From: Chthonomonadaceae bacterium
Lineage (GTDB): Bacteria > Armatimonadota > Chthonomonadetes > Chthonomonadales > Chthonomonadaceae
Direction: 5' to 3'
NCBI GenBank assembly: GCA_025054835.1
Contig: JANWZQ010000022.1
Span: 1-57,038, forward strand
DNA: 57,038 nt
The position numbers were made by a program, and so were the translations under genes. Position 1 is the stretch's first letter. The number at the start of each line of letters is the position of its first letter. The notes under the pieces were generated by a model. The model saw nothing but the letters and a program-made list of their open reading frames with translations. It was not told where the DNA came from and did not search any database. Positions 1 to 57,038 of this stretch are shown here, piece after piece.

Positions 1-1
1 C

Positions 2-1534
2 CGGGAGCAGGGCGCCGAGCCCATCTCACTGGAGCAACTCTACCGACACCTCACACGAGGCGACAGCGTGCCCGAGAGGGCCATAGTCCTCACATTCGAT
101 GACAACTACCAGGGCTTCTATGACCATGCATACCCCTTGCTGAAAAAGTATAACTACCCGGCTGCTGTGTTTGTACATACCAATTACGTTGGGGACAGGG
201 CCAGTGATCACCCCAAGATGGATTGGAAGACTATCAAGGCGCTGGATGCCGAGGGGCTGGTTACTTTTGGCTCGCATACGCTTTCCCACCCGGATGACAT
301 CCGCATGCTGCCCCCGGAACGACAGGTAGAAGAGCTCGCCCGATCCAAGCAGATTCTGGAAGAACAGCTTGGACACGAGGTGCCTTTCTTCGCCTATCCC
401 AACGGTCATAACGACGCCATCACACAGCAGATCGCGCGCGACGTCGGCTACAAGATGGCGTTTACCATAGCGAACGGTCAGGCGGAAGAGTCTCCCAATA
501 TCCTCGCAATCAACCGCTACATCCACACGCGCTACCGCAAAGCATGGCAGGATCGGGAACGCGCTGTGCAGGGCGCGCCCGCCGCTGTGTTTGAGGCCAA
601 CATTGTGCAGACACCGGTCCGACTGGAGGTACAGGAGTATGCCGGCGTCCGCCTCGGGCTGGTACGCGGAGGCCGGCTCTCTACCCGCCGTGTCGCCACG
701 CGCCAGAGCGTCGGGCTCTTTGTTAAAGAAGCTGGAGGCGTAGCCGGGATCAACGGTACGTTCTTTGCCGACGCGCGATTGCGCGGCACCAGCAATGTGC
801 TGATCGGCCCCAGCCAGACACAACCGGACGGGGAGTTCATCCCGGAAACGGATGCTTACCGGGCCTCACTGCTGGTCAATCGTCCACTGGTCATTCTCGG
901 ACCCGGGCGCGTGGCGATCGTTCCCTTTCAACCCGGATACATGAATGCACCGGACATGATCCGTGCGTTCATGCCAGACTTCACGGATCTCTTTCTTGCG
1001 GGCGCATGGATTGTGCACAACGGGACAGCTCGCTCTCGCGAGGAAATCCAGACCTACGCAGCACGCGACTTCAACGACCCGCGCCGACGCGCCTTCTTCG
1101 GGATTTCTATGGATGGCGAGCTCGTGCTTGGCGCCACTCTGGAAGTCGTTACCACCACACGCATGGCTGAGGCAGCCGCAGAGGCAGGCGTGCGCGAAGC
1201 GGTCCTGCTTGACTCCGGATTCTCGACCTCGTTAGTGTACACCGACAAGGTAATCGTGACCGGGCACACCACCCCGCATATCCCCTCCCGGCCTGTGCCG
1301 CACGCGCTGGTTGTGTTCGGAGAACCTGCCCCGGTAGTTGATCCGGAGCTGCAGGCATTTCTGGATCGAGCAAGCTCCGCCCTCATCCCGGTGAGCACCA
1401 CCGAAGCAGACAGGCCCCGGAGACGCCGCAAACGTCGCCGCACTTCCCCGAGCGTGCGTCCTGTGCCTCCGGCAACATTCCCTGCAAGCCAGGAAACTGC
1501 CAGTATCTCCACTGATTCTTTCCCACCGGAGTAG
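2..1534 (+). CDS. Polysaccharide deacetylase (NodB) / phosphodiester glycosidase (NAGPA) fusion, 5'-truncated
   Basis: The frame is open through the left edge, so the N-terminus is missing; a GTG at 68 lies inside the NodB domain and is unlikely to be the true start. About 510 residues are visible. The first ~160 form a NodB-type deacetylase: the metal/catalytic Asp pair in VLTFDD, the H-x3-H metal motif in SHTLSHPD, and a C-terminal FFAYPNG strand. NodB enzymes remove N- or O-acetyl groups from cell-wall or exopolysaccharide sugars. Residues ~180-440 match the phosphodiester glycosidase (NAGPA/DUF2233) fold: GINGTFF, a SREEI segment, FFGISMDGE and a VLLDSGFSTSLVY segment like the family's active-site region. 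A basic, Pro/Arg-rich tail follows. Both domains are usually extracellular, so an envelope glycopolymer is the likely substrate. The domain families are clear; the substrate is unknown. Confidence 0.85.
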   Translation, partial: REQGAEPISLEQLYRHLTRGDSVPERAIVLTFDDNYQGFYDHAYPLLKKYNYPAAVFVHTNYVGDRASDHPKMDWKTIKALDAEGLVTFGSHTLSHPDDIRMLPPERQVEELARSKQILEEQLGHEVPFFAYPNGHNDAITQQIARDVGYKMAFTIANGQAEESPNILAINRYIHTRYRKAWQDRERAVQGAPAAVFEANIVQTPVRLEVQEYAGVRLGLVRGGRLSTRRVATRQSVGLFVKEAGGVAGINGTFFADARLRGTSNVLIGPSQTQPDGEFIPETDAYRASLLVNRPLVILGPGRVAIVPFQPGYMNAPDMIRAFMPDFTDLFLAGAWIVHNGTARSREEIQTYAARDFNDPRRRAFFGISMDGELVLGATLEVVTTTRMAEAAAEAGVREAVLLDSGFSTSLVYTDKVIVTGHTTPHIPSRPVPHALVVFGEPAPVVDPELQAFLDRASSALIPVSTTEADRPRRRRKRRRTSPSVRPVPPATFPASQETASISTDSFPPE

Positions 1535-1567
1535 CGCACGGCCTCACTGTCGGGAGCAGCGGGTTTG

Positions 1568-1597
1568 TTGCCAGCGTCCCGGCCTGCCGTCTATATT
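1568..1597 (+). promoter_or_regulatory. Sigma-70-like promoter for the PQQ-propeller gene
   Basis: TTGCCA (1568-1573), an 18-bp spacer, then TATATT (1592-1597). Transcription would start near 1604. This excludes an upstream ATG at 1596 as the start and agrees with the Shine-Dalgarno-supported ATG at 1659. Confidence 0.55.
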
Positions 1598-1658
1598 GTC
1601 AGGGTCTCTGATGAAGAACCCGGCGCTCGTCGCGAACAGGAGAGGAGGCTCTCACCCT

Positions 1659-3041
1659 ATGTCCGGCATACCTGTCCGTCTGGCCCCGGCGGCCATTACC
1701 GTCATAGCCAGTGCCATTGCCTGCAGCGCGTTGCAACCCGGGTCCGACCGGATGGCAGCGAACTGGCCACAGTGGCGCGGTCCACTTGCCAGCGGGGTTT
1801 CCCTCACCGCCAATCCCCCTGTCGAGTGGAGTGAGACCAGAAATGTCCGCTGGAAGGCAAAACTACCCGGCAACGGCACCTCCACACCCATTGTCTGGGA
1901 TAACTTCATCTTCATACAGACCGCGGTGCCATCGGCCGTGCGCAACGATACAGCGCTCTCTTCTGGCCCACAAGCCGCATCGTACCAGGTGCCGGGCGGA
2001 CGACGTGGTGGCTTCGGCGGTCAGCGCAGCCTGCAACCCTCAGAACCATACCGGTTCCTCGTGCTCTGCATCGATCGCAACACAGGCAAGACGCTCTGGC
2101 AGAAAGTGGTTCGAGAGGAGGTCCCGCATGAAGGGCATCATCCGGACCACGGTTACGCTTCGCACTCGCCAGTTACTGACGGAAAGTACGTGTACGCCTA
2201 CTTTGGATCGCGGGGATTGCACTGCCTCGACTTCAAAGGCAACCTTCGATGGTCGAAAGACTTCGGGAAGATGCGCACCCGGATGGGCTTTGGCGAGGGA
2301 GGTTCTCCGGCCCTGTACGGAAACACCATCGTGGTCAACTGGGATCACGAAGGGGAAGACTTCATTGTGGCTCTGGACAAAGAGACTGGCAGGGAGAAGT
2401 GGCGACAGCCACGCGAGGAACCGACGTCATGGTCCACTCCTCTGATCGTGTCACACAACGGCGTTCCACAGGTCATTACGTCCGCTACCAATCGCATACG
2501 TAGTTATGACCTGCAGACAGGCAAGCTGCTCTGGGAGTGCTCCGGAATGACCGCCAACACGATCCCGAGCCCGGTACATGCTAATGGCGTTGTCTACGCG
2601 ACCAGCGGGTTCCGGGGGAACGCTCTCCTGGCCATACGGCTTGGCAAACAGGGGGACCTTACCGGTACTGACGCGATTCTCTGGAGCCACAACCGCAGCA
2701 CTCCCTACGTGCCCTCCCCTCTGCTGTATGGCGACCGGTTGTACTTCTTTGCCAACAACAATGGGATCCTCTCCTGCTTCGATGCCAGCACCGGCAAGCC
2801 GATCCTGAATGCCGAGCGGATCGAGGAGTTGCAGGGAGTGTATGCTTCTCCGGTTGGCGCGGCCAATCGCGTCTATCTGGTGGGTCGTAACGGGGTGACT
2901 GTCGTTCTCAAACGGAGCGACAGGCTCGAGAAGCTTGCAGTCAACCGTCTGGAAGACGGTTTCGATGCCTCACCGGCACTGGTCGGCAAAGATCTGATCC
3001 TGCGAGGCCGGCAGTACCTCTATTGCATCTCAGCTCCGTAA
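1659..3041 (+). CDS. Secreted PQQ-like beta-propeller repeat protein
   Basis: 460 residues. The N-terminus has a hydrophobic segment (AAITVIASAIACSA) that could be a signal peptide, possibly a lipoprotein signal with Cys near residue 22. Repeats of the PQQ/pyrrolo-quinoline propeller type follow: WPQWRGP, GKTLWQKV, GREKWRQP, GKLLWECSG and similar Gly-Lys-x-Leu-Trp blades, giving an eight-bladed WD-like propeller. BamB and PQQ dehydrogenases share this fold, but I see no dehydrogenase catalytic signature, so a binding or scaffold role in the envelope is more likely. The ATG at 1659 is chosen because GAGGAGG (1642-1648) sits 10 nt upstream and the promoter at 1568-1597 rules out earlier starts. 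The gene is monocistronic and convergent with the next one. Confidence 0.82.
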   Translation: MSGIPVRLAPAAITVIASAIACSALQPGSDRMAANWPQWRGPLASGVSLTANPPVEWSETRNVRWKAKLPGNGTSTPIVWDNFIFIQTAVPSAVRNDTALSSGPQAASYQVPGGRRGGFGGQRSLQPSEPYRFLVLCIDRNTGKTLWQKVVREEVPHEGHHPDHGYASHSPVTDGKYVYAYFGSRGLHCLDFKGNLRWSKDFGKMRTRMGFGEGGSPALYGNTIVVNWDHEGEDFIVALDKETGREKWRQPREEPTSWSTPLIVSHNGVPQVITSATNRIRSYDLQTGKLLWECSGMTANTIPSPVHANGVVYATSGFRGNALLAIRLGKQGDLTGTDAILWSHNRSTPYVPSPLLYGDRLYFFANNNGILSCFDASTGKPILNAERIEELQGVYASPVGAANRVYLVGRNGVTVVLKRSDRLEKLAVNRLEDGFDASPALVGKDLILRGRQYLYCISAP

Positions 3042-3064
3042 CGCAGGATTGAAAGCTCTGACTG

Positions 3065-3102
3065 CATGTGCCCTCCCGTAGCTGTGAGTGGGAGGGCACA
3101 TG
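3065..3102. terminator. Perfect 13-bp hairpin between convergent genes
   Basis: CATGTGCCCTCCC (3065-3077) pairs exactly with GGGAGGGCACATG (3090-3102) around a 12-nt loop. It lies between the stop of the propeller gene (3041) and the stop of the convergent isochorismatase gene (3130). There is no T-tract on either side, so it may act as a bidirectional transcription or RNA-end barrier instead of a textbook intrinsic terminator. Confidence 0.55.
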
Positions 3103-3129
3103 GCAGCAGGCAGGAAACGGGGTTCCGAA

Positions 3130-3699
3130 TTATTTCACCAGAGAAAGCACCTCACGAAACTCCGGTGTTCCTGCCTCGTACAGCAGTTCGTAGAGCACAC
3201 TCTCCACGGTGCCCAGAATCACTCCCCCCTGTCGCATTTTATCGACACCAACCCGGTAGTTGACCTCGGTTCGAGAGGAAATCGCGTCCACAGCAAGGTG
3301 CACCTGGAACCCGGCTGCAATCAGATCGTGAGCAGTCTGACTGACGCAGATGTGCGACTCTACACCGCACAGAACGATCTGCTTGCGCCCGGATCGTTGT
3401 ATCTCTGAGGCGAACGCCGGGCTGGCCATACAGCTGAAGGACATCTTGTCGAACGGCGTTACCAGGGGAGGCAAGCACTGCCGTATCTCCGGGATAACAC
3501 CTCCCATCCTCTTCGCGTACTGCGTGGTGGTGACCACAGGAATGCGCAACACGTTCATACCGCGCATGAGCGTGGTGACGTTCTTGATCAGGCGCTCACG
3601 CTCGAAGATCGCACCCAGGAACGGCTCCTGCATGTCGATCACGACGAGCAGCGTGTTATCCGGATGCAACAGGTGCAGGTGGTTGCGTGGGGGTTGCAC
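3130..3699 (-). CDS. Isochorismatase-family cysteine hydrolase
   Basis: 189 residues, the usual size for the family. The triad is visible: Asp in LLVVIDMQEPF (~22), Lys in PFDKMSFSC (~85) and Cys in CGVESHICVSQT (~117). The layout resembles YcaC-like hydrolases more than true isochorismatases, since the CGVESHICV block is shared by hydrolases of unknown amide substrates. It is predicted to be cytosolic. The start is GTG at 3699, with AAGGAG about 11 nt upstream on the minus strand. A possible promoter lies upstream. The neighbours do not point to a substrate. Confidence 0.85.
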   Translation of the reverse strand: MQPPRNHLHLLHPDNTLLVVIDMQEPFLGAIFERERLIKNVTTLMRGMNVLRIPVVTTTQYAKRMGGVIPEIRQCLPPLVTPFDKMSFSCMASPAFASEIQRSGRKQIVLCGVESHICVSQTAHDLIAAGFQVHLAVDAISSRTEVNYRVGVDKMRQGGVILGTVESVLYELLYEAGTPEFREVLSLVK

Positions 3700-3752
3700 G
3701 GTAGCTTCATCTCCTTCCCAACAGGCCTCTGGTAACTCGGATCATCAAGCAG

Positions 3753-3782
3753 ATTATTGGCCGGAGCCACCCGTAGCTCCAA
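3753..3782 (-). promoter_or_regulatory. Possible promoter for the isochorismatase-like gene
   Basis: On the minus strand TTGGAG (3782-3777) and AATAAT (3758-3753) are separated by 18 bp. Both boxes deviate from consensus, so this is a weak prediction. Confidence 0.3.
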
Positions 3783-3809
3783 TTGTACCTGTCAGTCATG
3801 CGGGATCCG

Positions 3810-4934
3810 CTACTGTTGCCGCAACATTTGCTTGAGCTCTGTGGGGTTGCTGGTTGTTTGCAGGGCCTCTTCCACGGAAATGATCTGGCTGTGCACCATC
3901 CGCTCCAGTGCCTGATTCATGGTGTTCATCCCGAAGTGGCTTCCCTCACGGATGCAGGCATAGAGCGAGGTCGTGTCACCTTCTTCCAGTGCTTTACGTA
4001 CGCGCGGGGAATTGGTCATGATTTCCACTGCGGGAACGCGTCCACCTCCACGTGCCCGGCGTACCAGCCGTTGCGACGTGACACAGAGCAACGAGGACGC
4101 CAGCTGCTGGCAGGTCTGCTGCTTGAGGTGCTGGGGAAAACTGTTGACGATACGGTCAATGGTTGTGGCTGCAGATGTGGTGTGCAACGTGGTGATGACC
4201 AGATGCCCGATCTCGGCAGCTACCATCGCAACCTCCATGGTCTCCGCGTCCCGTAGTTCACCGATTGCGATCACGTCGGGCGTTTGACGCATCACGCTGC
4301 GTAGCGCTGCCTGAAAACTCGCAGTATCTCTGCCAATCTCACGTTGATGGATCACACTCTTCCTGTCGCTGAACACATATTCGACCGGATCTTCGATCGT
4401 GAAGACATGCGCGCACTTGCTCCGATTGATCTCCTCTATCAGGGCTGCCATGGTAGTGGTTTTGCCACTGCCCGTAGGCCCGGTAATGATGATCAATCCC
4501 TGTGGCTCGAGCGCTATACGCTTCAATATCGGCGGTAATCCGAGCTCCTCCACAGTGAGCGGGTACAGCGGGATAATCCGTAATGCAGCCCCCACACATC
4601 CGCGCTGCAGAAACAGGTTGGCGCGTACACGGGCAATACCGGGGATGGTGAACACCAGATCCAGCTCGCGCAGACGGTACAGCTCCTCCATCAGATCATC
4701 CGGACTGTCGTTCAGAGAGATTTCTTTATCTTCTTCCAGCAGCAGCGTATCCCTGCCAGCACTGAACAGGATCTCGTAGGCCAGTTCACGCGTTTCAGTC
4801 ACACTGAGAGGGGGCAGATCACTCACATGCATCCGCCCATCTACCCGGAAGATCGGAGGCGCGCCTGCTTTCAACACCAGATCGGATGCTTTACCTTGCA
4901 TCGCGACTTCAAGCAGGGCGTGGATACTGTGCAT
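3810..4934 (-). CDS. pilT: PilT-type twitching motility ATPase
   Basis: 374 residues. PilT ATPases are cytoplasmic hexamers that power retraction of type IV pili. The N-terminal domain begins with the family pattern of a lone Ser-Asp (ASDLVLKAGAPP). The C-terminal RecA-like core has Walker A GPTGSGKTTTM (~residue 155), an Asp box in FTIEDPVEYVF, Walker B with the catalytic Glu in DVIAIGELRDAETM, and a His box in LVITTLHTTSA. A segment of ~15 extra residues around the acidic DSPDDLMEELYRLREL stretch is longer than in compact PilTs. No pilB, pilC or pilin genes are next to it here, so it could also be a PilU-like paralogue. The start ATG (4934) has AAGGATG-type Shine-Dalgarno pairing. Confidence 0.9.
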   Translation of the reverse strand: MHSIHALLEVAMQGKASDLVLKAGAPPIFRVDGRMHVSDLPPLSVTETRELAYEILFSAGRDTLLLEEDKEISLNDSPDDLMEELYRLRELDLVFTIPGIARVRANLFLQRGCVGAALRIIPLYPLTVEELGLPPILKRIALEPQGLIIITGPTGSGKTTTMAALIEEINRSKCAHVFTIEDPVEYVFSDRKSVIHQREIGRDTASFQAALRSVMRQTPDVIAIGELRDAETMEVAMVAAEIGHLVITTLHTTSAATTIDRIVNSFPQHLKQQTCQQLASSLLCVTSQRLVRRARGGGRVPAVEIMTNSPRVRKALEEGDTTSLYACIREGSHFGMNTMNQALERMVHSQIISVEEALQTTSNPTELKQMLRQQ

Positions 4935-5085
4935 GGCTCATCCTTGCGCGGTGTATTGCGGGCTCAACGGCAGTACAGCCCGACCATCAGGGGTCGGGAT
5001 CCCGGAGCTACCAACCCGATATGTTAGACCTCTGATGCCCGCAGATTGTTCCGCTCTTTTCACCAGGCCGGTAGCCCGGCAGAGA

Positions 5086-5114
5086 TTGCAAATCTGCCCT
5101 TCCTGCTGTATAAT
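5086..5114 (+). promoter_or_regulatory. Strong sigma-70-like promoter for the CBS-DUF1385/argS operon
   Basis: TTGCAA (5086-5091), a 17-bp spacer, then a perfect TATAAT (5109-5114). Transcription would start near 5121. This places the translation start of the next gene at 5158 or 5203, not at the much longer frame that opens at 4933. Confidence 0.7.
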
Positions 5115-5157
5115 TCTGCATAAGGTCCCGGGTGCATCTGCACGGCTTCGCGGCCTG

Positions 5158-6396
5158 ATGTCAAACCGGCCTTTGTTCGAGGCATTCGGGTATCAGAATT
5201 TCATGACCATTGCTCCCAACAGCCCCGCGCCCTCCCTGCGCGCCGTCATGCGGCCTGTGCCACAGGTCGCACCTGAAGACAGTCTGGAGCGTTATCTGCA
5301 AGCGATCCGCTTTCTGCCGGTTGCTACACTGCCGGTCGTGCATCAAGGCCGCCTGCAGGGCATCGTGCGCGTTCAGGACGTGATGCAGTCGCTCGCGACA
5401 ACGGCATCGCCATCCGAACGCGAGACGCGGCTTCGTTCCCCTGTTGCCCCTTTTGTACGGAAGGCGCCGATGACCCTGTCGCCAGAGACATCCCCGCAGG
5501 AAGCGGAGCGTCGATGCGCCGACGCCGGAGAGCTGCTTCTACCCGTTGTCGACGCCGACGGTTACTACCTGGGGGTCGTGCTGGCAACGGACCTGCTGGT
5601 ACCCGACCTGCCCAGACCTGTGCCCCCACGCATCGGTGGTATGGCCACACCGTTCGGTGTCTACCTGACCGACGGCACCCATCAGGCAGGGGTAGGGAAC
5701 TTCGCGCTGGTAGCCACAGGAAGCGCTATCGCTCTGCTCATGGTCCTGACACTGGCTCTCGTCGAGGGAGGTCTCCAGGCCAGTCGCGCTCTGGGATGGT
5801 TACCAGCGCACGCCCATCCGCGCTTTGATATTGTGGCGCCCGGCTTCAGCAGCCTGAATCCACTCGCAACGCTCGGATTAACAGGCATTGCACTGGTCAT
5901 TTTCCTCTCACTCTTGCGCGCCACACGCCTCGCCGGATACCATGCCGCAGAGCACCAGACCGTTCATGCGCTGGAGCGTGGCGAGCGCCTGGTCCCGGAA
6001 ATCGTGAGCCGGATGCCACGTCCGCACCCGCGTTGCGGCACGAACCTGATGGCAGCAGGCATCCTGTTCTCATTGTTCTGGCAGGTCTTCGCCTATGTAC
6101 CGATGTTGCGCGAGATCCCTGCCCTGTTTGCGGCCCTTGGCGCCGCCTGCTTCTGGAGGCCCTTCGGCGCATTCCTTCAGGAGTGGTTCACCACCCGCCC
6201 TGCGACACCGCGAGAACTGGCCAGTGGCATCGCCGCCGGAGAGGAACTGGTCTGGAAGTATCTGCATAGCCCCCCTGCCCGCCCGCGCCTCTGGAGACGG
6301 CTGTGGAACATGGGGCTGGTGCAAACGCTCGCGGGGATGCTACTGACCTTCTGGGCGCTGGAATTGATACCGTTCGTAAGGAGCTTTCTGTCGTGA
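5158..6396 (+). CDS. CBS-domain / DUF1385 (YqhQ-like) membrane protein fusion
   Basis: 412 residues. Residues ~20-160 contain two CBS repeats (SLRAVMRP and MTLSPETSPQEAERRC starts, each ending in a GIVRVQDVM or GVVLATDLL element), a module that often binds adenine nucleotides. The rest is DUF1385/YqhQ-like: two or more membrane helices, then YHAAEHQTVHALE, RMPRPHPRCGTNLM and a hydrophobic C-terminus. In typical DUF1385 proteins the domain opens with a GGQAV-EGVMM-type motif; here the corresponding stretch is IGGMATPFGVYLTDGTHQ, so the block is altered. The start at 5158 follows the promoter at 5086-5114; 5203 is an alternative. The stop overlaps the GTG of argS by 4 nt, so the two are translationally coupled. 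Confidence 0.75.
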   Translation: MSNRPLFEAFGYQNFMTIAPNSPAPSLRAVMRPVPQVAPEDSLERYLQAIRFLPVATLPVVHQGRLQGIVRVQDVMQSLATTASPSERETRLRSPVAPFVRKAPMTLSPETSPQEAERRCADAGELLLPVVDADGYYLGVVLATDLLVPDLPRPVPPRIGGMATPFGVYLTDGTHQAGVGNFALVATGSAIALLMVLTLALVEGGLQASRALGWLPAHAHPRFDIVAPGFSSLNPLATLGLTGIALVIFLSLLRATRLAGYHAAEHQTVHALERGERLVPEIVSRMPRPHPRCGTNLMAAGILFSLFWQVFAYVPMLREIPALFAALGAACFWRPFGAFLQEWFTTRPATPRELASGIAAGEELVWKYLHSPPARPRLWRRLWNMGLVQTLAGMLLTFWALELIPFVRSFLS

Positions 6397-8177
6397 TCAC
6401 AGAGCAACTGGCTGCCCTCGTTCGAAAGGCTGTTCTGGCGGCACGTGACGCAGGCGACCTCCCCCTCGACGACACCGAGGTACAGGTGTCACTGGAAACC
6501 CCTAGAAACAAGCAGCATGGCGACTACTCGAGCAACATCGCACTCACGTTGAAGAAAGCAACAGGCATCCCTGACAGTCGGGAGATCGCCACACGCATCC
6601 TCAAACATCTGCCTGCTGACAGTGGTCTGATTGAACGTGCAGAGGTAGCAGGTCCCGGCTTCCTCAACTTCTACCTGAACCCCTCCTGGCTCCACGATAT
6701 GCTCGTTCGCATCGAACAGGAAGACCAGCGCTACGGGGCCAGCAACGAACGTGCGGGGGAGACGGTGCTGCTTGAGTTCGTCAGCGCCAATCCCACCGGC
6801 CCGATCAGCGTTGTTAACGGGCGTGCTGCCGCGCTGGGCGATGTGCTTGGCAACCTGCTTGCCGCGCAGGGGTGTACGGTACGCAGGGAGTTCTATATCA
6901 ACGACGCGCTCAACTCCACACAGATCGACAAGTTCGCCGAGACCATTGCAGTCCGCTACATGCAACACCTTGGCTATCCCGTCCTGATGCCCCCCCGCGA
7001 TCCCAGTGCGGAGTCCGTCGTGGAACCCCCGCTTGCTCCGCCGGAAGACGGGCGTGAACGGCCACCGATCCCCTTCCCCGAGAACGGGTACCGCGGTGAC
7101 TACATGAAAGAGATCGCCCGGGAGATCCTCGAGGAATTCGGACGCGCCTACGAGCACCTTGAGCAAGCCGAACGTGCCCGTGCATTCCGTGATGCTGCTC
7201 TGCAACGGTGCCTGAACATGCAACGCAGCGCACTGGAAGCATTCGGCATTGTGTACGACTGCTGGTTCCATGAGAGCAGCCTGTACGAAAACGGGGAAGT
7301 CGAGAGAACCCTTGCAACCCTGAAGGCGCGCGGGTTCACCTACGAGAAAGAGGGAGCCCTCTGGCTCTGCTCCACGCAGTTTGGCGATGACAAAGATCGG
7401 GTGCTGGTACGCTCCAATGAAAAAGCCACCTACATCGCTGCTGACATCGCCTATCATGACAACAAGTTCCGACGAGGCCACGACCGGCTCATCAATATCT
7501 GGGGAGCCGACCACCACGGCTATGTCAGCCGCCTCAAAGCAGGCATTGCGGCCCTCGGGTACGATCCGAACCGGCTGGAAATCATCCTCACCCAGATGGT
7601 CTCCCTGCTGCGTGACGGGGAACCAGTCATGGGAGGTAAGCGGCATGGCAACGTCATCGAGTTGAAGGAAGACATGCTCGATGAGATTGGAAAAGACGCT
7701 GCCCGCTTCTACTTCCTGCTCAGCTCCTACGAGAACCCAGCCACAGTCGATCTGGAGCTGGCCAAAAAGCAGTCCAACGAGAACCCGGTCTACTACGTCC
7801 AGTATGCGCATGCCCGTCTCTGCAATATTTTGCGCAGGGCGGAAGAAGCCGGCATTTCTGTCAGGCCGGCCCATGCGGTTCATCGCGCGCTGCTCGCGCA
7901 CCCCGCGGAACTGGACGTGCTCCGCAAACTGGCAGACTTCCCGGAAGAAGTAGCCCTCGCCGCACGCGACTACGCGCCACATCGCCTGACGCGCTACGCG
8001 ATGGATCTGGCCGGACTGCTGAACATCTTCTATGAAAATTGCCGGGTTCTGTCCGGACAGGAGGAAACGGTTCCGGCGGAATTAACGGAGGCCCGGCTTG
8101 CCCTGGTGAACGGGGCACGCATCACGCTACGCAACCTGCTCGGGTTGCTCGGGATCTCGGCTCCGGAGCGTATGTGA
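6393..8177 (+). CDS. argS: Arginyl-tRNA synthetase with unusual class I signatures
   Basis: 594 residues. ArgRS charges tRNA-Arg in the cytosol. The order of elements fits: an N-terminal Add-1 domain with KQHGDYSSNIAL, the Rossmann fold entered by EFVSANPTGPISVVNGRAA, NIWGADHHGYVSR, the KMSK region as VMGGKRHGNVIELKE, and the DALR anticodon domain with PVYYVQYAHARLCNILRRA. The HIGH motif, usually HVGH after NPTGP, reads SVVN, so both signature His residues are lost. The KMSK loop is also altered (GGKRHGN). A Pro-rich insertion of ~20 residues precedes the FPENGYRGDY element. GTG at 6393 is chosen because TAAGGAG lies 9 nt upstream and the length then fits the family. It overlaps the preceding stop by 4 nt. 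Confidence 0.93.
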   Translation: MITEQLAALVRKAVLAARDAGDLPLDDTEVQVSLETPRNKQHGDYSSNIALTLKKATGIPDSREIATRILKHLPADSGLIERAEVAGPGFLNFYLNPSWLHDMLVRIEQEDQRYGASNERAGETVLLEFVSANPTGPISVVNGRAAALGDVLGNLLAAQGCTVRREFYINDALNSTQIDKFAETIAVRYMQHLGYPVLMPPRDPSAESVVEPPLAPPEDGRERPPIPFPENGYRGDYMKEIAREILEEFGRAYEHLEQAERARAFRDAALQRCLNMQRSALEAFGIVYDCWFHESSLYENGEVERTLATLKARGFTYEKEGALWLCSTQFGDDKDRVLVRSNEKATYIAADIAYHDNKFRRGHDRLINIWGADHHGYVSRLKAGIAALGYDPNRLEIILTQMVSLLRDGEPVMGGKRHGNVIELKEDMLDEIGKDAARFYFLLSSYENPATVDLELAKKQSNENPVYYVQYAHARLCNILRRAEEAGISVRPAHAVHRALLAHPAELDVLRKLADFPEEVALAARDYAPHRLTRYAMDLAGLLNIFYENCRVLSGQEETVPAELTEARLALVNGARITLRNLLGLLGISAPERM

Positions 8178-8226
8178 GCCGAACCAGAACGGGTACAGGA
8201 TCCGTCAATACCTCGGAGCAACTCGA

Positions 8227-8255
8227 TTGATCACAGGTGTGTTTTGTGCTATACT
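8227..8255 (+). promoter_or_regulatory. Extended -10 promoter for the ASCH operon
   Basis: TTGATC (8227-8232), 17 bp, then TATACT (8250-8255) preceded by TGC, i.e. an extended -10 element. It drives the ASCH gene at 8356 with a leader of about 95 nt. Confidence 0.6.
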
Positions 8256-8355
8256 ATCCCCCTGTGTGAGCACTCCGGGATAATCCTGACCTTCGTGCAA
8301 CCGGGCCATTGCACCACCCTGCCATCCCACATACCGGGAAGCGAGCCGTGCATCT

Positions 8356-8706
8356 ATGTTCGCATTGAACTTCTACTCCGAGTTCTATGAGGAAGTCCTC
8401 CGGAACGGGCGCAAGACGGTTACCATCCGTCTGGGAGACAAGTCGAAAAAGTATGAAACGGGCATGCTGGTCTGGGTCACTGTAGGCCCCCGTTTCGGAA
8501 AACGACAGAAGCTGTTTACAGCCATTCTGGATCGGGTTGAAGTTAAAACGATCGATCAACTCTCGCCCCGTGAGATCCAGAAGGAGAATCCCGAGTTTCG
8601 CACTCCGGACGATGTGGTGCACCTGCTACGACGGATCTACTCCGAGGATATCTCGGTTGAGGATACCGTGACAGTCATTCACTTCTCACCGGTCTCCGAA
8701 TACTGA
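8356..8706 (+). CDS. ASCH-domain protein
   Basis: 116 residues. The sequence follows the ASCH (PUA-like) beta-barrel pattern: an N-terminal LNFYSEFYEEVLRNGRKT, the conserved TIRLGD element, LVWVTVG, and a C-terminal TVTVIHFS strand. ASCH domains bind RNA or nucleotides and act in RNA processing or as co-activators; some are amidohydrolases on modified nucleosides. The protein has no signal peptide and is presumably cytosolic. Its stop shares one base with the ATG of the large secreted protein downstream, so the two are one operon, which is odd for a cytosolic RNA-type protein. I would not name a specific function. Confidence 0.7.
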   Translation: MFALNFYSEFYEEVLRNGRKTVTIRLGDKSKKYETGMLVWVTVGPRFGKRQKLFTAILDRVEVKTIDQLSPREIQKENPEFRTPDDVVHLLRRIYSEDISVEDTVTVIHFSPVSEY

Positions 8707-11396
8707 TGCGCATTCCACCCGTTGTTGCATTCGCCACGCTGATGGCTCTCCTGGCGCCCTGTATCGGCTCGGCTTGCGCGCAGCAGTCCCCGGCTTCACC
8801 GGCCGGCAGGGTTGTCAGCACCGGCACCTTCACGGATCGTGATGGTCAGAAGCACACATGGCAGGTACTACCCGAACACACACTGATCTGGGATGGCGTC
8901 CCCTACATACCGGTCGGAGGTACGTTTGCCCCGCGCTCCTTTCTGGAAGATTCCGAGGTCGCCTGGGAGGCAGATACGCGCGCTCTGGCCACACTCCGGG
9001 AACGTGACCTGCGTGACATCCTCATCTGGCCCGAACAGCCCCTGCCCGGTATCCCGGCGGAGCGCATCCAGCGCTTGATTGATCATCTGGAGGCCCACGG
9101 ATTTCGCTATGGACTGGCTTTTGGCCCCGGATTGACCCTGCCTCTCACTGGATTCGTGGTACGCCCGGCCTACTACCGGCATGAGAACCAGGACAGTCTG
9201 AGTGCCTCATGGCATGTGGGCGCAGAGACCGGGGCCGGGCTCTTTACACTGGTGGACGTGAGCAGCGAGAACCGCCTGTTACGTGGCGGTCTGGTGCAGG
9301 CGCGTGAGGGTGTCATTACGGTGCCCACCGAGCCGCCTGCCGGCGCGGGGCGCGTCGTAGCAAATCTCTACCCGCGCAAGTCTCTCCCCCCGGGCGACCA
9401 TGGAAGTCTTCCGAACATCTGGCAGGGCTTCGACGATTATCGGGATCGTCTCCTGCACACGCTCAGCGCAGTGAAGTTTGGTAAGGGCCTGCGCTTCTTC
9501 CTCGACCCTCTGGCGCGCCATCTGGGACTGAGTGGCGAGAGCGACTTCCTCATTCCCGACTCGGAGGACTTCCGTCTGGAGTTCGAAGGCTATCTGGCGC
9601 GGAACCACCCTAACGTCGAAGAGTTGAAATTAGCCTGGGGAGTTACCGAAGGCGATTTCCGCACACACCAGCAACTCGCCCGGCTCATCCCTCTGTGGGC
9701 CAACGACCGGGGCATCCCCTACTTCTACGATGTGGTAACGAACCGCACCTACCGGGTGCTGAACCCGCTCCAATCCCGATGGTGGCGGGACTACCTGTCC
9801 TGCCGGAATGAGAGCATCCGCTACGCGATGCACGCGCTGGCCGTTACGCTCAAGCGGCAGGTTGCGGAGGTGCCGGTTGTCTACACGTGGACGCAATCGC
9901 ACCCCATCTTCCTGGCTCCTGCATCGGAAGAAGGTTATGACGGTCTGGGGATCGTGGTGCGCGCTTCCGGTCAGGTGTTGCTGTCACGCACACTGGGACC
10001 TGCCTACAGCCAGTCGGAACAGTCGGGCCGCACTCTGTGGTGCGTGGCCACGCAGATCCGTGGTGAAGGGCAATCATCGACCGGCCAGAACACGCCGCCG
10101 GACAACGCATCTGCCGGCGGATACGCCACCCGGGCGGAACTGTTCGCCACACTGGAAGGTCTGCGGCGTCTGGGGTTCAAGGGCTTCTTCGCCGAGAGCC
10201 TGCAGGCAAACCCGACAGACCGCAGTCAGGGCGTGACGGAGTGGCTCAGTTCACCGGAACGTCTGGAGTGGTTGAAAGAGTACGCAGGGCGCATCGAACG
10301 GGAGCCCGGCGCAGGGCGCTACGCCCCTGCTGTGCTGTTCTTTCCGCAATCGGCGCCGGGACCGGCGCGCATTGGTCCAGTACCCGGCACGAACAATGTT
10401 TTCTGGCTGAGTGCTTTCGCCGACGGAGAAGCACTGGACTGGTGGCCTTCCTACAGTGGCTATGTCCTGCGTCGTGGTGAGGGCGCAGCGGAAACGGTGC
10501 TGGTCTCCCTGCAAGGCCCGCGGAAAACGCATCTGCTGGTTCCCGATCCCAGACAGGTTCGTGCGTTCACACCGGAGTATGCGGAGATCCCGCTACGCAT
10601 ACAGGGGAAGAACACGATCGAAATTACTCTGAGTGCAACGCCAACGATCTTCCGGACCGGCGGGCAGAAGTTAGTCCCACGAGAGGCTGCAGAGGACGTC
10701 ATCCTGCAGCTGGGCGCCCTGCTCCAGCAAGCAACCGCTCAGAAATTGCCCGCAATCGATGCGGACCGGATCGCGCTCGATCGTGCAGTCTCGGATTATA
10801 GACGGGGGGACTACGAGTCGGCCTACACTTTCGCCCGTAGTTCACTGGACAATCTCACGTACCTGGCAGCGCCCTACATCTGGCTGGAAGGCGAGTATCC
10901 CTATCAGAGGGTGCACACGTTCAACGAGGTAGCGCCACACGTCGAGGCCAGCGGGGGAGCGTACTTGCGGCTTTCCACACCCCACCCACCGTCACGTCTT
11001 GGTTACGCGGCCCGCTACGTGTTTGATGTGCCCTTCGACGGCAAATACACTGTCTGGCTGGCGGGCACGGTGCCCGGGCCGAACACTTCACCGATCCGCT
11101 GGCGGATCAATACTGAGCCAGAGCGTACAATCGCAAATCCCACACCGCAGGGGCCTCTGTACTTGGGCGAGCGGTTCGGATGGTATCAGCTGGGTACAGT
11201 CAACCTGCAAAAAGGTCCGCAGCAGTCCCTGACGATCTACGTTACGGATCGTGCTACAACCCCCCCGGAGTATATTTTCTCCATCGATGCCATCCTGATC
11301 ACCCGTTCGGCCTTTGCACCCAACGGGCCCATACGCCCCATGCCAGTAGATGCTCCGGCCCTTCGCGCCTATCAGAGAAACCGCAGAAGCCCGTAG
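8706..11396 (+). CDS. Large secreted glycoside-hydrolase-like protein
   Basis: 896 residues with a signal peptide (MALLAPCIGSACAQQ, cleavage after ACA). Residues ~50-500 read like a TIM-barrel glycosidase of the GH42/GH-A type: VPYIPVGGTFAPRSF, a 'which day and where' barrel entry common to such proteins (LRDILIWPEQPLPGIP), AHGFRYGLAFGPG, GLRFFLDPLARH, an EFEGYLARNHPN segment and VPVVYTWTQSHP. A linker (~540-650) and a helical segment lead to a C-terminal jelly-roll-like domain (~740-880, YTVWLAGTVPGP, WRINTEP), plausibly carbohydrate-binding. I cannot assign the catalytic Glu pair with confidence. The gene is downstream of and overlaps the ASCH gene by 1 nt. It is likely an extracellular polysaccharide-active protein; it could instead be a non-catalytic sugar-binding relative. 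Confidence 0.55.
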   Translation: MRIPPVVAFATLMALLAPCIGSACAQQSPASPAGRVVSTGTFTDRDGQKHTWQVLPEHTLIWDGVPYIPVGGTFAPRSFLEDSEVAWEADTRALATLRERDLRDILIWPEQPLPGIPAERIQRLIDHLEAHGFRYGLAFGPGLTLPLTGFVVRPAYYRHENQDSLSASWHVGAETGAGLFTLVDVSSENRLLRGGLVQAREGVITVPTEPPAGAGRVVANLYPRKSLPPGDHGSLPNIWQGFDDYRDRLLHTLSAVKFGKGLRFFLDPLARHLGLSGESDFLIPDSEDFRLEFEGYLARNHPNVEELKLAWGVTEGDFRTHQQLARLIPLWANDRGIPYFYDVVTNRTYRVLNPLQSRWWRDYLSCRNESIRYAMHALAVTLKRQVAEVPVVYTWTQSHPIFLAPASEEGYDGLGIVVRASGQVLLSRTLGPAYSQSEQSGRTLWCVATQIRGEGQSSTGQNTPPDNASAGGYATRAELFATLEGLRRLGFKGFFAESLQANPTDRSQGVTEWLSSPERLEWLKEYAGRIEREPGAGRYAPAVLFFPQSAPGPARIGPVPGTNNVFWLSAFADGEALDWWPSYSGYVLRRGEGAAETVLVSLQGPRKTHLLVPDPRQVRAFTPEYAEIPLRIQGKNTIEITLSATPTIFRTGGQKLVPREAAEDVILQLGALLQQATAQKLPAIDADRIALDRAVSDYRRGDYESAYTFARSSLDNLTYLAAPYIWLEGEYPYQRVHTFNEVAPHVEASGGAYLRLSTPHPPSRLGYAARYVFDVPFDGKYTVWLAGTVPGPNTSPIRWRINTEPERTIANPTPQGPLYLGERFGWYQLGTVNLQKGPQQSLTIYVTDRATTPPEYIFSIDAILITRSAFAPNGPIRPMPVDAPALRAYQRNRRSP

Positions 11397-11427
11397 CCCG
11401 TCAGATCACTGCATCGGGTCCTCGCAG

Positions 11428-11640
11428 TCAACGCCGTGTCGATCGCTTTCTGGCAGCGGCTTTCGCTGTCGACGGCCCGGCAGCGTGCCTCCTGCGATAG
11501 ATCCTGCGCCGCTTGCCCGGAAAGCCCGGTTCCCCGAGCGCGTTCCGGAGAGTGGCACGTCCTGTCTCGGTCCGGGCCCAGAGGATGAAAATCGCGAACA
11601 GAATGATCGTCAGCACGGCAACCGCGAAAAAGCCGTCCAT
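11428..11640 (-). CDS. Small single-pass membrane protein
   Basis: 70 residues. One N-terminal transmembrane helix (FFAVAVLTIILFAIFILWA) is followed by a short, very basic cytosolic-type tail ending in KRRRIYRRRH and AARKRSTRR. ATG at 11640 is preceded by AGGAAGG, so a slightly longer frame from 11673 is less likely. It is the last gene of the minus-strand oxidoreductase/ApbE operon, 39 nt after the EF-hand protein. I do not recognise a family. Confidence 0.5.
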   Translation of the reverse strand: MDGFFAVAVLTIILFAIFILWARTETGRATLRNALGEPGFPGKRRRIYRRRHAAGPSTAKAAARKRSTRR

Positions 11641-11679
11641 TCCCTTCCTGTCCCCATCAGTACGCGGGCACACAGGCCG

Positions 11680-12921
11680 TCAACGCGCGATTACGGGCTT
11701 TCCGACCGGCATCCAGTCGAATGTAGGGCGCACCGCGCCATCCTGCAGCACAATCCCCGCAGGATGCCAGAGAGTTCCGCCACGGGATCCGGACGCACGC
11801 GTTGCGATGCGTCGGATACCCGCTTTGCGCGCTGGTATGACCTCACCGGGGCCTGCAACACCGTCGGTATTGGCGTCTCTCCAGACCGCAATCCCCTCCA
11901 GCTCCCGGTCCGAGAGAAAGCCATCCCGGTTATCATCCAGCGCAGCCAGCGGTTGATAGCCGTTTTCCCAGAACATCCACCAGGTAACAGAGCCGAAGAG
12001 CTGTCGCCCGGAGACAATGCGTCCTGTCTTCTCTGGATCCCAGACAAGGATCCCGGTGTTCGGCCCGACCCACTCCCACTGTCGCGGAATGCCGTCGCCG
12101 GCCAGATCAAAACGTACGCTCTTTCCGACGAGAAGGCGTTCCAGATCCTGCTTGGCCATCAGAGGAAAGATGACCGGCGTGATCGGCCGCGGTTGCGCCA
12201 GAATTTCCCGGACCACGTTGCGCATGCGGGCCATCTCCCTCTTTTCCGCATCAGTCAGAGCGCGCCCCTGCTGTAGACGCTCTATTCCCTCCAGCGCTTC
12301 CTGCGCAATCACATGCACCCCGTGCAGAGGTGGGTTCGCCCGTTCCTGATGCTCCCCGTAGCGAAAAGCCTCCCGGTAGGCCTGTAGCGCCTGCTCACGC
12401 CATGCAGGACGGCCTCCCGGCGGAGGTCCGGCGAGCCGCCCCAGACGATGTCCTTGTTCCAGCATCCAGGCATATCCCAGATAGTAGAGCCCCAGACGGT
12501 TCTGCAGATCCTGAATGCGCCCGGATGCCAGCCGGATGGCCTCCCGATAGTTCTGTACGGACTCCCGAAAATGCCGGAGTGCTGCGGCCGTGGCCTGTTT
12601 GCGCTCCGGCTCCACACGCAATGGCTGGAATGCAGGAAACTCGGGCAGGCCCTCCCCGTCCTCGCGATTGGAGTAAAGAGAGACCTCGCTGGCTTCTTTT
12701 GCGAAGGCCAGACTGTGCAGGCGCCCCAGTATGTAACGGGCATGTGCCTCTGCGGGATGTCGCCTGACATAGGCCTGCACGTTGGCGATCAGGCGTTCTA
12801 CCGGAGCGGTCAGGTCCGGGCGCGCCCATCGGGCCGGACAGGACTCCCGAAGCCAGATAGTCAACCCGACGCATGCTCCAAAAACCAGCAGATATCTCAC
12901 TGTTCCGTTTCTCGACGTCAT
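11680..12921 (-). CDS. Membrane-anchored helical-repeat protein with EF-hand loops
   Basis: 413 residues. An N-terminal hydrophobic segment (YLLVFGACVGLTIWL) anchors or exports it. Residues ~35-220 are helical and TPR-like (AHARYILGRLHSLA, ALRHFRESVQNYREAI, QALQAYREAFRYGEH). The C-terminal third carries two canonical EF-hand loops, DDNRDGFLSDRE and DANTDGVAGPGE, with acidic or Asn residues at loop positions 1, 3, 5 and 12, which predict calcium binding outside the membrane. The start at 12921 has GGAGGAAG 10 nt upstream and overlaps the apbE stop by 4 nt (ATGA), which ties it to ApbE function or expression. The specific role is unknown; a scaffold for an envelope redox complex is speculation. 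Confidence 0.6.
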   Translation of the reverse strand: MTSRNGTVRYLLVFGACVGLTIWLRESCPARWARPDLTAPVERLIANVQAYVRRHPAEAHARYILGRLHSLAFAKEASEVSLYSNREDGEGLPEFPAFQPLRVEPERKQATAAALRHFRESVQNYREAIRLASGRIQDLQNRLGLYYLGYAWMLEQGHRLGRLAGPPPGGRPAWREQALQAYREAFRYGEHQERANPPLHGVHVIAQEALEGIERLQQGRALTDAEKREMARMRNVVREILAQPRPITPVIFPLMAKQDLERLLVGKSVRFDLAGDGIPRQWEWVGPNTGILVWDPEKTGRIVSGRQLFGSVTWWMFWENGYQPLAALDDNRDGFLSDRELEGIAVWRDANTDGVAGPGEVIPARKAGIRRIATRASGSRGGTLWHPAGIVLQDGAVRPTFDWMPVGKPVIAR

Positions 12922-13952
12922 ACGAACAGCACTTCCTCCTGACCAAGCGGGATCCCCCGGGAGATCACACGTCGTTCCTTGACGCCTTCTTCGATTACCA
13001 GCAGAGCTCGACACTCCGGGCGGCGGCGCATCAGCGTATCCAGATACGCTTCGCCCTGAACGAGCAGTGCAGTAGACAGTGCGTCCCCATCTGTTGGTGA
13101 CTCTGTGACCAGTGCTGTCAGCAGGCATCCGCGGGCAGGATAGCCTGTGCGCGGGTCGATCACGTGACCGTAACGTTGCCCTTCGTTTTCGAACCACTTG
13201 CCGTGCGGGGCAGAAACAGAGAGGGCAGCATCTCGCAATGCCACGCAGGCGAGTGGTTCGCTCGCCTCGGAGAGCGGATCCCGGATGGCGACTTTCCATG
13301 CCGGTTGTTCTGGAGGAGCCCCCAGAGCGTACACCGAACTGGTTCCTCCGTGTAGCAACGCGCTCTCAACCCCGTTGTCGCGCAGAATGTCCACGGCTCG
13401 CTCCAGGGCATATCCCTTACCAATAGCACCGAGATCCAGTTGCACGCCGGACCGATCAAAGCGTACGGTGAAGTGTTCCGGGTCCAGAACAACGTGTTGC
13501 ATTCCGACAACCGCACGTGCTGCTGCGATCTCCGCTTCATCCGGCACGCGTCCGCCTCCGCGGACCAGTCCCCAGCAACGCATCAGAGGCCCCACAGTAG
13601 GGTCAAAGGCCCCTTCGGTTTCCTCCCAGAGCGTGCGGGCTCGCGCCAGAACGTGGAAAAACCGCGGGTCTACCGGCACAGGCTCCTCCGAGGCCCGCAG
13701 GTTCAGATCGGTCAGGTCGCTGTCGCTCCGGTACAGGCTGAGTTGCGCCTCCACCCGTGCGATTTCAGCCAGAGCCTCCTCGCCCGTAGCCCTCAGATAC
13801 GGTTCACTTTTGCCAAAAAGGACCAGCTCGAAGCGCGTTCCCATCGCTCGGAGCGCCAGTGTTGCCTGTTCCGGGAGGCTCATGAGGTCTCTCTCCAGTG
13901 CGCTCAGGATACGAAAGCGAGCGAGGAAGTCTCCCCGCTCGCTCTCTTTCAT
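12918..13952 (-). CDS. apbE: FAD:protein FMN transferase (ApbE family)
   Basis: 344 residues. ApbE transfers FMN from FAD to a Thr or Ser of partner proteins such as RnfG/NqrC or NosR-type FMN-binding domains, using Mg2+. Family blocks visible: ALRAMGTRFEL at the N-terminus, EGAFDPTVGPL, VQLDLGAIGKGYALERA, SALLHGGTSSVYALG, RYGHVIDPRTGYPARG and a late SPTDGDALSTALLV, which holds the metal/FAD-binding Asp and Thr residues. Most ApbEs are periplasmic lipoproteins, but here the N-terminus (MKESERGDF...) has no signal peptide or lipobox, so the enzyme appears cytosolic. A shorter start at MSLPEQ (13883) would not change that. It sits 14 nt after the second Gfo/Idh gene and overlaps the EF-hand gene by 4 nt. 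No FMN-binding acceptor is visible in the operon. Confidence 0.9.
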   Translation of the reverse strand: MKESERGDFLARFRILSALERDLMSLPEQATLALRAMGTRFELVLFGKSEPYLRATGEEALAEIARVEAQLSLYRSDSDLTDLNLRASEEPVPVDPRFFHVLARARTLWEETEGAFDPTVGPLMRCWGLVRGGGRVPDEAEIAAARAVVGMQHVVLDPEHFTVRFDRSGVQLDLGAIGKGYALERAVDILRDNGVESALLHGGTSSVYALGAPPEQPAWKVAIRDPLSEASEPLACVALRDAALSVSAPHGKWFENEGQRYGHVIDPRTGYPARGCLLTALVTESPTDGDALSTALLVQGEAYLDTLMRRRPECRALLVIEEGVKERRVISRGIPLGQEEVLFV

Positions 13953-13966
13953 GCCGCGATCTTGCC

Positions 13967-15316
13967 TCAGGCCCAGTACTTCCGGGTCTTCGGGTCGAAG
14001 TGGTAGGTCTTCCCCTTCTGATAGGCCAGATCGCCCAGCGAGATCATAACCTGCACGCGCGTTGCCAGCTCAATGTTGCAGTTGGGCACACCTCCGTTGC
14101 GGATGCAGTCGAGGAAGTTCTTCTGGTGAGTCTCGATGCGCTCGCCGTCACCGGCCTGCTCGGAGTGCTCTTCAACTTCCTCGGCCCAGACCCGTTCCGG
14201 CTTGATCTCGACGGTGTTACCACCGAAGTAGATCGTGCCCTTGGTGCCACGGATCATGTCCTGCAACCCCTGCTCATTGACCGTCGAGCCGAGGAGCATG
14301 ATGGTGGGGCCACCTTCGAAGTCCACGACCAGCGTCGTCAGGTCGGGCACCTCCCGGTCGGGCTTGTCAGGGGCGTCCTCGCGCTTTTGAATGCCGTAAA
14401 TCCCGCCGTTGGAAGAGACTCGCATGGGGTAGCCATTGGTCCCATCCTGCGGGAGGGCCATGGCGATCATCAGCGGGTGCAGGCGATGCGGGAACAGGTC
14501 TCCCACGATGCCATTGCCGTAGGCGTAGTACTTGCGCCAGCGGAAGAAGCGATGCGGATCCCACTCGGCTGGACCTACACCCCGGCGGAACGTCTCCCAG
14601 TCGACATATCCGTCGCCCTTGGCTTGCGGGCCTGCATCCGGATCAATGTGGTAGTAGTTCCACTCGCCGATACGGGAGTTGCGGCAGTAGGACCCCTGCG
14701 CCAGAACCGCTTTGCCGATGCGTCCTTCTTTGACCAGCTTGCCTGCCGCATGCCATTTCAGGTCGGAACATCCCTGAGACCCCACCTGTACGATGCGCTT
14801 GGTACGCTTTGCGGTGTCCAGCAGTTCGAAAGCTTCCTCCACGGTCTTGCACATCGGCTTTTCGATGTAGACGTGCTTGCCAGCCAGCATGCTATCTCTG
14901 GCAATCGGAGCATGCCAGTTGTCGGAGGTTGCGATCCAGACCGCATCGATATCCCTGGCCAGCGGGGAGTCGAGCAGCTTGCGGTAGTCGTCGAAGGCCT
15001 GATTGTCTTTCAACTGCAGGTAGGCCTGAGCGCCCTTCTTCCGGCGCACGTAGAGGTCGCACACTGCGATGGACTCTGTGTTGTTCTTTAACCCCTGTGT
15101 GGAGTTCTCTTTGAGCAGGCGGATATGTGCCATTCCCTGCCCTCCGACCCCCACATGCGCGATCTGAATGCGCTCGTTGGCTCCCAGCACGCGCCGCATT
15201 CCTTCTGCCGTTGTTGGCATCACAGTGGCAGTAACAGCGCCGGCAGCGACGGTCGCAGCAGAGTTGCGCAGGAACTCCCGACGTGAGGTGGTTGTCGTAC
15301 TCTTGTTCTCGCTCAT
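13967..15316 (-). CDS. Gfo/Idh/MocA-family oxidoreductase with Tat signal (second copy)
   Basis: 449 residues. The N-terminus TSRREFLRNSA is a twin-arginine export signal followed by a hydrophobic AAGAVTATVMP segment, so the folded, cofactor-loaded protein is probably exported. The NAD(P)-binding Rossmann fold starts at IQIAHVGVGGQGMAHI. The substrate domain has the conserved EKP of YIEKPMCKTVEEA, an HADSR-like region around DLFPHRLHPLM, and ends with PKTRKYWA. Family members oxidise or isomerise sugars and polyols, often with tightly bound NAD(P). It shares about the same architecture as the upstream gene, which lies 27 nt away, so both are in one operon that continues into apbE. Confidence 0.88.
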   Translation of the reverse strand: MSENKSTTTTSRREFLRNSAATVAAGAVTATVMPTTAEGMRRVLGANERIQIAHVGVGGQGMAHIRLLKENSTQGLKNNTESIAVCDLYVRRKKGAQAYLQLKDNQAFDDYRKLLDSPLARDIDAVWIATSDNWHAPIARDSMLAGKHVYIEKPMCKTVEEAFELLDTAKRTKRIVQVGSQGCSDLKWHAAGKLVKEGRIGKAVLAQGSYCRNSRIGEWNYYHIDPDAGPQAKGDGYVDWETFRRGVGPAEWDPHRFFRWRKYYAYGNGIVGDLFPHRLHPLMIAMALPQDGTNGYPMRVSSNGGIYGIQKREDAPDKPDREVPDLTTLVVDFEGGPTIMLLGSTVNEQGLQDMIRGTKGTIYFGGNTVEIKPERVWAEEVEEHSEQAGDGERIETHQKNFLDCIRNGGVPNCNIELATRVQVMISLGDLAYQKGKTYHFDPKTRKYWA

Positions 15317-15343
15317 TCGCTCCTAGCTCCTTGAGGGTTCGGC

Positions 15344-16618
15344 TCAACCCAGGTTGAACCACGCTTTCTCGAAAGTGATCGTCTTGCCGGTCATCACGGC
15401 CTCATTGGCTTTCAACGCCACCACGGTTGCCTGGTATCCTTCCAGAGCGCCCGCTCTGGGTTTGGAATTGGTGCGCACCGCATCCGCGAACGCTGTCACG
15501 GACTGATAGAGCGCAGTCTTCGTGACGTCGGCGCCGACCTTGGCCGGCTCTTTCCCTTGCGCGATCAACTGTGTGGCGTCGGCGACCATGGCGATACCAC
15601 TACCGAGGGTATCGTCGCCAATGCCGAAACGCTCCTTCTTCGCGTACACTTCCCACCCGAGCAGGCTGGAGTCGGCCTCTTTGAACATCCACGCCCGCTG
15701 GTCACGGATCAGGATGGACAACTGATCGCCCATGAGCATTTCATAGGCGCCCCCGAATGAACTCACCAGCGTGGCATCATAGTAGAAGCGCACATTCTTC
15801 GGATATTCCAGAACTACCTGTACCGTATCGGGTACCTGCATGCCGTCCTTGCCCCACGCCATCAGTGCGCCAGAACCCGACACCGATAGAGGAAGGCTTT
15901 TGAGGAACCATGAAACGATGTCGATCTGATGGATCCCTATCTCGCCCAGCAGGCCCGGTGAGGTCTCTTTATAGAGACGCCAGTTCAACTCCCGCTGGCG
16001 CTCTTCCGTCGGCGCGCCACGCAACCAGGTTCCTCGCTTGTGCCACTGCGCCTGACCGCCCACACATTTTTTTAGATCTCCGATGAACTTGACCACATGG
16101 TTGTGTTGTTTGTTCGAACGGTACTGCAGTCCTGCCTGAAACACGGTTTTCGCCGCGAGACCGGCCTTCGCGATCGCCTGCGCGTCCTCGATGGTGGTGG
16201 CCAGAGGCGCTTCGCAATAGACGTGTTTGCCCGCTTGCAACGCATCCAGGACGATCTCACGATGCCTGTGAGACGGTGTGGCCACAAAGACTGCGGTTAC
16301 ACCCTTCTGCTCCAGCAGCTTGCGATAATCCGTGTAGAACTTTGCGCCGGGAGCGCTTTCGGTCGCTTTCTTCAACCATGCGGGCGAACTGTAGGTATCG
16401 CACACGGCCACACAGGGCGTATATCCAGTTTTCGCCAGAGAACCGATGATTTCCCGGCCCTGTGGCCCCAGACCGATCACCGCACAGGGCACAGGGGGAC
16501 CGGCGGTTTTGGAAGCCCCACCAGTGGGTTGCTGCGCCTGTATCTCTTCAACCACCATGCCGAACGCCATGGTCAACGCGCTGGCTGTAGTGTCACGCAA
16601 AAAGTCGCGTCTGTTCAT
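15344..16618 (-). CDS. Gfo/Idh/MocA-family oxidoreductase with Tat signal (first copy)
   Basis: 424 residues starting at MNRRDFLRDTT, a twin-arginine signal with a hydrophobic stretch and an AQA cleavage site. The Rossmann motif is VPCAVIGLGPQGREII. The catalytic Lys is expected in YCEAPLATTIEDA, where the usual EKP is changed to EAP, so the common EKP Lys is missing. The C-terminal domain includes EIGIHQIDIVSWF (His motif). ATG 16618 is preferred to a longer frame because the twin-Arg motif then sits at the very N-terminus. This is the first gene of the operon from the promoter at 16730-16758. The substrate is unknown; a sugar or inositol derivative is likely from the family. Confidence 0.85.
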   Translation of the reverse strand: MNRRDFLRDTTASALTMAFGMVVEEIQAQQPTGGASKTAGPPVPCAVIGLGPQGREIIGSLAKTGYTPCVAVCDTYSSPAWLKKATESAPGAKFYTDYRKLLEQKGVTAVFVATPSHRHREIVLDALQAGKHVYCEAPLATTIEDAQAIAKAGLAAKTVFQAGLQYRSNKQHNHVVKFIGDLKKCVGGQAQWHKRGTWLRGAPTEERQRELNWRLYKETSPGLLGEIGIHQIDIVSWFLKSLPLSVSGSGALMAWGKDGMQVPDTVQVVLEYPKNVRFYYDATLVSSFGGAYEMLMGDQLSILIRDQRAWMFKEADSSLLGWEVYAKKERFGIGDDTLGSGIAMVADATQLIAQGKEPAKVGADVTKTALYQSVTAFADAVRTNSKPRAGALEGYQATVVALKANEAVMTGKTITFEKAWFNLG

Positions 16619-16729
16619 CGAAGTTCCGTTCCTTACCTGAGAGAGGGCGATCCGCATTCCACATGCTGCGGGTCGCAGTATCTTTTCCGTTGCTCATTGC
16701 GCCGTAGAGTGTTGCCACTGCTTGCCAGT

Positions 16730-16758
16730 ATTCTACCTCTGTCCCCGAAATTCCTCAA
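16730..16758 (-). promoter_or_regulatory. Promoter of the Gfo/Idh-apbE operon
   Basis: On the minus strand TTGAGG (16758-16753), a 17-bp spacer and TAGAAT (16735-16730). The leader of about 105 nt contains an imperfect 10-bp inverted repeat (16647-16656 with 16667-16676). Confidence 0.55.
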
Positions 16759-16792
16759 CAGATTCTGGCATCAGGATTGCGTTCTTTCGAAA

Positions 16793-17752
16793 TTATTCCC
16801 CGCGCACCAGAACCCCTCCGAGATGCCCGGCAACGGTCAGCATGCCCACGGCGAGCACGGCCAGCGCTGCATGCAGACGCAGGTACCCCGGAGAACGCGC
16901 ACGATCATAACGAGATCGTGCCCACCACATTCCACACAGCAGACCGGTAAACCCGATGGAGGTTGCCAGGTGGTACAGCAGTAACCCTTCCAGTGGCGCA
17001 CCGCCGAATTTGAACCGCCAGGCCAGCAGACCGGTCAGAATAGAAGGCACTGCTGTGACCACCGCCGAGGCCAGCAGAAATTTGCCCGTTGTGCGCCACG
17101 CGTCCCATCGCCTCCAGAAGCCTATCGCATCAAAAAAGAGGCTGGAGAAAAAGAGTGCTACAGGAAAGTGCACCACAATGGGATGCTGGGCGTGTTTCGG
17201 AAACAGAAAGCTCTGCGGCGTGAACACCTGCGTCAGTTCCGACCAGAACGTGTGTTTCTCCGGGGACTGTGCCGCCCCTGTTGCAGCTGCGCCGGATTGC
17301 GGGGACGGAACGCTCTTCGGATCCCCGGGTAACGTGTCCGCCCGGATCTCGTCGATATTGGTCACGCCGTCCCCGTCTGAGTCCAGGCCCTCCACGGATC
17401 TCATGGCTGCCTCCAGCAGAGCAGGCTTGCCGTTTCTCTGGAATGCCTTCTGGATATCGGCACCGTAGGGGTTGTACTTCGAAAGGTCATCCTGATGACA
17501 GAGCCTGCAGGCCGTGCTGGCTTTCTGGATGGCCGTGTTTGCTCCCAGCTGGTAGACCGTCTTCACCTTCACCGGGTAGTCCGGTTTTGCGTGGCATGGG
17601 AGCATACCGGTCAGCAATGCCATACAGAGCACCGTTGCTGCCAAAAATGGAGGGTACAGTTTACCCGGAAGCCTGTTTGCCAGCAACGCGGAGATATCGG
17701 TGTTGCAGAACCTGAATTGTGATACACGGATGTACATAGCACTTGCTCTCAT
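16793..17752 (-). CDS. c-type cytochrome / EF-hand / DUF2231 membrane fusion
   Basis: 319 residues. An N-terminal hydrophobic segment (FLAATVLCMALLTGMLPCHA) acts as a signal or anchor. A single CxxCH haem-attachment site (CRLCHQD, ~residue 85) follows, then a calcium-loop sequence LDSDGDGVTNIDE. After a ~35-residue linker the C-terminal half is DUF2231: HPIVVHFPVALFFSSLFFDAIG and about four membrane helices ending in TVAGHLGGVLVRGE. DUF2231 proteins are membrane proteins whose conserved His residues suggest haem or metal binding. The fusion suggests electron transfer from an extracytoplasmic haem c to the membrane. No distal Met for the haem is obvious. The start of this gene has only a weak Shine-Dalgarno. 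Confidence 0.7.
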   Translation of the reverse strand: MRASAMYIRVSQFRFCNTDISALLANRLPGKLYPPFLAATVLCMALLTGMLPCHAKPDYPVKVKTVYQLGANTAIQKASTACRLCHQDDLSKYNPYGADIQKAFQRNGKPALLEAAMRSVEGLDSDGDGVTNIDEIRADTLPGDPKSVPSPQSGAAATGAAQSPEKHTFWSELTQVFTPQSFLFPKHAQHPIVVHFPVALFFSSLFFDAIGFWRRWDAWRTTGKFLLASAVVTAVPSILTGLLAWRFKFGGAPLEGLLLYHLATSIGFTGLLCGMWWARSRYDRARSPGYLRLHAALAVLAVGMLTVAGHLGGVLVRGE

Positions 17753-17823
17753 TGAGGCTTACTTCTTCTGACACGCTCCTGCATCCGGAGTTGCGTGCAA
17801 AACCGGTTCCAACGGGCAGCAAA

Positions 17824-17861
17824 GCGCGCCACGCCCGGGGTACGGAATAAGCGTGGCGCGC
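17824..17861 (-). terminator. 11-bp perfect hairpin after the NlpC/P60 gene
   Basis: GCGCGCCACGC (17824-17834) pairs exactly with GCGTGGCGCGC (17851-17861) around a 16-nt loop. On the minus strand the stem is followed by only TTTG, so the T-tract is short. It lies 37 nt after the NlpC/P60 stop and probably terminates that transcript. Confidence 0.6.
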
Positions 17862-17897
17862 ATGCATTACGGGAGAGTTGTCGAACGCAGTGTGCTT

Positions 17898-18860
17898 CTA
17901 GTTCGTGTAGCGGCGGGCACCGCGAAATCGCTCGCGGTAGTATCCGGTGTCCAGACGATCCACGCGCACTCCTCCCCGTCGTCGGCTGGAAGCGTGGACG
18001 AACTTCCCGTCGCCCACGTACATCCCCACGTGGGAGATGCCTCGTCGCACTGTCGAGAAGAACACCAGATCGCCGGGCTGCAACTCTTCCAGAGACACTT
18101 TACGCCCCCGATGGAACTGTGCGCTTGCCGAGTGCGGCAACTGGATTCCCTTCTGACGATAAAGGAAACTGGTGAAACCAGAGCAATCGAACCCGCCCCG
18201 GGAAGAACCACCGTAACGATAGGGGGTACCGCGGTACGCATACGCGGTACGCACGATGTCTCTGGTCGGGGCAGGCGCATCGGGCTCCGGGGTGTAACGT
18301 GAGAACCGGGTCCCTCGCCGGTTCTGTGCAACGGATGCATCGAACCGACGCGCCACGCGATCCCGTTCTTCCCGCAAGCTCCTTCTGCGTCGCGCGGACG
18401 ATACTCCGCCCTCCCGTTCGATCCGGTGACTTCCAGCAACAAAGTCTGCGCGGGTCCATCCTGTCCTGCCGTTTGAGAGGCGGATCCGCAACCACCCGCT
18501 GCGCTTGCCGATAACGCGCACCCGGGTACCCTTTTCCAGAAGCATGATCCTCCTGCTCCCCGTTCCGGCACCTGCCCGGAGGCTAACCCCCTGACCGGCG
18601 ATCACCGGTCCAGTGCGTCGCGTCCTGCGGGACGCAGAGCTACTCCGTCTGGAAGAACGCACGCTCTTCTGCTTGCCGTGCGTTTGAGAGGATCGAGAAG
18701 CGCGTGCCTTGCGTTTGCCGGTTGCACGCGATACTGTCGTGTCTCCTTTTGCCCGTGATTTGCGTGCGGAGAATGCTGGCGTCAGAGTGGAGAGCGACAG
18801 CAACAGGGTCAGTGTTACTGCCAGGCAGCAACGCGCCCAGCGAAGTCCGTTGGTGTTCAA
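17898..18860 (-). CDS. SH3b-NlpC/P60 cell-wall hydrolase
   Basis: 320 residues. A signal peptide (CCLAVTLTLLLSLSTLTPAFSA) is followed by a basic Ser/Arg-rich linker, an SH3b domain (VSLRAGAGTGSRRIMLLEKGT, WLRIRLSNGRTGW) and a C-terminal NlpC/P60 domain. The catalytic Cys is in FDCSGFTSFLY, the His in ISHVGMYVGDGKFVHAS. NlpC/P60 enzymes cut D-gamma-glutamyl-diaminopimelate bonds in peptidoglycan stems. TTG at 18860 is chosen because AGGAAGG lies ~10 nt upstream; an ATG at 18914 would place extra residues before the signal peptide. The promoter at 19074-19103 gives a long leader (see separate entry). It stands back to back with cdaA, which makes cyclic di-AMP, a known regulator of wall hydrolases. 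Confidence 0.88.
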   Translation of the reverse strand: MNTNGLRWARCCLAVTLTLLLSLSTLTPAFSARKSRAKGDTTVSRATGKRKARASRSSQTHGKQKSVRSSRRSSSASRRTRRTGPVIAGQGVSLRAGAGTGSRRIMLLEKGTRVRVIGKRSGWLRIRLSNGRTGWTRADFVAGSHRIEREGGVSSARRRRSLREERDRVARRFDASVAQNRRGTRFSRYTPEPDAPAPTRDIVRTAYAYRGTPYRYGGSSRGGFDCSGFTSFLYRQKGIQLPHSASAQFHRGRKVSLEELQPGDLVFFSTVRRGISHVGMYVGDGKFVHASSRRRGGVRVDRLDTGYYRERFRGARRYTN

Positions 18861-19073
18861 CAGTTCACATCCTTCCTGTGTAGGCGTTGTGCGGCACGTG
18901 ATCGCACCATTCATACGAGCGCTCTGCGAGCGCCCGCTGGCTGCGCCTGGTGGAGACTTGATGTCAGTCCGGGGAAGTATCTATCGGCACGTGTGGTGCA
19001 ATGCGCCGATAGAGCAGGATCTACAGAGGATCTGTGATCCGTTGCACAGCATGGGAATTGTCACGCAAAAATA

Positions 19074-19103
19074 ATCATAGCCGATCCCGCGGCCCGATGT
19101 CAA
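19074..19103 (-). promoter_or_regulatory. Promoter for the NlpC/P60 gene
   Basis: On the minus strand a perfect TTGACA (19103-19098), 18-bp spacer, then TATGAT (19079-19074). Transcription would start near 19067, which leaves about 207 nt before the TTG start. Confidence 0.65.
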
Positions 19104-19140
19104 TCCTGACAAACAGAAAAGTTGCCGATCCGTGTGTGCC

Positions 19141-19169
19141 TTGACCGGTCTCAGGACCTGTGATATACT
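19141..19169 (+). promoter_or_regulatory. Promoter for cdaA-cdaR
   Basis: TTGACC (19141-19146), 17-bp spacer, TATACT (19164-19169). Transcription would start near 19176. It is followed by a purine-rich GCAGGAG before the ATG at 19223. Confidence 0.65.
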
Positions 19170-19222
19170 GACAGCACATACCCCGCCGGCACCTCCATGC
19201 CCGCGGCAGGAGTAAGCTCGTC

Positions 19223-20014
19223 ATGGCGATACAGAGCGCCTGGAACCTGGTACGATCGAGCGGTTTCTGGCTGGGCTTGCTGGATATCCTTGTCGTATCG
19301 TACCTTGTGTATCGCCTCCTGCTGCTGGCCCGTGGCTCACGCGCCCTGCAGATCCTCGGTGGCCTTGGCACGTTGTTGCTCGCGCTCTTCGTCAGTGATC
19401 GGTTGCATCTGTACACCCTCAACTGGCTCCTGCGCCAGATCGTTCCGCTGGGCCCGGTCGCGATTGTCATTCTCTTCTATCCGGAGCTGCGCCATGCGCT
19501 CGAGGAGTTCGGCCCCCGCTTCTGGCAACGTGGCCTGAGTTTGCTCAATCGCGAGGATCTATCGGAGATGCTGGAGGCGGTGGTCAACGCGGTGTCTGTC
19601 CTTTCCGCTCGACGGATCGGTGCACTGATCGTCTTCGAACGACAGACCGGTCTGGATGAAGTGATCGCTACCGGCATCCCTCTGGACGCTGCGGTGTCGG
19701 CGGAATTGCTGGAGACCATCTTCTACAAGGGCACGCCTCTTCACGACGGCGCGGTGATCATCCGTAATGGCCGGATTGTTGCAGCGGCCTGCATCCTGCC
19801 GCTGACCGACCGTCCGCGCATCGAGGCCGCAGTGCACACCCGTCACAAGGCCGCTCTCGGAATGTCTGAAAACAGCGATGCCATCGTGGTGGTGGTCTCC
19901 GAAGAGACCGGTACGGTCTCCCTGGCCATTGAAGGAAAGCTCCTGCGAGGCTTCCGGGAAAACACCCTGCGCGAACGGTTGACCGCGTTGTTGCAATCCA
20001 CAGAGAAACGCTAA
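19223..20014 (+). CDS. cdaA: Diadenylate cyclase (membrane c-di-AMP synthase)
   Basis: 263 residues, the CdaA/YbbP length. Three N-terminal membrane helices (LLDILVVSYLVYRLLLL, ALQILGGLGTLLLALFV, GPVAIVILFYPEL) precede the DAC domain. The nucleotide/metal motif is HDGAVIIRNGRI. The second motif, usually RHR, reads TRHKAALGMSE, so one Arg is Lys. DAC enzymes condense two ATP to c-di-AMP at the membrane. CdaR lies 3 nt downstream, as in the conserved cdaAR pair. glmM, often third in Firmicutes, is not here. Confidence 0.93.
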   Translation: MAIQSAWNLVRSSGFWLGLLDILVVSYLVYRLLLLARGSRALQILGGLGTLLLALFVSDRLHLYTLNWLLRQIVPLGPVAIVILFYPELRHALEEFGPRFWQRGLSLLNREDLSEMLEAVVNAVSVLSARRIGALIVFERQTGLDEVIATGIPLDAAVSAELLETIFYKGTPLHDGAVIIRNGRIVAAACILPLTDRPRIEAAVHTRHKAALGMSENSDAIVVVVSEETGTVSLAIEGKLLRGFRENTLRERLTALLQSTEKR

Positions 20015-20017
20015 CCG

Positions 20018-21142
20018 ATGAACCCTGCCGCTGTACAATCGCACCGAGAAGCCCGGATCCGCCGTCGGATCCTGCGCGCATTCGCCTTTAACATGCGGGA
20101 GAACCTGCCGTTCAAGATGCTTTCTGTGCTGCTGGCAACGGTTCTGTATTTCTACGTACAGTCCGAGCGCAACCCGGCGATCTCACGCACTTTCAACGTG
20201 CAGATCACATACGAGAATCAACCGCCGGAGCTCGCCGTCGAAACCGAACAGCAACGCATCACGGTTACCGTGACCGGCCCCCGATCGCTCGTAGAACGGA
20301 TCAAGGAGGATGATCTCCGCGCCGTAGCCGACCTGCGGGGCTTACGTGCCTCCGAGCCCATCACCACGGTCGTCCGGCTCCGCTACACGCTGCAGGGCGA
20401 ATCACCGAACCCGCTGCTCATTCTGGATCCGCCCGGCCCACCCCTCAAGGTGACCATGTACCCCCCCAAAACGCGTAACCTTCCAGTCGTTGCTGAATAC
20501 CCTCAGGAGCCAGCGGCCGGTCAGATGTACGGGAGAGCCGAGATCTACCCCCGAACGCTCACGTTCTCCGGGCGCGCGGACCGGGTGAACCGGGTTGCAC
20601 GTCTCGTTGTGAATGCCATGCCCTCACAACCCGGGGGCCGGATCGACGGGGATTTCCCCGTTGTAGCACTGGACATGCAGGGCAACCCGGTCGAAGATCT
20701 GAAGCTGTCCCAGGACACGGTTCACGTTACCGTACCATTGCTCCCCAAACCGCCGCAGAAGATCGTTCTGGTGAGTCCGGAGATCGTGGATCTACCCCTT
20801 CCCCCGTACAAAGTAGTTTCCATCACGGTCATCCCGCATCAGGTCAAACTGATTGGAAGACACGAACGTCTGCAGCAGATCGCGACCATCACCACGCAGG
20901 AGATTTCCATTCGAGACTTCACGGCTCCGGAAGAGTTGACCGTTCCTTTGGATCTGCCTGCTGATGTGATGGTGCGGGATATTCAGGATCGCCCGGTCAC
21001 GCAGGCGCGCCTGCGGATCAACGTCCAGCGCGTGGGAACACCCCCTGCTCCTCCTGCAACAGCACCGGCACCGGCTCCTTCAAAAACCGGATCCGGCACC
21101 GAAGATGCGCGCGACAGCCGCCCTCCTGCCGGTACCCCCTGA
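20018..21142 (+). CDS. cdaR: CdaR-like YbbR-domain protein
   Basis: 374 residues. One membrane helix near the N-terminus (FKMLSVLLATVLYFYVQ) is followed by extracytoplasmic YbbR repeats: RTFNVQITYENQPP and ITVTVTGPRSLVERI start the first; RNLPVVAEYPQEPAAG, VVALDMQGNPVEDL and VPLDLPADV mark later ones. The tail (~345-374) is Pro/Ala-rich. CdaR binds CdaA in the membrane and tunes its activity. The gap to cdaA is 3 nt, so co-translation is likely. The family and pairing are clear; regulation in this organism is inferred. Confidence 0.85.
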   Translation: MNPAAVQSHREARIRRRILRAFAFNMRENLPFKMLSVLLATVLYFYVQSERNPAISRTFNVQITYENQPPELAVETEQQRITVTVTGPRSLVERIKEDDLRAVADLRGLRASEPITTVVRLRYTLQGESPNPLLILDPPGPPLKVTMYPPKTRNLPVVAEYPQEPAAGQMYGRAEIYPRTLTFSGRADRVNRVARLVVNAMPSQPGGRIDGDFPVVALDMQGNPVEDLKLSQDTVHVTVPLLPKPPQKIVLVSPEIVDLPLPPYKVVSITVIPHQVKLIGRHERLQQIATITTQEISIRDFTAPEELTVPLDLPADVMVRDIQDRPVTQARLRINVQRVGTPPAPPATAPAPAPSKTGSGTEDARDSRPPAGTP

Positions 21143-21154
21143 CCCTGTCACTAT

Positions 21155-21172
21155 CCTGCTGGAAACGGCAGG
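21155..21172. terminator. GAAA-tetraloop hairpin between convergent genes
   Basis: CCTGCTG and CGGCAGG form a 7-bp stem (one G-U) closed by GAAA. It sits between the cdaR stop and the convergent threonine dehydrogenase stop. There is no T-tract, so its role as a terminator is uncertain. Confidence 0.3.
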
Positions 21173-21217
21173 TCTCCCCGGGTCACGAGGCTGCGGAATC
21201 GTGCATCCCGCTTTTCG

Positions 21218-22258
21218 TCACAGCTCGAAAACGACTTTGCCGCACAACCCGTCACGCATCAGCGCCATGCCCTCATCGAATTGATCCAGCGACAGACGGT
21301 GCGTGATCGCCGGTTCGACATTGAGCCGACCGGAGGCCAGCAGGGCACGCATCTGATCCCATGTCTCGTACAGTCGACGCCCCACGATGCAGTGGATGGT
21401 CAACCCCTTGAAGATCATGTCCTCGGCCATATCCAGTTCCACCGGTTGCGAAGGGATCCCCAGCAAAGAGACACGCCCTCCGGGCCGACAGATGCGCATG
21501 GCCTGCCGGATCGCAGAGGGCGCTCCCGACATCTCCAGTACCACGTCTACTCCCTCCCCACCGGTCTGTCCGGCGATGAACGCCTCCAGATCATGGCGAG
21601 TCACGTCGATGGCAGCGTCCGCGCCAAGTTCCCGGGCGAGGCTCAGGCGATACTCCCGTGTATCGGTCGCGTAGACCACAGACGCGCCGCAGGCTTTTGC
21701 CACAGCGACCGCGAAAATCCCGATGGGGCCACACCCCAGAACGACCACGGAACACCCGATGATCTCGCCAGACAGCGCAGTGTGCACAGCGTTGCCCAGT
21801 GGATCCTGAATGCAGGCCCGGTGTGGTGGTACCGAGCGATCGTTCTTCCACGCGCTTCCCGCCGGTACCACCACATAGGGCGCGAAACAACCATCCACAT
21901 CCACTCCGAGGATTTTCGTGTTGGCGCACACATGACGCTCGTTCCGCAGGCACTGCCGGCAATGGCCGCACACCCAGTGGCTCTCACCGCTTACGTAGTC
22001 GCCTACCCGTAACCCACCTACCTCCGCGCCCACCTCGACAACCTCGCCGGCGAACTCGTGCCCCATGATCCGCGGAGGCTGCACTCGCCCTGCCGACCAT
22101 CGATCCCAGGAGTAGATGTGATAATCCGTGCCGCAGATGGAAGTAGCCAGTACCCGGACTTTAACCTGGTCTGGCTTCGTGATCTGCGGCTCCGGAACCT
22201 CAATGAGCTGTGCGCCCGGGCCCGCGCTGGTCTTGACAATCGCTTTCATGAATGACAT
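21218..22258 (-). CDS. tdh: L-threonine 3-dehydrogenase
   Basis: 346 residues, matching the ~341-345 of the family. Zinc-dependent medium-chain dehydrogenase that oxidises L-threonine to 2-amino-3-ketobutyrate with NAD+. Catalytic-zinc residues are in SICGTDYHIY and IMGHEFAGEV. The four structural-zinc Cys are in CGHCRQCLRNERHVC. The NAD-binding Rossmann motif is VVVLGCGPIGIFAVAVA. The block GVDVDGCFAPYVVVPA followed by IQDPLGNAVHTAL is characteristic of TDH rather than sorbitol or alcohol dehydrogenases. No kbl is adjacent. The ATG at 22258 has GAGAGGG ~5 nt upstream. Confidence 0.9.
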   Translation of the reverse strand: MSFMKAIVKTSAGPGAQLIEVPEPQITKPDQVKVRVLATSICGTDYHIYSWDRWSAGRVQPPRIMGHEFAGEVVEVGAEVGGLRVGDYVSGESHWVCGHCRQCLRNERHVCANTKILGVDVDGCFAPYVVVPAGSAWKNDRSVPPHRACIQDPLGNAVHTALSGEIIGCSVVVLGCGPIGIFAVAVAKACGASVVYATDTREYRLSLARELGADAAIDVTRHDLEAFIAGQTGGEGVDVVLEMSGAPSAIRQAMRICRPGGRVSLLGIPSQPVELDMAEDMIFKGLTIHCIVGRRLYETWDQMRALLASGRLNVEPAITHRLSLDQFDEGMALMRDGLCGKVVFEL

Positions 22259-22299
22259 TCGGCCCTCTCGGTGTGCATTTCTGTGGCTCTGACGCCCTC

Positions 22300-22328
22300 A
22301 TTATACTCACAAATGCACACGCAGACCG
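22300..22328 (-). promoter_or_regulatory. Possible tdh promoter
   Basis: A perfect -10 TATAAT on the minus strand (22305-22300), about 42 nt before the tdh start. The -35 position 17 bp upstream reads CGGTCT, which is poor, so only the -10 is convincing. Confidence 0.35.
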
Positions 22329-22380
22329 CGATACCATCGGGCGCGCGGAGGGTCGCAGACAGGGCAGGAAGACCGGGAGA

Positions 22381-23706
22381 TCAGGAAGAAGCCACCCGCT
22401 CCAGCAAGTGCTGCGGTGGAGGCTGACTCAGTTTGGGGAAGAAGTAGCAGAGAATGATCTTCAGAGAACCGGCCACAGGGACTGCGAGCAGCATGCCCCA
22501 GATGCCGAACAACGACGCGCCTGCGGCCATGGCGAAGATACTGAGGACCGGATGCAACCCGACCGATCCGCCCACCACCTTCGGGAAGACAACCTGATCA
22601 AAAACGTTGTTCATCATCAGGGTCCCCACGATGATAAGCAGCGTGTAGGCCAGAGAATTGGCGGGAAATGTCACAAAGAAGAAAGCGGCATGCGCGTCCA
22701 TGGAGTAGGCGATGGCCCCCACAATGCAGGCAGTCAACAGCTGCCCCAGGTAGGGCATGGCGTAGAGAACGCCAGCCAGCAACCCCAGAAACAGGCCATA
22801 GCGCAACCCAGCAACCCAGTAGAACACGCACATCGTCAGACCGTAGAGCGCACAGATCCGGGCCAGACCATTGATGTACCGGGCGAACACCTCGATCACC
22901 CCGTTGGACATCTCGGCGATCCGATTGTGGTACTGTTCCGGCCAGAGCGCGATGATGCGGGCACGCAGAACCGGATAATCTCGCATGAAGAAAAAGGAGG
23001 CGATGGGAATGATTACCAGCCAGAACAACTTCGACGCCGCATCCTGCAGAAACTGAGATATCCCCCCGATCAATCCCCCGGTAGTGCGCTGGATCCAGCT
23101 CTCCCGCCCCCGCTGTGAAGCGAGAATGCTGTTGACCGTTGTGTGCTCGAAGCCGAATCGACGCAACTGATCCTGATGCTTCAACAGGAACGCATCGATG
23201 CGCGTCACAACAGTTTCATAGTAGGCGTTGAAGTTCTGGGACAGTCCCTCCACCTGGCGCGTCAACGAGGGGATTACCAGAACCCCGATCAGGACCAGCG
23301 AAAGCAGTGCCAGCAGGTAGATCAGAACGATCCCGAGCCACCGTGGCCTTCCCTGACGCTCCATGGCGCTCAGAGTCGGATCCAGCATTGCGGCGAGGAA
23401 GAAGGAGATGAGGAAGGGTGGCAGAATGGCCTGCACCTGCCAGAGGAAGTACAGTGCCATCGACGCCGCTACGGTAAGCCAGATCGCCCGCCTCAATTCG
23501 CGGCGCGACCAGCCAAACGGATACATCGCGCGGGCCGGGATGGTCCGCTCCAGGTCGACCTCTGCCAGTGCATCGGAGGCAGTCGAAGACGTCACCGGTG
23601 CAGGAGCCATGACAACCCCGTCTTCGTCTGTCGCGCCTGCAGGTACCTCTGTAGCAGGAGCCTGCTCGGAGAACCGGCTTCTCGCCTCTGGTAACGTCTC
23701 CGACAT
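22381..23706 (-). CDS. AI-2E family (PerM/UPF0118) transporter
   Basis: 441 residues. The N-terminal ~75 residues are soluble and acidic/Pro-rich. About eight membrane helices follow, with the family features: LPPFLISFFLAAMLDP near the first pair, a helical extracytoplasmic/cytosolic insert (LKHQDQLRRFG...), and the C-terminal bundle with MPYLGQLLTACIVGAI and a VVGGSVGLHPVLSIFAMAAG segment typical of the family. Members export varied small molecules or run as Na+/H+ antiporters; AI-2 transport is only one reported case. It is the last gene of the mnmA-cdd-ytxH operon (5 nt gap). Confidence 0.88.
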   Translation of the reverse strand: MSETLPEARSRFSEQAPATEVPAGATDEDGVVMAPAPVTSSTASDALAEVDLERTIPARAMYPFGWSRRELRRAIWLTVAASMALYFLWQVQAILPPFLISFFLAAMLDPTLSAMERQGRPRWLGIVLIYLLALLSLVLIGVLVIPSLTRQVEGLSQNFNAYYETVVTRIDAFLLKHQDQLRRFGFEHTTVNSILASQRGRESWIQRTTGGLIGGISQFLQDAASKLFWLVIIPIASFFFMRDYPVLRARIIALWPEQYHNRIAEMSNGVIEVFARYINGLARICALYGLTMCVFYWVAGLRYGLFLGLLAGVLYAMPYLGQLLTACIVGAIAYSMDAHAAFFFVTFPANSLAYTLLIIVGTLMMNNVFDQVVFPKVVGGSVGLHPVLSIFAMAAGASLFGIWGMLLAVPVAGSLKIILCYFFPKLSQPPPQHLLERVASS

Positions 23707-23711
23707 GACTT

Positions 23712-23996
23712 TTAGCTAACGGCCTCGTCACCTTCCGGTGGAACTTCACCAAGCTTCTGCGTCATGGTAGCGCGGGTCTTCTCCACCGCGGTGCTCACCT
23801 TCTGGCTCACAGTATGGCTGATGTCGGACACCCGATCACTCAGGTCCTTCAACGCCTTGCTCAGCTCATCACGGGTCTCCTGCCCCGACTTCGGCGCGAG
23901 TAACAGGCCGGCCACAGCGCCCACCAGCACACCGATGCCAATCCCCGCCAGCACGCTCACCAGCACATTCCTTTCACTGTCATCATGGTTTGCCAC
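23712..23996 (-). CDS. YtxH-domain protein
   Basis: 94 residues. A glycine-rich membrane helix (LVSVLAGIGIGVLVGAVAGLLLAPKSGQETR) carries the conserved LLAPKSG stretch that defines YtxH/gas-vesicle-like proteins. An amphipathic charged helix (LSKALKDLSDRVSDISHTV...) and a short acidic tail follow. Its function is unknown; a stress-related membrane role is usual for the family. It lies 18 nt after cdd and 5 nt before the AI-2E transporter. Confidence 0.85.
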   Translation of the reverse strand: MANHDDSERNVLVSVLAGIGIGVLVGAVAGLLLAPKSGQETRDELSKALKDLSDRVSDISHTVSQKVSTAVEKTRATMTQKLGEVPPEGDEAVS

Positions 23997-24014
23997 CTTG
24001 TCATTCCTCCTGTG

Positions 24015-24446
24015 TTATCCGTTTTCAGAACCGGAACCATCCTCGGGCATGGATTGTCCCTTCATCCGAAACCCCTCAGGCAGTAACTCGCAGACCTTCC
24101 AGATACCGGCCCCGTCCACGATCACCTCCGCCTCTGGAGGCAGAAACTCGGCCATCACCTGGCGGCAGGCGCCACAGGGCATTCGCTCCGACACACTGGC
24201 ATCAGGCGCGACGCGCAGACAGGTTACAGCAAGGCGCCGGAACGCTCGTGCCCCGGCAGCCACAGCGGAGAACAGGGCCACACGCTCCGCGCAGATTGCC
24301 AGACCGTAGCTGGCGTTCTCCACGTTACATCCGGTGAACACTCCCCGTTCGGTCTCCACTGCGGCTCCCACCGGGAAGCGCGAGTAGGGACAGTAGGCGT
24401 TCCGCGCGGCCCGGCGTGCCTCCTCCAGAAGATCGTTCGCACACAC
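24015..24446 (-). CDS. cdd: Cytidine deaminase
   Basis: 143 residues, a tetrameric-type cytidine deaminase. Zinc site: the catalytic Cys-Ala-Glu motif is ICAERVAL and the paired Cys are in MPCGACRQVMAEF. NAYCPYSRFPVGAAVET and GCNVENASYGL complete the family fold. It deaminates cytidine and deoxycytidine to uridine in pyrimidine salvage. It lies 11 nt after mnmA in the same operon. GTG/ATG alternatives near the start would alter only a few residues. Confidence 0.92.
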   Translation of the reverse strand: MCANDLLEEARRAARNAYCPYSRFPVGAAVETERGVFTGCNVENASYGLAICAERVALFSAVAAGARAFRRLAVTCLRVAPDASVSERMPCGACRQVMAEFLPPEAEVIVDGAGIWKVCELLPEGFRMKGQSMPEDGSGSENG

Positions 24447-24457
24447 GCACTGCCTCC

Positions 24458-25567
24458 TCAGGCCAGCGCACGAAGAATGGTGCCGCCACCTATCACAACC
24501 TGACCGGCGTCTTCCCCCTCGCCTCCGTAGAACACTGCGGCCTGCCCGGGTGTCACAGCGCGCTGGGGCGTCTCGAAGTGCACGACTGCCTGTTCCGGGT
24601 TCTCACCGGGCGCAAGTAGAGCCGGGGCAGCCACGCCATTATAACGGATCTTCGCCGAAACCGCAACGGGCACCTCCAGGCGAGCAATCGCGCTCCAGTT
24701 GCAGTTGTCTGCCACCAGTCCGCCTGCGTAGAGCTCCTCGTTCCGCCCGACCACCACGGTATTGGTGTCTGCATCGATGGCCACAACAAAGAGTGGCCCG
24801 TGTGCGCTGGGCGGAAGCCGCTTGCGCTGTCCGATCGTGTAGAACGCCACTCCCGGATGCTCTCCGATCACCCTGCCTCCGGTATCTACCACCTTGCCAG
24901 GCCGAAACGCGTCGGGCGATTTCTCGCGCAGGAAGGCGATGTACCCCTCTTTCGGCACAAAGCAGATCTCCTGAGAGTCGGGCTTGCCGGCCAGGGGAAG
25001 CCCCAGATCCGCCGCGATACGCCGGGTCTCTTGCTTGCCGGACAGGTGCCCGAGTGGCATCAGTGTGCGGCTCAACTGATACTGGGTGAGCGTGTAGAGT
25101 GCGTAGGACTGGTCCTTGTCCGGGTCGCGCGCGCGCAACAACTCATGTCGCCCGGTCGCCTCATTGAACCGGATACGCGCATAGTGCCCGGTCGCGAGGT
25201 AATCCGCTCCCAGATTCTCTGCCTGCCGCAGGAGCTCATCGAACTTCACGCTCCGGTTGCACTCCACGCAGGGGTTCGGCGTACGTCCCCGGCGATATTC
25301 CGCCACAAAGTGGTCGATCACTTTCTCGGCAAAGTAGTCCCGGAAGTTGAGCACGTAGTGCGGAATGCCGATCCGCGCAGCAGCACGCCGGGCGTCCTCC
25401 ACCGCGCCCAGCGAACAACATCCACCGTACTTGCCCTGCTCCGCGTGCTCCTGCCAGATCTGCAGGGTGATACCGATGACCTCATATCCCTCGCGCTTCA
25501 GCAGCGCCGCGGTCACCGCGCTATCGACCCCTCCGCTCATGGCGGCCACTACCCGTCCCTTGCCCAT
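24458..25567 (-). CDS. mnmA: tRNA-specific 2-thiouridylase MnmA
   Basis: 369 residues. MnmA forms 2-thiouridine at wobble position 34 of tRNA-Lys, -Glu and -Gln, using ATP and a relayed sulfur. The PP-loop is VVAAMSGGVDSAVTAALL. The catalytic Cys are in NPCVECNRSVKFD and, towards the C-terminus, in DSQEICFVPKEGY. The ATG at 25567 is chosen because a PP-loop immediately follows, giving the family length; a frame reaching 25633 would add ~20 unneeded residues. It is the first gene of a four-gene operon (mnmA-cdd-ytxH-AI-2E transporter) from the promoter at 25660-25688. Confidence 0.92.
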   Translation of the reverse strand: MGKGRVVAAMSGGVDSAVTAALLKREGYEVIGITLQIWQEHAEQGKYGGCCSLGAVEDARRAAARIGIPHYVLNFRDYFAEKVIDHFVAEYRRGRTPNPCVECNRSVKFDELLRQAENLGADYLATGHYARIRFNEATGRHELLRARDPDKDQSYALYTLTQYQLSRTLMPLGHLSGKQETRRIAADLGLPLAGKPDSQEICFVPKEGYIAFLREKSPDAFRPGKVVDTGGRVIGEHPGVAFYTIGQRKRLPPSAHGPLFVVAIDADTNTVVVGRNEELYAGGLVADNCNWSAIARLEVPVAVSAKIRYNGVAAPALLAPGENPEQAVVHFETPQRAVTPGQAAVFYGGEGEDAGQVVIGGGTILRALA

Positions 25568-25659
25568 CTGTTCTGTTCGCCTTCTCTCTGCGTCATGCAA
25601 CTCCGATCCATCGCGACACTCTGTGGTACGCAACCGGTATCACGCACGTTTCACCTGCA

Positions 25660-25688
25660 ATTATCCCATATTCCACCCGGGCTGGCAA
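25660..25688 (-). promoter_or_regulatory. Promoter of the mnmA operon
   Basis: On the minus strand TTGCCA (25688-25683), 17-bp spacer, GATAAT (25665-25660). The leader to the ATG at 25567 is about 85 nt. Confidence 0.55.
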
Positions 25689-25787
25689 TCCCGGCCACAG
25701 CAGGGTGATGCGGCATGCAGGAAAAAGACCCGAACAGAACGAATTTGCGCCTGACCCGGACCGTTGTCGAAAAGGACCTTCCACACC

Positions 25788-26747
25788 ATGCCCCTGATCG
25801 ATCTGCCACTGGAAGAACTGTACCGCTACGAAGGTCGCAACCCGCGCCCGAATGACTTTGACGCTTACTGGGAGCGCGCCCTGGCTGAGATGCACGCCAT
25901 GCCATTGGAAGTGGAACTGGTTCCGTACCCGTTCCCATCGAAAGTGGCCGAGTGCTTTCACCTCTTCTTCACCGGGGTCGGTGGTGCAAGGATTCACGCC
26001 AGATATCTCCGCCCGAAGAATGCGCCGGAACCGCATCCCGCAGTCCTTCTTTTCCACGGATACTCTGGCAACAGCGGGGACTGGCAGGACAAGCTGGCCT
26101 TTGTCTCGCAGGGCTACTCTGTAGTTGCTATGGATTGCCGCGGGCAGGGTGGGCTCTCCGAGGACCCGGGAGGTGTGAAGGGCAACACACATCGAGGACA
26201 GATCATTCGCGGCCTGGACGATGCGCCGGACAAACTCCTTTTCCGACAGATTTTTCTGGATGCCGCCCAGCTGGCCCGTATCGTCATGCGTTTTCCGGAG
26301 GTCGCCCCCGACCGCGTGGGGGCGACAGGAGGCTCTCAGGGTGGTGGGTTGACGCTCGCCTGTGCGGCCCTCGAGCCACGCATCCGCAAAATCGCTCCGG
26401 TGTTCCCTTTCCTGTGTGACTACCTGCGTGTCTGGGAAATGGACCTGGCAACCGGCGCCTACGAGGAACTCAGGACCTACTTCCGCCTGTTCGATCCGCT
26501 CCACGAGCGCCATGATGAGGTCTTTACCCGGCTTGGCTACATCGATGTTCAGCATCTCGCTGGACGGATCCGGGCCGAGACCCTGATGGTTGTGGGGTTG
26601 ATGGACACCATCTGTCCCCCCTCTACCCAGTTTGCGGCATACAACAGGATCACAGCGCCGAAACGCCTGCTCATCTACCCGGATTTCGGTCATGAGGGAC
26701 TCCCCGGCGCGCAGGACCGCATCTTTGAATTTTTCGCTGACCTCTGA
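25788..26747 (+). CDS. CE7-family acetyl xylan esterase / cephalosporin-C deacetylase-like
   Basis: 319 residues, the CE7 length. The alpha/beta-hydrolase triad is visible: Ser in GATGGSQGGGLTL, Asp in GLMDTICPPST, His in YPDFGHEG. VAMDCRGQGGLSEDPG is the RGQG motif specific to CE7. CE7 enzymes remove acetyl groups from xylo-oligosaccharides and related acetylated sugars and are usually cytosolic hexamers; no signal peptide is present. ATG 25788 is preferred to a TTG at 25764 because AAAGGA is ~11 nt upstream. galT follows in the same operon, which suggests use of acetylated sugars. Confidence 0.88.
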   Translation: MPLIDLPLEELYRYEGRNPRPNDFDAYWERALAEMHAMPLEVELVPYPFPSKVAECFHLFFTGVGGARIHARYLRPKNAPEPHPAVLLFHGYSGNSGDWQDKLAFVSQGYSVVAMDCRGQGGLSEDPGGVKGNTHRGQIIRGLDDAPDKLLFRQIFLDAAQLARIVMRFPEVAPDRVGATGGSQGGGLTLACAALEPRIRKIAPVFPFLCDYLRVWEMDLATGAYEELRTYFRLFDPLHERHDEVFTRLGYIDVQHLAGRIRAETLMVVGLMDTICPPSTQFAAYNRITAPKRLLIYPDFGHEGLPGAQDRIFEFFADL

Positions 26748-26760
26748 AGAGATCGAAACG

Positions 26761-26943
26761 ATGCACATCCTCAAAAAGCAGATCCAGAAAGAAGACGGGC
26801 GCTACCTGATCTTCTACCACGCTCCCGCCAGCGCCACGGAAGCACAACGAAAGGCCTTCCGGGAGATCGACGCGCCGGAGCAACCCGTCACGTTACTAGA
26901 CGACCGAAACTGCCTGCCAGCAGAGGAGAGCCACCGTGTCTGA
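26761..26943 (+). CDS. Small conserved-looking protein upstream of galT
   Basis: 60 residues with no membrane segment or signal. It starts MHILKKQIQKEDGRYLIFYH, 13 nt after the esterase stop, with GAAGAGA ~9 nt upstream, and overlaps the galT GTG by 8 nt. The composition (Lys/Glu at the N-terminus, Pro/Asp/Glu later) and the overlap suggest a real coupled gene. I do not recognise a family. Confidence 0.5.
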   Translation: MHILKKQIQKEDGRYLIFYHAPASATEAQRKAFREIDAPEQPVTLLDDRNCLPAEESHRV

Positions 26944-27922
26944 ATTGCGCTGGAACCCGCTTCTGGAGGAGTGGGTGATTACCGCCACGCACCGACAGGA
27001 TCGCACCTTCTTCCCACCCCCCGACTACAACCCCCTGGCCCCAACGCAGCCCGGCGGGTTTCCAACCGAAATTCCTTCTGCCTCGTACGAGATCGTGGTC
27101 TTCGAGAACAAATTTCCCTCCCTGCGCCAGTCCCCCCCGGATCCCGCGATCGCAGGTTCGGACCTGACCCCGGTGCGACCGGCACGGGGCATCTGCGAGG
27201 TCATCTGCTATACCCCCGATGCGGAGGCAGAACTGGCCACCCTGCCCGTGCAGAAGGTGCATGAGCTCATCTACGTCTGGACTGATCGTTTCCTGGAACT
27301 GGGTGCCCGGGATTTCGTGAAGTACGTGTATATCTTCGAGAACAAGGGAAAGGAAATCGGAGTCACGCTGTCGCACCCGCACGGCCAGATCTATGCTTAC
27401 CCGTTTGTGCCCCCGATCCCCCGGCGTGAGCTCGACGCGGCGCACAGGTACTATCAGAGCACCGGGCGCGATCTCATCGGTGACGTCCTGCAGCAGGAAC
27501 TCGAAGACGGAAGGCGCCTCGTTGCACAGAACGAGGCCTTCGTTGCCGTGGTGCCCTTCTTCGCACGCTATCCCTACGAAGTGCAGATCTTCCCGCGCGC
27601 GGTTCGTCCGGCCCTGTCCGACTTCAACGCCGATGAGCGCGCAGCCCTCGCCCGGATCCTCAAAACCGTGATCGAGAAATACAACAACCTCTGGCAGCGA
27701 TCACTCCCCTACATCATGCTGATGCACCAGCGTCCCACGGACGGCACCAGCGCGGACTACGCCTACTACCGATTCCACATCGAGTTCTACCCGCCTTATC
27801 GCACCCCGGATAAGTTGAAGTACCTGGCAGGTTCTGAAGCGGGCGCGGGAGTGTTCATCAACGATACACTGGCCGAGGTGACCGCCGAAACCCTGCGCAA
27901 CACGCCCCCGTATCTCATCTGA
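26936..27922 (+). CDS. galT: Galactose-1-phosphate uridylyltransferase
   Basis: 328 residues. GalT exchanges UMP between UDP-glucose and galactose-1-phosphate in the Leloir pathway via a uridylylated His. The active-site HPH is in TLSHPHGQIYAYPFVPP. The N-terminal RWNPLLEEWVITATHRQDR and VVFENKFPSL, and the C-terminal KYLAGSEAGAGVFINDT, are typical family blocks. The usual zinc-binding Cys pair near the N-terminus is not obvious. GTG 26936 has GAGGAGAG just upstream. It overlaps the 60-aa gene before it and overlaps the end of the convergent M48 gene by 8 nt. Confidence 0.9.
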   Translation: MSELRWNPLLEEWVITATHRQDRTFFPPPDYNPLAPTQPGGFPTEIPSASYEIVVFENKFPSLRQSPPDPAIAGSDLTPVRPARGICEVICYTPDAEAELATLPVQKVHELIYVWTDRFLELGARDFVKYVYIFENKGKEIGVTLSHPHGQIYAYPFVPPIPRRELDAAHRYYQSTGRDLIGDVLQQELEDGRRLVAQNEAFVAVVPFFARYPYEVQIFPRAVRPALSDFNADERAALARILKTVIEKYNNLWQRSLPYIMLMHQRPTDGTSADYAYYRFHIEFYPPYRTPDKLKYLAGSEAGAGVFINDTLAEVTAETLRNTPPYLI

Positions 27923-29219
27923 CGGACGCATCAAACGTGAGCGTGAACCGGATCCGCTCCTTCAACGGAGGGTGCGTGCCGAACCAGAAGTGCAGCCACC
28001 GGGGCGGATCTGGATCCGTGTAGTCTCGTTCGGCAAACCCCACGAACAACCGGGCTGTCGCCTCCCTCAGTCCGGTCAGGCGCAACCCGTAGGCGTCTGC
28101 GCGCCGCTCCAGTGTCCGTGACAACGCGCTCTCCAGCGGGGATTGCAGCAGCAGAAATCCGGATAGCACCAGCAGAACCGCAGGCAGTCCCGCCAGGTCA
28201 TAGGTGTGCTGTACCCCCCACCGCGGGCCGTACCGCCTGATGCAGAGCGGAAGGATCCGCCATGCGCCCCACAGGAACACACCGGCGCCGATCGCTGCTG
28301 CCATCAGATGCACCCGGAGATGTCCCTCCACGTAGTGCCCGATCTCATGCCCGGTCATCGCCAGCAACTGATCCCGGGGCAGAATGCGTAGCGCCGTATC
28401 ATTGAACACGATCCGCGCGGTCGGGCCGATGCCTGTCACGTATGCATTCACATGGCGTGTGCGTCGGCTCGTGTCCTCCACGAGGATCCGCGCATCGGGG
28501 ATCCCCGCCCTGCGCGCCAGCTCCATCACCTGTTCCCGCAGTTCCCCGGCAGGTAACGGCGTGTACCGGTGATAGGCCGGCGCGATGAAAACCGGGTAGA
28601 TCAGACTCTGAAACACCAGAAGCGGCAGGAGCGCCAGCCAGGCAACCACCCAGCCAGTACGGGGCAGACGCCAGTGCAACCAGTATCCCCCGGCCAGCAC
28701 GGGCACCAGAGCCATCCCGAACAGCAGCGACAGCAGGGTATCTCCGAGCAACCCCGGCAGAGACTGTCGCGAGAAACCGTACGCGTGTTCCAGGCCAAAA
28801 CGCGCCAGGGTCGGTGGAAACCGCCAGGTCAGCGCGACCAGCGAGTAGAGGAGAAAGTAGAGCGCGCAGGCGCGCAACGCAGGGGGATGCCCGTACTGCG
28901 GCGGGGAACACCGCAACCAGCGATACACGGTGTCACGCAGACGGCACGCGCCCCCGCAATGCAACAGCAGATAGAGGCCCATCAGATGCAGCGCCGTGCT
29001 GGAGAGGCCAATGACGCGCCCCCATCGCTGGTAGGCAATGGCCTCCGGAGGAACCCGTATGGTGTAGGCCTCATCAGGCTCCGACGTGCGTACAGCGGAG
29101 CGGGAAACCTCCTGAGCCACTCCTGCAAACGCCACCTGCAAGCAGAACAGCAGAGCCAGCAGGCGCCATAGAACCCGGAAGGTGACGAGACTGTCAGGCG
29201 ATCGCCGCCAGTGCGGCAT
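27915..29219 (-). CDS. M48-family membrane metallopeptidase (CAAX protease/Ste24-like)
   Basis: 434 residues. Several membrane helices flank a zinc protease core. The HExxH motif is AMTGHEIGHYVEGH, and the third zinc ligand is the Glu of LERRADAYGLRLTG. ARILVEDTSRRTRHVNAYVTGIGPTARIVFNDT matches the M48 core. Ste24-type proteases cleave prenylated or membrane substrates; bacterial members act in membrane quality control. The N-terminal segment (LWRLLALLFCLQVAFAGVAQE) may be a signal or first helix. The start at 29219 overlaps the end of tpx by 26 nt and has a weak Shine-Dalgarno, so coupling to tpx translation is likely. Confidence 0.85.
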   Translation of the reverse strand: MPHWRRSPDSLVTFRVLWRLLALLFCLQVAFAGVAQEVSRSAVRTSEPDEAYTIRVPPEAIAYQRWGRVIGLSSTALHLMGLYLLLHCGGACRLRDTVYRWLRCSPPQYGHPPALRACALYFLLYSLVALTWRFPPTLARFGLEHAYGFSRQSLPGLLGDTLLSLLFGMALVPVLAGGYWLHWRLPRTGWVVAWLALLPLLVFQSLIYPVFIAPAYHRYTPLPAGELREQVMELARRAGIPDARILVEDTSRRTRHVNAYVTGIGPTARIVFNDTALRILPRDQLLAMTGHEIGHYVEGHLRVHLMAAAIGAGVFLWGAWRILPLCIRRYGPRWGVQHTYDLAGLPAVLLVLSGFLLLQSPLESALSRTLERRADAYGLRLTGLREATARLFVGFAERDYTDPDPPRWLHFWFGTHPPLKERIRFTLTFDASVR

Positions 29220-29712
29220 CGTAATCCGGTTCGCTGGTGATCTCCGGAACATACTGCACATGCCGGAGAACTCCGTCCGGGCCGACCACAAAAAGCGCCC
29301 GGCAGAGGATCCGCTCCATGGGCCCGCCAGCAATCAGCACACCGTAGGCCCGACCGAAACTGACATCACGGTGGTCGGAAGCAGTCTGCACTCGATCAAT
29401 CCCCTCGGCACCGCAGAACCGGGCCTGTGCGAACGGCAGGTCCGCACTCACGGTCAGGATGGCTACGTTCTCCGGCAGGTTCGCTGCACGAGCGTTGAAC
29501 GTTCGCGTCTGCTGTGCGCATACCGGCGTGTCCAGCGACGGGACCACCGAGAGCACCAGAGTTTTCCCCGCAAAGTCCTCCAGGGTCACATCTTTCAGCC
29601 CATCGGGAGTGCGCGTCTGCAACCGGAAGCCGGGGGCGCGCTCACCGGGCGCAAGTTCGGGCCCCTCCAGCGGAAACGGAGTGCCCCGCAGTGTCACAGT
29701 ACGTTGGGACAT
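29194..29712 (-). CDS. tpx: Thiol peroxidase (atypical 2-Cys peroxiredoxin)
   Basis: 172 residues. Tpx reduces hydroperoxides with thioredoxin as donor. The peroxidatic Cys is in SLDTPVCAQQT and the resolving Cys in ARFCGAEGIDRV, at the ~35-residue spacing typical of Tpx. ERAPGFRLQT precedes it. The ATG at 29712 has a strong AGGAGGGT 9 nt upstream. Its 3' end overlaps the M48 protease start. Confidence 0.93.
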   Translation of the reverse strand: MSQRTVTLRGTPFPLEGPELAPGERAPGFRLQTRTPDGLKDVTLEDFAGKTLVLSVVPSLDTPVCAQQTRTFNARAANLPENVAILTVSADLPFAQARFCGAEGIDRVQTASDHRDVSFGRAYGVLIAGGPMERILCRALFVVGPDGVLRHVQYVPEITSEPDYDAALAAIA

Positions 29713-29799
29713 GGTTGTACCCTCCTGGATCGAAGTTCAAAACGTGCAGGTCTGCATTCCGCGTGGCTCTGTGTGCAGGATCGAGCGGAATGAGGTGCA

Positions 29800-30909
29800 T
29801 CAGGCACCGGCGCCCTCCAGGCCAAATTCAGCAAGCAATCGATGGAAGTGATGTGTACCCGTCTCACGGGATGGTGAGTAGCGTCCACAGTGGTAATAAC
29901 GGGAACGTATTCCTCTCTGCACGTTCTCCACCACAACCTCATCCTCGCGCTCCACCCGATCCACAGCTGCGTCATCCCCGATACCACTCCCGATGCGCGC
30001 CGCATCCCATGTGTAGCGCAGAAACAGCACGCGCGTGCGGTCCACCCCCACCGGACGCACCACGTTGATAGAGAGCCCCCACGGGTAGAAGTTGAACATG
30101 GTGTTGGGAAACAACCAGTAGTAGTAGGCCGCCACGTGCTTGCCCCTATCAGGAGAGGAAACGGGCAGGTCGAACCGGTCCTCACCGCTCTGCGCCACTC
30201 CCAGTTGCAGCACGGCGTAGCGATAGAGCTCTGTCACATACGCGCTGTAGTCCAGGGAGCCCGCCAGTTCTTGATGCACAAAGGGAATATGCAGCCCGTC
30301 CAGATAGTTTTCCACGTAGAGCGCCCAGTTCGCCCGTATCAGAAACTCCCGTGAGCGCGCTGGATCGAAGCGGAACTGCTCCAGCGGCAACCATCCGAGG
30401 CGCTCCTGCAGGGGGGCGATCAGCTCCTGCAGGGAATGTGCCGGCTTCAGGGCGACGAAGAGAAACTTGCCCCACTGCCCGAGTGGGATGCGCGGCAGAT
30501 CCTCGCAGGGACCGGGGAAGCCCTCCACCCCTTCGAACTCCGGCATGTGCTGGAAGGTACCGTCCAGCCCGAAGCGCCGGCCATGATACCGGCATCGCAG
30601 GACGCGTTCGATACCCGCATGCTCCGCAACCAGGTGTCCCCGATGTGTGCAGACGTTGGACAGGCAGTGCAGCACATCTCTGGCATCCCGGGTGAGCAGC
30701 ACTGGCTCGTCCAGACACCCCTCCAGTAGCGTGCACGGGTAGATCTGTCCCGGCACACGCACCTGATCGGTATCGGCAACGAACTGCCACGTGCGGGCGA
30801 AGATGCGCTCTGCAAACGTTTCATAGATCGCCGGATCGCGATAGATCCGCGCCGGCAGGGTGTGCGCCTGCCGGATATCCGGATGCACCTGATACTCCGG
30901 GTCTCCCAT
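29800..30909 (-). CDS. Rieske-type aromatic-ring-hydroxylating oxygenase, large subunit
   Basis: 369 residues. The N-terminal Rieske domain has CTHRGHLVAEH and CRYHGRRFGLDG, which ligate the [2Fe-2S] cluster. The catalytic domain shows the mononuclear iron signature NYLDGLHIPFVH. Members hydroxylate or demethylate aromatic and amine substrates using electrons from a ferredoxin or reductase. No beta subunit or reductase is adjacent, so it may be a homo-oligomeric (carnitine/choline- or glycine-betaine-like) oxygenase or use the ferredoxin at 37071. ATG 30909 is chosen because GGGAGGGG lies ~8 nt upstream, making a longer frame from 30939 unlikely. Confidence 0.88.
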   Translation of the reverse strand: MGDPEYQVHPDIRQAHTLPARIYRDPAIYETFAERIFARTWQFVADTDQVRVPGQIYPCTLLEGCLDEPVLLTRDARDVLHCLSNVCTHRGHLVAEHAGIERVLRCRYHGRRFGLDGTFQHMPEFEGVEGFPGPCEDLPRIPLGQWGKFLFVALKPAHSLQELIAPLQERLGWLPLEQFRFDPARSREFLIRANWALYVENYLDGLHIPFVHQELAGSLDYSAYVTELYRYAVLQLGVAQSGEDRFDLPVSSPDRGKHVAAYYYWLFPNTMFNFYPWGLSINVVRPVGVDRTRVLFLRYTWDAARIGSGIGDDAAVDRVEREDEVVVENVQRGIRSRYYHCGRYSPSRETGTHHFHRLLAEFGLEGAGA

Positions 30910-31002
30910 GCCGATGCCCCTCCCGGAAGCTATTTCCATGAGCAGCAGGTCTCTTCCTGCCCCCTGTCGAACCCTTCAATGGATCGACACGGGAGGCATG
31001 CG

Positions 31003-32175
31003 ATGATGCAAATCCGGCGGATTATTATCGCGGTGCTCGACGGCGTTGGGGCGGGCGCGCTACCCGACGCCGAACTTTACGGCGATGCTGGCAGCAACAC
31101 GCTGGTGCACACGGCGGAGGCCGTTGGCGGGTTGCGATTGCCCCACATGGGCCAGCTGGGCCTTGGCAACATTCTGCCCATTCCGGGCGTTCCTCCGGTC
31201 AGTGCGCCTACCGGATGCTATGGTCGCATGCAGGAGGCCTCCCCGGGCAAGGACACGATCACCGGGCACTGGGAGATCGCCGGCGTGGTCCTGCAGCACC
31301 CGTTCCCCACCTACCCGGAAGGTTTTCCCGAGGAAGTGATCCGGGCATTCGAGCAGGCTATTGGCACTCGCACACTGGGTAACCGGCCGGCCTCCGGTAC
31401 TGTGATCATTCAGGAACTGGGGGATGAGCATGTCCGCACCGGGTTCCCCATCGTTTACACGTCCGCAGACAGCGTGTTCCAGATCGCAATGCACGAGGAG
31501 GTTATCCCGATCGAGCAGCAGTACGCAATCTGCGCCACGGCCCGCCAGCTGCTCACGGGCGCGCACGCGGTAGGCCGCGTCATCTGCCGTCCCTTTGTGG
31601 GCACATCGGGCCATTACCGCCGCACGGAGCGACGCAGGGACTTCCCGCTGACGCCCCCGCCAACCGTGCTCAACGACCTGCAGGCGTCGGGCAGACATGT
31701 GCACGCGATCGGCAAAATCTTTGAGATTTTCAACGGCAGCGGCATCAGCAGCCGGGATCACACAACCAGCAATCCGGCACACATCGAAGCCCTGTGCAAT
31801 GCCATCCGGCACAACGAAAGCGCGCTGATTTTTGCCAACCTAGAGGACTTTGACATGCTCTACGGGCATCGCAATGACCCGCAGGGGATGGCTCGGGCAC
31901 TCGAGGAATGGGATCGCGCTCTGCCCGAACTGGTCGGCAACCTGCGCCCGGGAGATCTGTTCCTGATCACCTCGGACCACGGCAATGACCCGGTTACCCC
32001 CTCTACCGACCACTCACGGGAGTACCCGTTTCTGCTTGCCACCGGCCCGGGTCTGAAATCCGGGATGGACCTGGGAACACGGGCCACCTACGCGGATATC
32101 GCAGCCACTATCCGGCAGGCGTTTGATCTGCCCCCGGGGCCGCACGGAGTTAGCTTTCTTCCGGCCCTGCTGTGA
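31003..32175 (+). CDS. deoB: Phosphopentomutase DeoB
   Basis: 390 residues. DeoB interconverts (deoxy)ribose-1-phosphate and -5-phosphate using two Mn2+, in nucleoside catabolism. It belongs to the alkaline phosphatase superfamily: the metal Asp is in IIIAVLDGVGAGALPD, the phosphorylated Thr in SPGKDTITGHWEI, and later metal ligands in ITSDHGNDP and PSTDHSREYPFL. The start at 31003 (or the next codon at 31006) has GGGAGG at 30991-30996. The gene diverges from the Rieske oxygenase; its 3' end overlaps the convergent PHP gene by 26 nt. Confidence 0.93.
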   Translation: MMQIRRIIIAVLDGVGAGALPDAELYGDAGSNTLVHTAEAVGGLRLPHMGQLGLGNILPIPGVPPVSAPTGCYGRMQEASPGKDTITGHWEIAGVVLQHPFPTYPEGFPEEVIRAFEQAIGTRTLGNRPASGTVIIQELGDEHVRTGFPIVYTSADSVFQIAMHEEVIPIEQQYAICATARQLLTGAHAVGRVICRPFVGTSGHYRRTERRRDFPLTPPPTVLNDLQASGRHVHAIGKIFEIFNGSGISSRDHTTSNPAHIEALCNAIRHNESALIFANLEDFDMLYGHRNDPQGMARALEEWDRALPELVGNLRPGDLFLITSDHGNDPVTPSTDHSREYPFLLATGPGLKSGMDLGTRATYADIAATIRQAFDLPPGPHGVSFLPALL

Positions 32176-32998
32176 ATGCCGTAACAGGAAGGAGAGGCAC
32201 CGGCAGCAGCTGTCGGTGCTCGAATGTGCAGATGTGCGACAGCCCGCTGGCCCGCACAATACTGACAGCCTGCGCGTAGGCATGCGCCAGCTGATCCGGA
32301 TGGTGCGCGTCGGATCCGATGGAGATCCGCGTGCCCCCCATGGACGCGTAAAGCGCGACGGTATCGGCGTGCGGGTAGGTCATCCCGATGTTCTGGTGCA
32401 GGCCTGCGGTATTGATCTCCAGAACTGTGCCCTGCGCAATCACCAGCGCCAACAGGTCCTCCAGAGCGTCCCGATACCGTACTGTCTGGTATGGCCCCCA
32501 TGCGGAAACGCCTCGCCGATTGGCGTACTCCAGGTGCCCCAGGATGTCGAACAAACCGCTGGCTACCGAGTCGCGCACTGCCTTGAAGTAGTCCCGGTAG
32601 GCCGCCTCCGCAGTACGTGCGCGGTTGTATTCCGGAGTCATGAGCATGGTGCCCCCCACGTAGTGCACGCTTCCGATCACAAAATCAAACGGGTGCGCAT
32701 CCAGATACGTGCCAATCTGATCTTCAAACCAGATCTGATAGTCGATTTCCACGCCAGCACGGATCTTCAATCGGTCCCCCCACTCCCGGCGTGCCTTCTC
32801 GATCTCCTGCATGTAGGCCTCGTAATCGAAGTGGTTCACTACCGGGTCCGACGGATCGAAGTCCTTGTGCTCCGAAAAGCCGATCTCTTCCAGACCAATG
32901 GCGACCGCACGGGCACATTGCTCGGCGATGGAAGCCCGACCGTCATGCGAGCAATAGGAGTGTACCTGGTAGTCCACGGCGTAGAACCCATCGATCAT
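32150..32998 (-). CDS. PHP-family phosphoesterase (histidinol-phosphatase-like)
   Basis: 282 residues. The PHP barrel has SEHKDF (motif II), AGVEIDYQ, FVIGSVHYVG, ILGHLEYANR and ISIGSDAHHPD, as in HisJ-type histidinol-phosphatases. The first motif is altered: where DYHxH is usual, this protein reads DYQVHSYCSHDG, so one metal His is Gln. HLD is HLE. The start overlaps the stop of the GH2 gene by 4 nt (ATGA), with GGAGG just before it. Coupling to a glycosidase instead of his genes makes a sugar-phosphate or other phosphoester substrate possible. Family certain, substrate not. Confidence 0.82.
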   Translation of the reverse strand: MIDGFYAVDYQVHSYCSHDGRASIAEQCARAVAIGLEEIGFSEHKDFDPSDPVVNHFDYEAYMQEIEKARREWGDRLKIRAGVEIDYQIWFEDQIGTYLDAHPFDFVIGSVHYVGGTMLMTPEYNRARTAEAAYRDYFKAVRDSVASGLFDILGHLEYANRRGVSAWGPYQTVRYRDALEDLLALVIAQGTVLEINTAGLHQNIGMTYPHADTVALYASMGGTRISIGSDAHHPDQLAHAYAQAVSIVRASGLSHICTFEHRQLLPVPLLPVTAFTAGPEES

Positions 32999-35724
32999 AT
33001 GGCCTCCTTCTCCGACAGTGCGGACAGGACAGCGACCAGCAGACACACCCCCGCGGTATGGCGCAGTAACCCGTCCGGCTGATCCCCGAGCCCCCCGTGA
33101 GGCCGTAACGTGGACGCCAGCAAACGCCCCCCGGAGGGAAAAACTGCCTCTGTTAGATAGTCAGTGACCGCATACGTACGGGCGTCCACCCGACGCAGAA
33201 CCGGGCGCCATGTGGCGTCCGGAAACTGCTCCTGCAGGGCCCCGGGCAACAGGACGCAATCGGGCCCGAGACCGTAGAAGTGCAGGTCGGTGAAGCCCTC
33301 GTGCGGGAAGGCACGCCATACCAGATGTGGCTCAAATAGCTTCATTGCCTCACGCCAGAACGGGCAGGACTGCACGGGCAGGCCATCGCCTGTCTCCACG
33401 AACACAACCGCTTGCCCTCCACGCCGTACAAAACTGGCGATGGGCTCCACCCAGCGCGTGGCAACCAGAACTGAACCGGCAGGCAGGTCCGCCACAACCC
33501 CAGCAGACACATCGTGCCACCTCCCACCATGTGCCTCCAGTCCGGTCAACTTCTGTGCCGGGTCACAGGCGTACCACTCTGGCAGCACGCTCCAGTCCGG
33601 TCGTGGCGCAAACCAGAGAGGCCAGACGTTCTCCACAGAACCGCCGGACTCCAGCGCGACCCGCACGCGTAGCTCGTACCGTGTCATTACGTGTACATCC
33701 GGAGCAATAATACGGATCAGGCCCAGTTGCCGCACATCGCCGGCAGGGAGGGCGCTCGCAGTGACCTCCACGGCCCCCGCATCCGCTGGACAGTCCGGTG
33801 AGGAGGCAGGTATCAGGGCGTAGCGCGCGGAGACGACACGCGTATCTGCCCCGTGATGCGCAATGCCGATCCGGATCAACAATGCTTCTCCGGCAAAGTG
33901 GCACCACGGGTCGATGTACGATGGGCGATCGCCTCCGGCTTTCCACTGTCGGCGCCGGTGCCAGCCCAGAAATAGAACGGTATCCGCGTTAAATCGGAGG
34001 AACTCCTCCGGTGTGTAGCGCAGCGCATCCAGATCATCCACCATTCCCGAGGTGGTGATTGGCGTGTCACGTATCCCGGTGATCACATAGCCCGACATCT
34101 CCCGGTAGGAGCGCACCAGCTCCACGGTGAACTTGCGGTGTAACAGCGTCTGTTTGCGCTGCCCGGTTTTCAGCTCCTCCCGCCGGGCCCACAGTCCATG
34201 AGCCTCCATGCGCTCCCATAGCCGGGTCACGTTCATGTCCCATCGCACCCCCTGCGGGTTGCGCCGGGGGTCCTGCGAGCACCACCAGGGCAGTACACCG
34301 GCGTTGTCATTCCGTATCGCTTCCAGATCTCGAAAAGCGTCGGCATCACAGAACTCTCCGAAGAACCAGGGTTGCGCGGGGCGCCATCGCGGTAGAAAGT
34401 AGTCGAAAGTCGGGCGCAGGAAGGGCAGATCGCAGTAGAAGTGGAAGTCCTGAAAATCGGCGTTCTCCTCCAGAGCGCCCTCATAGCACTCGCCTCCACC
34501 GCTGTTGTCCCGTACCAGTGGACTGCCTGTGAGCGCTTTGACCGTGTCGTACATGGTACGCAGAAACGGCTCCGGGCAGGTTGTCGATAGCTCGCACCCC
34601 AGTGTCCAGAGTACCACACAGGGATGGTGCCGCACCTGTTGCACAACGCGCACATACTCCCCGGCGGCCTGTTGCCACTGTCCGGCGTTCATGTTCGGCA
34701 ACCAGAGGGGAAGCTCCAGCCAGACCAGTATCCCCATGGCGTCGCAGAGGTTCAGGAACTCCTCAGGAGGCACCCAGAGGCAACACTTCACTCCGTTGTA
34801 GCCCAGCGTGCGGACCTGCTCCAGTTCTCTCTGCCAGGCAGCAACGGGAGGATTGCAGTGGAGTGTCTCCGGGTACCAGCCCCAGCTGAGAACCATGCGC
34901 GGGTAGAAGGGTCGGCCATTGAGCAAGGGCGTACTTCCCTGCACTGTGACCTCACGAAATCCGGTCACTACCTCGGCAGCATCGCTGACCTCCCCGTCAC
35001 AGGAGATCTCCACGCGCACTCGATAGCGTTCCGGCGCCTCCGGTGACCAGGAGCGAATTCCCGCATACCGGAACACCCTCCGCTCCTTGCTCGTGTTCTC
35101 CTCCTGGACCGGTGCCGGTTCCCTCTCCCCCGCACGCATGGAGTGAAGCGCAACGCGCAATTGCGTCCCCGCTACTGCAGGCAAGCTATCGATGGCGATG
35201 GTCCCTTCCCCGGAGCGCCATTCGGTCACCACAGGGTACCCGGGCAAACGCACCGGACCGGTGCGTTCCAGAAAAACGTCCTGCCAGATACCGCCAAATA
35301 GATATCCCCATACGTAGGGCAGAAAGCCTGCCGTGGTCTGTGGCGTCGGGTAAGTCGTTCCTCCCGGTTTGACGATGCGCACCAGCAGTTCGAATTCCGG
35401 GCAACCGCGCACCGCGTCCGTGATCTCCAGCACGAAACGGTCCCATGCCCCGATGTGTTGCCCCACTTCCTTCTGGTTGACCCGGATCTGGCAGGCATAC
35501 GATACCGCATCAAAACGCAACCAGAGTCGTTGACCGGGCATGTCACGCCACGCCTCTGGCACGGTCACACGCCGTCGTAGATAGGCAGGGCCCTCCCAGT
35601 CATGCGCCACGCCGGCCTGTTCCCAGCATCCCGGCACTCTCAGTGTCTGCCATTGCCCCCCTTCACCGGCCCGGAACTCCCACTCCCCGGCCAGCGACAC
35701 GCTCCGATCTACCCCACGCTGCAC
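32995..35724 (-). CDS. Glycoside hydrolase family 2-like protein
   Basis: 909 residues. The GH2 order is present: an N-terminal jelly-roll (LAGEWEFRAG, YLRRRVTVPEAWRD, RFDAVSYACQIRVN, GYLFGGIWQDVFLE), an Ig-like domain, and a TIM barrel with LSWGWYPETLHCNPP, HPCVVLWTLGCELS (acid/base Glu) and PAQPWFFGEFCDAD (nucleophile Glu). The Asn that normally precedes the acid/base Glu in this clan is Cys. A C-terminal extension (~550-909) has further beta domains. There is no signal peptide. GTG 35724 is chosen because GGAG lies ~7 nt upstream; a frame from 35871 adds 49 low-complexity residues. The gene overlaps the PHP gene by 4 nt. Substrate is not readable; beta-galactoside or glucuronide are typical. 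Confidence 0.82.
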   Translation of the reverse strand: MQRGVDRSVSLAGEWEFRAGEGGQWQTLRVPGCWEQAGVAHDWEGPAYLRRRVTVPEAWRDMPGQRLWLRFDAVSYACQIRVNQKEVGQHIGAWDRFVLEITDAVRGCPEFELLVRIVKPGGTTYPTPQTTAGFLPYVWGYLFGGIWQDVFLERTGPVRLPGYPVVTEWRSGEGTIAIDSLPAVAGTQLRVALHSMRAGEREPAPVQEENTSKERRVFRYAGIRSWSPEAPERYRVRVEISCDGEVSDAAEVVTGFREVTVQGSTPLLNGRPFYPRMVLSWGWYPETLHCNPPVAAWQRELEQVRTLGYNGVKCCLWVPPEEFLNLCDAMGILVWLELPLWLPNMNAGQWQQAAGEYVRVVQQVRHHPCVVLWTLGCELSTTCPEPFLRTMYDTVKALTGSPLVRDNSGGGECYEGALEENADFQDFHFYCDLPFLRPTFDYFLPRWRPAQPWFFGEFCDADAFRDLEAIRNDNAGVLPWWCSQDPRRNPQGVRWDMNVTRLWERMEAHGLWARREELKTGQRKQTLLHRKFTVELVRSYREMSGYVITGIRDTPITTSGMVDDLDALRYTPEEFLRFNADTVLFLGWHRRRQWKAGGDRPSYIDPWCHFAGEALLIRIGIAHHGADTRVVSARYALIPASSPDCPADAGAVEVTASALPAGDVRQLGLIRIIAPDVHVMTRYELRVRVALESGGSVENVWPLWFAPRPDWSVLPEWYACDPAQKLTGLEAHGGRWHDVSAGVVADLPAGSVLVATRWVEPIASFVRRGGQAVVFVETGDGLPVQSCPFWREAMKLFEPHLVWRAFPHEGFTDLHFYGLGPDCVLLPGALQEQFPDATWRPVLRRVDARTYAVTDYLTEAVFPSGGRLLASTLRPHGGLGDQPDGLLRHTAGVCLLVAVLSALSEKEAI

Positions 35725-35880
35725 TGATCGCTCCTGCCCCCTGTGTTTCGATGTCCTGGCACCTGCTACGCCGGCAGCAAGAAGATTTCCTGCCCCTGCA
35801 ACCCCACCGTGGCAGGTCTCGCTCTTTTCTCTGGCGAAATAGGCTCCTGTAGGAAGATCCTGTTCGCCCATGGAGCGTCT

Positions 35881-36603
35881 ATGAAAACCGAACTTGCTGC
35901 GCTCTACCGGTTACAACAACTGGATAGCACGCTGGATCGCCTGAAGAGGGAGTTCGCTGCGCTCGACCCGGGCCGCCAGGAGAAAGAGGACTACGAGGCC
36001 GCCAGAGCATCTGTTGCCACCACCACCGAAGACCTGCACCAGAAGGAGATGGCTCTGCGGGACAACGAACTGGAGTACCAGACGGTCACAGCCAAACGCG
36101 ATGAGTATGAGAAGAAGCTCTACAGTGGCAGGATAACCAACCCGAAAGAATTGATCGCCATGCAGGATGAAATCGCCATGCTGGACCGGCAGCGTAGCCG
36201 TCTGGAGGAGAAACGTCGGGAGTTGCAGGCTGCTCTGGAAGCCAGTCAGGCCGCTGCCGAGCAGGCAAAGCGCGTTCTGGGGGCGGCCCGCAAGGCCCTG
36301 CAGGCCCGGCAGCAGACCTACAAACAGGCAGCCGAACAGATCGCAGCACAGGCCCGTGCGCTCGCGGCGCAGCGCGCACGGACGGCCCGCGAGATCCCGG
36401 AGGCACTGCTCAGGCGCTATGAGTCCCTGCGCCCGGCCCGAGGAGGTGTGGCCATCGTGGCTCTGCAGGACGGGGACGCGTGTGGTGGATGCAAGATGGG
36501 TCTCCCACGCATGCTGGTCCAGCGCGTTCGGGAAGGTGCCACCATTGAGGTATGCACCAACTGCAAACGTATCCTGTGCGAAGCTCCCATGCAGGAGACC
36601 TGA
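35881..36603 (+). CDS. Coiled-coil / C4 zinc-ribbon protein (CT398-like)
   Basis: 240 residues. Residues 1-185 form a long helical coiled coil (LYRLQQLDSTLDRLKREF..., KKLYSGRITNPKELIAMQDEI is the conserved hinge). The C-terminus is a C4 zinc ribbon, CGGCKMGLP and CTNCKRILC. The pattern matches the zf-RING_7/DUF164 family (CT398, HP0958). These proteins bind RNA, flagellar or regulatory partners; no function is settled here. The gene is followed directly by the RNase H-like gene. Confidence 0.85.
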   Translation: MKTELAALYRLQQLDSTLDRLKREFAALDPGRQEKEDYEAARASVATTTEDLHQKEMALRDNELEYQTVTAKRDEYEKKLYSGRITNPKELIAMQDEIAMLDRQRSRLEEKRRELQAALEASQAAAEQAKRVLGAARKALQARQQTYKQAAEQIAAQARALAAQRARTAREIPEALLRRYESLRPARGGVAIVALQDGDACGGCKMGLPRMLVQRVREGATIEVCTNCKRILCEAPMQET

Positions 36604-37065
36604 TTGCCCGCCCCCATGGAAAAGACACAGTCCTTGGAAACCATCACACCCTGGAAAGCCCATGTGGATGGCGCCGCCCGGGGCAATCCTGGACCTGCCG
36701 GGATTGGCATCATCATTGAAGATCCGGCCGGTGCCATACGTTGCGAGATCGGTGAGCCCTTTGGCGTAACCACCAACAACGTCGCCGAGTACTCCGCGTT
36801 GATCCGCGCCCTCGAAGAGGCTCGTGCTCTGGGATGCACTCGCCTGGAGGTCTATACTGATAGCGAACTGGTCGCGCACCAGTTGAATGGCCGTTATGCG
36901 GTGAAGGCTGCCCATCTGTTGCCACTCTATCAGCGTGCGCGCCAGATACTTGCCCAGTTTGAACACGCGACTGTCACGCATGTGCCCCGCCAGAACAACC
37001 AGCGCGCGGATGCACTCTCCAACAGAGGTGCGGATCTTGCCGAAGCAGGAGCGCACACGGAATGA
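36604..37065 (+). CDS. RNase HI-like protein
   Basis: 153 residues. The RNase H fold is clear with the four acidic residues in place: HVDGAARGNPGPAG, NVAEYSALIRAL, VYTDSELVAHQLNG and NQRADALSNRGAD. It would cut the RNA strand of RNA/DNA hybrids. The basic handle of E. coli RNase HI is absent, as in many actinobacterial/archaeal-like RNase HI. TTG 36604 directly follows the upstream stop with AGGAGA nearby; ATG 36616 is an alternative. The pair zinc-ribbon protein plus RNase H is a recurring neighbourhood in several phyla. Confidence 0.88.
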   Translation: MPAPMEKTQSLETITPWKAHVDGAARGNPGPAGIGIIIEDPAGAIRCEIGEPFGVTTNNVAEYSALIRALEEARALGCTRLEVYTDSELVAHQLNGRYAVKAAHLLPLYQRARQILAQFEHATVTHVPRQNNQRADALSNRGADLAEAGAHTE

Positions 37066-37070
37066 CACGC

Positions 37071-37394
37071 TCAGGGGCGCGGGCGCGGGCCGGGCGTAAT
37101 GCCTTCCCGGTGCGCACGCCTGGCAACGCGCACAGTCAGATCGCTCTGTACCCGGATCTGACAGGAGAGCCGGTAGGTATCGCTGAGATGCTCTTCTCTG
37201 TCGAGCGCGGCCAGCTCTCTGGCATCAGGGGGTGGTACTTCGCCTGCAAGGATCTCTACCCGGCAGGTCGTGCAACGTGCGTTCCCCCCGCAACGGTGCA
37301 GAATGTCGATGCCATTGTCTTCGAGACACAGCACCAGCTTCTTGCCAGCCTCGACTTCAAACGTTTTCTCGCCTTCCACGGTGATCCAGGGCAT
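37071..37394 (-). CDS. Plant-type [2Fe-2S] ferredoxin
   Basis: 107 residues. Cluster Cys are in ILHRCGGNARCTTCRVEILAGE and the fourth in YRLSCQIRV. The N-terminal beta-strand pattern (ITVEGEKTFEV) is typical. It is a small soluble electron carrier; the Rieske oxygenase at 29800-30909 is a possible client but the two are not linked. SD GAGGAGA precedes the ATG. Its end lies 5 nt from the convergent RNase H gene. Confidence 0.9.
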   Translation of the reverse strand: MPWITVEGEKTFEVEAGKKLVLCLEDNGIDILHRCGGNARCTTCRVEILAGEVPPPDARELAALDREEHLSDTYRLSCQIRVQSDLTVRVARRAHREGITPGPRPRP

Positions 37395-37427
37395 CCCGAT
37401 GTCTCCTCAATCGCAGGCATACTGCAC

Positions 37428-37456
37428 AGCATAGCACGCTAGCAAACTACGAACAA
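37428..37456 (-). promoter_or_regulatory. Promoter for the ferredoxin gene
   Basis: On the minus strand TTGTTC (37456-37451), 17-bp spacer, TATGCT (37433-37428); about 34 nt from the -10 to the ATG at 37394. Confidence 0.45.
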
Positions 37457-37492
37457 GCCCATGGGAGAATTACACCGCAGCGGAACACGATC

Positions 37493-38761
37493 ATGAGACT
37501 CTCTTCGACACGGCAGTCCGTCCTGATCCGGCTGACTCTAACCTGTGCCATACCGGGGATCCTTATCATGCATGCAGACCCTGCAGACGCGCAACTCACG
37601 CTGAAACTGCGGGCGGAGAAACACGCCTGCCGCAACGTGCCTGTACTGATTCCTCTCTCGCCAGAGGCTCTGAAACGCCTCGGACGTAATGTACCGGGCG
37701 CTGTCCGTCTGGAGTCTGGAGAGGACACCACCATCGGGCAGATCTGGCAGGAGGGCGATACAACGGCTCTGGTGTTCCTCCCGCGAGAACTGCCACGTGG
37801 AGCCACACGTACTTATCGGGTGCGTCCGGAGCGGCGTACACAGACTGCAGTGACCGTGCAACGTCAGGACAGTGACATGGTGGTGATGCTCGGTTCCCGG
37901 CTATTCACGCGCTACCACACGCAGACATCCCCCTTCAAGCCCTTCCTGTATCCCCTGCTCACCCCCGGTGGAGAACACTTCACGCGCCGTTTTCCGCAGG
38001 AAAAAGTGGCCGGAGAGTCCACTGACCACGTCCATCATCGAGGCCTCTGGTTCACCCACGGCGAAGTCAATGGTGTGGACTTCTGGTCAGAAGGCCAGCA
38101 GGCCGGAAGGACGGTACATACGGGTTATGCCGCCACGTTCCAGGGCCCGGTCATGGGAGGCTTCGTGGCGCTCACGGAATGGCGCGCTCCGGACAACACG
38201 CTTGTGGCCACCGACCGGCGCACGGTACGGGTCATTCCTCTGCCCAATGGAGACCGGATCCTGGATTTCGAGATCACCATGCGACCGGCCGGAAAGGAGT
38301 TGCACTTCGGCGATACCAAAGAGGGCACTTTCGGTATCCGGGTTGCCGAGTCGTTGGCGCCGAAGCCAGACCGGACGGCAGGCATCCAGTCCCCCACAGG
38401 GCGCATGATCAATTCCGAAGGCGCGAAGGACGGCGCAGTCTGGGGCAAAAAGGCGGCATGGGTCGACTATTCTGGCCCCATTGGTGGCGAGATCTACGGC
38501 ATTGCGATCTTTGATCACCCGACCAACTTCCGCTTCCCCACCACGTGGCATGCTCGTGAGTATGGTCTGTTCGCGGCCAATCCTTTCGGGTTGCACGATT
38601 TCAATCAGGGCGCGAAGGGCGCGGGGGATTATCGTGTAGCGTCGGATGCGACATTCACACTGCGCTATCGCGTACTGCTTCACAGGGGCACCCCGGAGAC
38701 CGCCGACGTCGCAACCCGGTTTGCTGTCTACGCAGAGCCCCCGGTCGTTGAAATACAGTAA
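37493..38761 (+). CDS. Secreted DUF6807 (PmoA-like) protein
   Basis: 422 residues with a signal peptide (AIPGILIMHADPADA). The rest matches the DUF6807 'PmoA family' proteins: FTRYHTQTSPFKPFLYPLLTPGG, DHVHHRGLWFTHGEVNGVDFW, ESLAPKPDRTAGIQSPTGRM and DHPTNFRFPTTWHAREYGLFAANPFGLHDF in the order seen in the family. The name comes from weak similarity to methane monooxygenase subunit annotation; no such activity is implied. The conserved HVHHRG and His/Asp residues suggest a carbohydrate-processing or metal-binding fold. It heads an operon with the PhyH-like and pseudo-phosphoesterase genes (16 and 4 nt gaps). Biochemical function unknown. Confidence 0.8.
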   Translation: MRLSSTRQSVLIRLTLTCAIPGILIMHADPADAQLTLKLRAEKHACRNVPVLIPLSPEALKRLGRNVPGAVRLESGEDTTIGQIWQEGDTTALVFLPRELPRGATRTYRVRPERRTQTAVTVQRQDSDMVVMLGSRLFTRYHTQTSPFKPFLYPLLTPGGEHFTRRFPQEKVAGESTDHVHHRGLWFTHGEVNGVDFWSEGQQAGRTVHTGYAATFQGPVMGGFVALTEWRAPDNTLVATDRRTVRVIPLPNGDRILDFEITMRPAGKELHFGDTKEGTFGIRVAESLAPKPDRTAGIQSPTGRMINSEGAKDGAVWGKKAAWVDYSGPIGGEIYGIAIFDHPTNFRFPTTWHAREYGLFAANPFGLHDFNQGAKGAGDYRVASDATFTLRYRVLLHRGTPETADVATRFAVYAEPPVVEIQ

Positions 38762-38777
38762 AGGAGCGCGTATCCCC

Positions 38778-39557
38778 ATGTCTTCCCCGCCATCCCCGGA
38801 ACGGATCCACCAGCACGTACAGGACATACGCATGGCAGGCTACACGGTGCTCGACGAGTCCCTCCCGGAGGCCACCATTACCGCGATGCTGTCTGCATTC
38901 GATCCCCTGCTGGAGGCGAAGCGAGCCACAGAGCCGCCCAACCGGGGCGCCAATCGCTTCCAGATGGATCTCCCGTTCGAGCCTCCGTTCGCAGATCCCC
39001 TGCTCTACGCACATCCAACCGTGCTGGCCATTGTGGAGGCCCTGTTCGGGCCAGACTACATCTGTACTTACTTTGCGTCCGATACACCGTTCCCCGGTGC
39101 AGAATACCAGAAGGTTCATCTGGATTGCCGCCTGCCTTTCCCGGAAAGCCCCTATGGCGTCCCCACTTACAGCGTGGTGCTCAATGTGCCTCTGGTGGAC
39201 TATACCGAGGACAACGGCCCTCTGGAGATCTGGCCCGGGGGCACGCATATGATTGCACAGCCCGAAGACATGGAACGCCTCGCGGCCATGATGCCCTCGG
39301 TACGTTTGAAGCTGAAAGCGGGCAATCTCCTGCTGCGCGATGCGCGTCTGTGGCACCGTGGCACCCCCAATACAGGCTCCCGGTCACGTCCCAATCTGGC
39401 GGTCGTCTATTCCCGTGGGTGGTTCCGCTTCGAATACCATCCCCGCCGGATCCAGATCCCGCGCACGACCTTCGAGGGGTTCTCACAACCCTTGAAGCAG
39501 ATGTTCCGCTACTGCGCGATCCTGAACCCGGATGGAACGATCTCCGATGTGGAGTGA
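38778..39557 (+). CDS. Phytanoyl-CoA dioxygenase (PhyH)-family protein
   Basis: 259 residues. Fe(II)/2-oxoglutarate oxygenase fold: HxD metal motif in QKVHLDCRLPFPE, then the distal His in DARLWHRGTPNTG and the 2-oxoglutarate Arg in SRSRPNLAVVYSRGW. The core VLNVPLVDYTEDNGPLEIWPGGTH is characteristic of PhyH. No signal peptide is present, so it acts in the cytosol although its neighbours are exported. Start: aaggag at 38761-38766, 11 nt before the ATG. Substrates in bacteria range from sugars and nucleosides to osmolytes; here unknown. Confidence 0.85.
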   Translation: MSSPPSPERIHQHVQDIRMAGYTVLDESLPEATITAMLSAFDPLLEAKRATEPPNRGANRFQMDLPFEPPFADPLLYAHPTVLAIVEALFGPDYICTYFASDTPFPGAEYQKVHLDCRLPFPESPYGVPTYSVVLNVPLVDYTEDNGPLEIWPGGTHMIAQPEDMERLAAMMPSVRLKLKAGNLLLRDARLWHRGTPNTGSRSRPNLAVVYSRGWFRFEYHPRRIQIPRTTFEGFSQPLKQMFRYCAILNPDGTISDVE

Positions 39558-39561
39558 CCAG

Positions 39562-41742
39562 ATGCGTTTCCGCGGCCTTCTGGGCGTCGGGGTCCTGATC
39601 CTGTTGCTCACGCGCGTCGCACACGCCCAGCGCAGCGAAGACCGATTTGTCTTCTGGCACATCTCCGACACATACATATCTGCTACCGAGGATCGTGCAG
39701 CGGTAGCACCGATACCGCAGGAGGCGCTCTCGGCCGGTTCACGCCCCGCGTTTCTGATCCATACCGGTAACGTCTCCTTCTCTGGCCGGCAGGAAGAGTA
39801 CACGCGTTTCAAAGAGGCGTTCCAGCGCCTGGAAGAAGCACGCATCCGTCTTTACGCGATTCCGGGGCGTCAGGAGATGCGTTACGCCCCGGAGGGCAAG
39901 GGAGGATTTCAGACGGCGTTCGGTAAGCTCTATCAGTCCTTCGACTACGGAGGCACGCACTTTGTGCTTCTGGACACCACAGTCGCTCTCCAGTCTTACG
40001 GGCACATCGATCGCGCCCAGCTCAAATGGTTGGCGAAGGATCTGGAGCGCGTCCGGCCCGAAACTCCCATTCTGCTGTTTCTGCATCATGAGTTCGGTCA
40101 GGAACCTCCGGGAGTTCGCCCTATCGCCAACGAGTTCGAGCTCTGGCCCCTGCTGCGCGGGAAGAATGTGATCGCAATTTTCACCGCGGAAGGGCGCCGG
40201 GAGGCCCTTTTCCGCAAGAACGGCGCTACCGTCATCACGGCCCGCCAACTGGGCCGGGGAACTTTCCATCGGGTCACCGTTACTCCCCTGCTGGTGACCG
40301 TCGAGCGCGTTCAACGTAACGGCGAGGTCACGCCCGTTGTCACGATCCCGGTTTCGCCCCGCGCACGCCCTTCGGTGCTCCGCGCAGGGTTCGATGACGG
40401 CAACACCCCCTACCTTGTTCGTCGACATCCGATCGCCCTGCTCAATCCCCGTGCGGTCAACGACAACCCGGAGCAGGAGATGGCGGAGCTTCGCATTGAC
40501 GACGGCCCCTTCTCTCCAATGGTGCGGGACGCACGGGACATCTGGCGCGCTCCCTTTCGTACGGAACAGATCCCGGTAGGCGTGCATTCCGCAACCATCC
40601 GCCTGACCACCAGCAATCAGGCGGTGCACGAGGCGGAAATCATCTTCGAGGTCGAGCGCGATGCGCGCGAGCCTACCCGCCGGTGGGCTGTGGATCTGGA
40701 CGGGCCCATCCAGTCGGATCCGTTGCTGGTCGGGGACACACTGTACGTCTCCTGTCTGGACCACCGGGTTTACGCATTCAATACGAGCAATGGAAGAAAA
40801 CGGTGGACGTTCACGGCCCGGGGGCCCTTCCTCGCCTCGCCTGTGCTCAGCGGCAACACGCTCTACATTGGCTCCACCGATGGTACACTCTACGCGCTGG
40901 ATGCCGGTAGCGGCCGGGTCCGGTGGCGTTACGACACCGGCAAACCAATCTACGCCACGGCCGCAGTGGCCCGGGGGGTGGTATGTATCGGGGGCAACCA
41001 GCGGATCCATGGTGTGGACGCCGCCACAGGCCGACAACGCTGGACGCAATCGGCGGGCCGTTTCTTCCAGTCGCGTGTGGCCACAGACGGCTCCACGTTC
41101 TATCTCGGAGGTTGGGACGGTACCCTGTATGCCCTGGAGGCAGAGTCCGGTACCCTTCGATGGGCCCGGATGCTCGGACAGACTCAGGAAGAAGAGAGCG
41201 TGGTGGTTGGAGCGCCCGCAGTAGCCTCCCCTGTTGTGGCCGCCGGACGGGTATTCATCAGCACCACAGACGGTCGCCTGATCGCTCTGCGCGCCGGGGA
41301 CGGACAGACGCTCTGGACCGTGCGTGCTCCGCAAGGCAGTGACGCTTTTGGCACCTCTTCCGGCACGGTTGTCGGCCCGACTCTGTTCGTCGCAGGTACC
41401 GGAGATGCCAGCGGCCACGGCGACGTGTACGCGCTGGATACGGCTACAGGAAAGATCCTCTGGCGGACGCGCACCGGTCAGAACATTGTCAGCTCCTCTC
41501 CCAGAATGGCTCCGGACGGCAGGTCATTCGCGATCATGGGGGTGCGTGGAAAGGTTTCGGTGCTGGACACGCTCTCCGGCGCGCGCCTGTGGGGATACGA
41601 ACTGGGGCCGGGTAATATCTTCTCCACACCGGAGTACGATGGGCGCGCCGTGTATACCGTGACCATGGCCAACGACGTTCAGGTGATCGATGGGCCCGGA
41701 CATGGCGTCACGCCGGGCAATCGTGACACGGCCACTCCCTGA
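39562..41742 (+). CDS. Secreted pseudo-metallophosphoesterase / PQQ-propeller fusion
   Basis: 726 residues. A signal peptide (LLGVGVLILLLTRVAHA) leads into a calcineurin-like fold (~25-260), with the five motifs in position but changed: HISDTYIS (DxH to DxY), IHTGNVSFSG (GD to GN), AIPGRQEM (GNHD to GRQE), LFLHHEFG kept, and FTAEGRRE (GHxH lost). Most metal ligands are gone, so it is probably inactive. A linker and an eight-bladed PQQ-like propeller (~370-720) follow, e.g. GRKRWTFTARGPF, GRVRWRYDTGKP, GRQRWTQSAGRF, GTLRWARMLGQ. Start ATG 39562 has GGAG 7 nt upstream. A binding or sensor role in the envelope is my inference. Confidence 0.82.
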   Translation: MRFRGLLGVGVLILLLTRVAHAQRSEDRFVFWHISDTYISATEDRAAVAPIPQEALSAGSRPAFLIHTGNVSFSGRQEEYTRFKEAFQRLEEARIRLYAIPGRQEMRYAPEGKGGFQTAFGKLYQSFDYGGTHFVLLDTTVALQSYGHIDRAQLKWLAKDLERVRPETPILLFLHHEFGQEPPGVRPIANEFELWPLLRGKNVIAIFTAEGRREALFRKNGATVITARQLGRGTFHRVTVTPLLVTVERVQRNGEVTPVVTIPVSPRARPSVLRAGFDDGNTPYLVRRHPIALLNPRAVNDNPEQEMAELRIDDGPFSPMVRDARDIWRAPFRTEQIPVGVHSATIRLTTSNQAVHEAEIIFEVERDAREPTRRWAVDLDGPIQSDPLLVGDTLYVSCLDHRVYAFNTSNGRKRWTFTARGPFLASPVLSGNTLYIGSTDGTLYALDAGSGRVRWRYDTGKPIYATAAVARGVVCIGGNQRIHGVDAATGRQRWTQSAGRFFQSRVATDGSTFYLGGWDGTLYALEAESGTLRWARMLGQTQEEESVVVGAPAVASPVVAAGRVFISTTDGRLIALRAGDGQTLWTVRAPQGSDAFGTSSGTVVGPTLFVAGTGDASGHGDVYALDTATGKILWRTRTGQNIVSSSPRMAPDGRSFAIMGVRGKVSVLDTLSGARLWGYELGPGNIFSTPEYDGRAVYTVTMANDVQVIDGPGHGVTPGNRDTATP

Positions 41743-41749
41743 CATAGCA

Positions 41750-41782
41750 TAAAAAAAAGCGGGCCGACAGCATGGTCGGCCC
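41750..41782 (-). terminator. Intrinsic terminator of the enolase/ceramidase-like operon
   Basis: An 8-bp perfect stem GGGCCGAC/GTCGGCCC (41761-41768 with 41775-41782) followed on the minus strand by GC and eight T residues (41758-41751). A textbook rho-independent terminator for transcripts arriving from 44527. Confidence 0.92.
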
Positions 41783-41814
41783 CAGGGAGGGTTTGTCGAT
41801 CTCACTTTTCACGA

Positions 41815-41898
41815 TCAGGCAAGCTGGTACTCAGACCGCTCGTCCCGGGCTTCCAGGTGTTTCTCCGTGGAAGCATCCGTCTGATGGACGAACAACAT
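41815..41898 (-). CDS. Possible 27-aa peptide before the terminator
   Basis: ATG 41898 to TGA 41815: MLFVHQTDASTEKHLEARD and eight more residues, strongly charged. It begins 24 nt after the ceramidase-like stop and ends 33 nt before the terminator. The only upstream purine run is GGGGGG next to the ATG, so a Shine-Dalgarno is not well placed. It may be a true small protein or chance. Confidence 0.3.
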   Translation of the reverse strand: MLFVHQTDASTEKHLEARDERSEYQLA

Positions 41899-41921
41899 CC
41901 CCCCGGGTTTCAGTATTTTCT

Positions 41922-43319
41922 CTATGTCCCGACTTCCGACATACCCCGGATGAGAGAAGCGCAGAATTCCACAGCGTCCTCCAGACATCCCGGCGCGAAG
42001 GGGGTCTGCCAGACCGCGTAGAGGTCACGTGAGAACAACGCTTCTGGCGGCAGGTAGCCGTAGTGTCCGTTGACCACATTCAACGCAAAAATCGCGTTGC
42101 GGGGGAATCTCTGGCGTAGCGCAACCTGAAAGAGAGAATAGGCCTCGGCAGGGTGCCCTACGAAGAACGCCTCGCCAGCCTGCCAGACCCAGAACGGGAC
42201 GGGCACGGCTGTCCCTTCGCCGACCATGCGGCGCACCCGGAGCATTCGACGTGCGCGTTCTACCGCAAAGGGCTCCACGCTCTGCTGTAACATTGCCGTG
42301 ATCGCATCCAGTGACGGCAGTACTTTCAAACGCAACGGGAGCTCGGCCTGCACGGCCCGCAGGGCCCTCGCTGGCGGGTAGTGCACGCGCCTCCAGATGC
42401 CGAGAGGCGCTCCGGACTCCACGACGCCCGCATACGCCATTCCCTGCCCATTCGGCGGCATGCCAGCCAGTGTTGCCAGCACAGCAAACCCCAGATGCTG
42501 GCCATGCGCATCCGCGATTGCCGTATCCGCGGTGTACTGCTCCCGCGGAGCCAGTTCACCGGAGGCTCCCTGCAGAAACAGACAGGGAGCGCCGCCGGTG
42601 TGTGCCTCCACAACCTCACGCATCGCGCCGACAAAATCCGGCGAGATCTTGCGGTTCTCCCATCCGAGCGTGGTCGGATGACAGGCGTAGTTCACCAGGG
42701 TGGCTATCGACTGCCCGTTGTCCGCGGTCACGCGTCCGACCAGCAGCGTCGTATCCGCGGGTCCATCCGGGAAGTAGCCGCACACGTAGCGTTCCCACTC
42801 CGGGTCCGGCAGGTCCCGATTCGTGGCCAGATCACAGACCCCCTGCGCCACCGTCAGGGTGGCCGGTTGTGCTGTGTTCAGGGCCTGCCGCACGGCGTGG
42901 ATCACTGCATCGCGCACCCGTTCCATGTAGGGCGCGATCAGATGCCCTCCGGGTTGATCTGCATCTTCCTGGCAGATCGCAGGTCCGGAATGCGTGTGAG
43001 TGAGTGCCAGCAACACCCCGCGTGCATCCAGCCCCAACGCATCGATCACACCGCCACGAAGGAACCACTCATCCTCGCGTGTGCGCCACCACCCCAGGTC
43101 GAGTGAAGCCAGCACCAGCGGAAAGGGCGCGTTCTCTGCTTCCTGCTCATCGGGCTGCAGGGTCAGTACTGTCACGGTGAGCGGGCGATGCACCCCTTCT
43201 GCCACATCGTGCGTTGCGGCTCCCCAGTTCTTTGCGTAGATGCCCTGCGGAGGCGTGATATCTTCCCGAGCCACCCCGATCCGTCCCCGGAATGCGGGCC
43301 ATGTGTGCAAACGCTCCAT
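41922..43319 (-). CDS. Neutral/alkaline ceramidase-like hydrolase
   Basis: 465 residues. The ceramidase N-terminal fold is visible: RIGVAREDITPPQGIYAK, a HRPLTVTVLTLQ strand, LLALTHTHSGPA (zinc His pair), LVNYACHPTTLG (nucleophile region) and QGASGELAPREQY. There is no signal peptide and the protein is shorter than true ceramidases (no C-terminal domain), so it fits the broader 'neutral/alkaline non-lysosomal ceramidase N-terminal' family, which includes sugar amidase/deacetylase-like members. Start ATG 43319 has AAGGGA ~10 nt upstream. It follows the enolase-superfamily gene by 26 nt. Substrate uncertain. Confidence 0.82.
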   Translation of the reverse strand: MERLHTWPAFRGRIGVAREDITPPQGIYAKNWGAATHDVAEGVHRPLTVTVLTLQPDEQEAENAPFPLVLASLDLGWWRTREDEWFLRGGVIDALGLDARGVLLALTHTHSGPAICQEDADQPGGHLIAPYMERVRDAVIHAVRQALNTAQPATLTVAQGVCDLATNRDLPDPEWERYVCGYFPDGPADTTLLVGRVTADNGQSIATLVNYACHPTTLGWENRKISPDFVGAMREVVEAHTGGAPCLFLQGASGELAPREQYTADTAIADAHGQHLGFAVLATLAGMPPNGQGMAYAGVVESGAPLGIWRRVHYPPARALRAVQAELPLRLKVLPSLDAITAMLQQSVEPFAVERARRMLRVRRMVGEGTAVPVPFWVWQAGEAFFVGHPAEAYSLFQVALRQRFPRNAIFALNVVNGHYGYLPPEALFSRDLYAVWQTPFAPGCLEDAVEFCASLIRGMSEVGT

Positions 43320-43345
43320 GCGCCTCACTTCCCTTCAGGATCTGC

Positions 43346-44527
43346 CTACCAGTCGCCCACGCTGCCGTCCTGATAGAACACCAGCTGTGGCAACTCTTGC
43401 TGGAACGGGTACTTCTTCACGGCCGCCTCATTGATCTCGATGCCCAGCCCGGGTCGGTTGCCCGGACGCACGATACGCCCGTTGCGCTCCACCTGGAAGC
43501 CTTCTGACACGATCTCCTGCCGCCATGGAACATCCCGGTGTACACTCTCGCAGATGATGTAGGAGGGCGTGGCAAATCCGAACTCCAGAGAAGCCGCCGT
43601 GCTCACCGGTCCCTGCGGATTGTGTGGGGCGAGCGCTACCCGGTAGGCCTCGGCCATTGCTGCGATGCGTCGCATTTCTGATAGCCCGCCCACATGCGTG
43701 ATGTCGCATTGCAGCACGCTGCATGCCCGTTTCTCCAGATATTCCCGCACCGCGTACTGGGAAACCAGGCGCTCACCGGTCGCGATGGGCGTGGCTACGG
43801 CGCGCTGGATCAACGCGATGTCGTCCGTCACCTCGGGCCAGCAGGGCTCCTCCAGCCAGTACAGGCCATAGGGCTCCAGCGCTTTCGCAAAAAGCATCCC
43901 CATGCGTGGTGACGGGCGCGCATGACAGTCCACCATGATGTCGATCTCCACGCCAACGCGCTCTCGCATGGCCGCCACGCAGGCCTCGGCATACTTGACT
44001 GGCCGTAGCCCCTCCAGAGGTCCGGTCCAGGGCACCGCCATCGATTTGAACGCGGTGAAGCCCTCCTCGACCGCCTGCTGTGCCAGATCGGCAAACCGTT
44101 GCGCGTCCGCCGGGCTGGTCTCGTAGAACTCCTCCATGCGTCCGCCCCCGAGATGGCAGTAGAGCCGGATGTAGTCCCGTACCGGCCCACCCCAGAGTCG
44201 GTGGCAGGGCACTCCATGCACTTTGCCCAGGATATCCCACAACGCGATGTCGATACCGGAAATCGCGGTGCCCCGGACGATGCCGTTGCCATGCCAGAAA
44301 TGCTGGCGGTACATTTTCTGCCAGAGATACTCGATCCGTGTTGGATCCTCACCGATCAGTAGAGGCGAAAGATCTTCGATGGCGCCCAGCACACTGCGCG
44401 TGTGCCACTCCAGCGTCGCCTCCCCCCATCCCCAGAGACCGGGCTGGTCTGTTACGACCTTGACAAAAATCCAGTTGCGCATGCGCGCATTGCACACATG
44501 CGTCTCAATCGCTGTGATCTTCACCAT
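43346..44527 (-). CDS. Enolase-superfamily sugar-acid dehydratase (galactonate dehydratase-like)
   Basis: 393 residues. Mandelate-racemase/muconate-lactonizing type barrel with a capping domain ([21 protein letters not shown]). [11 protein letters not shown], the metal ligands Asp in [11 protein letters not shown], Glu in [10 protein letters not shown] and Glu in TPIATGERL, and His in [13 protein letters not shown] fit the D-galactonate dehydratase branch of the superfamily. These enzymes abstract the alpha proton of sugar acids to give 2-keto-3-deoxy acids. AGGAGG sits only 2 nt before the ATG; GTG at 44524 as the start would give normal spacing. First gene of the minus operon; diverges from the three-gene cassette. 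Confidence 0.87.
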
Positions 44528-44790
44528 TGCCTCCTGCCGGAGCGTTCCTCTGCTCCTCACTATCCCGGGGGTCCAGATCCCGGCGCACAGTCGTCGTGCT
44601 CTACCGGTCCGGAAGCGCCTGCTACCCCGATCGAGAAATTACCGGACGCATGGCCGAAATCCTGCCCCTTCTCCCCTCTGGCAAACAGGGAAACGCCCGT
44701 TGTCCGGCGAAAACACCTCCGGGTACAACCGCCTGATCTCCCGCTGTACCCGCAGACTTTCCCGGATCGTTGGCCCGGAAGGATTGCCAG

Positions 44791-46071
44791 ATGACCACCA
44801 CACCCTTTGCCACCCGGGTCCTCGAGGCCCATGTGTCGTTCCAGACACAACCGTTTCAAACCCCGTTGATGCTGAGCAGTGGCCCGATCACCGAGATCAC
44901 TCAGGCGGAAGCGCAGGTCGTTGTGGAAGTAGAGGGCCGGCAGGGCATCGGACGGGGCGCGATCTATCTGAGCGACCTGTGGGCATGGCCGGATCCCTCC
45001 CTATCCCATGCCGTACGGGACTCCCGGATGCGTGACCTGTGCCTGCGTCTTGCTGCGGAACTGCCTGAGCTCTGCGGAGACGAACCCGCGCACCCTCTGG
45101 AACTGGGCCTGCGCTTGCACGCGTCCGTCGCGGCGCTTGAACTGCCAGATGGCATGCCCCCGCTGGCACGCCAGGTGTGCCTCAGTCCGTTCGATGCCGC
45201 CATTCATGATGCTGCCGGTCAGGCATTGCAACGCTCGGCCTTCTCCCTGTACGTCGATCCAGCGCCTCTGCCCTCCGCCGACCTGCTCTTCCCGGCAGAA
45301 GGCGCATCACGGGCTGTGCAGCAGATCCTCCGTCCGCCCCGGATGGCGCAGCGCGCCTGGCTCGTGGTGGGTACCGCAGAACCGCTGGAACGCATGCAGG
45401 AATGGATCCGTGAGCGGAGGTACCACGCCTTCAAGTTGAAACTGGGCGGCAAAGACAATGCAACCGACGTAGCCCGAACCGTGGAGGTGTTTCGCTCGGC
45501 GCGCGCGTTCGGCGTCGCGACACCACGCCTCTGCGTGGACAGCAACTGTGGCAATCCGGATGCGGCCAGCGTGCTGGACTACCTGGAACGCCTGTATGTT
45601 GCATCCCCGGAGGCCTATGACGCGCTGGAGTATGTGGAGCAACCTACCGGACGCGATATCGCAACGCACGCTTTCGACTGGAGGCCGGTCAACGCACGCA
45701 AGCCTGTTATCCTGGACGAGGGGCTGACGGACTTCGATCGTTTGCAGCTGGCCCGCACGCAGGGCTGGGGAGGTATCGCCGTGAAGACCTGTAAAGGACA
45801 CAGTTTCGCGCTGGTGGCCGCTGCATGGGCCGGGAAACAGGGCATGCAGATCGCCATGCAGGATCTGACCAATCCGGGCCTCGCTGCGATCCACTCCTTC
45901 CTCATGGCAGCGCACCTGCATCCGTTCAATGGCATTGAACTGAACTCCCCGCAGTACACGCCTGATGCCAATCACCGATGGCTCCCCCGCCTCAAATCGC
46001 TTTTTGAGCCCAATGACGGCTACCACCGCCTCCCCGGAGATGTGCCGTACGGGCTGGGCAGCACGCTATGA
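44791..46071 (+). CDS. Enolase-superfamily protein of unknown specificity
   Basis: 426 residues. Superfamily features: KxK in HAFKLKLGG (barrel strand 2), metal ligands Asp in LCVDSNCGNPD, Glu in EYVEQPTGRD, Asp/Glu in VILDEGLTD, then KTCKGHS in the place of the usual second Lys. The capping domain (first ~140 residues) is unusual and long. ATG 44791 has GGAAGGA 8 nt upstream. Its stop overlaps the SDR-like gene by 4 nt. It is clearly distinct from the DgoD-like protein next door. Likely a dehydratase, epimerase or cycloisomerase of a sugar or keto acid. Confidence 0.78.
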   Translation: MTTTPFATRVLEAHVSFQTQPFQTPLMLSSGPITEITQAEAQVVVEVEGRQGIGRGAIYLSDLWAWPDPSLSHAVRDSRMRDLCLRLAAELPELCGDEPAHPLELGLRLHASVAALELPDGMPPLARQVCLSPFDAAIHDAAGQALQRSAFSLYVDPAPLPSADLLFPAEGASRAVQQILRPPRMAQRAWLVVGTAEPLERMQEWIRERRYHAFKLKLGGKDNATDVARTVEVFRSARAFGVATPRLCVDSNCGNPDAASVLDYLERLYVASPEAYDALEYVEQPTGRDIATHAFDWRPVNARKPVILDEGLTDFDRLQLARTQGWGGIAVKTCKGHSFALVAAAWAGKQGMQIAMQDLTNPGLAAIHSFLMAAHLHPFNGIELNSPQYTPDANHRWLPRLKSLFEPNDGYHRLPGDVPYGLGSTL

Positions 46072-47114
46072 GTACCCATATGTCGTTGCCAGAGACCATA
46101 CAGAACGGTGCGCAGCTGGACGATCTGCTCAGCGCGCCTACCGACGGTGTGGTGCAGACGTTTCGCCGTATGGAAGGCGATCTGATTCTGCTGGGGGTCG
46201 GGGGCAAGATGGGGCCGAGCCTGGCCCGCATGGCTCGACGCGCTACAGAAGCGGCGGGTGTCCCACGAAGGATCTTCGGGGTGTCGCGCTTCTCACGCCC
46301 GGAGACGCAGGCGGCACTCAACGCGCAGGGTATCGAGACCATTGCCTGTGACCTGCTGGACCTGGAGGCGTTGCACCGATTGCCCGATGTGCCCAACGTG
46401 GTTTTCATGGCGGGCACGAAGTTCGGCACCACCGGTCAGGAGGCCCTGACCTGGGCGATGAACAGCTTCCTCCCGGGGATGATCTGCCAGAAGTTCCGAC
46501 ATAGCCGGATCGTTGCCTTCAGTACCGGCAACATCTATCCCCTCTCGCCACTCACACTGGGGGGTTCCGTGGAAACCGATCCGCCTGGCCCGATTGGCGA
46601 GTACGCAATGAGCTGTCTGGGGCGCGAACGCATTCTGGAGCATTTCAGTCGCACCCTCTCTGTTCCAACTGCGATCCTGCGGCTCAACTACGCGATTGCG
46701 CTGCGTTACGGCGTCCTGACTGACATCGCACGTCAGATCCGTGACGGCCGCCCAATCCCGCTCACCATGGGCATGGTCAACGTGATCTGGCAGGGTGACG
46801 CCAACGCCATGGCCCTGCAGTGCTTCGATCATGCTACTTCCCCGCCTTTTGTGATCAACCTTGCCGGGCCGGAGCAGCTGAGTGTGCGGCGGATCGCCAT
46901 GCAACTCGGGGAGCTGTTACAGCAGTCCCCCCGGTTTGAGGGCGAGGAAGCACCGAACGCCCTGCTGAGTAACGGCCAGATGGCGCACCACCTGTTCGGC
47001 TACCCGCGCGTGAGCGTGCGGCAGATGGTGCACTGGACTGCCGACTGGATCCGGCGGGGAGGCGAGGAGCTGGATAAGCCGACTCATTTCGAGGTGCGCG
47101 ATGGTCAGTTCTGA
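46068..47114 (+). CDS. NAD-dependent epimerase/dehydratase-like protein with altered active site
   Basis: 348 residues. Extended SDR fold: glycine motif LLGVGGKMGPSLARM, FSTGNIYPLSP (Ser/Thr position), then the catalytic Tyr in GEYAMSCLGRE. In the classic YxxxK motif the fifth position is Cys, so the Lys is absent. ILRLNYAIALRYG and VINLAGPEQLSVR are typical of the family. It overlaps the enolase-like gene (ATGA) and the DapA-like gene (14 nt), so the three are one translational unit. The role is likely an NAD(P)-linked sugar conversion, though with unusual chemistry if it is active. Confidence 0.8.
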   Translation: MSTHMSLPETIQNGAQLDDLLSAPTDGVVQTFRRMEGDLILLGVGGKMGPSLARMARRATEAAGVPRRIFGVSRFSRPETQAALNAQGIETIACDLLDLEALHRLPDVPNVVFMAGTKFGTTGQEALTWAMNSFLPGMICQKFRHSRIVAFSTGNIYPLSPLTLGGSVETDPPGPIGEYAMSCLGRERILEHFSRTLSVPTAILRLNYAIALRYGVLTDIARQIRDGRPIPLTMGMVNVIWQGDANAMALQCFDHATSPPFVINLAGPEQLSVRRIAMQLGELLQQSPRFEGEEAPNALLSNGQMAHHLFGYPRVSVRQMVHWTADWIRRGGEELDKPTHFEVRDGQF

Positions 47115-48216
47115 CGCGACGGCAGCGCAGGAGCAGCACGGGTCCTCCACATCGTACGGTCCCGAAGTACGATGGCGCGTGCCTCTGACCTCCGGTGTTG
47201 TCATCCCGGCACATCCGCTCGCGCTGACCCCGTCAGGCCAGCTGGATGAGCGGCGGCAGCGCGCTCTCTCCCGCTACTACATTGCTGCCGGTGCTGGCGG
47301 GCTTGCAGTCGGGGTGCATACCACTCAGTTTGCCATCCGCGACCCGCAGATCGGTCTGTATCGCCCGGTCCTGCAGATTGCCGCAGAGGAGATGGATCGG
47401 GCGGATGCCACACGGAACGTGCCGCTGGTACGTGTTGCCGGGATCTGCGGCCCTACCCATCAGGCCATGCAGGAGGCTGCTCTGGCGCGTGACCTGGGGT
47501 ACCACGCTGGCCTGTTAAGCCTTGCATCCCTGCGGGACGCGGACGACGACACGCTCATCGCGCATTGCCGGGAAGTCGCCACGATCCTCCCCCTGTTCGG
47601 TTTCTACCTGCAACCGGCGGTAGGAGGGCGCCCGTTGTCCTGCGACTTCTGGCGGCGCTTCGCCGAAATCGAGGCCGTAGTAGCGATCAAGATCGCTCCC
47701 TTCGACCGCTACCGAACGCTCGACGTGGTGCGCGCGGTTGTGGAGACAGAGCGGCACGACATCGCACTGTACACCGGTAACGATGATCACATCGTGCTGG
47801 ATCTGATCACCCCGTTCCGTTTTCGAGTGCAGGGGAAGGTGGTAGAGCGGCGGATTGTTGGAGGCCTGCTGGGGCACTGGGCCGTATGGACGCGCGGAGC
47901 GGTCGCCATTCTAGAGGAATGCCGCCGGCTATCAGAGAGCGGTGCGCCGATCCCCGCGGATCTGCTGGCACTGGCGAACGCCATCACAGACTGCAATGCG
48001 GCCTTTTTCGACGCCGCCCATTGCTTTCGCGGATGCATCGCGGGCCTGCACGAGGTGCTTCGCAGGCAGGGCCTGCTGGAGAGCGTCCGATGCCTCGATC
48101 CGAACGAAGGCCTCTCACCGGGCCAGAATGAGGAGATTGATCGCGTTTATCGTACCTATCCTCATCTCAACGATGACGATTTTGTGGCCGCACACCGCGA
48201 CGAGTGGCTCCGTTGA
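47101..48216 (+). CDS. Dihydrodipicolinate synthase (DapA)-family aldolase-like protein
   Basis: 371 residues, longer than DapA (~290) mainly at the C-terminus. The barrel entry SGVVIPAHPLALTPSG, a GAGGLAVGVHTTQFA segment and the Schiff-base Lys in VVAIKIAPFDRYR are clear. The usual Tyr-containing motif (Y-x-x-P) appears as FGFYLQPAVGG. DapA-family lyases cleave or form keto acids such as KDG or 4-hydroxy-2-oxo acids. It ends the cassette, 16 nt before the convergent ABC permease. Substrate is unknown; a keto-deoxy sugar acid made by the upstream enzymes is my inference. Confidence 0.82.
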   Translation: MVSSDATAAQEQHGSSTSYGPEVRWRVPLTSGVVIPAHPLALTPSGQLDERRQRALSRYYIAAGAGGLAVGVHTTQFAIRDPQIGLYRPVLQIAAEEMDRADATRNVPLVRVAGICGPTHQAMQEAALARDLGYHAGLLSLASLRDADDDTLIAHCREVATILPLFGFYLQPAVGGRPLSCDFWRRFAEIEAVVAIKIAPFDRYRTLDVVRAVVETERHDIALYTGNDDHIVLDLITPFRFRVQGKVVERRIVGGLLGHWAVWTRGAVAILEECRRLSESGAPIPADLLALANAITDCNAAFFDAAHCFRGCIAGLHEVLRRQGLLESVRCLDPNEGLSPGQNEEIDRVYRTYPHLNDDDFVAAHRDEWLR

Positions 48217-48232
48217 ACGGGATGCGGAAGCG

Positions 48233-50602
48233 CTACTCCCGCAGACGAATGGCTTCTGCCAGATCCAGACGACGTACCCGGCGCAGCCCCGGCCATTGCG
48301 CCAGGAACACAACGGCCATCGTGCCCAGCAATGCCATCATGTAGCTGCGCGGATAGGTGACCAGCTGCATGGAGAAGCCCTCGGTACTGGCGGCCTCCAT
48401 CATGATCCGCGCGATCTGCAGGGCCGGCACCACGGCGATCACCCCCCCGATGAGCGCCATCAGCAGATTCTCCAGGCTCACCAGCCGGATCAGATGATCC
48501 ATTCCGAACCCCAGAGTCCGCAAGGTCGCCAGTTCGCGTGTACGCTCCCACAGCACGATATCCGTCACTGTGTACACCACGGCAAACGCCATGGCGGCAC
48601 CCAGCAGGAACATGATGCTGATGAAGGTTTGCGCGAACGCAGTCACCTCGTCGATCTGACGTTGCAGCTCGGCGTAGGTCAGGGTTAACCCCACACCATC
48701 CGTGCGATACAGCCGGTCGCGGATCTGTGTCAGATAGTGCGGGTGCACGTCCAGCACGGCTCCGCTCACCGCATCCGGTGGCATCTGCAGTCGGGAGGCA
48801 AAAAGCCGTCGCGCCTCTTCCATGGGCATGTAGATCGGCATGCCCACGATAGACTGCACCGGCGCTCCCATATGCCTGTAGGCGACGGCGCGACGTTCAC
48901 GCGTGTTCTGCGGGTAAACCAGTCGCAGGAGGCTGCCCTCCTCGGCACGCAGACGACGGGCCAGAGCACGGCTGACCAGAACGGTACCGGGGCGCGGTAG
49001 CACCGGTAATCCAGCCGGTCCGCGCACCTGACGCAGGCGCGTGTCCGGGGTCATCCCCATGACAACCGTCTCCTTCTGGAACCCGGCGTGGTATGCCCGC
49101 ACCGGAATATCCAGTGTGGGCTCCGCCCGTAACACGCCAGGCCATGTGCTGATGTAGCGGACGAAACGCTCGCTCCGCTCCGGCACAAAGGTCACGGTGA
49201 TGTCATACCGGCGGAAATCGTCCAGCGACTGCGCGATGCTGCCCTCCATGCTATCACGGAACGTGCCGGCGATCAGCATCAGGATCACTGCAGAGGCAAC
49301 TCCTCCGGCCGTACCCAGCGTGCGCAGCGGGCGCCGTAGCAGATTGCGAACCGGGATAGTCACCAGCAGGGGCATGCGGAAGTGTAGCAGACGACGGGGT
49401 TGCGCAGGAACCTGCCCGCGCATGGCCTCGGCTGGCAGGATCCTCGCGGCCTGCCGCGCTGGCCCGTAGGCTCCCAGCAGACAGGCACCAACCGAGAGCA
49501 AGAATGCGGTCAGCGCGATGTCCGGGCGGCCTTCCGCGGTGGTGTACGGGGTCTTGAGAACACGTTCGTAGGCGGAACCGAACCATGCCCCCATCAGGTA
49601 GCCCAGCACGACGCCCAGCACGCCCCCGCTCATGCCAACCAGCAATCCTGCGCCCAGATAATGCGTGAGGATGCGCCATGCGGGGAACCCGGACGCGCGC
49701 AGGAACCCGATGATCCCGCGTTGCGCCTGCACCCATCGCGCCAGCACCAGCCCCACAGCAAGCGCCGCAGAGCCCAGAAACAGCATGGGCATGATCACCA
49801 GAAAGGGCTTGTTGCCCTCCAGGTCGGACTGGAGGAGCTTGTTGCTGGGTTGCTCGGCACGCAAAACCGGCTCTTCTGGCCCGTAGGCATTCAGTCGTTG
49901 CTTCACAGCTGCGGCGATCTCGCGTTCCCTTCCCGGCACCGTGCGCAGCACCACCTCGTTGATCTGACCGGCCATCCCCAGCATCGGCCCGATCACTTCC
50001 TCGGGAACGAACATCGCGCCGAACACCTCCGGCATGGGCAGCGAGAACTGCGCACTCATCACCGGGTAGATGAACTCGGGGCTGGACACGATGCCAGCTA
50101 CCGTGAAGGTCACCTGCTTGCCCAGATACTTCGGGTAAATGCGGTCGCCGGGCCGGTAGCGATTGGCCCGGGCGAAAGAGGCCTCCAGCAACACCTCGCG
50201 CCGCGACTGTGTGCCGAGCCACCGTCCTTCCAGTAGCCGCAGACGATTGATGGTGACCTCCCGATTGGTCGGCAGCGTCAGCAACCGCCCGACCACACGG
50301 GGGCGACGTCCTCCTTTCTGCTCCACCTCCACAAACTGAGCAATCCGCCCCTCGACGGCAAGCACTCCGGGCATGCGCGCAATCCCGGTCACCACGGAAC
50401 GCGGCGCGCGACGCAGAGCGATCCAGACGTCCCCGAAGGCCAGCCGATCATAGCTGAGCTGGTATGAGGTCTTCTGGCGCTCGTACGACAGCATGGATCC
50501 CTGATACATGGCAACGCCCAGCGCAGCTACCAGACTGATCGCCAGAAATTGCCAGCGTGACGCTATGAGATCGCGCAGGAGCTTCAAAGTCAGACGGTTC
50601 AC
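48233..50602 (-). CDS. ABC transporter permease (MacB/LolC/FtsX type)
   Basis: 789 residues with two FtsX-like halves. N-terminal helix (WQFLAISLVAALGVAMYQG), a large periplasmic domain, three helices (SAALAVGLVLARW...), then another periplasmic domain (RAEPTLDIPVRAYH...) and a final three-helix set ending with AEAIRLRE. Exporters of this type release lipoproteins, peptides or other amphiphiles outside the inner membrane; the energy comes from the ATPase encoded just upstream. GTG 50602 overlaps the stop of the ATPase gene by 4 nt. No MacA-like adaptor is seen. Confidence 0.88.
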   Translation of the reverse strand: MNRLTLKLLRDLIASRWQFLAISLVAALGVAMYQGSMLSYERQKTSYQLSYDRLAFGDVWIALRRAPRSVVTGIARMPGVLAVEGRIAQFVEVEQKGGRRPRVVGRLLTLPTNREVTINRLRLLEGRWLGTQSRREVLLEASFARANRYRPGDRIYPKYLGKQVTFTVAGIVSSPEFIYPVMSAQFSLPMPEVFGAMFVPEEVIGPMLGMAGQINEVVLRTVPGREREIAAAVKQRLNAYGPEEPVLRAEQPSNKLLQSDLEGNKPFLVIMPMLFLGSAALAVGLVLARWVQAQRGIIGFLRASGFPAWRILTHYLGAGLLVGMSGGVLGVVLGYLMGAWFGSAYERVLKTPYTTAEGRPDIALTAFLLSVGACLLGAYGPARQAARILPAEAMRGQVPAQPRRLLHFRMPLLVTIPVRNLLRRPLRTLGTAGGVASAVILMLIAGTFRDSMEGSIAQSLDDFRRYDITVTFVPERSERFVRYISTWPGVLRAEPTLDIPVRAYHAGFQKETVVMGMTPDTRLRQVRGPAGLPVLPRPGTVLVSRALARRLRAEEGSLLRLVYPQNTRERRAVAYRHMGAPVQSIVGMPIYMPMEEARRLFASRLQMPPDAVSGAVLDVHPHYLTQIRDRLYRTDGVGLTLTYAELQRQIDEVTAFAQTFISIMFLLGAAMAFAVVYTVTDIVLWERTRELATLRTLGFGMDHLIRLVSLENLLMALIGGVIAVVPALQIARIMMEAASTEGFSMQLVTYPRSYMMALLGTMAVVFLAQWPGLRRVRRLDLAEAIRLRE

Positions 50603-51336
50603 CAGCGTAGCTCCTCCGGCGCCAGAGGATGCGGGTTCACATAGACCTCCGCGATCCGCCCGCTGCGCAGATGCACCACGCGATCTGCCATGCGGGTGAT
50701 TTCGCTGTTGTGAGTCACCAGAAAAATGCTGCGCCCCATGTCGCGGGTCACCTCCCGCATCACCTGCAATACACGGATCCCGGTCTCGTAATCCAGACTG
50801 CCTGTTGGCTCGTCAGCCAGAATGAGCGCGGGGCGCTTGACCAGCGCACGGGCCAGTGCAACGCGTTGCTGCTCTCCGCCACTGAGGGTAGCAGGGAAAT
50901 GCTCGGCGCGGTCTTTCAATCCGACGGCCGCCAGCACCTGCATCGGGTCGAGCGGGTCGCGTGCCAGCTCCGCTACCAGCTCCACGTTCTCCCGTGCGGT
51001 GAGCGTTGGCACCAGGTTGAAGAACTGGAAAATGAACCCTACCACATCGCGGCGGTAGCGCGTCAGGCCGGCCTCATCCAGGTTTGTCAGATCCCGACCT
51101 GCCACCACCACCCGACCGCGCGTGGGACGATCCAGTCCGCCAATGATGTTCAGCAGCGTCGTTTTACCGGAACCACTCGGCCCCACGAAGACGACAAACT
51201 CGCCCTGGGGCAGCTCCAGATTGATGTCCTGCAGGGCGTGCACGGCGATCTCCCCTTCGCCATACTGTTTCTCCAGATGCTCCAGGTGCGCCAGCTGGGG
51301 CTTCGTGGTTTGCAGTTCCGTCCCTGTTGCACTCAT
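50599..51336 (-). CDS. ABC transporter ATP-binding protein (LolD/MacB-like)
   Basis: 245 residues. Walker [15 protein letters not shown]-loop [13 protein letters not shown], signature [15 protein letters not shown], Walker [14 protein letters not shown] and H-loop IFLVTHNSE are all intact. The family is the LolD/FtsE/MacB clade that pairs with FtsX-type permeases; here the partner is the 789-aa permease. It is cytosolic, membrane-associated. First gene of the minus-strand pair. Confidence 0.92.
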
Positions 51337-51487
51337 CCTGATCTTATTCTTACTCGGGTTCTACCCCGGTCTCCTTCTATCATGACATCCGCCAGCGCAG
51401 GACTCCGGAACTACCGCGGGAGCAGAGGAAGGTTCATATTTTCCCGAAAAAAACTTTGAGAATTGCCCGGAAGGGGCAAGCCTGGCG

Positions 51488-51517
51488 TTGACTTACCGAT
51501 TATCCTTCGGGTAGACT
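51488..51517 (+). promoter_or_regulatory. Promoter of the ACT-lysC operon
   Basis: TTGACT (51488-51493), 18-bp spacer, TAGACT (51512-51517). Transcription would start near 51524. The leader of about 54 nt is too short for a lysine riboswitch, so feedback is presumably through the ACT domains. Confidence 0.6.
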
Positions 51518-51577
51518 GTTTGCGAAACAATTCACAATGTTCGCCGACAGGCAATGGAACGCTCCTGAATACACAGT

Positions 51578-52105
51578 ATGTCAGATACTGAGACGCCTAA
51601 AGTGAGTTTTGAGCGGGAGCGAGGTGTGTACGCACTGGAGGTACTCTCCGATGTCGCCCACGCCCTCATCGAGTTCGAGGAGGATGCCCTGCGCACCAGC
51701 CGGATCCAGCAGGTGTTGCATCTGCTGGCTGATGCTGGCATCCCGGTGTTTCTCGTCAAGTTGCACCGGAACGCGGTGACTCTGGCCTTCGCCGGTTCGG
51801 ACGTTCAGCACGCGGAGGTTGCGCTCGATCATCCCGGCCTCAGGACAACCATCCGGCGCGATCTGGCTCTGCTCAATGTACGCGCCGCGTCCATGCGGGA
51901 GTTGCACGGCGTTATGATCGAAATCGTGGATGCGCTCTTCGAGGCACGCGCCCACCTCTACGAAACCGGTGACTCCCACAACACCGTACAGTGCCTGATC
52001 GACGGCAGTCATGTCCCCGAGGCTGTGGTTGCACTGCGCCGGGCTTTTCAGCTGGATGAGTCGGCTGTGACTTATGCCCGCATGCAAACTGAGGGAGCGG
52101 CATGA
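51578..52105 (+). CDS. Stand-alone ACT-like protein paired with aspartate kinase
   Basis: 175 residues. The sequence has two betaalphabetabetaalphabeta-like units (VYALEVLSDVAHALIEFEED..., then GIPVFLVKLHRNAVTLAFAG and LLNVRAASMRELHGVMIEI), consistent with ACT-type modules, though no strongly diagnostic motif is present. The stop overlaps the lysC ATG (ATGA), so the two are translated together. By analogy with regulatory subunits of aspartate kinase and similar enzymes it may bind lysine or threonine. This is inference from context; the protein itself is not one I recognise. Confidence 0.55.
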   Translation: MSDTETPKVSFERERGVYALEVLSDVAHALIEFEEDALRTSRIQQVLHLLADAGIPVFLVKLHRNAVTLAFAGSDVQHAEVALDHPGLRTTIRRDLALLNVRAASMRELHGVMIEIVDALFEARAHLYETGDSHNTVQCLIDGSHVPEAVVALRRAFQLDESAVTYARMQTEGAA

Positions 52106-53475
52106 AAGTTCTGGTACAGAAATTTGGCGGCACCTCCGTGGACACAGCCGAACATCGGGCTATGGCAGCCCGCAAGGTCATCCTGGCCCGGGAGGCTGGC
52201 TTCACCCCTGTGGTTGTGGTGTCCGCCATCGGGCGTGCCGGGGCGCCCTATGCGACCGACACGCTTGTCAGGGTCCTGCGCGATATCGATCCGCAGGTCC
52301 CCCCGGCCAAACGTGAGCTGGACATGATGATGGCCTGCGGGGAGATCATTTCCACCGTGGTATTTGCCCACACGTTGCAAACGCTGGGCTACAAGGCGAT
52401 TGCGCTCTCGGGCGGGCAGGCTGGCATCATCACAGACCCCAATTTCGGCAACGCCCGCATTCTGGAGATTCGCCCGCACTACCTCCGCCGCCTGCTGGAG
52501 CAGGATTACATCCCGGTTGTCTGTGGCTTTCAGGGCATCACGGTCCCCTCCGACGAGCATGAACATGGCGCGATTACCACGCTGGGACGCGGCGGCAGCG
52601 ACACGACTGCGTCCGCTCTGGGCGCTGCCCTGAAGGCTGTTGCTGTCGAGATCTACACGGATGTCGATGGCGTCAAAACGGCCGATCCGGATCTGGTACC
52701 TCACGCACAGACCATACCGGTCTGCACTTACGAAGAAGTAGCGGAAATTGCGCACCAGGGAGCGAAGGTAGTACATCCCCGGGCGGCCGAGATTGCGATG
52801 GACTACAATATTCCTCTGTGGGTCAAGTCCACCTTCTCCGATGCACCCGGCACCCGGATCGCCGGGGCAGACGCGCCGGAGGCGGTGCGGCGCAGGATCA
52901 CCGGTATCACGCACACAGGCAAGATTGTCTACATCCGCCTGGATTTCACAGAGACCGAGCATAAGGCGCTGGTGGAGCGCGAGGTCTATCGTATGATGGC
53001 AAAAGCCGGGGTTAACATCTTTCTCAATACCTACAGCCCGAACGCCATGTCCTTTGCGGTACCTCGTGAGAAGTTCACCATTGCCCGGGATCTTCTGGAT
53101 GGCATGGTGGTGCCCGTCGAACATGATCAGCCCGATAGCGAGGGACGCTACGCTACCTACTACATCTTCAAGTTTTCCGACGGGCTGGACCTGGCCTACA
53201 GCGTACAACGGCCCCTGCTCTCTGCGGTCGAGAAGCGGGTGCGCATTGTGGACGTGCCCGGGCACATCACGGAGAACTGCACCACGGTCTCTGTTATTGC
53301 TTCCGACCACCGGCGGGTTCCGGGTGTTCTGTTGCGGATCTACGAAATTCTGACCAATGCTGGCATCGCAATCTACCAGACTGCGGACTCCGAGATGTCG
53401 GTCACGCTGCTGGTTTCGGAGAGCGAAGTGGAGCGTGCGGTACGTCTGTTGCATGAAGCCTTTTTTGAGCAGTAG
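52102..53475 (+). CDS. lysC: Aspartate kinase
   Basis: 457 residues. First step of the Lys/Met/Thr branch: aspartate to beta-aspartyl phosphate. The N-terminal kinase domain starts KVLVQKFGGTSV and contains GFQGITVPSDEHEHGAITTLGRGGSDTTAS (quoted only in part here: the TTLGRGGSDTT substrate loop) and YTDVDGVKTADPD. The C-terminal half holds ACT domains (KIVYIRLDFTETEHKA..., TVSVIASDHRRVPGVL...) for amino-acid feedback. No homoserine dehydrogenase is fused. Coupled to the ACT-like gene upstream. Confidence 0.93.
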   Translation: MKVLVQKFGGTSVDTAEHRAMAARKVILAREAGFTPVVVVSAIGRAGAPYATDTLVRVLRDIDPQVPPAKRELDMMMACGEIISTVVFAHTLQTLGYKAIALSGGQAGIITDPNFGNARILEIRPHYLRRLLEQDYIPVVCGFQGITVPSDEHEHGAITTLGRGGSDTTASALGAALKAVAVEIYTDVDGVKTADPDLVPHAQTIPVCTYEEVAEIAHQGAKVVHPRAAEIAMDYNIPLWVKSTFSDAPGTRIAGADAPEAVRRRITGITHTGKIVYIRLDFTETEHKALVEREVYRMMAKAGVNIFLNTYSPNAMSFAVPREKFTIARDLLDGMVVPVEHDQPDSEGRYATYYIFKFSDGLDLAYSVQRPLLSAVEKRVRIVDVPGHITENCTTVSVIASDHRRVPGVLLRIYEILTNAGIAIYQTADSEMSVTLLVSESEVERAVRLLHEAFFEQ

Positions 53476-53546
53476 TGGCCCGCTGGTGGAGGCGGATACA
53501 GCACTGCTCTTACCGTGTGTGCCCTGCGCAGTTCGGGGGGCGTGAG

Positions 53547-53924
53547 ATGGTGGATGAAGACGCGCAACGCGCTGGACAGGCTTCGGGCCCGATTGAAGAG
53601 CCAGAAGCGCTCACGGGGCGTTTCCCGGAAGTGCCTGCTGTTCCCGAACTGCCCGACGTACCGGAGGTATCGCCAGAGCTGCCTCCGCATCCGGAACGCC
53701 CGCGACCGGGCCCGGTTGCTCCAGGCAGTTACGGTAAGATGGCCGTAGCCGCTACTGCCGCTACATCGTTCATCATGCCAGTCATTGTGCTGGGTTACGC
53801 TGGCTGGTGGCTTGACCAGAAGTTCAGGCACACAACAGCCTGGTTCTCTCTGCTGGGTGTGATACTCGGCTTTGCTGCCGGGGTTGCGGCCCTGCTCAAG
53901 AGTATCCGCCAGCTTTCGGACTGA
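53547..53924 (+). CDS. AtpZ/AtpI-type F1Fo ATP synthase assembly protein
   Basis: 125 residues. The first ~65 are a soluble Pro/Glu-rich segment (PEVPAVPELPDVPEVSPELP). Two membrane helices follow (AATAATSFIMPVIVLGYAGWWLD and FSLLGVILGFAAGVAALLKSI) with the GYAGWWLDQKF signature of AtpZ/AtpI-like proteins. They help c-ring assembly or Mg2+ uptake. The start at ATG 53547 follows a GGGGGG run; a longer frame upstream lacks support. First gene of the atp operon. Confidence 0.75.
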   Translation: MVDEDAQRAGQASGPIEEPEALTGRFPEVPAVPELPDVPEVSPELPPHPERPRPGPVAPGSYGKMAVAATAATSFIMPVIVLGYAGWWLDQKFRHTTAWFSLLGVILGFAAGVAALLKSIRQLSD

Positions 53925-53925
53925 A

Positions 53926-53944
53926 CCCTCTCAGATCTAGAGGG
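53926..53944. repeat. Hairpin between the two AtpI-like genes
   Basis: CCCTCT and AGAGGG form a 6-bp stem with a 7-nt loop just after the AtpZ-like stop. No T-tract follows. It may modulate read-through or message stability in the atp operon. Confidence 0.3.
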
Positions 53945-54030
53945 CATCGTTCCGAAGATTGCTGCAGGAGATTGTGATTTTATTAACGAACCTGCGCGTG
54001 CGCAGGTACAGGAGAAAGATCAGGTAAGCC

Positions 54031-54651
54031 ATGCAGAGTGCGCAAGATACTTCAGAAGCATCGCAGAGACAGATCACTATCAGGGCCTTGAAAGCCAGTG
54101 GTTTGGCCCTGATAGGGATCACTCTGCTACTGTTCTACGCCCGCCTCTCCACATGGGCTCTGGGCTTCTTTATTGGCGGTACACTCTCTCTGCTCAGTCT
54201 GTTCAGTCTCACAGTGATTGTGCCCTTTCTCTTTCAACCGGGGGTGGGCCACACTGCGCGTCATCTGCTGACGTTGACGTTATTCATGAAACTGCCCATC
54301 TACAGCATCGGACTGTATGCGGCCTCGCGTGGCGATTGGTGCGATCCACGGGGCACGGGTATCGGTATTGTATTGGCTCCAGCAGTGATCACAGGGTATG
54401 CTATTAGGCAGGCTTTTGCTGACGCCCGCGCCGAGGCTGAGGCCGCCCGGCAGGCTGCAAGTCGCCGACTCGTACCGGTGGCCCCCTTTCCCGAACCGGC
54501 GCCGGTACAGGCGACCGCGACACGCGCACCGATCCCGGTTCTCAATCACAGGCCCGTTCACGCGCCGCCGCACATCCAACGCCGTGCCGCGGCGCAGAAC
54601 AGCACGCTCACGCCGCTCTCGAAGGTGACACCTGTTCACGAAGGAGTCTGA
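54031..54651 (+). CDS. ATP synthase subunit I (AtpI)-like membrane protein
   Basis: 206 residues. Four predicted membrane helices in the first ~125 (ALKASGLALIGITLLLFYA, LGFFIGGTLSLLSLFSLTV, LTLTLFMKLPIYSIGLYA, GIGIVLAPAVITGYAI) resemble AtpI/atp-operon subunit I proteins, placed directly before atpB. The tail of ~80 residues is Ala/Pro/Arg-rich and probably disordered. The stop is 4 nt from the atpB ATG. Confidence 0.65.
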   Translation: MQSAQDTSEASQRQITIRALKASGLALIGITLLLFYARLSTWALGFFIGGTLSLLSLFSLTVIVPFLFQPGVGHTARHLLTLTLFMKLPIYSIGLYAASRGDWCDPRGTGIGIVLAPAVITGYAIRQAFADARAEAEAARQAASRRLVPVAPFPEPAPVQATATRAPIPVLNHRPVHAPPHIQRRAAAQNSTLTPLSKVTPVHEGV

Positions 54652-54655
54652 CGGT

Positions 54656-55564
54656 ATGCCACAGGCATCACCCGGACATGCAATCCAGCATCCACACCTG
54701 CCCATTCGGATTGCGCAGGCGCATGACGAGCATAACGCGACCACGCACGGGGCAGACGCTACTGCCAGCGCGACGCACGCCACCGGGGAAGCGCATACAG
54801 AACATGCGCATGAGCACAAACCCGGCGATATTCCCAGTGCCACCCTGCTCCTGTGGAATTCCGCCACGGTTGCCCTGTTGATGGTCCTTTTTGCGCTGGC
54901 TGCTCGCAGGAAGCTCGAGGCAGTGCCCCGGGGGATCCAGAACTTCGCGGAACTGATCGTGGAGAGCTTGAACCACTTCACGGTCGCGATCATCGGGCAC
55001 GGAGGCGAGAAGTACACCCCGCTGGTCGGCACCGTGTTCGTCTACATCTTCCTCATGAACCTGTGGGGACAGATCCCGGGGTTCCACTCGCCCACGGCCA
55101 ATCTCTCTATCACCTTCGCACTCGGTTTCGTCATCTTCGTCTACGTGCAGATACAGGGAATTCGCAACCTGGGAGTAGGCAACTATGTTCAGCACTTCGC
55201 CGGAGGGTCCATGCCATGGCAGGGCGTTCTGATCCCGATCAAAGCCCTGTTGCTGTTCCCGGTCGAACTGATTTCCGAGTGCGTTAAGCCCTTCACGCTG
55301 GCGATCCGTCTTTTCGGCAACGTGTTCGGCGAGGACGTCATTCTGCTGGTGCTGGCGGGTCTGGGCCTCTCCATTCTGGGTATTCCGGGCCTGCCTCTGC
55401 ACTTTCCACTGGTTCTGCTGGCCCTGCTCACGTCGTTCGTGCAGGCCATGGTTTTTTCGATACTCACATGCATCTACCTCTCCATGATGCAGCATCATCA
55501 TGAGGAGGAGCATGCAGAACACGGGGCGCCGGGCACGTCCCACGCCCACGCGACGGGCCATTAG
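54656..55564 (+). CDS. atpB: F1Fo ATP synthase subunit a
   Basis: 302 residues. Subunit a forms the proton (or sodium) half-channels beside the c-ring. The essential Arg is in FTLAIRLFGNVFGEDV. MNLWGQIPGFHSPTANLSIT and PVELISECVKPFTLAIRL are family blocks. Both ends carry His-rich extensions: about 11 His in the first 54 residues and 8 in the last 23. These are not part of the usual subunit a fold and may bind metal. GTG/other starts are not needed; ATG 54656 has AAGGAG ahead of it. Confidence 0.93.
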   Translation: MPQASPGHAIQHPHLPIRIAQAHDEHNATTHGADATASATHATGEAHTEHAHEHKPGDIPSATLLLWNSATVALLMVLFALAARRKLEAVPRGIQNFAELIVESLNHFTVAIIGHGGEKYTPLVGTVFVYIFLMNLWGQIPGFHSPTANLSITFALGFVIFVYVQIQGIRNLGVGNYVQHFAGGSMPWQGVLIPIKALLLFPVELISECVKPFTLAIRLFGNVFGEDVILLVLAGLGLSILGIPGLPLHFPLVLLALLTSFVQAMVFSILTCIYLSMMQHHHEEEHAEHGAPGTSHAHATGH

Positions 55565-55656
55565 CGCCGGTTGCAGATCGTGAAACACGCGCCTGCAGAG
55601 GTGTCCGCAGGCCCCTGTGGTAAAACCTACTTTCAGAAAGAAAGGAAGACAGCACA

Positions 55657-55956
55657 ATGATCTACTTCATGGCTCTGGCTCTGGCTCTGGGTTTCGGAGT
55701 GCCCGTCGCGGTGCTCTCTGCCGCTGCGGGACAGGGAAAGGCGGCTGCCGCCGCACTGGAAAGCATGGCACGCCAGCCGGAAATGACCGGACGCATCCAG
55801 ACCGCGATGATCCTCGCACTCGCCTTCATCGAGTCCCTGGTCATCTTCTCGCTTCTGGTCTTCTTCCTGCTGAACGCGAACCTGCCCGACAAGGCCGAAG
55901 TGATGAAGGCTGTTCAGACCGAGGCACAGGCCCGGAGTGGCGCAAGCGCTCCGTAA
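55657..55956 (+). CDS. atpE: F1Fo ATP synthase subunit c
   Basis: 99 residues. Two helices with the polar loop SMARQPEMTGR. The ion-carrying Glu is in AFIESLVIFSLLV. Gln in AAAGQGKAA and Ser after Glu match part of the sodium-binding set known from Ilyobacter (Gln-Glu-Ser), but the Thr and Tyr positions are Leu and Phe. A strong AAAGGAAG sits just upstream of the ATG. The intergenic region contains a 6-bp hairpin (GCCTGC/GCAGGC) that could tune expression. The c-ring's coupling ion is undecided from sequence. Confidence 0.93.
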   Translation: MIYFMALALALGFGVPVAVLSAAAGQGKAAAAALESMARQPEMTGRIQTAMILALAFIESLVIFSLLVFFLLNANLPDKAEVMKAVQTEAQARSGASAP

Positions 55957-56069
55957 CTCATCGTTGCCGCAGGGGGCTCCGGCGCCTGAAGCCCCACCGC
56001 ACGTACCATGTGTGTTTCGCCCGTTCAGTGCGCCGGTTCACCCCCATGTGACGACAACCGGATAGCCCC

Positions 56070-56591
56070 ATGGAAATCCTGAACAGTCTGGGCTTCGACG
56101 CGAAGGTCTGGGCCATACAGATCGTTATTTTCCTGGCTCTCTGGAACCTGATGAGCGCTCTGTTCTGGAAGCCTTATCTGGCTCACTTGAAGTCGCGAGA
56201 ACAGTATGTTGCCGACGCTTACCGGCGGGTCGAAGAGACACGCCGGGAGATGGAGCATCTGCGCTCGGAATATCAGGCGCACATCACGCAGATCGAAAAC
56301 GAGGCGCGTGCGCGTATCCAGACCGCAATTAAAGAGGCACAGGCAGAACGCGAGCGTATCCTCTCAGAGGCTCGCACGGATGCGGAAACTCTGCTTCGCG
56401 AGAGCGTTGCCACCATGGAGCAGGAAGGGAAACGAGCTCTGGAGGAATTGCGTGCGCAGATGGCTCAACTCGCGCTACAGACAGCTTCCAGAGCGCTCGG
56501 CCCTGCAGCGGACCCGAACCTTCTACGTCCTACCATCGAGGAGCACCTTGCGCGCAACATCGGCAACGGAACCGGTCTGGCGCGCAACTGA
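56070..56591 (+). CDS. atpF: F1Fo ATP synthase subunit b
   Basis: 173 residues. N-terminal membrane helix (VWAIQIVIFLALWNLMSALF) followed by a long charged coiled coil (YRRVEETRREMEHLRSEY...IENEARARIQTAI) and a C-terminal Ala/Leu-rich segment typical of b, which holds the delta subunit. It is the first of two b-type genes. Confidence 0.88.
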   Translation: MEILNSLGFDAKVWAIQIVIFLALWNLMSALFWKPYLAHLKSREQYVADAYRRVEETRREMEHLRSEYQAHITQIENEARARIQTAIKEAQAERERILSEARTDAETLLRESVATMEQEGKRALEELRAQMAQLALQTASRALGPAADPNLLRPTIEEHLARNIGNGTGLARN

Positions 56592-56659
56592 TACTGCACC
56601 CCAGAACGCGCCATTGAGAGTAATCTAGCCGTAGCAGCCATCTTCAGGGAGATGTGATC

Positions 56660-57038
56660 TTGCCTGCCGTTATCGCTGTGTTCCAGATCGGTCCTTTTGC
56701 GATCGAATACCCGGATCGGATACTCGCTCTGCTTGTCGGATTCGTGCTGATCGTTCTGCTACTGTGGAAGGTCAACGTGCCCCTTTTCAGTTACCCCTAT
56801 GTCAGCGGTGTACTGAAGGAGCGAGCGGAACGGATCGCTCAAAATCACGCGCAGGTAGAACGCGCTCTGGCGGAAGTCCGACAACTGCGTGATGACTACG
56901 CCGCCCGTCTCAGGAGTATCGAGGAGGAGACCCGCCAGCGGATCGACGCGGCGGTGCGTGAGGCGGAAGTAGTGCGTGAAGAGATCATCGCGGAAGCGCA
57001 GGAGACTGCCCGTCTGTTGCGGCGGCGCGCTGAAGAGG
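56660..57038 (+). CDS. Second b-type ATP synthase subunit (b' or fused b-delta), 3'-truncated
   Basis: The frame starts at TTG 56660 with AGGGAGA ~8 nt upstream and runs through the right edge (126 residues seen). A membrane helix (ILALLVGFVLIVLLLWKVNV) is followed by a coiled coil (YVSGVLKERAERIAQ, VRQLRDDYAARLRSIEEE, EEIIAEAQETARLLRRRAEE). The pattern matches b' or a b-delta fusion seen in some phyla; the C-terminus is outside the window, so this cannot be resolved. Confidence 0.8.
   Translation, partial: MPAVIAVFQIGPFAIEYPDRILALLVGFVLIVLLLWKVNVPLFSYPYVSGVLKERAERIAQNHAQVERALAEVRQLRDDYAARLRSIEEETRQRIDAAVREAEVVREEIIAEAQETARLLRRRAEE

Follow-up and report, generated by a model that had tools for sequence, protein, structure and literature searches.

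A widespread SDR and DapA-like gene pair without the YxxxK lysine, joined by an enolase-superfamily gene in a Chthonomonadaceae bacterium

In this study, we found that an extended short-chain dehydrogenase/reductase (SDR) and a DapA-like protein (DHD), encoded by overlapping genes in a Chthonomonadaceae bacterium, constitute what sequence comparison indicates to be the conserved unit of the locus, with an enolase-superfamily protein (ENO) as optional partner, and that the absence of the YxxxK lysine from the SDR is, on the same evidence, a trait of the family to which this SDR belongs. The genes (Table 1) lie in a window of 57,038 nucleotides, the whole stretch of DNA that was analysed. As an earlier sequence-only reading had stated, ENO and SDR overlap by 4 nt (46068-46071) and SDR and DHD by 14 nt (47101-47114). 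The 4-nt overlap was found again in two relatives (L002 and L003), the gene maps of relatives being longest or best-hit ORFs, some of them spurious, rather than gene-caller output. The 14-nt overlap hinges on which ATG is chosen for DHD, because residues 1-18 have a pLDDT below 50 and most homologues align from about residue 24-29 on. We consider it rather likely that ENO, SDR and DHD are co-translated from a single operon and serve to break down a carbohydrate-derived acid, lactone or cyclitol.

Table 1. Positions of the genes and of the YxxxK site in the window
Feature	Position	Strand	Description or basis
DgoD-like gene	43346-44560	-	NCBIfam PRK14017
ENO	44791-46071	+	426 aa, enolase superfamily, Pfam MR_MLE_C (1.9e-11)
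SDR	46068-47114	+	348 aa, extended short-chain dehydrogenase/reductase, Pfam Epimerase (6.9e-7)
Y179-A-M-S-C183 codons (YxxxK site, Cys for Lys)	46602-46616	+	sequence
Y179 codon	46602-46604	+	sequence
C183 codon	46614-46616	+	sequence
DHD	47101-48216	+	371 aa, DapA/NAL-fold class I aldolase-like, Pfam DHDPS (4.2e-7)

Among the 251 Armatimonadota genomes surveyed, SDR is present in 64, DHD in 56 and both in 55. Genomes whose matches were distant or weak had been left out beforehand (19 of 83 for SDR, 5 of 61 for DHD and 93 of 107 for ENO). In 35 of the 55 genomes with both, the two genes are direct neighbours on one strand, in 17 they lie on different contigs and in 3 they lie apart on one contig; SDR occurs without DHD in 9 of its 64 genomes. 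The pair is also present in Planctomycetes, Acidobacteria, Bacillota, Actinomycetota and Proteobacteria, and in 8 of the 42 non-Armatimonadota loci with full flanks no DHD lies within 6 kb. In haloarchaea, SDR is adjoined by DegT or FAH proteins. The locus set was cleared of the window itself (L001) and of rows from the same contigs (L060, L062 and L066, equal to L002, L003 and L004). Distance matrices of SDR and DHD are correlated (Mantel r 0.655, 0 of 2000 permutations) over the 37 of 52 loci left once near-identical ones were removed, and in Devosia, a proteobacterium, both proteins are nearest to Actinomycetota proteins, first those of a Micromonosporaceae locus (L027). Homologues of ENO at least 52% identical occur in 14 of the 251 genomes, and all 14 contain DHD, which bears out the proposed functional link of the three enzymes; some distant ENO matches (e.g. 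in G091 and G024) come from genomes without DHD. The suggestion that the trio be searched for in other genomes had a divided outcome: the SDR-DHD pair is widespread, but the full ENO-SDR-DHD operon was found, among the loci scanned, only in the window and in L002 and L003. A divergent ENO homologue stands beside SDR-DHD in Nitratireductor, Glaciihabitans and Burkholderiales (L051 and L053), making independent ENO-like, SDR and DHD sets. It is extremely unlikely that three unrelated metabolic genes overlap here by accident; overlaps are frequent in compact genomes and the trio itself is rare, but such an accident is already contradicted by the co-occurrence and adjacency of SDR and DHD, by the co-occurrence of ENO and DHD and by the independent trios in other phyla. 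In the annotated records examined, the members of the pair have generic names only (for example, 'NAD-dependent epimerase/dehydratase' or 'dihydrodipicolinate synthase family protein'), and an assigned function for this common pair would annotate many loosely named DapA-like genes.

The lysine of YxxxK is normally needed for SDR chemistry. The window SDR does have Tyr with Cys at the lysine position, as had been noticed (Y179-x-x-S182-C183 instead of YxxSK), and this Cys is not unique to it: among 75 aligned SDRs, position 183 is Cys in 58, Ala in 10, Val in 6, Thr in 1 and Lys in none. Nor is it Lys in any of 10 SDRs from plasmid records, and it is Lys in only 1 of 14 distant relatives (L158), which itself is without K47 and K118. 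Apart from Lys at Tyr+4, the hallmarks of a canonical extended SDR are retained, with Y179 in 75/75 and S152 in 73/75 aligned SDRs (Gly in 2), G43, G46 and G49 of the NAD(P)-binding GxxGxxG motif in 74 of 74 ungapped rows (GxxGKMG in the window SDR), a conserved Asn132, and K47 and K118 near-invariant among the 75. The model (pLDDT 95.6) has the extended SDR fold, and its closest solved fold is TerB (Z 31.5, rmsd 2.4, 291 aligned). K47 is only a candidate for the replacement lysine. K118 is not claimed as a catalytic replacement, because it appears to line up with Lys84 of GalE, which binds cofactor phosphate. Quite tentatively, a large SDR clade may have lost the YxxxK lysine and rebuilt its proton relay and cofactor site through a lysine in its glycine-rich loop, K47 of GxxGK47MG, and two arginines of the catalytic helix (R186 and R188), and may act with an aldolase-fold protein in a catabolic pathway absent from the reference databases used. 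Such a family-wide loss is a natural test of the need for lysine in SDR chemistry.

With this lysine gone, the SDR could also have left redox chemistry, and serve as an NAD-dependent non-redox lyase or epimerase or as a scaffold for DHD. The complete absence of Lys from the 75 SDRs would agree with this, as would the epimerases, dehydratases and one decarboxylase among the structural neighbours and the existence of atypical SDRs such as SimC7, described in the passages cited as an SDR fold without the canonical triad and also without the Tyr (PMC5039031), and VEP1/PRISE, similarly described as an atypical SDR fold in which Tyr179 is not conserved (PMC3144213). We nevertheless hold it doubtful: GxxGxxG, Ser152, Tyr179 and Asn132 are all conserved, the window SDR keeps Tyr and Ser and loses Lys only, unlike these two proteins as there described, and SimC7 is itself a reductase despite its lost triad, so that triad loss is compatible with redox activity.

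DHD has the features of a TIM-barrel class I aldolase, with the Schiff-base K197 and Y169 in 53/53 aligned sequences and a model (pLDDT 93.0) that fits DHDPS (3pb2) with Z 33.8. K197 is aligned to the active-site lysine of NAL and DapA. However, GxxGE, the carboxylate-binding motif of the DapA/NAL superfamily, is replaced by VH[TS]TQF in 52/52 ungapped rows (VHTTQF for GTTGE in the window), and DHD scores 18.2 bits against a cut-off of 206.15 for the DapA equivalog TIGR00674 (4-hydroxy-tetrahydrodipicolinate synthase). DHD is indeed about 80 residues longer than E. coli DapA, whose chains (2a6n, for example) have 292 residues, as the sequence-only reading had remarked, but about 25 of the extra residues are an unconserved N-terminus. 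The window genome has four DapA-type copies and no match to the KDPG aldolase family PF01081, which leaves the DapA-type enzymes as aldolase candidates. ENO carries the catalytic set of the MLE subgroup, which is marked by KxK, Asp/Glu/Asp metal ligands and a Lys on the sixth strand: K215xK217, D250xN252, E283QPxxR, D309E310, K332xC[KR]G and D358LT. K215, K217, D250, E283, D309 and K332 are present in all 16 aligned sequences, and are thus common to the window type and the divergent homologue. By PDB profile search, ENO is closest to muconate cycloisomerases (best match chloromuconate cycloisomerase, 2.7e-12) and then to dipeptide epimerases, and it stays below the muconate cycloisomerase cut-off of TIGR02534 (30.3 vs 334.95 bits).

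The best PDB profile match of DHD is N-acetylneuraminate lyase (E 2e-9), which would agree with catabolism of amino sugars or N-acyl amino compounds, in which DHD would act in the manner of that lyase on an amino- or acylamino-2-keto acid and neighbouring genes would supply deacylases and aminotransferases. Several loci carry DegT, class III aminotransferase, M20, amidohydrolase, NagB-like and GNAT genes, and these varied neighbourhoods suggest an amino-sugar or N-acyl substrate. In L003, NagB-family and amidohydrolase genes stand directly upstream of ENO-SDR-DHD; DegT, class III aminotransferase, M20 and deacetylase-like genes occur in Armatimonadota ENO/SDR clusters; and DegT adjoins SDR in haloarchaea. 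Such a substrate nevertheless seems unlikely for the trio, considering that no such gene is next to it in the window, that the Nitratireductor, Mesobacillus and Kribbella sets are without such genes, and that DHD fits DapA and HOGA structures as well as NAL.

The genes that recur near SDR-DHD encode Gfo/Idh/MocA oxidoreductases (GFO), xylose-isomerase-like enzymes (XI) and sugar or carboxylate transporters. The Nitratireductor set comprises TctC/A, Gfo/Idh/MocA, TctB, XI-like, mandelate racemase, SDR, TetR and DHD, that of Paenibacillus SDR-DHD-heparinase II/III-solute binding-permeases, with a 4-nt overlap of heparinase and DHD in L012, and that of Streptomyces ABC sugar transporter-SDR-DHD-hydroxyacid dehydrogenase. 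XI-like matches number 16 across 931 kb of loci outside Armatimonadota and 0 across 400 kb of Armatimonadota DNA chosen at arbitrary positions, GFO matches occur at 0.37 per 10 kb in the Armatimonadota loci compared with 0.10, and GFO, XI and ENO lie within 6 kb in only 13, 9 and 4 of the 42 full-flank non-Armatimonadota loci, counts made with profiles partly built from the same loci and with Fisher tests that disregard relatedness. Such neighbours could also serve catabolism of an inositol-like cyclitol, where Gfo/Idh/MocA would oxidise the ring, the XI-like enzyme dehydrate it, SDR reduce a cyclic dione, and ENO and DHD open and cleave the product. Gfo and XI-like genes do stand by SDR-DHD in Kribbella, Mesobacillus, Nitratireductor, Glaciihabitans and Aquisphaera, and TerB, the closest solved relative of the SDR, has the quinone polyporic acid in its crystal structure; this scheme is nonetheless improbable, with Gfo, XI-like or both absent from most loci, and with many sugars also served by these families.

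For the operon favoured here, we infer a chemistry in which ENO, by its MLE-type lysines and metal site, would take the alpha-proton off a carboxylate or lactone and then eliminate or ring-open to give a 2-keto-3-deoxy-type acid. SDR would oxidise or reduce a carbonyl or hydroxyl group, in a ring or on a chain, in a single NAD(P)-linked step through Tyr179 and Ser152, without the usual lysine, and K197 of DHD would form a Schiff base with the 2-keto acid, followed by cleavage or dehydration to pyruvate-level products. SDR and DHD would be the fixed core, and ENO, Gfo/Idh/MocA, XI-like and D-2-hydroxyacid dehydrogenase genes and various transporters its lineage-dependent additions. Against this reading stand the varied neighbourhoods, the SDR genes that have no DHD in the genome or within 6 kb, and the small share of loci with GFO, XI or ENO. 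An inositol-acid substrate for the trio is one possibility. The sugar-acid logic proposed earlier is partly supported: the surrounding genes are of a catabolic kind and point to carbohydrates or acids, but the divergent DgoD-like gene does not belong to the conserved set. This gene is barely above the PRK14017 galactonate dehydratase cut-off (314 vs 311 bits), and was rejected as a fourth member because it is not conserved with the trio: in the loci scanned, it was not found beside SDR-DHD in relatives, apart from one weak 27% match (L038). DHD could possibly still cleave the DgoD product.

Neither literature nor PDB sequence searches yielded a characterised pathway matching the trio, and no paper was recognised in the literature searches as describing the SDR-DHD pair. 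Terphenyl chemistry of the TerB/TerC type had been considered on account of the PDB match and of a supposedly DapA-like partner. Among solved SDRs, TerB (terfestatin biosynthesis, PDB 6d2v and 6nd7) is nearest in sequence (E 1.5e-11) as well as in fold, but it keeps the lysine in YPVGK; furthermore, the echoside/daturamycin partner EchC/DatC is, in the passages cited, limonene-epoxide-hydrolase-like and not DapA-like (PMC9379647), whereas the partner of our SDR has the DapA fold, and terphenyl chemistry was rejected on these two grounds. GudL of Enterocloster, described as a DapA-like 5-KDG aldolase of sugar-acid catabolism with an essential Schiff-base lysine, resembles DHD by that description as a DapA-like aldolase recruited to such catabolism, but the part of the paper cited describes no overlapping enolase-SDR-DapA operon (PMC11775122). 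In the non-phosphorylative pentose/deoxyhexose Routes I-III, as described, an acid-sugar dehydratase is followed by a DapA-type or FAH-type enzyme acting on a 2-keto-3-deoxy acid, Route III adds an SDR, and the genes are clustered with ABC transporters (PMC6336799). The dehydratase/DapA-type/SDR logic is similar, and the FAH gene by SDR in Halalkaliarchaeum recalls it; however, the SDRs of these routes are, in that account, COG1028, whereas the window SDR is of the Epimerase family and without the lysine. No characterised member of these routes was matched in sequence at a score over a curated cut-off.

In Agrobacterium tumefaciens, the uronate dehydrogenase Udh is an SDR whose canonical active site carries YxxxK, the galactarolactone cycloisomerase Gci is of the enolase superfamily, and the 5-dehydro-4-deoxyglucarate dehydratase KdgD is of the DapA family. 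None of the three was recognised by name among the PDB sequence search matches, and no row named Udh or KdgD stands among the VIA/Foldseek matches listed, an absence that does not speak against a relationship. The oxidative uronate pathway of this bacterium runs in the order Udh, Gci and KdgD in the passages cited (PMC6353982). The trio shares its gene set of SDR, enolase-superfamily and DapA-family members at the superfamily level only. ENO is nearest to muconate cycloisomerases and then dipeptide epimerases, DHD has VHTTQF for GTTGE, and the SDR is without the YxxxK lysine. Because of this last difference, the trio is best read, by analogy, as resembling Udh-Gci-KdgD in its logic without being that pathway as characterised.

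ENO, SDR and DHD (the enolase-superfamily, extended short-chain dehydrogenase/reductase and DapA/NAL-fold aldolase-like genes) lie head to tail on one strand, and the ORF coordinates bear out the successive overlaps of 4 and 14 nt that the sequence-only reading had claimed. The 4-nt ENO/SDR overlap recurs in L002 and L003, the other two loci with the same trio (gene calls in the raw loci are ORF-based). The size of the SDR/DHD overlap depends on the DHD start, since the first 18 DHD residues are predicted to be disordered; most DHD homologues align only from about residues 24-29 onward. Each protein falls below the curated cut-off of the NCBIfam models that it matched. A DUF6807 protein is encoded upstream of the trio both here and in L003 (32% identical), where amidohydrolase and NagB-like genes sit in between. 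Elsewhere in the window, a 736-aa protein unusually fuses a C-terminal PQQ-like beta-propeller to an N-terminal region that weakly matches metallophosphatases of the cyclic-nucleotide phosphodiesterase type, and an ORF named arginyl-tRNA-synthetase-like by sequence reading overlaps its upstream ORF by about 90 nt, its start being likely misplaced.

Features of the window and of homologous loci, with representative neighbourhoods of SDR and DHD
Sequence	Feature	Coordinates	Strand	Family or neighbouring genes
Window	ENO	44791-46071	+	Pfam MR_MLE_C
Window	SDR	46068-47114	+	Pfam Epimerase
Window	DHD	47101-48216	+	Pfam DHDPS
Window	DUF6807 protein	37493-38761	+	
Window	736-aa fusion	39532-41742	+	
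Window	Arginyl-tRNA-synthetase-like and upstream ORFs	4933-6396 and 6303-8177	+	
L003	DUF6807 protein	3112-4275		
L041	Apparently split DHD	8974-10091		
L059	Apparently split SDR	360-1438		
L095	ENO operon	10830-19103		DegT, isochorismatase-like, APH kinase, DUF6785, polysaccharide deacetylase, short Gfo/Idh, ENO
L140	Aminotransferase and SDR	7583-10047		
L162	Aminotransferase and SDR	6473-9047		
Nitratireductor	Neighbourhood			sugar ABC, TctC/A, Gfo/Idh/MocA, TctB, XI-like, mandelate racemase, SDR, TetR, DHD
Glaciihabitans	Neighbourhood			D-hydroxyacid dehydrogenase, sugar ABC, IclR, DHD, SDR, ENO-like, XI-like, Gfo
Mesobacillus	Neighbourhood			XI-like, Gfo, SDR, DHD
Paenibacillus	Neighbourhood			SDR, DHD, heparinase II/III, binding protein, permeases
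Streptomyces	Neighbourhood			Gfo, ABC sugar, SDR, DHD, hydroxyacid dehydrogenase
Kribbella	Neighbourhood			GntR, Gfo, XI-like, SDR, DHD

The lysine of the YxxxK motif, reported missing from the window SDR, is absent from all 75 aligned SDRs (window SDR included), where Tyr+4 is occupied by Cys (58), Ala (10), Val (6) or Thr (1); the Cys is thus not unique to this sequence. In contrast to this position, Tyr179 and Asn132 are kept in 75/75 and Ser152 in 73/75, and the GxxGxxG glycines are present in every ungapped row. Of ten SDRs taken from plasmid records, eight carry Cys at this position and two Val. Of 14 more distant SDRs, 28-40% identical to the window SDR, 13 are without the Tyr+4 Lys and have K47 and K118, whereas the sole one with this Lys, in L158, has neither. 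The structure model (pLDDT 95.6) is that of an extended SDR, with TerB as closest fold (Z 31.5, rmsd 2.4, 291 aligned), and TerB keeps YPVGK and has no lysine at the places aligned to K47 or K118. These patterns link loss of the Tyr+4 Lys to a lysine in the glycine-rich loop, and K47 is a candidate that may take over its role. The feature is unusual yet has precedent, since excerpts of the reports on SimC7 (PMC5039031) and VEP1 (PMC3144213) describe lysine-less or triad-less SDRs. In Armatimonadota loci L145-L157, SDR relatives (about 34-40% identity) have Ile, Val or Arg at the Lys position and retain K47/K118, and no DHD match was found there. The window-type SDR directly follows a DegT-type aminotransferase on haloarchaeal plasmids (L140 and L162), in stretches where an annotated DHD is absent. 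SDR in L059 and DHD in L041 each seem split over two frames, possibly by frameshift or assembly error.

As modelled (pLDDT 93.0), DHD is a DapA/NAL barrel (versus 3pb2: Z 33.8, rmsd 2.1, 293 aligned). K197 and Y169 are invariant in 53/53 aligned DHDs, and VH[TS]TQF replaces the GTTGE-type motif in 52/52 ungapped rows. Profile searches returned N-acetylneuraminate lyase and DHDPS, then, lower, L-KDA dehydratase chains. The extra length noticed earlier is present, although part of it is an unconserved N-terminus; from secondary structure, the rest is probably a hairpin and a C-terminal stretch within the conserved part. As for ENO, it comes closest in the PDB to chloromuconate cycloisomerases, muconate cycloisomerases and dipeptide epimerases. 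KxK, DxN, EQPxxR, DE, KxC[KR]G, DLT and ExN, which make up the MLE-type set, are common to all 16 sequences in an alignment of ENO with divergent proteins beside the SDR-DHD pair in Nitratireductor (24% identical to the window ENO), Glaciihabitans and Burkholderiales; for the Burkholderiales protein, of 468 aa, Pfam gave no match at E<=0.001. In L095, ENO belongs to a conserved Armatimonadota operon divergent from SDR.

One scan of genome contigs gave 58 loci with SDR relatives. In 42 of 66 non-Armatimonadota loci, those with at least 5 kb of flank on both sides (plasmid records included), DHD lies within 6 kb of SDR in 34, Gfo/Idh/MocA in 13, XI-like in 9 and ENO in 4. Twenty arbitrarily chosen 20-kb stretches from seven Armatimonadota genomes gave 4 GFO, 0 XI and 0 ENO matches. 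The GFO, XI and ENO profiles had been built in part from the SDR loci in which they were then counted. Across 251 Armatimonadota genomes, 64 have a close SDR, 56 have DHD and 55 have the two together (p about 1e-44 by Fisher test, with no correction for relatedness), and SDR and DHD distances are correlated (Mantel r 0.655, 0/2000 permutations). The two genes are adjacent on the same strand in 35 of these 55 genomes, apart on one contig in 3 and on different contigs in 17. ENO (at least 52% identity) is found in 14 of 251 genomes, with DHD in 14/14 and SDR in 13/14, phylogeny ignored; it shares a contig with SDR in G144, at a distance of about 4 kb, and in G102, at about 10 kb, and in G136 all three are inside about 28 kb. 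The DgoD-like neighbour, proposed as part of the pathway set, may feed the same pool as the trio; its conservation with the trio was not found in the loci scanned.

No description of the SDR-DHD pair was found in the open-licence papers searched. The window genome has four DHDPS-family proteins, one marginal HpcH/HpaI match and no KDPG aldolase match (PF01081). An amino-sugar substrate is possible, since aminotransferase, M20, amidohydrolase and NagB-like genes occur near SDR, DHD or ENO in further loci. SDR would perform a redox step, ENO an enolase-type elimination, and DHD Schiff-base cleavage or dehydration. The sugar-acid catabolic logic proposed for the trio holds to this extent, but the SDR lacks the YxxxK lysine. 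Because of this, we do not file it under either of the sugar-acid routes that it resembles in logic, namely Udh-Gci-KdgD and the non-phosphorylative pathways, as outlined in portions of PMC6353982 and PMC6336799, respectively.
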